Of a stretch of DNA of 31,159 bases, positions 1-31,159 are shown one piece after another. Each line of letters opens with the position of its first letter. Within the stretch, counting starts at the first letter, position 1. Location: positions 1 through 31,159 of the IMG/VR virus record IMGVR_UViG_3300009526_000037. One strand, given 5' to 3'. The notes beneath the pieces are model-generated. The model had not been told where the DNA came from. It searched no databases and saw only the letters and a list, made by a program, of their open reading frames with translations. Source of the DNA: a virus. The translations under genes and the position numbers were made by a program.

Positions 1-1
1 A

Positions 2-289
2 GGACATGAAAATTATGATCCAGCAGAACATACTCCAGAAAAGACAGATAATATAGCAAGTAATAGTAGTACTGACGTTGCTAATGGCGGCAATAAAAAA
101 ACTTCAAATATAGTGCAACCAAAAGGTACTACAGGTACAGGTACAACATCAACAACAGTTATTAAAACTGTTAAAACAGCAGAAGATAAAAATGCTAAAG
201 ACGATACTATGAAGAAAGATTGTACTCCAACTACTCTATTAACTGCTGAACAAAGGCAAGCTGATAATCAACAGTCCGGAGCAACATAA
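2..289 (+). CDS. C-terminal end of an upstream virion gene, possibly the gp5-like baseplate hub (partial)
   Basis: An open frame enters from the left edge and ends in TAA at 287-289, whose last base is the first base of the PAAR start codon. The 95 visible residues are polar and of low complexity, rich in Thr, Lys, Asn and Asp, with a Thr/Gly stretch (TTGTGTTSTT) near the middle and a tail rich in Gln, Ala and Asp. No catalytic motif is visible. In T4-like phages the gene before the PAAR tip and gp25 is often the central hub/spike protein gp5, so this may be its disordered end; that is inference from position only. The base composition and frame use match the following genes, so it is a real gene end and not chance. 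Confidence 0.6.
   Translation, partial: GHENYDPAEHTPEKTDNIASNSSTDVANGGNKKTSNIVQPKGTTGTGTTSTTVIKTVKTAEDKNAKDDTMKKDCTPTTLLTAEQRQADNQQSGAT
278..281 (+). promoter_or_regulatory. Ribosome binding site for the PAAR gene
   Basis: GGAG lies seven bases before the ATG at 289, inside the last codons of the upstream gene. Together with the one-base stop/start overlap it supports this start and suggests translational coupling. Confidence 0.55.
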
Positions 290-582
290 TGCCAGCAATA
301 CATAGACATAGCGATGCCAGATCATGTGGAGCAACAACAGTAGTTGCTGGACAAGGAAAAGTGTATGCTAATAACTTATTAGTATCAGTTAACAACGATC
401 CAAATAGCCACGGAGCCGGAGCATTAATAGCTGGTTCAAAAGCTGTTTTTATTAATAACTTATTAGTAGTAAATCATACGCCAGACGGAGCAAACCCAGA
501 CAGTTTATGCCCAACAGCCGGCGGCGCTCACTGCGGCCCGGAAACAGCTCAAGGATCTCCTGATGTGTTTGTTGGTGATTAA
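289..582 (+). CDS. PAAR-domain tail-spike tip protein (gp5.4-like)
   Basis: This 97-aa protein is a PAAR-type protein, the small cone that caps the gp5 spike of a contractile tail and sharpens it for piercing the outer membrane. The start MPAIHRHSDARSCGA is the usual PAAR opening. It is followed by glycine-rich turns (VVAGQGKVYANN, NSHGAGALIAGS), the two near-repeats with NNLLV that form the stacked beta layers, and a C-terminal CPTAGGAHCG. The His and Cys residues (His5, His7, Cys13, the His of NSHG, two late Cys) are candidates for the tip metal site known in this family. T4 gp5.4 is of the same size. It overlaps the upstream gene by one base and sits directly before gp25, the usual baseplate setting. 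The identity is clear from sequence; the exact metal ligands are inferred. Confidence 0.92.
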   Translation: MPAIHRHSDARSCGATTVVAGQGKVYANNLLVSVNNDPNSHGAGALIAGSKAVFINNLLVVNHTPDGANPDSLCPTAGGAHCGPETAQGSPDVFVGD

Positions 583-600
583 AATTAAGGTAAATACGTT

Positions 601-1050
601 ATGAGCACACTAGAGAAAAAAATCTATGCAGAAATAACTGTTCCTGGTAATAAAAAAATAGAAGCAGTTAGTTCTAAAACAACCTACCGTGGACTTAGTA
701 CAGTTAATCCTGATAATAGCTCCTATAAGCTGTTTGATATTGCATTAATTAAGCAAGATTTGATTAATCATTTTCACATTCGTCAAGGAGAAAAACTAAG
801 CAATCCTGAATTTGGTACAATTATATGGGATGCACTTTTTGAACCCCTAACTGATACACTGAGAGATGCAATTACAAATAACGTCACTCAAATTATTAAT
901 AACGATCCACGTACTAACGTTGATAGTATTTTAATTGATCAGTACGAAAAGGGAATACAAATAGAATGTACTATAACATATCTTCCGTTTAATATTTCAG
1001 AAACGTTACGTATGCGGTTTGACGAAGATGCTGGCTTTTTAAAGACCTAG
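601..1050 (+). CDS. 25: Baseplate wedge subunit gp25-like (GPW/gp25 family)
   Basis: This 149-aa protein belongs to the GPW/gp25 family of baseplate wedge proteins, which bind gp6 and gp53 in the inner baseplate and link it to the sheath. The core is visible at about residues 55-95: IRQGEKLSNPEFGTIIWDAL, then FEPLTDTLRDAI. This is the family pattern of a start-up segment, a conserved EP and an amphipathic helix. The remainder (NDPRTNVDSI, then a beta strand and FNISETLRMRFD) fits the family C-terminal beta part. The length is close to T4 gp25 (132 aa). The start has AAGG ten bases upstream (587-590). It stands between the PAAR tip and gp6, as expected for T4-like phages. Confidence 0.9.
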   Translation: MSTLEKKIYAEITVPGNKKIEAVSSKTTYRGLSTVNPDNSSYKLFDIALIKQDLINHFHIRQGEKLSNPEFGTIIWDALFEPLTDTLRDAITNNVTQIINNDPRTNVDSILIDQYEKGIQIECTITYLPFNISETLRMRFDEDAGFLKT

Positions 1051-1075
1051 ATTATATACGCACTTAACAATATGC

Positions 1076-1083
1076 CATAAATA
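1076..1083 (+). promoter_or_regulatory. T4-like late promoter motif (CATAAATA) before gp6
   Basis: CATAAATA lies 21 bases before the gp6 start in a 54-base spacer. It matches seven of eight positions of the T4 late consensus TATAAATA, which is read by gp55-bearing RNA polymerase. Similar motifs stand in three other spacers of this window. A ribosome binding site AAGGA follows at 1093-1097. Confidence 0.55.
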
Positions 1084-1104
1084 GTTACAACTAAGGAATG
1101 AAGA

Positions 1105-4100
1105 ATGTCAACAACAGATAGACAAAATAGGTTATTGTTAGCAGAAGACTGGAAGCGGGTTTATCAGTCATTTCGTAATGCAGATTTTCAAAGTTACGAC
1201 TTTGACAACCTACGCCGTACGATGATTAATTATCTTCGAGAGAACTATCCTGAAGATTTTAACGATTATATTGAATCAAGTGAATACTTAGCTATCATTG
1301 ACTTAATTGCATATATGGGTCAAAATATATCATTCCGTATCGATTTAAATGCAAGAGAAAACTACTTAGAATTAGCAGAACGTAGAGAGTCTGTTTTACG
1401 ATTAGCTAGACTGCTTTCTTACAACCCCAAGCGTAATCAAGCAGCAAACGGCTTGTTAAAAGTCGAAAGTGTTAATACTTCTGAAGAAGTATTAGATTCT
1501 AATAATACTAATTTATCAAATCAGACTGTAGTATGGAATGATCCAACAAATCCTAATTGGTATGAGCAATTTATTAAAGTAATAAATTCAGCATTACCTG
1601 CTAATGCAAAATACGGTCGTCCTATTAAAAAAGATACAGCTGACGGTATTCCAACAGAACAATATCGTATAATTAGCACTAATACAGAAGTTCCTGTATA
1701 TAGTTTTTCTAAAAATGTAGACGGCAGAGCAGTAAGATTTGAAATTGTTTCAACTGACATATCAAATACAGTAATTGAGGAGGAAGCTCCGTTCCCCGGG
1801 AACAATTTTGCATTCTTGTTTAGAGATGATGGCAGAGGAAATGCAAGTAGTAATACAGGATTTTTTAGTCACTTTAGAGAAGGTTCAATTGACGAAGGTG
1901 TTTTTAGTATAAACACTCCTAGTACTAACCAGGTTGTTGCTATTGATGCTACTAATGTTAATAATAGTGATGTATGGTTATATAAATTAGATTCGTTTGG
2001 AAACGAAAATGAGCTTTGGACTAAAGTAGAAGCTGTTGAAGGTAATAATGTAGTTTATAATAGTTTAAGTAAGAATATAAGAAATGTTTATTCTGTATTA
2101 ACTAGAGTAGATGATAGAATTAGCTTAATGTTTTCTGATGGTGTATTTGGAAACTTACCAAAAGGTAGTTTCCGTGTATTTTATCGAGTAAGTAAGAATG
2201 AAAGAGTTATTATTACTCCAGACGATATGAGAGGAATAACTGTAACAATTCCTTACTTGTCATCTTTAAATAAAGTTGAAACTTTAACCATTACTTACGA
2301 ATTAAAATACACAGTTGACAACTCAACAACTAGTGAAACAAACGCAAGTATTAAACAAAATGCTCCGTCAACTTACTATACTCAGAATAGAATGGTAACT
2401 GCTGAAGATTATCAAATATCTCCATTAGGTGTTAGTCAAGAAATTATTAAAGTTAAATCTATTAACAGGACGTCGAGTGGCATTTCTAGATATTTTGATT
2501 TAATAGATGCTACAGGAAAGTATAGTAAAACCAGCTTATACGGAACTGACGGAATTTTATACAAAGAAAATTTAGAACCTAAAACAACTTTTAGTTTTGT
2601 TACTAAAACAGACATTGAAGGAGCAATAGTTAATACTATAAACCCTATATTAAATAACAAGAAATTAAGAAATTATTATTATAATAATTTTCCTAAAATT
2701 TCTACAATTGACTTAGGAATTACATGGACACAGTCAACTAAGGCTACAAATTTAAGTACAGGGTATTTTAAAAATTCAGCTGATATAACTTCGCAATTAG
2801 GAACATTTACTTCGTCGTTACTAAAATTAATAGTTCCGGGATCATTAGTTAAATTTTTACCACCAACAGGACAAAGTTTTCTTAATACTGATTTAGTATC
2901 CACAGTTGGGTATCAAGGTAAAAAAGGAGTTGTTGATTATAAGTGGGTTAAAATAGCTGCCGTTACAGGAGATGGCACTATAGTTGCTAGTACCGGAGCA
3001 GGACCAGTTTCACTTAATGACATTATTCCAACAGGTGCTAAGTTATCTGAAATTAGATTAGGAATTTCGTCAACATTACAAGCTGATGTTTCAACACAGT
3101 TAATTGATCAAGTATTTGCTTATAAAACGTTTGGCTTAAGATATAGCACAGATACAAAGTCCTGGAGAATTATTACAGAAAACAATCTAAATACAGCCGC
3201 CGCATTTAGTACAGGTAAAACTGGTGATATATCTAATCAGCAATTAGATGCAAGCTGGTTATTACTATTTGAAACAAATGGTGAAACTTATACAGTTAAA
3301 AATAGAGCTATGCGATATATTTTTGAAAGTGATCAAGAAATACGGTTTTACTTTGATTCTACAGATAAAATTTATAATAATCTAACAGGAAAAATTGTTA
3401 AAGACAAAATCAGCATATTAAACATAAACACACAACCAGATAGTGCATCACCGTTTACTGTTAACTATGACTGGGAGCTTACTGAAGAATACAGAGACGG
3501 CGAAGGCTATGTTGATAGTAAAAAGATAGAAGTTTCTTTCTTTGATACAGATGACGACGGTGTAGTAGATGATCCAGATATATTTGATACTGTAGTTGAT
3601 GAATTAACTAATCCGTTAACAAAATATATATTCCAGAAAAAAGTTACTACAACTGATGGCGTTGAAGATTTTAATTTTGTTAGTACAACAACACTAGGTA
3701 TACTTGTACTTGGATCAGCAACATCTTTAGCTCCTCTAAGTACATATACTAACGGTCAACTATTTTACTTTACGTCAACTGATGTATTTAAAACTTATGA
3801 CAGTACGTCAGGGTATTTAACACAAACAACTGATTATAGAGCAAGAGTAGGAAGAGATCAAATTACTTTCCATTACATTCATGGAGCAGATGACAGCTCA
3901 AGGATTGACCCAAGTGCAAGTAATATTATTGATACATATATTTTAACTAAAGGGTATGATACTGATTACAGAGCGTACTTAAACGGTGTAGGTAAATTAC
4001 CATTACCTGCTAGTTCTGACACATTGTTTCTTTCGTATAATACTGAGTTATCTAAGATCAAGTCACTTAGTGATGAAATAATTTATCATCCAGTTAAGTA

Positions 4101-4524
4101 CAAAGTATTATTTGGATCAAAGGCAGCCGTCGATTTGCAAGCAACATTTAAAGTAGTTAAGAACCCAGATCTTGTTCTTAATGATAATGATATTAAGTCA
4201 AGAATTATTGCAGCAATTAATCAATATTTTGCACTAGAAAATTGGGACTTCGGCGATAAGTTTTTCTTTTCAGAAATGGCAAACTATGTAATGTCTGAAC
4301 TTGCACCAGACGTAGTAACGTTCTTATTAATTCCAAATCAGTCAGAACAAGTATTTGGTAGTTTGTTTGAAATTAAAGCTGAAACAGATGAAATTTTTAT
4401 TAGCGGAGCAACAGTTGATAATATTCAAATTATTGATGCAGTTACAGCTAATAGATTAAAAGCTATAGGCGGTGAAGTTATAACAAGTAGTGTAACAATA
4501 TCCTCAGGTATACAAAGTGTTTAA
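1105..4524 (+). CDS. 6: Baseplate wedge protein gp6-like, enlarged
   Basis: The 1139-aa product is the gp6 wedge protein, which forms the inner ring of the T4 baseplate and joins neighbouring wedges. The N-terminal section (about residues 23-120) is the typical marine T4-like gp6 opening: FRNADFQSYDFDNLRRTMINY, NDYIESSEYLAIIDLIAYMG, RIDLNARENYLELAERRES and LARLLSYNPKRNQ. The middle has the gpJ/gp6 core with SDGVFGNLPKGSFRVFYRVS and the NAPSTYYTQNRMVTAEDYQ motif. The C-terminal end (QATFKVVKNPDL through MSELAPDV) is the conserved dimerising part. T4 gp6 is 660 aa, so this one carries a large extra section, roughly residues 470-960. Within that section lies an acidic calcium-loop-like segment, DTDDDGVVDDPD (814-825). 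The start has AAGGA eight bases upstream and a late-promoter-like motif. Confidence 0.93.
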   Translation: MSTTDRQNRLLLAEDWKRVYQSFRNADFQSYDFDNLRRTMINYLRENYPEDFNDYIESSEYLAIIDLIAYMGQNISFRIDLNARENYLELAERRESVLRLARLLSYNPKRNQAANGLLKVESVNTSEEVLDSNNTNLSNQTVVWNDPTNPNWYEQFIKVINSALPANAKYGRPIKKDTADGIPTEQYRIISTNTEVPVYSFSKNVDGRAVRFEIVSTDISNTVIEEEAPFPGNNFAFLFRDDGRGNASSNTGFFSHFREGSIDEGVFSINTPSTNQVVAIDATNVNNSDVWLYKLDSFGNENELWTKVEAVEGNNVVYNSLSKNIRNVYSVLTRVDDRISLMFSDGVFGNLPKGSFRVFYRVSKNERVIITPDDMRGITVTIPYLSSLNKVETLTITYELKYTVDNSTTSETNASIKQNAPSTYYTQNRMVTAEDYQISPLGVSQEIIKVKSINRTSSGISRYFDLIDATGKYSKTSLYGTDGILYKENLEPKTTFSFVTKTDIEGAIVNTINPILNNKKLRNYYYNNFPKISTIDLGITWTQSTKATNLSTGYFKNSADITSQLGTFTSSLLKLIVPGSLVKFLPPTGQSFLNTDLVSTVGYQGKKGVVDYKWVKIAAVTGDGTIVASTGAGPVSLNDIIPTGAKLSEIRLGISSTLQADVSTQLIDQVFAYKTFGLRYSTDTKSWRIITENNLNTAAAFSTGKTGDISNQQLDASWLLLFETNGETYTVKNRAMRYIFESDQEIRFYFDSTDKIYNNLTGKIVKDKISILNINTQPDSASPFTVNYDWELTEEYRDGEGYVDSKKIEVSFFDTDDDGVVDDPDIFDTVVDELTNPLTKYIFQKKVTTTDGVEDFNFVSTTTLGILVLGSATSLAPLSTYTNGQLFYFTSTDVFKTYDSTSGYLTQTTDYRARVGRDQITFHYIHGADDSSRIDPSASNIIDTYILTKGYDTDYRAYLNGVGKLPLPASSDTLFLSYNTELSKIKSLSDEIIYHPVKYKVLFGSKAAVDLQATFKVVKNPDLVLNDNDIKSRIIAAINQYFALENWDFGDKFFFSEMANYVMSELAPDVVTFLLIPNQSEQVFGSLFEIKAETDEIFISGATVDNIQIIDAVTANRLKAIGGEVITSSVTISSGIQSV

Positions 4525-4538
4525 TTGGAAGAACAAAA

Positions 4539-7500
4539 ATGGCATTTGACAATAATCAAAAAAGCGGTACTGGCGATAAAAACGCCAAGCGAAAAACTGA
4601 AGACCACTTACCGAGATATTTTAGGACCACTCCTAATAGTAAATTCTTAGCAAGCACTTTAGACCAACTAGTACAACCAGGAAGTGTTGAAAAGTTAAAT
4701 GGGTATTTTGGTAGAGAAAACGCAACCTCTTTTAATAAAGATGACAACTACATTGGCGATGTTTCAGTAAACAGGGCTAATTATCAGTTTGAACCAGCTG
4801 TTGTAATTAAAGATAATTTAAACACAGTAAAATTCTACAAAGATTATAATGATTATATGAATCAATTAACTGGATTTAATCCGTTAATTAAAGATCATAG
4901 CATTACTAATAAACAGGAATATTATAGTTGGAACCCCCATATTGATTGGGATAAATTTATTAATTTTAGAGAGTATTATTGGTTGCCAAGCGGACCGCAA
5001 ACTGTTGGCGTAGCTGGACAAACTACAGACGTAGTAAGCACATATACGGTTTCACTAGCTGATAATGATGATAATTTTGGATACGTTTTTTCACCAGACG
5101 GCCTAACCCAAAACCCTACTATTAAATTATTTAGAGGTATTACATATAAGTTAGATATTAATACTCCGGGATTGCCATTTACTATTAGAACAAAACGAGA
5201 TTTAGATGATGCGTTTTTACTACCAGCTACACAGCAAATAGATAATCAGGGCACTGAAAGTAGTACTATAACATTTACACCAGGATCAGATACACCTGAC
5301 ATATTATACTATGTTGCTGATAATGATATTAATGCTGCAGGCTTAATAAAAGTTGCTAACATAGAAGAAGCATCAGCAATTGATATTGATGCAGAAGTGT
5401 TAGGAAAAAAGACGTACACTACTGGCACTGGATTTAGCTTAACTAACGGGATGAAAGTTAATTTTATTGGTGAAGTAACTCCTGCAAAATATGCAATAGG
5501 TGAATATTATGTTGAAGGTGTTGGAGACAAGATTGTTCTTATTAAAGAAGATGAACTAACAGTTCCTAGTGCATTTGTTACAAATCAAGATATTAAGTTT
5601 GATGCACAAGGATTTGATAGACAACCTTTTGATACTGCTATTGGTTATCCTACAGTACGAGATTACTCGTTAATTAATCGTTCTGCTAAAGATGGAAACT
5701 TATGGAGTAGATATAATAGATGGTTCCATAAGTCTGTTATAGAACAGAGTGCAACATTAAATAACCAACCAATTAGTGTAGACGAATCAGCAAGAGCAAA
5801 GCGTCCAATTGTAGAATTTGAAGCAGGACTAAAGTTATTTAATTTTGGTACTGCAACTAAGAAAAATGTTAATTTATTAGATACACACACAACTGATGTG
5901 TTTTCAATAATTGAAGGCAGTTCCGGATATAATATTGACGGAGTAGACTTAATAGATGGAATGCGAATATTATTTACAGCAGATCCTGATGTATTAGTTA
6001 ATGGTAGAATATTTGAAGTTAAGTTCTTTGCATTTGATGGACCAGAAATTGAAGTTGACCAAACTGTTCAACAGATATCTTTAATTGATGTAACAGATAC
6101 ACTTCCTCTAATTGACGAAGTTGTTTTAGTAACACAGGGTGATAGTTACAAAGGGTTAATGTATCATTTCACTGGTACAAAATGGATACAAGCACAAACA
6201 AAAACTAAAGTTAATCAACCTCCATTGTTTGATTTATATGATGAAAATAATGTTAGTTATAGTGATACTATAGAATATAATTCAACGTCATTTAAAGGTA
6301 ACAAAGTCTTTAGTTATAAAGAAGCAGAAATTGGAAAAGTTGATGTTGAGTCAGGAGTTGTCTTATCTTATAGAACTATAACAAACGTAGGTGATATTAC
6401 ATTTAGCTTTAATTTACTATCAGACTACTTTGAATATTTAATTGGTAGCCAACTATATTATAAAAATACGGATGTTGGATTTCTTCGAAACTATTCTAAC
6501 AGAACAACTTATAAAAATGCCAACGGTTGGCAAAAAGCACCCACGGATAGTAAACAACCTGTTATAAGACAGTATGTATTTGATGATACTACGTCTGTAT
6601 TTGATGTAGATGTTTATGAAAATAGCGCCAGTCTTGCAGATTTATCTGTTAGTGTATTTTTAAATAACAACTTAACTTTTAAAGATGTTGATTATACATT
6701 AGGTATTTCAGCTAACAATGCAACAACAATTACATTTTTAAAACCTGCATTTACTTCACTAACAGGATTAACTAATGGTGACAAAGTTACAATTAAAACA
6801 ACTTCGTTAGCAGTTAAAAATGACAATGGATATTATGATTTTCCAAGCAACTTAGAAAGAAACCCGTTAAACAATAATATTGGAGAATTTACATTAGGCG
6901 AAGTAAACAATCATGTAACTAGTATTGTTGAAGATTTGACAGATTTTGTAGGCAAGTTTCCAGGAGCAAGTAATTTAAGAGACCTAGGCAATGTGTCTAA
7001 GTTTGGTAATCGTTTTATAAAGCATAGTTCGCCACTAAACTTAGCAATGTATAGTGTATTAGATAAAGAATCAAATTTAATATCTGCAATAAGATTTGCA
7101 GGAACCGAGTACGGAAAGTTTAAAAGATCGTTTTTACAGGTTTCTAATACGTTAGGATGGCAAGGCCCGGTTAAAGAGCACGTTGATAGGATTTTAGCAG
7201 AATTAAATAAAGATAAAATAAATTCAATGCCGTTCTATTTTTCCGATATGGTCCCACAAGGTTCTGTTAAAAGAACTACACACGAAGTTGACGACAATAC
7301 TCAGGAATATTTTTTACTTTCAAAAGCATTTAGTTTAGATACTCCTAATAGAGATTCAGCACAAGTTTATTTAAATGGAATTCAACTAACGCACGGTAAA
7401 GACTATACATTTAATAGTGAGGGGTTTTGTAGAGTTACTAAAACTAAAACCAAAGGCAACTTGCTTGATATTTACGAATACGAAACTACAAACGGAAGTT

Positions 7501-10500
7501 ATGTTCCAGCAACACCAACTAAGTTAGGGTTATATCCTGCTTATGAACCTAGTATGTACCTAGACAACACTTTCCAAACTCCAGTAAACGTAATTCAAGG
7601 ACACGACGGTAGTATTGTAGTAGCATTTAATGACTACAGAGATGATTTAATATTAGAGCTAGAAAAAAGGATTTATAATAATTTAAAAGTTAAATATGAT
7701 CCTGCTTTATTTAATATACATGATTTTAAAGGCGGAGAATATAGACTTACTGAGTTTACTAAATTACAAGTAGATTCGCCAATGCTAACAGATTTTATGC
7801 AATGGACTAAATTAGTCGACGGAGATTATACACTTAACGATTTCTTTAATAGAACAAATTCCTGGACTTTTAATTATGCAACTATGCAATCGCCTAACGG
7901 TTCAATTCTTCCAGGATTTTGGAGAGGTGTATATAACGAAGCATATGACACTGACAGCCCGCATACTCGACCATGGGAAATGTTAGGATTTTCAGTAATG
8001 CCAATTTGGTGGGGAACAACATATGGCCCAGCGCCTTATACTAAAGACAATTTAGTCTTGTGGACAGATCTACAAAATGGTGTTGTTAGAGAGCCTAAGA
8101 AAAAAATTAAGATTTTAAAAAATTATAAAAGGCCCGGGTTATTAGAGCATTTGCCAGTAGACGAAAGTGGCAATTTATTAAGTCCAAATGATTCTGGATA
8201 TGCCCAAAATTTTAATACAAGTAATTTAAACGAATCGTTTAAATTTGGTGATGAAGCTCCGACAGAAACAGCTTGGAGACGTAGTAGCCAATACCCATTC
8301 TCGTTAATTACTAGTTGGACACTTACACAACCTTCAAAAGTATTAGCTACTGGGTTTGATAGAGTTAGGCAAGTTAGAAATTTAACAAAGCAAATTATAT
8401 ATAAGTCTACTAATAATCAGTTAACATTAAAATCGTTAATTTATCCAAACACATTTTTAGACACTACGCAGACATTTACATCAGGATTAGTAAATTATGT
8501 AGCAGACTTTTTATCATCTAGTGTTGTCTTAAGCTATGCAGAATATAAAGATAATTTAAAATCAATAACAAATCAGATTGGATTTAAAGTTGGCGGATAC
8601 ACTGATAAAAATAAATTTAAGTTAATCTTAGATAGTAGAACACCGTTAAATGAAGGAAACGTTTTTGTACCTGAAGAAAATTATAGTGTGTTTCTTAATA
8701 AAAGTTCTCCGGTAAAGACAATTAATTATAGCGGAGTAATGATTGAAAGAAGAACCAACGGCTATAAAATTAAAGGTTACGATAATGTAACTCCGTCTTT
8801 TACCTATTTTCTACCACATGAAAAAGATAACGATCCTGTAATCACAGTTGGTGGAATATCAGATCCACTTTTAGAGTTTGAAAGCGGTCGTTTTTATTCT
8901 TCAGGAGTAGTTGTTGAACATTCCGGAGTCTATTATAGAGTAACAAAGTCGCATACCGCCGGAACTTCGTTTAATTCTGATAATTTTGCAACATTGCCAA
9001 AATTACCAGTCACTGGTGGACGCGAAGTTATTTTAAGAAGAGAGTTTGCATTATTTTCTCCAATAGAATTAAAATACGGAACTATATTAAAAACAATACA
9101 AGAAGTAGCAGACTTTTTACAAGGATATGGAAAGTATCTTGAATCAATTGGATTTGTATTTGATCATTACCGAGCAACTGATATAGTAGTCGATAGTTGG
9201 GAAACATCAGTAAGAGAATTTGCATTTTGGTCTTTACATAACTGGTCAGAAGGAACTTTAATAAGTGTAAGTCCTGCAGCATCTGAATTAAAACTTAATT
9301 CTTCTTATATGGTCGCTGATAATATCTTTGACACATTCTTTGGGTATACTTTACTTAAAGTTGACGGGAAAAAACTTACAGAAGATTTTGTACAACTAGA
9401 TAGACAGGAGCCAAATCAGTTTATTCTAAGACCTAAAAATACTGCTGATGGTATATACGCAATAAAAATTCCATTAGTGCAAAAAGAACATGTAGTATTA
9501 TTAGATAATAAAACTGTGTTCAGCGATATTATATACGATCCTGAGCCTGGTTATAGACAAGAAAGAATTAAAGTTCTTGGGTACAGAACAACTAATTGGG
9601 ACGGAAGTCTTAATATTGAAGGATTTGTTTATGATCAAGCTCCAATAACTTCTTGGCTTCCAAATAGAGATTACTTTATTGGCGACATTGTTAAGTGGAA
9701 AGAATTTTATTATACTGCCAATGTAAAAGTGCCCGGCACTGAAACATTTAATACAACCTTATGGAATAGGTTAGATGAAAAACCAGAAGCTGGATTAACT
9801 CCAAACTTTGAATATAAAACTAATCAATTTGCAGACTTTTACGATTTAGATAGTGACAACTTTGATTCAGAACAACAAAAGATGGCACAGCATCTAATTG
9901 GTTACCAAAAAAGAAAATATCTAGAAAACATTATTAATGATGATGTTAGTCAGTATAAATTTTATCAAGGGTTTATACAAGACAAAGGATCAAAGAATGC
10001 ACTAACTAAACTATTTGATGTATTAGGAAGTTCTGATAAAGACAGTTTAGAATTTTACGAAGAGTGGGCAATCAAAAGAGGACAATACGGAGCAGCAGAT
10101 GGATTTGCAGAAGTTGAATATAAGTTAGATGAATCTAAATTTAGATTGTCGCCACAGCCAATTGAATTAGTAAAAAGTACCACTAGCGAAGAAACTGATT
10201 TAGTGTATCGAATTCTACCACACGAAGCTTACTTAACTCCAGAAGATTATGATCATAGTCCGTTTCCAACAAAATACATTGCACCGGAGCAAGGGTATAT
10301 TAAAGATAGCGGATTTGTAAACCAACAAGATGTAAAATTTATTGTTAACACAGTTGACTCAATATTAGATATTGACTTTGCAACTTGTAATCGAAATGAT
10401 CTTATATGGGTAGGCAACGATAAGCTAACTTGGAATATATATAGGCACGATGATACTGATTTTAAAATTGAACAGGTTATAGGAGGAGAAACAGAATTTA

Positions 10501-13500
10501 CAGTAGTTCTACCATCCACTCCGCAGAACATTAAATCAGGTGATATTTTTGGAGTTTACGATTTAATTTCAACAACATTAGATCCAGGCGATAGTACTTT
10601 TGCAAATGCTCAAACTACTAAAGCAGCAATTGGTGCGTTTTTTAAAGTTAAGTCTATAAGTTTAGAAAAGGTTACATTTGAAACTACAGAGACAGTAGAC
10701 GATATTGATGAGTGTGTTGGACGATTAAGTAAGCTAGTTTCCGTTAGAACAGATAACTTATTAAACTTAAATGATATAGCACAAAAATTAGCAAATACTA
10801 AATCGTTGTTTTGGGTTGATGATGCACAAGATAACGGTTGGAGAGTTTACGAAAACACAGAAGCGTTTACAAAGTTACAAGGTATTAGTAGTGGCACCAG
10901 CATTGATAATAAAACCTTTGCTAAAACAATGTCGGCAAATAACAGTAATACTATTATGGCTGTAGGATCACCAGACGAAGATGACGGAAAAGTTTATATT
11001 TACACAAGATCAACTAATAGTGGAAACTATATTTTATCACAAACATTAGAAGCACCCACACTAACAGTAGACACATTTAAACGTTTTTATGAAGGGCTAT
11101 CTTATAGCGTTGGAGACCAAGTAAAGTTTGCTGATAAGTTTTACCAGGTTACTGATGCACATATTGGCGACGAGTTCTTCAACGCAGCGAAGCATTCGTT
11201 ACTAACCCAACCTAGTTTACAAAAGTTTGGCGCAAGTGTTGGTATGTCAGACGATGGCAAATATTTAATTATTGGGTCACCAGAAGCAAGTAAAGTAAAA
11301 ACAAATTATAAAAATACGTACGAGCCTACTCAAGCGTATGTAGCAGGTGACATTGTTTCTTATAATAATCTATTATGGAAATCTACTACATCAATTGTTC
11401 CTGAATCTGATAGTATACAGTTTACTAGTTTTAGTAGCGTAGCACAACAGATTGAAGCAGTTGGAAATACTACTCAAGCTTCGGAACAGATTGATATTTT
11501 ATTTACAGGTAAGTATCCATTTACTGGTATAACTGTTGATCATGTATTAGTCCGAGCACCTAAATTAATGTATGCAGGTATTGACACAGGTGACACTGTT
11601 AAGTTAAAGTGGAACTCAAAAACAATAGCTAATCAAAATCAAACAACGTATACTAATTTAGCACCATTTGCTGGAAGCGGTATAGATGCACTAGGTTCTA
11701 ACTTCTTTACAGGTGAACATGTAGTTCAAATGAAAGTTGATTTAGTTTTACAAATCATTGCTTTTACTAATCAACAAGCAGCTGGCCAAGCAATCCGAAC
11801 ACAAACTGGTACAGGTACTGTTACATATTCTTACGAAGTTGACGGCAGTATTGGATTGTATATTAATAACATAACAGGAACTTTTGCCGCATCTGATAGT
11901 TTGTTTTTAGCTAATGGAGACTTTGTAGGAGAATATTGGACGGCGGCGCCGGCTGAAACACTTAATGTTAATAGTTATTATGGCGGTTACTGGATGATAG
12001 CAGTTCCAGGAAGCTATCAGATATTTTCAACTACATCTGATGAAGGTAGAGGATTAGTTTATCAAGAAGCAGTAACAGATAGTTCAACACCAACAAATTA
12101 TTATTATAATTCAAGAGACTACGAAACAACAACAGTGTCGAGTGAAGACACAACAGCAAGTTACATATATTCTTTAAGTAGCCAAGGATTTCCTGGTCCA
12201 TCGGGAGTTACTACTCCAATATTAAGCAGATACTATGTAGTAAGAGCTCCAAAAAGTCTTACTGATACATTAGCAGTAGCAAGTACATTTAAATTTTATG
12301 TTCCAGGATTAGCAAGATATAGTACTGGTATTGCAAATGATCCAGCAACACTAGGGTTATCGTATGCCGGAGTTAATAAAACATTAACAGTAGCAGCACT
12401 ATGGGACGGGTATATAAAGTTTCAATTCACAAAGTTTAACTTATTTGGAGAACCGTTTGAACCTAGGATAGGAGACATTGTTAGAGACGTAACAACTGGA
12501 GCAACAGCCAAAGTTGAATTTTATCAAAGAGATGCGTTAAACGCAACAATATTTGTTACAGCCGTTACTGGAAACTTTTCAAACGGTTCAAACTTTTTTA
12601 ATAACGCTGAAATAGAATACTTAGGCACTCCTACTGATCCAAGTCCAATATACCAAGTTAATCGTGTTATGGGAGAAATTCAAGCTAAGTCACTAGGGTT
12701 ACCTGCAGAAGGCATTGGAAAATTAATTTTAGTTGATTCTGGAGAGTTAATACCGTTAGTAAGTACTCAAAACTCAACAGATTTTGAGTACTGGTTTTAC
12801 GAAGAGAATATAGTTCAAGGTGTTCCGTTATCTGCAAATATTCCTACGACGTTAAACAATGATTGGACTAACGTTTATAGCATTCCTGTTATTGAAGGAG
12901 CAACAGCAAGTTCTTTAACACGACAAGGCATGTATACTATTTACAGTGGATTAAATTCTAGTAGATTTACTTCTGTTGCGTCATATATAGTTCCAGAAGC
13001 AACTAATGATTTTTACTTAGGTTCTGAAGTTGCAATACGAAAATCAAATGAGTTATATAGATCATTTATAAGTGCAGGAAAATCTTTTAATGACCTAAGA
13101 GCATTTAGCACATCAGGTAAAGATGAAGATGATAGTACATATATGCGAGGAAGAGTTTATTTTATTAAGAATGGTACTGACATTGACGGTAATGTATGGG
13201 ATTGGGAGCTAGGAAAAGATAAAAAATTCCAAGGAGAGTTTTCTAATATAGTTTCATATTCAACTAACGATATTGTATATATTAACGGATCAATTTTTAA
13301 AGCAAATACTAATTTATCTGCAGGAGTATTTAACGGACTTGAATGGACACAACAAACTACTCCGGTCGATTACTTAGGATATGTTCCTAATAATACTGAA
13401 ATATTACCAATATTTGATAGCGCCGATCCAAGTACTGTACTTGATCAAGACGGATTGTATAATTTTGATAGCATAAGAATTTCTCAAAACGGAGAGGTAC

Positions 13501-16500
13501 TAATTGCAAAGATTAGATATAAGGGCCAGTCAGCTAGTGGCCCTAATAGACGGGGTGTTGTAGTTTATAGAAATTATAACGGCAATTATCAAAGACATCA
13601 AACTATATTAGCTGATCAGTTTGATCAATCGTTATCTGCTGATGGTATAAACGCACAGCTTGCGAATGTGTTTGCTGCTGATATTGATATTAGTAAAGAT
13701 GGAACTATGTTGGCTATTAGTGAACTTGCAGCTGAAGTGAAACGTACCGACGAAGACCCAACACTAGTTACAAAAGATCAGGGTAGAGTATTTTTATTAA
13801 AACAGAGTTCATCAACAGGATTTTTTGAATATAGTCAAACGCTATATAGTAGAAATAATGAACCAGTAGAATTCTTTGGAACTTCGTTATCCTTTGACAA
13901 CACCACATTAGCAATATGTGCTAAGAATGCTGACTCAAAAAGTAATACAACTTTTGATACTAATGCACTAAATGTACCGCAAACAACATATGATAATAAC
14001 TTTACATTGTTTACTAAAAAATATATTGATACTGGGGTAGTTTATCTTTATGAAAGCGTTAACGGTACACTAGTGTACGGTCAAACGCTAACTTATATTA
14101 ATGATGATTCATCCTTATCAGCAGCTAACACTAATGCTCTTAATTCAGTTAAAGATTTTGGTATAAACTTATATGCAAATAATAATCACGTATACGTTGG
14201 ATTACCAACTGAGACAGTCCTTGACGGCACAAATGGCGCTGTGATTGACTTTAGAAAAGTTGACGGAACTAGTATATGGAAAACACATGCTTCTCCTAAA
14301 AATACAGTTGACGTTGCTAAAATTAAAAAACTACAACTGTATGATACAAAGGAAAATAAATTAGTTAAGTATCTTGATTACTTAGATCCAATCCAGGGTA
14401 AAATTGCAGGTATTGCTGAACAAGAACTTTCTTATAAACTATATTATGATCCAGCAGTTTATACAAATGGCAATACAGAAGTTAATGTCGGGTTGTCTGA
14501 TATTTGGGGAGCTGAACAAGTTGGTCAATTATGGTGGGATCTATCAACTGCTAAGTTTTTAAATCCATACCAAAGCAACATTATTTTTAGTACTAATAAT
14601 TGGAACAAACAATTCCCTTCAGGCAACTCAATAGATGTATACGAATGGGTTGAAAGCAATTTACTTCCATCAGAATGGAATGCCATTGCTGAAACAGAAG
14701 AAGGAGTTACTGAAGATATAACAGGTATTACAAAGTACGATGATACTGTTTATTCTATTGTTAATGTGTTTGATTCAATAGCACAGAAGTTTTCAGCAAA
14801 GTATCATTATTGGGTTAAAGGAAAAATAACAGCACCTAATATTGAAGGAAGAACTATTAGTAGTTTTAACGTAGCTCGTTATATTGATGATCCAGCAGGC
14901 ATGGGGTATAAATTTGTTAACTTCTTAACTCCTAATAGTTTTGTTATACACAATTGTCGCAGTTTAATTAAAGATAAAGATGTAGCAATTAGCGTACAGT
15001 ACTGGACAATTGAGAATCAAGAAATTAATATACATAATCAATATCAATTGTTTACTGCTGGATTAGAAAGCAGTAAGCCTAATATAGATATTGAAAGAAA
15101 GTGGTTCGACAGTTTAATTGGTGTTGATACTTATGGTAGAGAAGTTCCTGATTCTACTCTTTCAGACAAAGAAAAATACGGAATTTTAAATAAGCCAAGA
15201 CAGTCGTGGTTTATTAATAGAACCCAAGCACTTAAACAAGTTATTGATAGAACTAACCTTGTATTAAAAGACCGATTAATAATTGATGATAAAATTATTA
15301 CACCGTTATTAAATAAAGATGCACCACCATTAGCTGCAACTAATATATTTGACTTGTCAGTAGATACGTTTGAAGATTTAGAATTTGTAGGCGCTGCAAA
15401 AGTGTCACAAGCAGTGTTAACTCCAGTAATAGTCGATGGAAAGATTGTTAGAGTTACTATTACCGACGCAGGTAGAGGTTATAAAGTTGTTCCTACAATA
15501 ACACTTACTGGAACTAATGAAACAGCTGCAGAGTTTACTATTACGTTAAGTAACGTAGGTTCGGTTACAGGAGTAACTATTGATAATCAAGGAAGCGGTT
15601 ATTCTGAAACAGCTACTACGTTAGAAGTTAGAAGATTTACAGTTCTTGTTAAGAGCGATTCAACACTTAATGGTAAATGGTCATTATACGATAGAAATAT
15701 AAAAAATACTGACTGGGTAAGAAAACGGAGCCAAGCGTATGATACTTCAGCGTATTGGAGTTACATTGACTGGTATGGCACAGGATATAATGAATTTACA
15801 ACTATTGATCATTTAATTAGTTCTAGCTATCAATTAGAGTCATTGGATGACAGCACTGGCAATGTAGTTAAGATAGAAAACATTGGATCAGGTGGCTGGT
15901 TATTATTAGAAAAGATTGACAATTCTAACTCCATTGATTATACAATAAATTATAAAACAATTGGTAGACAAAATGGAACAATCAAAATTCTTCCAAGTTT
16001 ATATGATGTTACTGCTACTATAGGGTACGATACAGCAAGTTTTGATATAACTGTTTATGATACACAACCTTTTCAAGAAACAAGAATAATTCTTGAAACA
16101 ATACGAGATAACTTGTTAATTGATGAGTTAGCAATTGAATATAATAATTTATTTTTATCAAGTATAAGGTATGTATTCTCGGAACAGGGATTAGTTGATT
16201 GGGCATTTAAAACAAGTTTTATAAAGGCAAAGCATAATGTTGGTAACTTAACTAAGAAGAAAACGTTCCAGAACGATAACTTGCCTAGCTATGAGGAATA
16301 CTTAAAAGAAGTTAAACCGTTTAAGTCTAAGTTGCGTGAATACATAAGTGACTATGAATACCTAAATACTTCAGGAGTGTTAGTAACTGATTTTGATTTA
16401 CCGCCAAGATGGGATGACACACAAAAAGCAATTATTCCGCAGGCTGTAAAAGTTATAGATAATACTATTGTAGGAACAAATGCAGATTTAAACACATACC

Positions 16501-19500
16501 CAAATAAAAATTGGGTTGATAACATGTCTTACCAAATTAAAGAAATTAAAATAGCCGATGGAGGAAGCGGATATACACAACCTCCTGTTATTAATTTTGT
16601 AGGACAAGACCTAAGTTCAACAGAAACAGGTTCAGGAGCGACAGCTATAGCAAGATTAGGCACCGGCGGAAAGATAGAATCTGTTGAAGTTACTGCCTCC
16701 GGTACTGGTTATTTAAATCCACCAACTGTTGAGATTAACGGTTCTATATCGGCTAACGGTAAACCGGCTAGACTAATAGCAATTCTTGGCAACGGTTTAG
16801 TAAGAGGTATGCATTCTACTATAAAATTCGATAGAGTAACAGGAGCCTTTGTTGTAACTAACCTTAGTCAAAGTGAAACGTTTGCTGGAACCGAAAGTAC
16901 ATATGTTTATAATCTTATATTTCCAATGGATCTAAACACAAACAAATTAGAAGTTACTATTGCTGGAGAACTTTCACTACAAAGTGAATATACATATGAA
17001 AATGTATTAGATGTTACTAAAGGATATGATAGATATTTTGGTAGAATTACATTTACTATACCTCCTAAACTAAACAGTGTAATAGTAATTAAGTATAAAA
17101 AACCAGTAGAATTTTTAAGTGCTGCAGATAGAATTAGCTTATTTTATGATCCAGTAGCTGGTCAATTTGGTAACGACTTATCACAAGTAATGGACGGAAT
17201 TGATTACGGTGGCGTTGAAGTTAAGAGCTTTGAATTTGGTGGCAGCACTGGCTGGGACGCATTACCGTGGTTTACTGATTCATGGGATACATATGATACA
17301 ACATACGAAGATGAAGTATTTAAATTAGACGGCTCCACAATTTCAATTACATTAAGTTCGCCGTTAGCAACCGGAGTTGTTTATAATTTATACAGAAATG
17401 GAATTAGATTAGATGATCCAAATTGGACACTAGCATTTGATTCTACTGTAATTAAAAACCTTAATGCTATAATGCAAAGCATCACTGGAGACGGCACAAC
17501 TACTGTTATTGATTTACAAGAGTTAGGTGTTCCAACACAAGCTGATGATATTATAGTAGTAAGAAAAGTAACAAGTGATGGTAGCTTTATTAATGATCCA
17601 GAAAGTTATGACACATCAGTATCAGGTGGTAATCTTGCATATACTTCTGCTACAGGGTTAAAAGCTGAAGACATTACAATAGACGGCGACGGATTTGTTA
17701 CACCAACTACCAGTAAAGGACCGGAAGAGATTGTTCCAGGACAAGTATTAGACACTGTTGATATTGCAGTATACGAAAGACCAACAGGCGGAAGTAGTAT
17801 AATTGTTAATAGGAATCACATAGGCGATGGATCCACAAAAACTTTTGATGCTGGTAAGACACCGTTTACTGCTAGTTCAATGTTTGTCAAGGTTGATGGT
17901 GTTATATTTGAACCAACTACTGACGATTCAACGTTAGGATATACAGTAAACTATGCAAATAAAACAGTAGACTTTACAACAGCACCGGCTGACAATGCTC
18001 GAGTTAACTTAACAATGGTTGAGCCGTCAGGATTACAAATATTAGATATTGATAACTTTATAAGTGACGGCAGTTCTAATACATTTGAAACAAATGTACG
18101 ATGGACAGATAATGTTGAAGCAATAGCATCTAGCAATGGCAAGAAGTTAGATATTGTAATTGTTAAGAGTACAGGCGCTCGTCCTAACAATGTTGAACTT
18201 GTGTTAGCATCTCCGTTAGCCGCAGGCGATGTTATTAGATACTCAGTGTTTATTGGAGACGGAAATGATATTGATTCGTTCAGTCAAGTTATAGTTGACG
18301 AATTTGTTGAAGGCAGTGCAAACGGATTTGTTAAAGATGGCGATCAACATTTTATGACATTAAGTCAAGCACCATTTTCATATGGCCCAGCTGGCATTCA
18401 TACTCTTGTACAAGTAGGCAATAGGATATTACATTCTGGTTATAATAAACAGTTTACAGTATCAGATGCTAGAGAGTACAAATTAGATTTATGGCAAGTT
18501 CCTTTAGCAACGGTTCAAAATTCAGCAATTGAAGTATATCTTAATGGAGCTAAGTTAGATTATACAATAGGCTGGTCCTTTATCGGAGCAGAAAAGTTTG
18601 ATAGTGACACTCCTTTAGATCAACAAATAGGAAGTACAATAAAACTTACTGATAATGTAGGTAATGCAGGTGACACTTTATTAGTGTACCTTATTACAGA
18701 AAGTGAATACTTATTTGGTGCATTTGAACAGCAGGGTTCATCTACAGTATTTGTTCCAACACCAGGTATAGTTTCTTTTAATGACTTATTTCCATCTAGA
18801 GTTGATGGCGAAAAAGTAAAAGTGTATCAATTTAGTAATAGTAAATCACAAAGGTTTGAAAGAGAATCATATACAGTTACTGAAAAAACGCCAATTACTA
18901 AAGGCTCTGCAGAATACTATTTCTTAAATAACTTAAGAGCTGGATTATTTAAATTAAGATCTCCAGCACTTGATTCAAAATATGTTTGGGTTATACTAAA
19001 CGGAACTTTATTAGATGCAGATATTGATTACAGTGTTACTGAAGATAACAAATATGTTAAACTTGTAAGTCAGCTTAATGAGAATGACAGAATTGAAGTT
19101 TTACACTTTGGAAATCCTACAGTTATAGCTAAGTTTGGATGGCGACAGTTTAAAGATATGCTTAACAGAACGCATTATAAAAGAATAGACGGCGCCAAAG
19201 ATTACAAACTTGCTAAAGATTTAAAACCGCATGATAAAATTATTGAGTTATTAGATGCATCTGGCATAACAAATCCTACAGCAGGGTCAGAGTATCCAGG
19301 AATTATATGGGTCAACGGAGAAAGAATAGAATATAGAATTAAAGACGGTAATTTATTAAAACAATTACAAAGAGGAACATTAGGCACTGGCGTATTAGAT
19401 ATTTACACTCACGGAACAGAAGTATACGACCAAAGCATTAACTATTCAATGCCGTATAAAGACGAAACACTTAGTACAATATTTACAGCAGATGGTACTA

Positions 19501-19838
19501 GTACTGCATTTGAATTAGACTTTACGCCAGGTGATAGCGGAGTAAATGAATTTGAAGTATTTGTAGGAGGAAGGCGCCTAAGAAAGACTGCTATATCTTC
19601 TTATAAATTTACTAACAGTATAGCACAAGATAGCCCAGAAAATGATGAAACATTACCAGCAGAATTTTCATTATTAAGTAATACACTAACGCTATTAACA
19701 GCTCCTGTAGAGAATCAGAAGGTTATTATAGTTAGAAAACAAGGAAAACAGTGGACAAGTCCGGGAACAACATTAAGTAAGGCAGATTCGGATATTGGCA
19801 GATTCTTAAGAGCTGCAAGTGTTGACTTACCTCGATAA
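4539..19838 (+). CDS. Giant 5099-aa mosaic virion protein in the gp7 position (putative baseplate/tail structure)
   Basis: One frame of 15.3 kb runs without a stop. It follows gp6 by 14 bases, with GGAAG upstream of the ATG. Position, size and beta-rich composition indicate a virion structural protein, probably of the baseplate. Visible parts, in residues: conserved opening 23-150 (HLPRYFRTTPNSKFLAS, HIDWDKFINFREYYWLP); cupredoxin-like module about 190-273 without Cys or His at the end where metal ligands would lie; CBM5/12-like modules near 1446, 1705, 2183, 2261 and 2897; a helical segment 1777-1851 (FYQGFIQDKGSKNALTKLF) weakly recalling the T4 gp7 C-terminal part; propeller-like repeats about 2127-3250; GSGY-type repeats near 3641, 3681, 4004 and 4051; GDGSTTxF-type beta domains from about 4314; and IIWVNGERIEYRIKDGNLL near 4910. 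T4 gp7 has 1032 aa, so an orthologous core could only be a small part. No signal peptide, intein or frameshift is seen. Confidence 0.88.
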   Translation: MAFDNNQKSGTGDKNAKRKTEDHLPRYFRTTPNSKFLASTLDQLVQPGSVEKLNGYFGRENATSFNKDDNYIGDVSVNRANYQFEPAVVIKDNLNTVKFYKDYNDYMNQLTGFNPLIKDHSITNKQEYYSWNPHIDWDKFINFREYYWLPSGPQTVGVAGQTTDVVSTYTVSLADNDDNFGYVFSPDGLTQNPTIKLFRGITYKLDINTPGLPFTIRTKRDLDDAFLLPATQQIDNQGTESSTITFTPGSDTPDILYYVADNDINAAGLIKVANIEEASAIDIDAEVLGKKTYTTGTGFSLTNGMKVNFIGEVTPAKYAIGEYYVEGVGDKIVLIKEDELTVPSAFVTNQDIKFDAQGFDRQPFDTAIGYPTVRDYSLINRSAKDGNLWSRYNRWFHKSVIEQSATLNNQPISVDESARAKRPIVEFEAGLKLFNFGTATKKNVNLLDTHTTDVFSIIEGSSGYNIDGVDLIDGMRILFTADPDVLVNGRIFEVKFFAFDGPEIEVDQTVQQISLIDVTDTLPLIDEVVLVTQGDSYKGLMYHFTGTKWIQAQTKTKVNQPPLFDLYDENNVSYSDTIEYNSTSFKGNKVFSYKEAEIGKVDVESGVVLSYRTITNVGDITFSFNLLSDYFEYLIGSQLYYKNTDVGFLRNYSNRTTYKNANGWQKAPTDSKQPVIRQYVFDDTTSVFDVDVYENSASLADLSVSVFLNNNLTFKDVDYTLGISANNATTITFLKPAFTSLTGLTNGDKVTIKTTSLAVKNDNGYYDFPSNLERNPLNNNIGEFTLGEVNNHVTSIVEDLTDFVGKFPGASNLRDLGNVSKFGNRFIKHSSPLNLAMYSVLDKESNLISAIRFAGTEYGKFKRSFLQVSNTLGWQGPVKEHVDRILAELNKDKINSMPFYFSDMVPQGSVKRTTHEVDDNTQEYFLLSKAFSLDTPNRDSAQVYLNGIQLTHGKDYTFNSEGFCRVTKTKTKGNLLDIYEYETTNGSYVPATPTKLGLYPAYEPSMYLDNTFQTPVNVIQGHDGSIVVAFNDYRDDLILELEKRIYNNLKVKYDPALFNIHDFKGGEYRLTEFTKLQVDSPMLTDFMQWTKLVDGDYTLNDFFNRTNSWTFNYATMQSPNGSILPGFWRGVYNEAYDTDSPHTRPWEMLGFSVMPIWWGTTYGPAPYTKDNLVLWTDLQNGVVREPKKKIKILKNYKRPGLLEHLPVDESGNLLSPNDSGYAQNFNTSNLNESFKFGDEAPTETAWRRSSQYPFSLITSWTLTQPSKVLATGFDRVRQVRNLTKQIIYKSTNNQLTLKSLIYPNTFLDTTQTFTSGLVNYVADFLSSSVVLSYAEYKDNLKSITNQIGFKVGGYTDKNKFKLILDSRTPLNEGNVFVPEENYSVFLNKSSPVKTINYSGVMIERRTNGYKIKGYDNVTPSFTYFLPHEKDNDPVITVGGISDPLLEFESGRFYSSGVVVEHSGVYYRVTKSHTAGTSFNSDNFATLPKLPVTGGREVILRREFALFSPIELKYGTILKTIQEVADFLQGYGKYLESIGFVFDHYRATDIVVDSWETSVREFAFWSLHNWSEGTLISVSPAASELKLNSSYMVADNIFDTFFGYTLLKVDGKKLTEDFVQLDRQEPNQFILRPKNTADGIYAIKIPLVQKEHVVLLDNKTVFSDIIYDPEPGYRQERIKVLGYRTTNWDGSLNIEGFVYDQAPITSWLPNRDYFIGDIVKWKEFYYTANVKVPGTETFNTTLWNRLDEKPEAGLTPNFEYKTNQFADFYDLDSDNFDSEQQKMAQHLIGYQKRKYLENIINDDVSQYKFYQGFIQDKGSKNALTKLFDVLGSSDKDSLEFYEEWAIKRGQYGAADGFAEVEYKLDESKFRLSPQPIELVKSTTSEETDLVYRILPHEAYLTPEDYDHSPFPTKYIAPEQGYIKDSGFVNQQDVKFIVNTVDSILDIDFATCNRNDLIWVGNDKLTWNIYRHDDTDFKIEQVIGGETEFTVVLPSTPQNIKSGDIFGVYDLISTTLDPGDSTFANAQTTKAAIGAFFKVKSISLEKVTFETTETVDDIDECVGRLSKLVSVRTDNLLNLNDIAQKLANTKSLFWVDDAQDNGWRVYENTEAFTKLQGISSGTSIDNKTFAKTMSANNSNTIMAVGSPDEDDGKVYIYTRSTNSGNYILSQTLEAPTLTVDTFKRFYEGLSYSVGDQVKFADKFYQVTDAHIGDEFFNAAKHSLLTQPSLQKFGASVGMSDDGKYLIIGSPEASKVKTNYKNTYEPTQAYVAGDIVSYNNLLWKSTTSIVPESDSIQFTSFSSVAQQIEAVGNTTQASEQIDILFTGKYPFTGITVDHVLVRAPKLMYAGIDTGDTVKLKWNSKTIANQNQTTYTNLAPFAGSGIDALGSNFFTGEHVVQMKVDLVLQIIAFTNQQAAGQAIRTQTGTGTVTYSYEVDGSIGLYINNITGTFAASDSLFLANGDFVGEYWTAAPAETLNVNSYYGGYWMIAVPGSYQIFSTTSDEGRGLVYQEAVTDSSTPTNYYYNSRDYETTTVSSEDTTASYIYSLSSQGFPGPSGVTTPILSRYYVVRAPKSLTDTLAVASTFKFYVPGLARYSTGIANDPATLGLSYAGVNKTLTVAALWDGYIKFQFTKFNLFGEPFEPRIGDIVRDVTTGATAKVEFYQRDALNATIFVTAVTGNFSNGSNFFNNAEIEYLGTPTDPSPIYQVNRVMGEIQAKSLGLPAEGIGKLILVDSGELIPLVSTQNSTDFEYWFYEENIVQGVPLSANIPTTLNNDWTNVYSIPVIEGATASSLTRQGMYTIYSGLNSSRFTSVASYIVPEATNDFYLGSEVAIRKSNELYRSFISAGKSFNDLRAFSTSGKDEDDSTYMRGRVYFIKNGTDIDGNVWDWELGKDKKFQGEFSNIVSYSTNDIVYINGSIFKANTNLSAGVFNGLEWTQQTTPVDYLGYVPNNTEILPIFDSADPSTVLDQDGLYNFDSIRISQNGEVLIAKIRYKGQSASGPNRRGVVVYRNYNGNYQRHQTILADQFDQSLSADGINAQLANVFAADIDISKDGTMLAISELAAEVKRTDEDPTLVTKDQGRVFLLKQSSSTGFFEYSQTLYSRNNEPVEFFGTSLSFDNTTLAICAKNADSKSNTTFDTNALNVPQTTYDNNFTLFTKKYIDTGVVYLYESVNGTLVYGQTLTYINDDSSLSAANTNALNSVKDFGINLYANNNHVYVGLPTETVLDGTNGAVIDFRKVDGTSIWKTHASPKNTVDVAKIKKLQLYDTKENKLVKYLDYLDPIQGKIAGIAEQELSYKLYYDPAVYTNGNTEVNVGLSDIWGAEQVGQLWWDLSTAKFLNPYQSNIIFSTNNWNKQFPSGNSIDVYEWVESNLLPSEWNAIAETEEGVTEDITGITKYDDTVYSIVNVFDSIAQKFSAKYHYWVKGKITAPNIEGRTISSFNVARYIDDPAGMGYKFVNFLTPNSFVIHNCRSLIKDKDVAISVQYWTIENQEINIHNQYQLFTAGLESSKPNIDIERKWFDSLIGVDTYGREVPDSTLSDKEKYGILNKPRQSWFINRTQALKQVIDRTNLVLKDRLIIDDKIITPLLNKDAPPLAATNIFDLSVDTFEDLEFVGAAKVSQAVLTPVIVDGKIVRVTITDAGRGYKVVPTITLTGTNETAAEFTITLSNVGSVTGVTIDNQGSGYSETATTLEVRRFTVLVKSDSTLNGKWSLYDRNIKNTDWVRKRSQAYDTSAYWSYIDWYGTGYNEFTTIDHLISSSYQLESLDDSTGNVVKIENIGSGGWLLLEKIDNSNSIDYTINYKTIGRQNGTIKILPSLYDVTATIGYDTASFDITVYDTQPFQETRIILETIRDNLLIDELAIEYNNLFLSSIRYVFSEQGLVDWAFKTSFIKAKHNVGNLTKKKTFQNDNLPSYEEYLKEVKPFKSKLREYISDYEYLNTSGVLVTDFDLPPRWDDTQKAIIPQAVKVIDNTIVGTNADLNTYPNKNWVDNMSYQIKEIKIADGGSGYTQPPVINFVGQDLSSTETGSGATAIARLGTGGKIESVEVTASGTGYLNPPTVEINGSISANGKPARLIAILGNGLVRGMHSTIKFDRVTGAFVVTNLSQSETFAGTESTYVYNLIFPMDLNTNKLEVTIAGELSLQSEYTYENVLDVTKGYDRYFGRITFTIPPKLNSVIVIKYKKPVEFLSAADRISLFYDPVAGQFGNDLSQVMDGIDYGGVEVKSFEFGGSTGWDALPWFTDSWDTYDTTYEDEVFKLDGSTISITLSSPLATGVVYNLYRNGIRLDDPNWTLAFDSTVIKNLNAIMQSITGDGTTTVIDLQELGVPTQADDIIVVRKVTSDGSFINDPESYDTSVSGGNLAYTSATGLKAEDITIDGDGFVTPTTSKGPEEIVPGQVLDTVDIAVYERPTGGSSIIVNRNHIGDGSTKTFDAGKTPFTASSMFVKVDGVIFEPTTDDSTLGYTVNYANKTVDFTTAPADNARVNLTMVEPSGLQILDIDNFISDGSSNTFETNVRWTDNVEAIASSNGKKLDIVIVKSTGARPNNVELVLASPLAAGDVIRYSVFIGDGNDIDSFSQVIVDEFVEGSANGFVKDGDQHFMTLSQAPFSYGPAGIHTLVQVGNRILHSGYNKQFTVSDAREYKLDLWQVPLATVQNSAIEVYLNGAKLDYTIGWSFIGAEKFDSDTPLDQQIGSTIKLTDNVGNAGDTLLVYLITESEYLFGAFEQQGSSTVFVPTPGIVSFNDLFPSRVDGEKVKVYQFSNSKSQRFERESYTVTEKTPITKGSAEYYFLNNLRAGLFKLRSPALDSKYVWVILNGTLLDADIDYSVTEDNKYVKLVSQLNENDRIEVLHFGNPTVIAKFGWRQFKDMLNRTHYKRIDGAKDYKLAKDLKPHDKIIELLDASGITNPTAGSEYPGIIWVNGERIEYRIKDGNLLKQLQRGTLGTGVLDIYTHGTEVYDQSINYSMPYKDETLSTIFTADGTSTAFELDFTPGDSGVNEFEVFVGGRRLRKTAISSYKFTNSIAQDSPENDETLPAEFSLLSNTLTLLTAPVENQKVIIVRKQGKQWTSPGTTLSKADSDIGRFLRAASVDLPR

Positions 19839-19841
19839 ATA
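19834..19841 (+). promoter_or_regulatory. T4-like late promoter motif (GATAAATA) overlapping the giant gene's stop
   Basis: GATAAATAC overlaps the TAA stop of the giant gene (19836-19838) and ends 20 bases before the next ATG at 19862. It matches seven of eight positions of TATAAATA. A second copy of the core, ATAAATA, lies at 19856-19862, against the start codon, but is too close to give a leader. AGGA at 19849-19852 is the likely ribosome binding site. Confidence 0.5.
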
Positions 19842-19861
19842 CAACGACAGGAAAAATAAAT

Positions 19862-20476
19862 ATGACAGATAATTTTAATGATATGAACGGAGTGCTAATT
19901 CAAGGGCATATTAAGATTCATGACCCAGAATCTAATCACACGTACATTGACAAGCGTAATGCAATTCATTATGAAAATATGAGTTTAAGCCTTGCTGAAA
20001 GTATTGGCAACGGTGGCACAGGCTGGATATACGAAATGAGTTTTGGCAACGGTGGAACAAGCGTTGATCCTACAGGTATTATTACATATTTAACACCTAA
20101 CTCAACTGGTACAAATGCTAGTTTATACAGTCAAACACATACAAAGGTTATTGACGACAGGAGTGTAAATAATTTAGATCCTGTTAGAAATAAAATAGAA
20201 ACAAGACATGTAAGCGGTACAAATTATACTGATGTATTAGTAACATGTTTATTAGATTACAGTGAACCAAGTGGTCAAGATGCATACGATACAGCAACAG
20301 ACGGCACAAGTTTATATGTATTTGATGAATTAGGTTTAAAAGCCTATTCTGCAAACGGAACTGGACGACTTCTTACTCATGTTATTTTCCATCCTGTACA
20401 AAAGTCGCTTAATAGACTTATACAGATAGATTATACAGTTAGAGTACAAAGTTTAACTGGTTTTAATGAGGCGTAA
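19862..20476 (+). CDS. Conserved marine T4-like virion structural protein (204 aa)
   Basis: I recognise this as a small protein that recurs near the baseplate/fibre genes of marine T4-like phages, but no exact function is known to me. The markers are the opening DMNGVLIQGHIKIHDPES, then YIDKRNAIHYENMSLSLAES, the glycine-rich IYEMSFGNGGTSVDPTGIIT, and the end THVIFHPVQKSLNRLIQIDY. The sequence is soluble and beta-rich, without signal peptide, membrane segment or enzyme motif. It lies between the giant structural gene and the fibre paralogues, four bases from the next gene, so it may be a connector between baseplate and fibres; that is inference. A T4 counterpart such as gp53 or gp8 cannot be assigned from sequence alone. 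Confidence 0.85.
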   Translation: MTDNFNDMNGVLIQGHIKIHDPESNHTYIDKRNAIHYENMSLSLAESIGNGGTGWIYEMSFGNGGTSVDPTGIITYLTPNSTGTNASLYSQTHTKVIDDRSVNNLDPVRNKIETRHVSGTNYTDVLVTCLLDYSEPSGQDAYDTATDGTSLYVFDELGLKAYSANGTGRLLTHVIFHPVQKSLNRLIQIDYTVRVQSLTGFNEA

Positions 20477-20480
20477 CTAG

Positions 20481-21110
20481 ATGGCTTATACAATATCATA
20501 TACAGATTCTGCAAATAAAGGCACTATTGTTGTAGAGGACCTTACATTAAATACAGAAACATCGTTATCAATTCCTGGAAGAAACACTACAGCATATGGC
20601 TCGGCTATTGCAACTAACTTTCTTCATCTATTAGAAAACTTTGCATTTAATACACAACCAAACAACGGTATTGAAGGCCAATTATGGTACGATAATAACA
20701 CAGGCGCAGAAACACTAAAGGTATATGACGGAACAAATTGGGTATCTGCTGCTGGAATTCAAAAAGCTGTATCTGCACCAGATGTTGCAGCTTCTCAGTT
20801 AGGCGATCTTTGGGTTGATACTGATAACCAGCAACTATATTTATTTTCAGGGTCGGGTTGGGTATTAATTGGACCTGAGTTTAGTGACGGATTAGCAACT
20901 GGCGTTACTCCTACATCAATAATTGGTACCGACAATGTAACATACACATGCATACGGCTTGATGTACTATCAAAGCCTGCAGCTATTATTTCAACATCGG
21001 CATTTACCCCAAAAACTGCCATATCAGGATTTGTAACATTATCCCCTGGTGTTAATTTAAGTAGTGTTAATATTGCCGGAGCAGGATTTTTAAAATATAG
21101 AGGAACGTGA
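20481..21110 (+). CDS. Fibre paralogue 1, N-terminal part, ended by an in-frame TGA
   Basis: This 209-aa product carries the N-terminal module shared with the genes at 22505 and 24460: LLENFAFNTQP, GIEGQLWYD, LKVYDGTNW, GDLWVDTDNQQLYLFSGSGW and LIGPEF. The frame stops at TGA 21108-21110, but the same frame continues open to 22505 with clear fibre sequence, so this is the front of a 674-codon gene. The stop sits in KYRGT*EKAESL. The paralogues read YWGTADSATSL and YWGTSSNALKL there, so an Ala or Ser is expected. TCA to TGA is one base change, which fits a point mutation, a sequencing error or a read-through site. GAGG at 20468-20471 serves the ATG. If translation ends here, the protein has an attachment-type module but no tip. 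Confidence 0.75.
   Translation: MAYTISYTDSANKGTIVVEDLTLNTETSLSIPGRNTTAYGSAIATNFLHLLENFAFNTQPNNGIEGQLWYDNNTGAETLKVYDGTNWVSAAGIQKAVSAPDVAASQLGDLWVDTDNQQLYLFSGSGWVLIGPEFSDGLATGVTPTSIIGTDNVTYTCIRLDVLSKPAAIISTSAFTPKTAISGFVTLSPGVNLSSVNIAGAGFLKYRGT
21108..21110 (+). other. In-frame TGA within fibre paralogue 1
   Basis: The TGA interrupts a frame that is open on both sides (20481-22505) and encodes matching fibre sequence before and after. TGA ends the gene at 28433-28435 elsewhere in this window, so it is probably a true stop in this phage. The next bases are GAA. No stem-loop just downstream stood out by eye. Confidence 0.85.
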
Positions 21111-22505
21111 GAAAAAGCAGAAAGTTTAGTAATTGCAGGAAAAGATATTCCTGGAGCAAACTTTTTAAGAAGCGATATAGTAAGCACATCAAACTTTCCA
21201 ATTAATGTTCAAAACAATTCAGGAATAAATTTTGGACTAAATGCAGAATTAAATATTGGCATTGAAGGTTCGGCGGCCGTTGTGCAACACCAAATTGATG
21301 GATCTAGTATTGATGTTAAAGTAAAGAACAGTGGAGTTTTATCTACAGTTTTGCGTATTGATTCAAATTTAAGATTAGGTGTTAATAATACTGCACCAGA
21401 TGAAGCATTAGACGTAACGGGCAATATTAAATCTAGCGGAACAGCAGTTATAAATTCTACTACAGAAAGCGAAACTATTAGCACAGGTAGTATAGTAGCT
21501 AAGGGTGGCCTTGGAATTGCAAAGAATATATGGGCCGGCGGAACATTAAATGTTGCAGGTACTGCTACGCTAAGAGATTTAATGCCAGCTTTACATAATA
21601 CGCATAGTTTAGGTACAGATGCAATTAAATGGAAAAATATTTATTCTACAGCATTTACTGGTAACTTAGTAGGAAACGTAAGTGGAACAGTATCTGGTAG
21701 AGCAGGCTCTGCAGATAAGCTAACATCTGCAACAACGTTTGAACTAACAGGTGATGTAACTGCAGCAGCATTTACGTTTGACGGACAAACAGGCGGTTCA
21801 ACAAAATCATTTGCAGCTACTATTAGTAATACAATTATTGGCGGTAAATCAGAATTAACATCTTCGCAAGCAGATGACGAATTTTTGTTAAATCGAGTTA
21901 CTGGTGCAACTGGCCTTGCAAAAATATCAAGATCAAGTTTATTTTCAGCAGTGCCAACTAACCCAGCTGGCGTAATGATGGCATATGGTGGCCTAGCTTC
22001 TCCGGAAAATTGGTTATTTTGTGATGGTACAGAAGTTAGAATTTCTGATTATGCATTACTTTACGCAGCAATTGGATTTAACTTTGGAGCAGAAGCGTCA
22101 GTAACAACTGGCTTTTTTAAAGTTCCTGACTTACGAGGAAGATCAGCTGTTGGTAAAGATAACATGGGCGGCACTAGTGCTAATACTATAACAGATGAAT
22201 CAGCAGATGTTATGGGGTCACAAGACGGACAAGAAAATATAAACATTGCTATTACTAACTTACCAGATCACAAACACGATCTAAAAGGTGATGCTCTTAC
22301 ACAATTTTATGCTATTAATGATTTAAGTGCTGCAACAACAGACACTGGTGCATTTAGAGGCGATGGCCCCTCAGCAAGTAACGGAGGACAATATTTGCCA
22401 AATAGTGGAGGTATTGAGTCTGATTCGGCTGTTGGACAACCATTAAATTTAATGAATCCGCATTTGATTATTAATTATATCATCTACACAGGGAAAAGTT
22501 CATAA
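21111..22505 (+). CDS. Fibre paralogue 1, C-terminal part with phage tail collar domain
   Basis: This is the downstream half of the gene split at 21108-21110. The frame opens directly after the TGA (EKAESLVIAGKDIPGANFLR). The first possible internal start is a GTG at 21282 without a good ribosome binding site, so separate expression is doubtful. The middle has trimer-fibre sequence, LRIDSNLRLGVNNTAPDEAL and GNIKSSGTAVINST, then SLGTDAIKWKNIYSTAFTGN. The last 170 residues are a phage tail collar domain: NPAGVMMAYGGLASPENWLF, CDGTEVRISDY, FKVPDLRGRSAVGKDNMGG, then TNLPDHKHDL and MNPHLIINYIIYTGK. HKH recalls the metal-binding HxH of T4 gp12, the short fibre that binds host lipopolysaccharide. 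It is thus the likely receptor-contacting half. Its stop overlaps the next start by one base. Confidence 0.8.
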   Translation, partial: EKAESLVIAGKDIPGANFLRSDIVSTSNFPINVQNNSGINFGLNAELNIGIEGSAAVVQHQIDGSSIDVKVKNSGVLSTVLRIDSNLRLGVNNTAPDEALDVTGNIKSSGTAVINSTTESETISTGSIVAKGGLGIAKNIWAGGTLNVAGTATLRDLMPALHNTHSLGTDAIKWKNIYSTAFTGNLVGNVSGTVSGRAGSADKLTSATTFELTGDVTAAAFTFDGQTGGSTKSFAATISNTIIGGKSELTSSQADDEFLLNRVTGATGLAKISRSSLFSAVPTNPAGVMMAYGGLASPENWLFCDGTEVRISDYALLYAAIGFNFGAEASVTTGFFKVPDLRGRSAVGKDNMGGTSANTITDESADVMGSQDGQENINIAITNLPDHKHDLKGDALTQFYAINDLSAATTDTGAFRGDGPSASNGGQYLPNSGGIESDSAVGQPLNLMNPHLIINYIIYTGKSS

Positions 22506-24421
22506 TGAGTTACAGAATTAATAAAACAAACGGCGACTTATTAGTTGACTTAGTAGACGGGCAAATTAATACAACATCAACTAACTTAACATTAGTAGGT
22601 AGAAATTATGCAGGCTTTGGCGAATCTATTAATGAAAATTTTGTAAAATTATTAGAAAACTTTTCTGGAACTGTTGCTCCTGGAACTCCAATAACAGGCC
22701 AACTATGGTTTGATACTACGGGCCAACGGTTACAAGTCTACAACGGAACTTCTTTTAAATCAGCAGGTGGTCCAATTGTTTCAACAACACAGCCAACAAT
22801 GGTATCCGGTGACCTTTGGATAGACAGTCTAAATAATCAATTACACTTTTACGATGGAACAGATCTAGTATTAGTAGGACCTGAATATCAAGCAGGACAA
22901 CAAAAAACAGGATTTGAAACACAGTCAGTTGTTGACTCGGTTAACGTTACAAAGACTGCATTAAAACTTTTTATAGCAGGTGTATTAGTAGGTGTATTTG
23001 CAGATAGTCAGTACTATGTAGAACTTGTAAATGGTATTCCAGGATATCCACAAGATACAAATGATACACAAACTCCAAAAAGACAATTATACAAAAAAGG
23101 ATTTAATCCTGTTAGTTCGTTAGATTTTAAATATTGGGGTACAGCGGATTCAGCTACGTCATTAATTAATGCGGCCGGCACAAAATTTACTACAACTAGT
23201 TTTATGAGTGCAGTTGGAGAAACACAAACAACTGGCAAGGTATCAATTAAAAATCCAGCAGGATTGGCTATTGGCGTTGGAGATATTGAATACGGCGTGT
23301 TAAAAGTTAATTCTGGCACTAACCAAATAGAATTAGAAGCTCAACAGGCTAACACTGATATTAATTTAAAAATAAGAGAAGGTAATGCTTACATTTCAGG
23401 AATATTTGTTGATGCAACAAATAAACGAGTTGGTATAATTAATGATACTCCAACTGTTGAACTTGATGTAACTGGAGCAGGAAAGTTTTCAAGTCACTTA
23501 ACAGTTGGCGGAAACTTGTTAGTAAGCGGAGATACAACATATTTAAATACGTCAACGTTACGTGTTGAAGATAAAAATATAGAATTAGGTATACAAGATG
23601 ATAGTACAGTTGGTGCTGATGCAGTAATTGACGGTGGTGGAATTATTTTAAAATCGTCGGACGGCGACAAAGAACTTTCTTGGGTAAACGCAACTGATAG
23701 TTGGACATTTAATCAAGATCTAAATTTAACAACTAGTAGTCTTAATGCAGATCCTGCTTATAAAATTGATGGAACAATAGTTTTAAGTAAAACAGAACTT
23801 GCATCAACTGTTACAACAGCAACGGGCTTGGTTAATATCGGAACATTGGGTGCTCTTGATATTGACAATCTTAATTTTAACGGATCTACAATTACTGCAA
23901 CAGGTGGCGGCCTTAATATTACTACTGCTGGCGACATAGCAGTTAACACACAGAAAATTATAGGTGTAGCTGATCCAACAGCAGCTCAAGGAGTTGCTAC
24001 AAAGAATTATGTAGATACACAGATTGATTCTGATAATGTTGGAATCAACTTAGATATTACGGGATTTTCAAATCCCAATGCAGGCGGCGTGAGTAACGGC
24101 CCAATAAATGATGTTATTGCAGTACTGAACACATTATATCCTGCAGCTACAAAGAACGGAGCACAAGCTAGGGTACATTGTACTAACTATGCAGGAGCAA
24201 GTATTGTAATTAGTCAAGCACTACTAGCTGGTGCATTAAATAAGTCATATGTAGCAGTTGATAAAGACAACGTATCATCAACACAGTCGGTAATGTCAGA
24301 TCTTGCAGTAGCAGCTGCAGGTGTGTCAGGATCGGCAACAATTACACCAACAAGATATACTATGATTTTTACTAGTAATGGTTCTGCTTGGTCACATGCA
24401 AGTACGAGTAGTTATCCATAA
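22505..24421 (+). CDS. Fibre paralogue 2 (638 aa)
   Basis: The N-terminal 140 residues repeat the module of its neighbours: NYAGFGESINENFVKLLENF, ITGQLWFDTTGQRLQVYNGT, GDLWIDSLNNQLHFYDGT and LVGPEY. The FKYWGTADSATSL link follows. The centre has fibre sequence of the kind found in trimeric phage fibres: RVGIINDTPTVELDVTG, the segment TTYLNTSTLRVEDKNIELG, and KIIGVADPTAAQGVATKNYV. The C-terminal end (about residues 510-638) differs from both neighbours and closes with IFTSNGSAWSHASTSSYP. I recognise no collar domain or autoproteolytic domain in it. It is probably a tail or baseplate-associated fibre with its own tip; the ligand is unknown. The ATG overlaps the upstream stop by one base, which suggests coupled translation from the interrupted paralogue. 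Confidence 0.85.
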   Translation: MSYRINKTNGDLLVDLVDGQINTTSTNLTLVGRNYAGFGESINENFVKLLENFSGTVAPGTPITGQLWFDTTGQRLQVYNGTSFKSAGGPIVSTTQPTMVSGDLWIDSLNNQLHFYDGTDLVLVGPEYQAGQQKTGFETQSVVDSVNVTKTALKLFIAGVLVGVFADSQYYVELVNGIPGYPQDTNDTQTPKRQLYKKGFNPVSSLDFKYWGTADSATSLINAAGTKFTTTSFMSAVGETQTTGKVSIKNPAGLAIGVGDIEYGVLKVNSGTNQIELEAQQANTDINLKIREGNAYISGIFVDATNKRVGIINDTPTVELDVTGAGKFSSHLTVGGNLLVSGDTTYLNTSTLRVEDKNIELGIQDDSTVGADAVIDGGGIILKSSDGDKELSWVNATDSWTFNQDLNLTTSSLNADPAYKIDGTIVLSKTELASTVTTATGLVNIGTLGALDIDNLNFNGSTITATGGGLNITTAGDIAVNTQKIIGVADPTAAQGVATKNYVDTQIDSDNVGINLDITGFSNPNAGGVSNGPINDVIAVLNTLYPAATKNGAQARVHCTNYAGASIVISQALLAGALNKSYVAVDKDNVSSTQSVMSDLAVAAAGVSGSATITPTRYTMIFTSNGSAWSHASTSSYP

Positions 24422-24425
24422 TGTT

Positions 24426-24433
24426 GATAAATA
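24426..24433 (+). promoter_or_regulatory. T4-like late promoter motif (GATAAATA) before fibre paralogue 3
   Basis: GATAAATAC lies in the 38-base spacer, ending 26 bases before the ATG at 24460. The nine-base string is identical to the one before the gene at 19862. AGGGG at 24445-24449 and a run of nine A follow. Confidence 0.55.
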
Positions 24434-24459
24434 CTTTAAATATTAGGGGTTAAAAAAAA

Positions 24460-25986
24460 ATGGCATATACGATTGACAAATATAATAATACTCAGCTTAC
24501 AGTTGTCGCAGACGGTACCATTGACCAAACAACTGATTTAAAATTAGTTGGTAAAAATTATGCTGGATACGGAGAAATACAAAATGAAAATTTTGTATTC
24601 TTATTAGAAAACTTTTCCGGAGCATCAGCTCCTCCAAAAGCAATTTCAGGGCAAATTTGGTTTGATAGTTCGACAAGAAAGTTAAAATTTTATGATGGAA
24701 CTAAATTCCGTACTACCGGTGGAGCAGAAGTAAGTGCCACACAACCTGCAGGATTAACTGAAGGTGATTTTTGGTGGGATACATCTAATGAACAACTATA
24801 TGCATTCAACGGCACAACATTTGTACTAGTTGGCCCGCAAGATGCAGGTTCTCTTTTAACACAATGGAAGAGTGATACAATTAACGATAATACAGGCGCT
24901 TCACGTTCAATAATAAAAGCTATTATTAACGATGAAGTTGTAATGATTGTATCTAATCAAACATTTACAATTGATTCAACAGATGTAACAAACGCTGTTA
25001 CTGGGTTTGATATTATTAAAGAAGGCATGACGCTAAAAAATACTGTTAATTCAACGGGCGGTGTTACTTCAACTAACTTTATATATTGGGGAACTTCCTC
25101 TAATGCATTAAAACTTGGAGGTGTTGATGCAGCAAACTTTATTCAAGTAGGTGATGCAAACTTTACAAGTTTAGCAGAATTTGCAGACATAGGTATTGCT
25201 GTTGGCGATTCAAATGATCTTAGAATTAAGATTGAAAACGGTAATGAAGCAGTTATTGCTAATGAAGTAGGCACACTTATTAGCATTAGGGCAAAAAATT
25301 CATTAGGTGTAATTAAGAATCCTTTAAAAATTTACGCAAACTCGGTTATTCCAGGATTAGCTGCTGATAATGTTTCTACTGAAGCAGTAACTTTAGGTAC
25401 AACTGATCATTTGTTTAGTAACGTGTATGCTACTAACTTTACAGGAACAGCAGAAAAAGCAACTAGTATAATAGTTGACGGAACTAATAGAGTAGGAGCA
25501 GAGTCTGCTACCTCTGGAACAATAGTTGCAAGAACAGCTGCATCTGAAGTTATTAATACACAAACAATTCCGGCAGGATCAGTTAAAGCAAATTACTTTG
25601 TTGGTATTTCAACTCAAGCACAGTATGCTGACTTAGCAGAAAAATATACAACAGCTGAAGACCATCCAGTAGGAACTGCAATGGCTATTTGTACCGATCC
25701 ACATCACGAAGCAGGTCCGGCATCAGGCAACGATATAAGTATCGGAGTAGTGTCAGACTCTCCAGCATATCTAATGAATGCTGAAAGTGAAGGTCAAATA
25801 ATTGGATTAAAAGGTCGAGTGCCTATTCGTATTATTGGATCAGTAGAAAAGGGTAATCAGGTATTTGTAGGAGAAAACGGTGTATGCCAATCAGCTAACT
25901 CAGAAGGAAAGCAATGCGTTGGCATTGCATTAGAGTCCAATAATGAAGAAGGTGAGAAGCTGGTCGAATGTGTATTAAAAGTATAA
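24460..25986 (+). CDS. Fibre paralogue 3 with DLAEKY-type C-terminal domain (508 aa)
   Basis: The N-terminal module again matches its neighbours: LVGKNYAGYGEIQNENFVFL, ISGQIWFDSSTRKLKFYDGT, GDFWWDTSNEQLYAFNGT and LVGPQD, followed by the link IYWGTSSNALKLGGVDAANF. A short fibre part includes AVTLGTTDHLFSNVYATNF. The C-terminal 125 residues begin STQAQYADLAEKYTTAEDHP and continue with IGVVSDSPAYLMNAESEGQI, LKGRVPIRIIGSVEKGNQVF and QCVGIALESNNEEGEKLVEC. This domain is widespread at the ends of marine T4-like fibre and structural proteins and is beta-rich. Whether it cleaves itself, as some related phage end domains do, cannot be told from the sequence. It has its own late-promoter-like motif, so it may be expressed separately from paralogues 1 and 2. 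Confidence 0.88.
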   Translation: MAYTIDKYNNTQLTVVADGTIDQTTDLKLVGKNYAGYGEIQNENFVFLLENFSGASAPPKAISGQIWFDSSTRKLKFYDGTKFRTTGGAEVSATQPAGLTEGDFWWDTSNEQLYAFNGTTFVLVGPQDAGSLLTQWKSDTINDNTGASRSIIKAIINDEVVMIVSNQTFTIDSTDVTNAVTGFDIIKEGMTLKNTVNSTGGVTSTNFIYWGTSSNALKLGGVDAANFIQVGDANFTSLAEFADIGIAVGDSNDLRIKIENGNEAVIANEVGTLISIRAKNSLGVIKNPLKIYANSVIPGLAADNVSTEAVTLGTTDHLFSNVYATNFTGTAEKATSIIVDGTNRVGAESATSGTIVARTAASEVINTQTIPAGSVKANYFVGISTQAQYADLAEKYTTAEDHPVGTAMAICTDPHHEAGPASGNDISIGVVSDSPAYLMNAESEGQIIGLKGRVPIRIIGSVEKGNQVFVGENGVCQSANSEGKQCVGIALESNNEEGEKLVECVLKV

Positions 25987-26011
25987 ACACAAATGTATAT
26001 AGGATTTTATT

Positions 26012-26920
26012 ATGGTTGATGTAGCCGCCCTGCAAGTTATTACAGCTGCAACTTTTAACGGATTACAAAGTAGAATAGAAAATGTCCTAGGATCAGGCTT
26101 TACTGATACCGGTTACGGCCAAACGCCTAGTAGTTCTATTGTTGCTGTTAATACATTAATAACTGCAACACATGTAGATAATCTTAGATCTGATATTAAT
26201 AAATGTCGCACCCATCAAACTGGATCAACATCTACACTTGGCGATGTAGTAGCTACAGACAGAATTGGTGCAACCGCATCTATTTCTAAAGACGGAACAA
26301 CAGATACTTCCAAAGGTATAAATGATTATTTGGCTGAGGTTGCTAACCTTGAAGGTGATAAGCAATTATGTAGTGACACCCAAGCATCTATTGAAGCAGC
26401 AATTTCAAGTACACGTTCAACGCCGTGGAACGGTACTATTATTCATACATTCTCAGCAACGTTTTCGTCAGCTGATGCAAGAAGACATTTTTTTAATGCT
26501 GGCGGAGAAATTAGAATTACAGGACAGTTGTCAAATGGTTCTAACGCTAAAGATTCAGACTGGGCAAATATGTTAGCTGCTATAGGCACAATAAAAATTG
26601 GATCTCATGCAACTACACAAACAGGATCAGGATCAGGAACAGCAATTGGAAATTATGAATTAACGGCTACGTCACAACGAATATTCCATAAATTAGGCGT
26701 TGCATATCAATATGATGATAATATATATATTGTTAATGCAAAAACATTGGCAGATAATGTTATTCAAATTGAGATACAATATCAAGATATCCATCCAAAC
26801 GGCGCAGGCGTAGATCCTAATATAACAGGAACAATCGTTAGTGCAATCACTCAAAGAAGAGCATCGGGTTCATCTGTTACAACACCATCACCAACTTATA
26901 CTAATATTGTAACTTTCTAA
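26012..26920 (+). CDS. Uncharacterised virion protein, tandem paralogue A (302 aa)
   Basis: I cannot assign a function. The protein shares its whole plan with the next gene: an N-terminal part with FNGLQSRIENVLGSG and a GYGQ turn, NLRSDINKCRTHQTGS, a linker, and a C-terminal half around DARRHFFNAGGEIRITG, then DWANMLAAIGTIKIG, ending in beta strands (NVIQIEIQYQDIHPNGAG). The RRHFFN(A/T)GGEIR core is the best-conserved part; it occurs, as far as I recall, in tail-region proteins of marine T4-like phages. There is no signal peptide or membrane segment. The context, after the fibre genes and with the same codon use, suggests a structural or fibre-associated role. The ribosome binding site is weak (AGGA at 26000-26003), and the start is supported by homology of MVDVAALQVITAATFN with MVSVGSNVATTEYNN of the paralogue. 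Confidence 0.82.
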   Translation: MVDVAALQVITAATFNGLQSRIENVLGSGFTDTGYGQTPSSSIVAVNTLITATHVDNLRSDINKCRTHQTGSTSTLGDVVATDRIGATASISKDGTTDTSKGINDYLAEVANLEGDKQLCSDTQASIEAAISSTRSTPWNGTIIHTFSATFSSADARRHFFNAGGEIRITGQLSNGSNAKDSDWANMLAAIGTIKIGSHATTQTGSGSGTAIGNYELTATSQRIFHKLGVAYQYDDNIYIVNAKTLADNVIQIEIQYQDIHPNGAGVDPNITGTIVSAITQRRASGSSVTTPSPTYTNIVTF

Positions 26921-26923
26921 TAA

Positions 26924-26936
26924 AGTCAGTAAGACT
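26924..26936 (+). other. Small hairpin after paralogue A
   Basis: AGTC AGTAA GACT forms a four-base-pair stem with a five-base loop, three bases after the stop codon. It aligns with the hairpin at 28018-28030. It lacks a following T-run and is too short for a strong terminator; a role in mRNA processing or attenuation is possible. Confidence 0.4.
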
Positions 26937-26956
26937 GTCAAGTAGTAGTTCCTTTG

Positions 26957-26964
26957 AATAAATA
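26957..26964 (+). promoter_or_regulatory. T4-like late promoter motif (AATAAATA) before paralogue B
   Basis: GAATAAATAC lies in the 74-base spacer and ends 30 bases before the ATG at 26995. It keeps the ATAAATA core and the trailing C of the motifs at 19834 and 24426. GGAG at 26981-26984 is the likely ribosome binding site. Confidence 0.5.
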
Positions 26965-26994
26965 CAATGTAGATAATAACGGAGTTTTATAAGT

Positions 26995-28017
26995 ATGGTT
27001 TCAGTCGGTTCTAATGTAGCAACTACCGAATATAATAATTATGTATCTCGTGTGAATACTATATTAGGTATTGGGTCAGGTAAAACTGGCTACGGGGTTG
27101 CAATGGCTAATACAGGCCAAGCAGTTGCCGGCACAACTGAAATATCAGCTGCTCAATGGGCAGGCCTACGAACAGATATTAACCTAATTTATTCTCATCA
27201 ATCAAATACAACTACAGGGGTTGGAGAAATTGTTTCTGGTAACATAATTGGAGCAGATACTTCAAATACAAGTGCTGGAAATACAGTAATCCGTGATGGT
27301 TCTGATAACTTTTCTATTGTTAATCCTGCGAATAATAAAGGAGTAAACGACTTTGCCGGCTTACTAGATTCAGTCGAAGTTGATCCAGAAACTGTTGTAG
27401 CTAGTTACCTTTCAGTTGAATCAAAGATTTCTCCAGCAACGTCTGGAGCAATATATACACCGTCGTGGTCTTCATCAATTTCGGGAGTAGTATTAGTTAC
27501 ATTTGCAGGCGGATATAATTGTAAAAATAACGCAGGTGCAACAATAGCAGCAACCAATGATGACCATAGAAGACATTTTTTTAATACCGGCGGAGAAATT
27601 AGACTTTCCTCTACTATGATCCCCGGATACTCAGGTACAAAATCTGCAGACTGGGCTACGATGTTATTAAATACTGGGACTATTACTCTTAAAAATAGCA
27701 GTACAACAACTACAGGAACAGCATCAATAACTAGTGGATTTGGAAACGAAGACTTAACTACAAGTTATCAACAAGTTTCACGTAAATTTGGATCAGATTC
27801 TTTGTATGCTGAAAACAATTTTACTATAAATGCTAAATTAGACGGATCTGGAAATATATTATTCCAGTTTATCTGGACAGATGCTGACTCTGGTGACCCA
27901 GGAACTGATGAATCTGTTAACGGTGATATTGGTATGATTGTAGACCAAGTTCGTTGTACTGGCGGCCCAATCACTATACAAGATCCAGTTTACTCTATGA
28001 GCCAAACTATGCAATAA
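26995..28017 (+). CDS. Uncharacterised virion protein, tandem paralogue B (340 aa)
   Basis: This protein is a diverged tandem copy of the gene at 26012. The matching segments are YVSRVNTILGIGSGKTGYG, LRTDINLIYSHQSNTTTG with GEIVSGNIIGAD, DHRRHFFNTGGEIRLSS, DWATMLLNTGTITLK and a closing beta-rich part with ILFQFIWTDADSGDPGTDE. It has about 38 extra residues, mainly before and within the centre (NDFAGLLDSVEVDPETVVAS, YSGTKSADW). The core is conserved also at DNA level. The role is unknown; the setting points to a tail structural or fibre-associated protein. It has its own late-promoter-like motif and a good GGAG, so the ATG is well supported. Both copies being intact suggests selection for two different forms, for example two positions in the particle, which is inference. 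Confidence 0.82.
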   Translation: MVSVGSNVATTEYNNYVSRVNTILGIGSGKTGYGVAMANTGQAVAGTTEISAAQWAGLRTDINLIYSHQSNTTTGVGEIVSGNIIGADTSNTSAGNTVIRDGSDNFSIVNPANNKGVNDFAGLLDSVEVDPETVVASYLSVESKISPATSGAIYTPSWSSSISGVVLVTFAGGYNCKNNAGATIAATNDDHRRHFFNTGGEIRLSSTMIPGYSGTKSADWATMLLNTGTITLKNSSTTTTGTASITSGFGNEDLTTSYQQVSRKFGSDSLYAENNFTINAKLDGSGNILFQFIWTDADSGDPGTDESVNGDIGMIVDQVRCTGGPITIQDPVYSMSQTMQ

Positions 28018-28030
28018 AGCCAATAAGGCT
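28018..28030 (+). other. Small hairpin after paralogue B, covarying with the one after paralogue A
   Basis: AGCC AATAA GGCT directly follows the TAA stop. It aligns with AGTC AGTAA GACT after paralogue A. The third stem base and its partner changed together (T-A to C-G), so pairing is kept. The downstream sequence is T-rich but also contains the -35 box of the next promoter, so termination here is possible but weak. Confidence 0.45.
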
Positions 28031-28031
28031 A

Positions 28032-28060
28032 TTGACTTTTAATACTTTTTAATATATACT
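28032..28060 (+). promoter_or_regulatory. Sigma70-type promoter for the glycosyltransferase operon
   Basis: TTGACT at 28032-28037 and TATACT at 28055-28060 are separated by exactly 17 bases; each box differs from the consensus by one base. The expected start of transcription is near 28067, and AAGGAG at 28076-28081 precedes the ATG at 28088. The spacer has no ATAAATA motif, unlike the structural genes, so the downstream operon is likely read by unmodified host polymerase. Confidence 0.65.
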
Positions 28061-28087
28061 ACTAGTACATAATACAAGGAGTATCGT

Positions 28088-28435
28088 ATGGATGACCGTC
28101 TTAAAAAAGCGTTAGAATTTTCAAATTATATGATAACGTTAAACAACCAACGTAAACTAGTTCATGAAAAGTTTGTAGAAAATTGTGTACATTATATTAA
28201 TGGTGGAAAGTTTAATGTTACAAAAGAATTAATTAACTTTTGTCATGTTATGGTTTCTACTAATCAAAATAGTATAGTACTAATTGATGATAACAATTCC
28301 CCAATTGAAATTAAAGACCCTGAAGGTTTTTTAGAAGAAATTACAAGTATCTATTTTACAAATGCAAACGAATACTTAGTAAAATTTAATAAAATAAAAC
28401 AAAAACGGTCGGTTGAAGGCTTATTGGATTTATGA
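28088..28435 (+). CDS. Small uncharacterised phage protein (115 aa)
   Basis: This is a small soluble acidic/basic protein of unknown function. It begins MDDRLKKALEFSNYMITLNN, then a long amphipathic stretch with QRKLVHEKFVENCVHYINGG, a segment NFCHVMVSTNQNSIVLIDD, the turn NNSPIEIKDPEGFLEEITSI, and a Lys-rich C-terminal helix ending KQKRSVEGLLDL. I believe similar small proteins, with the YxNGGxF and NNxPIEIxDxxxF elements, recur in marine T4-like phages without a known role. No enzyme or DNA-binding motif is visible. It has the best ribosome binding site of the window (AAGGAG, six bases before the ATG), follows a sigma70-type promoter, and its TGA stop overlaps the next start by four bases (ATGA), so it is the first gene of a coupled operon. 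Confidence 0.8.
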   Translation: MDDRLKKALEFSNYMITLNNQRKLVHEKFVENCVHYINGGKFNVTKELINFCHVMVSTNQNSIVLIDDNNSPIEIKDPEGFLEEITSIYFTNANEYLVKFNKIKQKRSVEGLLDL

Positions 28436-29295
28436 CAACAAAAGGTGTACTGCTTTTTGCATTTAATAACGTAGAAATTGATTATATAAAACAAGCAATT
28501 TTTTGTGCAAAAAAAATTAAAGAGCATTTAAAACTTTCGGTAGCACTAGTTACTGATGACGACATCTCTTACCTTGAAACAGCTTATCCTTTTTATAAAA
28601 AGTATATTGATGTAGTACTTTTAGTACCTAAAGAAAAAACAACTCAATTAAAGAATTTTTCTGACGGAGCGTATTCTCTTAGAAAACTTGAATGGAAGAA
28701 TCAAAGTAGGCCAGATTGTTATGAAATATCCCCTTTTGACGAAACCATTGTTTTAGATGTTGACTATATTACATGTAATGATAATTTGTTAAATTGTTTT
28801 AAAATTGATGAAGAATTTCTAATTTATAAAAATCCAATAGATGTTGCTAATACAGTGCGTAACATTAACTCTTTTGATAGAATAAGTGATCGTTCAATTG
28901 ATATGTGGTGGGCTACAGGATTTTACTTTAAGAAAAGTCCTTTTATGAAAATGTACTTTGACCTTGTAAAGCACATTAAAGAAAATTGGACATATTATAG
29001 ATTAATTTACCAAATTCCTAATACTAATTATAGGAACGATTTTTCGTTTAGTATAGCAATACATATTTTAAGAGGATTCCAAGAATCCTCTTGGCCTGTT
29101 ACTATGCCTGGAACGATGTATATGTCATTTGACACAGATATATTAGAGAAATTAGATGGTAATACATTAACAATTATTGCTGATTATAAAAATAATGCAT
29201 CATATATGGCAGTAAGTGTTAAAGATGCAAATGTACATGTTATGAACAAATTTAGCTTAGGAAGAATTATAGATAAAGAGTTTAAAAATGAGTAA
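28432..29295 (+). CDS. Glycosyltransferase-like protein 1, DxD motif (287 aa)
   Basis: The protein looks like a GT-A-fold glycosyltransferase. Residues 1-60 hold alternating beta strands and helices (KGVLLFAFNN, VALVTDDD), the likely nucleotide-sugar binding part. FDETIVLDVDYITCND near residue 105 carries the DxD motif (DVD) that binds the metal and sugar nucleotide. DMWWATGFYFKKSPFMKMYF near 160 matches the acceptor-side segment of its neighbour. The donor sugar and acceptor are unknown; possible targets are virion proteins, host surface glycans or phage DNA. It has no signal peptide or membrane segment, so it is cytoplasmic. It overlaps the upstream gene by four bases (ATGA) and the next gene by eight, so expression is coupled. 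It is a paralogue of the gene at 29288. A non-catalytic role cannot be excluded. Confidence 0.72.
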   Translation: MTTKGVLLFAFNNVEIDYIKQAIFCAKKIKEHLKLSVALVTDDDISYLETAYPFYKKYIDVVLLVPKEKTTQLKNFSDGAYSLRKLEWKNQSRPDCYEISPFDETIVLDVDYITCNDNLLNCFKIDEEFLIYKNPIDVANTVRNINSFDRISDRSIDMWWATGFYFKKSPFMKMYFDLVKHIKENWTYYRLIYQIPNTNYRNDFSFSIAIHILRGFQESSWPVTMPGTMYMSFDTDILEKLDGNTLTIIADYKNNASYMAVSVKDANVHVMNKFSLGRIIDKEFKNE

Positions 29296-30115
29296 AGGAT
29301 TTTGTTTATTAGCACAGAATAATGCTAGTGTAGATTATGTAAGACAGGCATATTCTCTTGCAGTAAGTATTCACAAGTTTAATAAAGACCAAAGTATTTC
29401 GTTAATTACAAACGATCCTGTTTTGGAAAAATATCAAAGTGTATTTGATAACATTATACCTATACCGTGGACTGATCAAGCAGAAGATACTGAATGGAAA
29501 ATTGAAAATCGATGGAAAGTCTATCATGTATCACCTTATGAACATACGATTGTGATGGATGTTGATATGCTAGTATTACACGATATAACACATTGGTGGG
29601 CTGAATTACAAAAGAGAGATATGTTCTTTGTTAGTAATGTAAGAGATTATCGAGATAAAATAGTAACTTCGCGTGTTTATAGAAAAACGTTTGATGAAAA
29701 TACATTACCAAATTTATATAGTGGAATTTATTATTTTAAAAAATCAACAACTGCTCACGCATTTTTTAATTTTTTAGAAATAGTAATGACAAATTGGGAG
29801 TTATTTTATGGAAAATTTGCTGGTACTTGTTATCAAGACTGGTGTAGTTTTGATTTAAGTTGTAGCATTGTAAGTAAGCTTCTTGATAATACATTTGAGA
29901 TTACTGATCCTAATTCTTTTATAACTTTTACTCATATGAAACCTCATTGTCAAGGCTGGAATGAAGTTCCTGACAAATGGACTAATGTATTAGGCAGTTA
30001 TATAACAAAAGATAAAACTATGATAATAGGAAATTATTTACAACGTAATGTACTACATTATGTTGAGCCAGAATTTTTAACAAATAAAGTTATCAAACAT
30101 TTGGAAGAATTATAA
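29288..30115 (+). CDS. Glycosyltransferase-like protein 2, DxD motif (275 aa)
   Basis: This is a tandem relative of the previous gene. Matching parts are the opening KGFCLLAQNNASVDYVRQAY versus KGVLLFAFNNVEIDYIKQA, SISLITNDP versus VALVTDDD, SPYEHTIVMDVDMLVLHDI versus SPFDETIVLDVDYITCN, and LYSGIYYFKKSTTAHAFFNF versus WWATGFYFKKSPFMKMYFDL. The DVD near residue 93 is the expected metal and nucleotide-sugar site of a GT-A enzyme. Two tryptophan-rich segments (NRWKVYHVSPY, HCQGWNEVPDKW) may shape the acceptor site. The protein is cytoplasmic by sequence. Its start lies inside the end of the upstream gene (eight-base overlap, different frame), and its TAA shares a base with the next ATG. The donor and acceptor are not predictable here. 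Confidence 0.75.
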   Translation: MSKGFCLLAQNNASVDYVRQAYSLAVSIHKFNKDQSISLITNDPVLEKYQSVFDNIIPIPWTDQAEDTEWKIENRWKVYHVSPYEHTIVMDVDMLVLHDITHWWAELQKRDMFFVSNVRDYRDKIVTSRVYRKTFDENTLPNLYSGIYYFKKSTTAHAFFNFLEIVMTNWELFYGKFAGTCYQDWCSFDLSCSIVSKLLDNTFEITDPNSFITFTHMKPHCQGWNEVPDKWTNVLGSYITKDKTMIIGNYLQRNVLHYVEPEFLTNKVIKHLEEL

Positions 30116-30699
30116 TGTTTTATATACAATATGATGATCACGGTAATTTACTATCAGTTACAAACGAAGTACGTAAAGATTCTGCATGTATAACAATTGA
30201 TGAAACTACTTTTATAGAGTTTGTTTCAGGAAAAGAAAATCTACATGATTTTGTTATTTTAGGACTTACGTTTGGTAACCCAGTTCCTACTTTAACAAGA
30301 AGAGACCACCAAGATAACTTTAATGTTGATAAAAGTATTCATGAAATTGAAAGAACGGCAATCGGCATTACTGCATATACGTCATCAGCTTTTTATATTA
30401 TACAAGATAAAAAGAAAATGAAGTGGCAAGGCAGAGCACAGCTTTCAGATGCAAATAAAATGACATTACTCAATACGGCATATATGAATAAAACAAAAAG
30501 TATATATAAAAGTATATATGTAACAGAAAAGAATAATCCAAATATTTTGATAGGAGAGTTATCAGTTGATATGCATAAGTTTAAAAATAACAAACTTTTT
30601 GATATTCAAATAGACAATGCCTTATTAGTTCTTTCAGATGATATTAGCTTATATTGCCCAGTTCACTATGAAAAATTTTATCACGTAATAAAGGAATAA
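30115..30699 (+). CDS. Unknown protein within the glycosyltransferase operon (194 aa)
   Basis: I do not recognise this protein. It opens with short beta strands (MFYIQYDDHGNLLSVTNE), has an acidic centre with DKSIHEIERTAIGITAYTSS, a basic stretch KDKKKMKWQGRAQLS-like near residue 100, and a C-terminal part of alternating strands (NILIGELSVDMHKF, DIQIDNALLVLSDDISLYCP). It has no DxD motif, signal peptide or membrane segment. The layout of strands suggests a soluble beta-rich protein, perhaps a partner of the flanking glycosyltransferase-like proteins, but this is only inferred from the one-base overlap with the upstream gene and the one-base spacing to the next. GGAAG stands eight bases before the ATG. 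It could also be a minor structural protein. Confidence 0.72.
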   Translation: MFYIQYDDHGNLLSVTNEVRKDSACITIDETTFIEFVSGKENLHDFVILGLTFGNPVPTLTRRDHQDNFNVDKSIHEIERTAIGITAYTSSAFYIIQDKKKMKWQGRAQLSDANKMTLLNTAYMNKTKSIYKSIYVTEKNNPNILIGELSVDMHKFKNNKLFDIQIDNALLVLSDDISLYCPVHYEKFYHVIKE

Positions 30700-30700
30700 A

Positions 30701-31159
30701 ATGACTAATAAATTTAAAGTTATAGATTACGATATAGTCTATCTTAGTTATGATGAGCCAAATGCTGAAAAAAATTATGCAGATTTATTAAGTAAAGTGC
30801 CTTGGGCAAAACGGGTACACGGTGTAGAAGGTAGTGATGCTGCACACAAAGCATGTGCTAATTTAAGTGAAACAGATCGGTTTATTACAGTTGACGCTGA
30901 CAATATTATTCATCCTAATTTCTTACAACAAGAAATTGACTTTCAAGAACATGTAAATTTAGAAAATTCAGTTATATCTTGGTGTGGGCAAAACATAGAT
31001 AACGGACTAATGTACGGCAACGGTGGACTTAAATGTTGGCCTAAGGATTATGTGTTAAATATGAAAACACATGAAAATGCAGATCCAAAGAACGGTCATG
31101 CACAAGTAGACTTTTGCTGGGATGCACAATATATCCAAATGACTAGTTGCTATAGCAAT
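30701..31159 (+). CDS. Glycosyltransferase-like protein 3, N-terminal part (cut by window edge)
   Basis: The ATG at 30701 has AAGGA just upstream (30691-30695) and opens a frame of 153 codons that runs off the right end. The visible sequence has IDYDIVYLSYDEPNAEKNYA, PWAKRVHGVEGSDAAHKACA, then DRFITVDADNIIHPNFLQQE. The DADN is a DxD-type motif of GT-A glycosyltransferases, and the block before it is the usual nucleotide-binding half. Later, SWCGQNIDNGLMYGNGGLKC and QVDFCWDAQYIQM follow. I recall closely similar proteins in cyanophage genomes, listed there as glycosyltransferase-like or hypothetical. It differs from the two upstream DxD proteins and is a separate family. The C-terminal part and the activity cannot be judged from this window. 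Confidence 0.75.
   Translation, partial: MTNKFKVIDYDIVYLSYDEPNAEKNYADLLSKVPWAKRVHGVEGSDAAHKACANLSETDRFITVDADNIIHPNFLQQEIDFQEHVNLENSVISWCGQNIDNGLMYGNGGLKCWPKDYVLNMKTHENADPKNGHAQVDFCWDAQYIQMTSCYSN

Follow-up and report, generated by a model that had tools for sequence, protein, structure and literature searches.

A 5,099-residue protein of the PHROG 10938 family at the gene 7 position of an uncultivated phage, with a predicted propeller inserted between conserved core blocks

In the T4 baseplate wedge a third subunit is required next to two copies of gp6. The locus described here raises the question of what fills this place when the gene that follows gp6 encodes not a protein of 1,032 aa, as T4 gene 7 does, but one of 5,099 aa. 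The window, i.e., the whole stretch of DNA analysed, is a 31,159-nt piece of an uncultivated phage genome (IMG/VR record IMGVR_UViG_3300009526_000037). Its plus strand encodes, in this order, a PAAR-like protein (289..582) and a gp25-like baseplate wedge protein (601..1050), both assigned by profile scan, a gp6-like baseplate wedge protein of 1,139 aa (1105..4524; phrog_10646, E 8e-295; T4-type gp6 phrog_219, E 4e-26), and the giant structural protein (4539..19838; PHROG 10938). Since T4 runs PAAR 5.4, gene 6, gene 7, the location of the giant corresponds to that of gene 7.

The giant frame begins with an ATG 14 nt past the gp6 stop, has GGAAGA located 8–13 nt 5' of this ATG, and runs through 5,099 codons without an internal stop, as a preliminary description of the locus had claimed; the computed mass and pI of the product are 569 kDa and 4.8. 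Long repeats were looked for within the gene at the DNA level and none were found, and a promoter and terminator scan over it gave counts not above those of shuffles. Measured against three close relatives (protein identity 77–83% at the N-terminus and 73–79% at the C-terminus), dN/dS is 0.13–0.20 for the full gene and stays under 0.3 in each measured segment, the middle (aa 1960–3250) being the fastest-evolving part in two of the three comparisons (~0.28). The frame is real and is evolving as a protein. That it might be an assembly join of several genes, which the preliminary description had named as one of the findings that would overturn its reading, is effectively excluded because in 36 of 36 related IMG/VR records, checked at both ends, the gene is one open frame of 4,412–5,633 aa without stops (some giants run off the contig end); isolate genomes, furthermore, carry annotated counterparts of 3,300–4,555 aa, and we assign this alternative practically no probability.

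These counterparts place the giant in a defined family. Divided into four successive pieces, the protein matches PHROG 10938 in each (E 4e-145, 4e-110, 3e-53 and 2e-23), and all 15 core members match as well. The segment aa 1490–1960 matches 57 cultured-phage records (a few being genome fragments), all from jumbo-phage groups, i.e., RaK2-like, PA5oct-like, Atu_ph07, Phosso, SCTP-2 and Vibrio 2.275, and the core blocks of the window giant and the jumbo giants are collinear at 26–31% identity. The order gp6–giant, mostly with gp25 before it, recurs in Phosso (294; 4,555 aa), RaK2 (ORF070; 3,326 aa), PA5oct (gp355; 3,857 aa), Atu_ph07 (gp180; 4,449 aa), CBB (CBB_236; 3,340 aa), 121Q (gp582; 3,323 aa as annotated) and GAP32 (3,341 aa), and gp6 is present in 78 of 80 marine loci. 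The 3,771-aa giant of Vibrio 2.275 is preceded by a large CBM-annotated gene. Salicola phage SCTP-2 also has a PHROG 10938 giant (gp140; 3,807 aa), but its gp6 is located elsewhere, ~90 kb from its giants; directly 5' of gp140 lies another giant, 3,096 aa long (record L086, 8606–17896). On the other side, the window giant is followed by a conserved 204-aa protein (phrog_11259; 19862..20476, +), which comes next in 22 of 23 marine loci, the remaining contig stopping within the giant, and lies nearby in six of nine jumbo isolates. Among isolates, the closest relatives belong to the RaK2-like, PA5oct-like and Atu_ph07-like jumbo phages. The kinship to marine T4-like giant proteins suggested earlier holds insofar as marine contigs, all uncultivated, encode related giants, but not for isolates, where the nearest kin are jumbo phages and not Tevenvirinae.

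The earlier designation as a structural protein is supported by detection of counterparts, at ~30% identity to the window giant, in virions. CBB_236 was identified by mass spectrometry with 21 peptides and adjoins the wedge protein CBB_237 (PMC5259590), and phAPEC6 gp245 (381.9 kDa), assigned as a counterpart by its size and gene neighbour and not by sequence comparison, was identified likewise with 17 peptides and adjoins the wedge protein gp244 (PMC7247149). The annotation of PA5oct gp355 also records detection by ESI-MS/MS. Papers on RaK2 and on the adsorption complex of Alcyoneusvirus do not name the giant under the terms searched.

Alignment of the window giant with 23 marine and nine jumbo relatives separates core from inserts, ~2,700 core residues being collinear with the jumbo-phage relatives. 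The N-terminal core block (aa 1–150, 4539..4988; LPRYFRT..FL..TLDQL) is conserved in marine and jumbo relatives, in agreement with the earlier remark that the opening resembles that of marine giants. It is followed by core blocks at aa 350–900 (5586..7238), aa 1000–1960 (7536..10418; helical towards its end) and, beyond the middle region, aa 3250–4020 (core block 2, 14286..16598). Stretches at aa 150–350, ~900–1000, 1700–1750 and 1960–3250 are absent from most jumbo phages, where the C-terminal 1,080 aa are also poorly conserved. The module at aa 151–350 (4989..5588), missing in most jumbo isolates, is shared with the C-terminal portion of a gp9-like connector from cyanophages (E 1e-11 to that of P-TIM68) and with cyanophage fibre proteins. 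Five modules of carbohydrate-binding family 5/12 were matched through Pfam or through profile comparison to each other, the first two at aa 1439–1486 (8853..8996) and aa 1700–1750 (9636..9788; not in jumbo isolates); PF02839 exceeds its cut-off of 26.2 with 52.7 bits for aa 1201–2400 and 40.1 bits for the pair at aa 2175–2290, and the three other single modules score below it. GGSGY-type modules are found at aa 3635–3697 (15441..15629) and, as a pair, at aa 3999–4094 (16533..16820). Profile self-comparison detects approximately nine related β-modules, chiefly in the C-terminal quarter, where they form a chain at aa 4110–5065 (16866..19733). A module in this stretch, at aa ~4851–4950, is weakly similar to N-terminal sequence of cyanophage giants (E 3e-4 and E 0.009), and GGSGY modules occur in many copies in cyanophage giants and also in Sinorhizobium phage phiN3, in the protein of gp7 size that follows gp6. 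From these sequence matches, modules seem to circulate among tail proteins across the T4 superfamily, in marine phages and others.

The middle of the chain had been described as a mosaic of modules, and this could be mapped. An AlphaFold model of aa 2060–3255, computed from 40 sequences (pLDDT 85.5, pTM 0.70), predicts a closed seven-bladed β-propeller (aa 2072–3239, 10752..14255) into which a block of ~600 aa is set behind blade 2. Searched against the PDB, the predicted propeller matches integrin α5 (E 1e-7, probability 1.0) and gives a Z score of 26 to Gβ and to integrin αM over 300–360 aligned residues, the first and last aligned residues being ~aa 2072 and ~3239. At 11–16% identity to the seven-bladed propellers of integrin α and FG-GAP proteins, this is a likeness of fold only, and the protein concerned, unlike integrin α, is a phage structural protein; the FG-GAP model PF14312 scores 22.2 bits against a cut-off of 23. 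The propeller of integrin α-I chains likewise bears an inserted domain. Blade repeats are recognized by profile self-comparison at aa 2106–2255 and aa 2970–3240. CBM5/12 module 3 (aa 2175–2224, 11061..11210) lies between blade repeats, module 4 (aa 2256–2290, 11304..11408) after blade 2, and the nested block (~aa 2291–2890, 11409..13208), which contains an internal duplication (aa 2351–2451 versus 2581–2682), is followed by module 5 (aa 2896–2930, 13224..13328).

The relatives form a series with respect to this site. The insert between core blocks 1 and 2 measures ~110–1,439 aa (median 630) in 186 loci, a few overlapping domain calls giving negative lengths that carry no meaning. Removal of near-duplicates reduced 181 loci to 115 clusters, 112 of them with a usable insert. 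Blades are found in 0 of 24 clusters with inserts shorter than 500 aa, in 38 of 44 with inserts of 500–1,000 aa, and in all 44 with inserts above 1,000 aa; the nested block is found in 2 of 44 and 43 of 44 of the latter two classes, respectively. An HMM search detected propeller blades in none of nine jumbo isolates, in contrast to the window giant, and their inserts at this site are short or consist of other modules. Judged from this insert-length series, with blade and nested-block HMMs built from the long form, the simplest order of gain would be core, then propeller, then the block inside the propeller, with loss as an alternative. What is new at this locus is the propeller-bearing build, found just in uncultivated phages.

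A giant at the gene 7 locus as such is already known, since proteins of this kind are on record in jumbo phages and in cyanophages. Among T4-like cyanophages, giants follow gp6 in P-TIM68 (gp086; 4,307 aa), ACG-2014f (4,225 aa) and MED4-213 (4,458 aa), lengths being taken from annotated coordinates; S-TIM4 (ORF_101; 6,603 aa) and S-ShM2 (6,198 aa) belong to the same similarity group, to which they were assigned by similarity and not by gene position. As cyanophage giants exceed it, the window protein with its 5,099 aa sets no record. Annotated structural proteins of 6,000–6,600 aa with many GGSGY modules are seen in S-RIM12, S-TIM4, S-ShM2, ACG-2014a and S-RIM8 (L325–L328 and L330). The cyanophage giants (PHROG 2885, 701 and 4406) share with the window giant the post-gp6 position where flanks could be read, the great size, the GGSGY module, a small β-module and a KG[ST] motif; they differ in that the collinear core was not detected in them, and in that the KG motif lies ~190–510 residues from their start, as opposed to aa 1816.

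This motif provides a possible sequence link to T4 gp7 (PHROG 964), which likewise follows gp6 and carries a short KG-helix motif. Residues 730–758 of T4 gp7 match PHROG 2885 at the KG motif (E 1.3e-4), and at FYxxKG[TSI] HHalign of T4 gp7 against PHROG 2885 reaches 95% probability (E 3e-8). When T4, cyanophage and phiN3 proteins are combined in one profile, its best place in the whole of the giant profile is aa 1811–1833 (around KGSKNALTKLF, E 0.017), within the KG[ST] helix motif region (aa 1803–1833, 9945..10037), and against this giant segment alone it gives E 9e-4, in register, over ~20–48 columns; column shuffles, 400 in one set and 200 in another, never reached these scores. The match appears to be real but short. 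A profile search against T4 gp7, which had been suggested earlier as a check, was thus negative in direct comparison (HHalign of six giant segments with a narrow set of 19 T4-gp7 sequences gave no signal) and positive for the combined profile at this short motif. The gp7 Pfam domains PF21427, PF21428 and PF21456, all three recovered in T4 gp7, have no match in the giant at E ≤ 1, and Tail_P2_I (PF09684, P2 gpI) has none in the window at E ≤ 10. The N-terminal LP..R pattern is in register with the gp7-like N-termini of cyanophages and phiN3, at a score not above shuffles. Nothing credible was retrieved from the PDB by phmmer with three long stretches or by hmmsearch with the core profile. An AlphaFold model of the core, made for the insert-poor relative L142 and not for the window protein, gave only common small folds with Z of 6 or less against the PDB (Foldseek, VIA), and its significant matches among viral predictions were just apparent members of its own family; as this model is multi-domain and of moderate confidence, the negative PDB search excludes nothing. 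Because the motif is short, the gp7 Pfam domains are unmatched and the fold searches are negative or return the own family, we file the giant under PHROG 10938 and not under the gp7 family. Direct homology to T4 gp7 is weakly supported by these sequence comparisons. The giant most likely functions like gp7, a link that draws on the ~20–48 aligned columns and on synteny.

Downstream lie genes for collar-type fibre proteins. The first (20481–22505) is split by one in-frame stop at codon 210 into 20481–21110 and 21282–22505, and its relatives are intact (671–724 aa); sequencing error, genuine disruption and readthrough are each possible. An N-terminal module, NF..LLENF....P...I.GQ[LI]W[YF]D, is common to three adjacent proteins (starts at 20481, 22505 and 24460; window 20481–25986) and is probably a common attachment domain for differing fibre tips. 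The third (24460–25986) ends in a weak Peptidase_G2 match below the cut-off (E 3e-4), possibly a self-cleaving chaperone tail. Two adjacent proteins of 302 and 340 aa (26012–28017) resemble a diverged tandem duplication; the 302-aa protein, the one of the pair that was scanned, has no PHROG or Pfam match. Beyond the tail genes, at 28432–31159, G+C falls to 0.28–0.29, and a putative run of glycosyltransferase-like genes starts there.

We consider it probable that the giant is the third wedge subunit and does the job of gp7, with its core on the gp6 dimer, in six copies, and with peripheral lobes. No other candidate lies at the locus, and neither gp8 nor a clear gp7 domain was found in the nine jumbo genomes, domain V (PF21427) giving no match there above cut-off. 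T4 gp7 itself is present in six copies per baseplate. We infer gp7-like contacts with gp6, six copies, an outward orientation and binding of glycans or fibres. The conserved blocks (aa 1–150, 350–900, 1000–1960 and 3250–4020) would pack on the gp6 dimer, six per baseplate. The propeller would have been spliced between two core blocks at one fixed site, and the ~600-aa block into the propeller behind blade 2, with CBM5/12, GGSGY and β-modules added internally and at the C-terminus. The added modules would form outward-facing lobes round the baseplate rim, which might bind cell-surface glycans through CBM5/12 or hold the collar-type fibre proteins encoded downstream. The wider proposal, that in marine jumbo-type phages the third wedge subunit is an expandable scaffold which took up the intact propeller first and the ~600-aa block later to give a sixfold nested receptor- or fibre-binding lobe, stands in our estimate at even chances. 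By our own estimate, six copies amount to ~31,000 residues in each virion, little compared with the capsid, and the heavy demand on late protein synthesis supposed earlier is not supported.

The giant could instead have arisen independently, as a protein of the baseplate periphery or of an appendage, the gp7 role being carried by another, unrecognised protein or missing. The lack of a gp7 Pfam domain and of a fold match, and the shortness of the motif match, would fit this; however, the protein lies behind gp6 in nearly all lineages examined, the KG motif is common to T4 gp7 and the cyanophage giants with the window family in register above shuffles, and gp7 domain V was not found elsewhere in the nine jumbo genomes, so that we judge an independent origin unlikely. 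The extreme length and modular build also call to mind a polyprotein, a single chain from which a phage protease would later release several structural proteins, and the virion peptides of the phAPEC6 and CBB counterparts span just 7–8% of the protein (PMC7247149, PMC5259590). The propeller, however, closes with strands that flank its own insert, so cuts inside it would not free simple units, and processing of this kind seems improbable.

The preliminary description had also envisaged either a chain extended over several hundred nanometres or a large lobed appendage. An extended fibre or whisker of hundreds of nanometres could draw on the C-terminal chain of approximately nine related β-modules and on the hairy filaments reported for phAPEC6 and CBB, but it is at odds with the conserved core blocks and the compact predicted propeller, and the gene sits among wedge genes with separate collar-type fibre genes downstream; we regard it as very improbable. 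A lobed baseplate periphery fits better than a long chain because the model of the middle is a compact closed propeller and the remainder looks like folded blocks and β-modules.

For most of the large virion proteins in jumbo phages and in marine phages of the T4 superfamily, the annotation is structural protein of unknown function. Grouping them as a single class that sits at the gp7 locus and combines a constant core with a mapped site for inserts gives a testable model of how the contractile baseplate grew, and the core boundaries can guide a search in baseplate maps of RaK2-like phages. The series from no propeller, through a propeller, to a propeller that holds the nested block clearly exemplifies how domains of a virion protein become nested by insertion; the mapped site also indicates where surface-binding modules get added.
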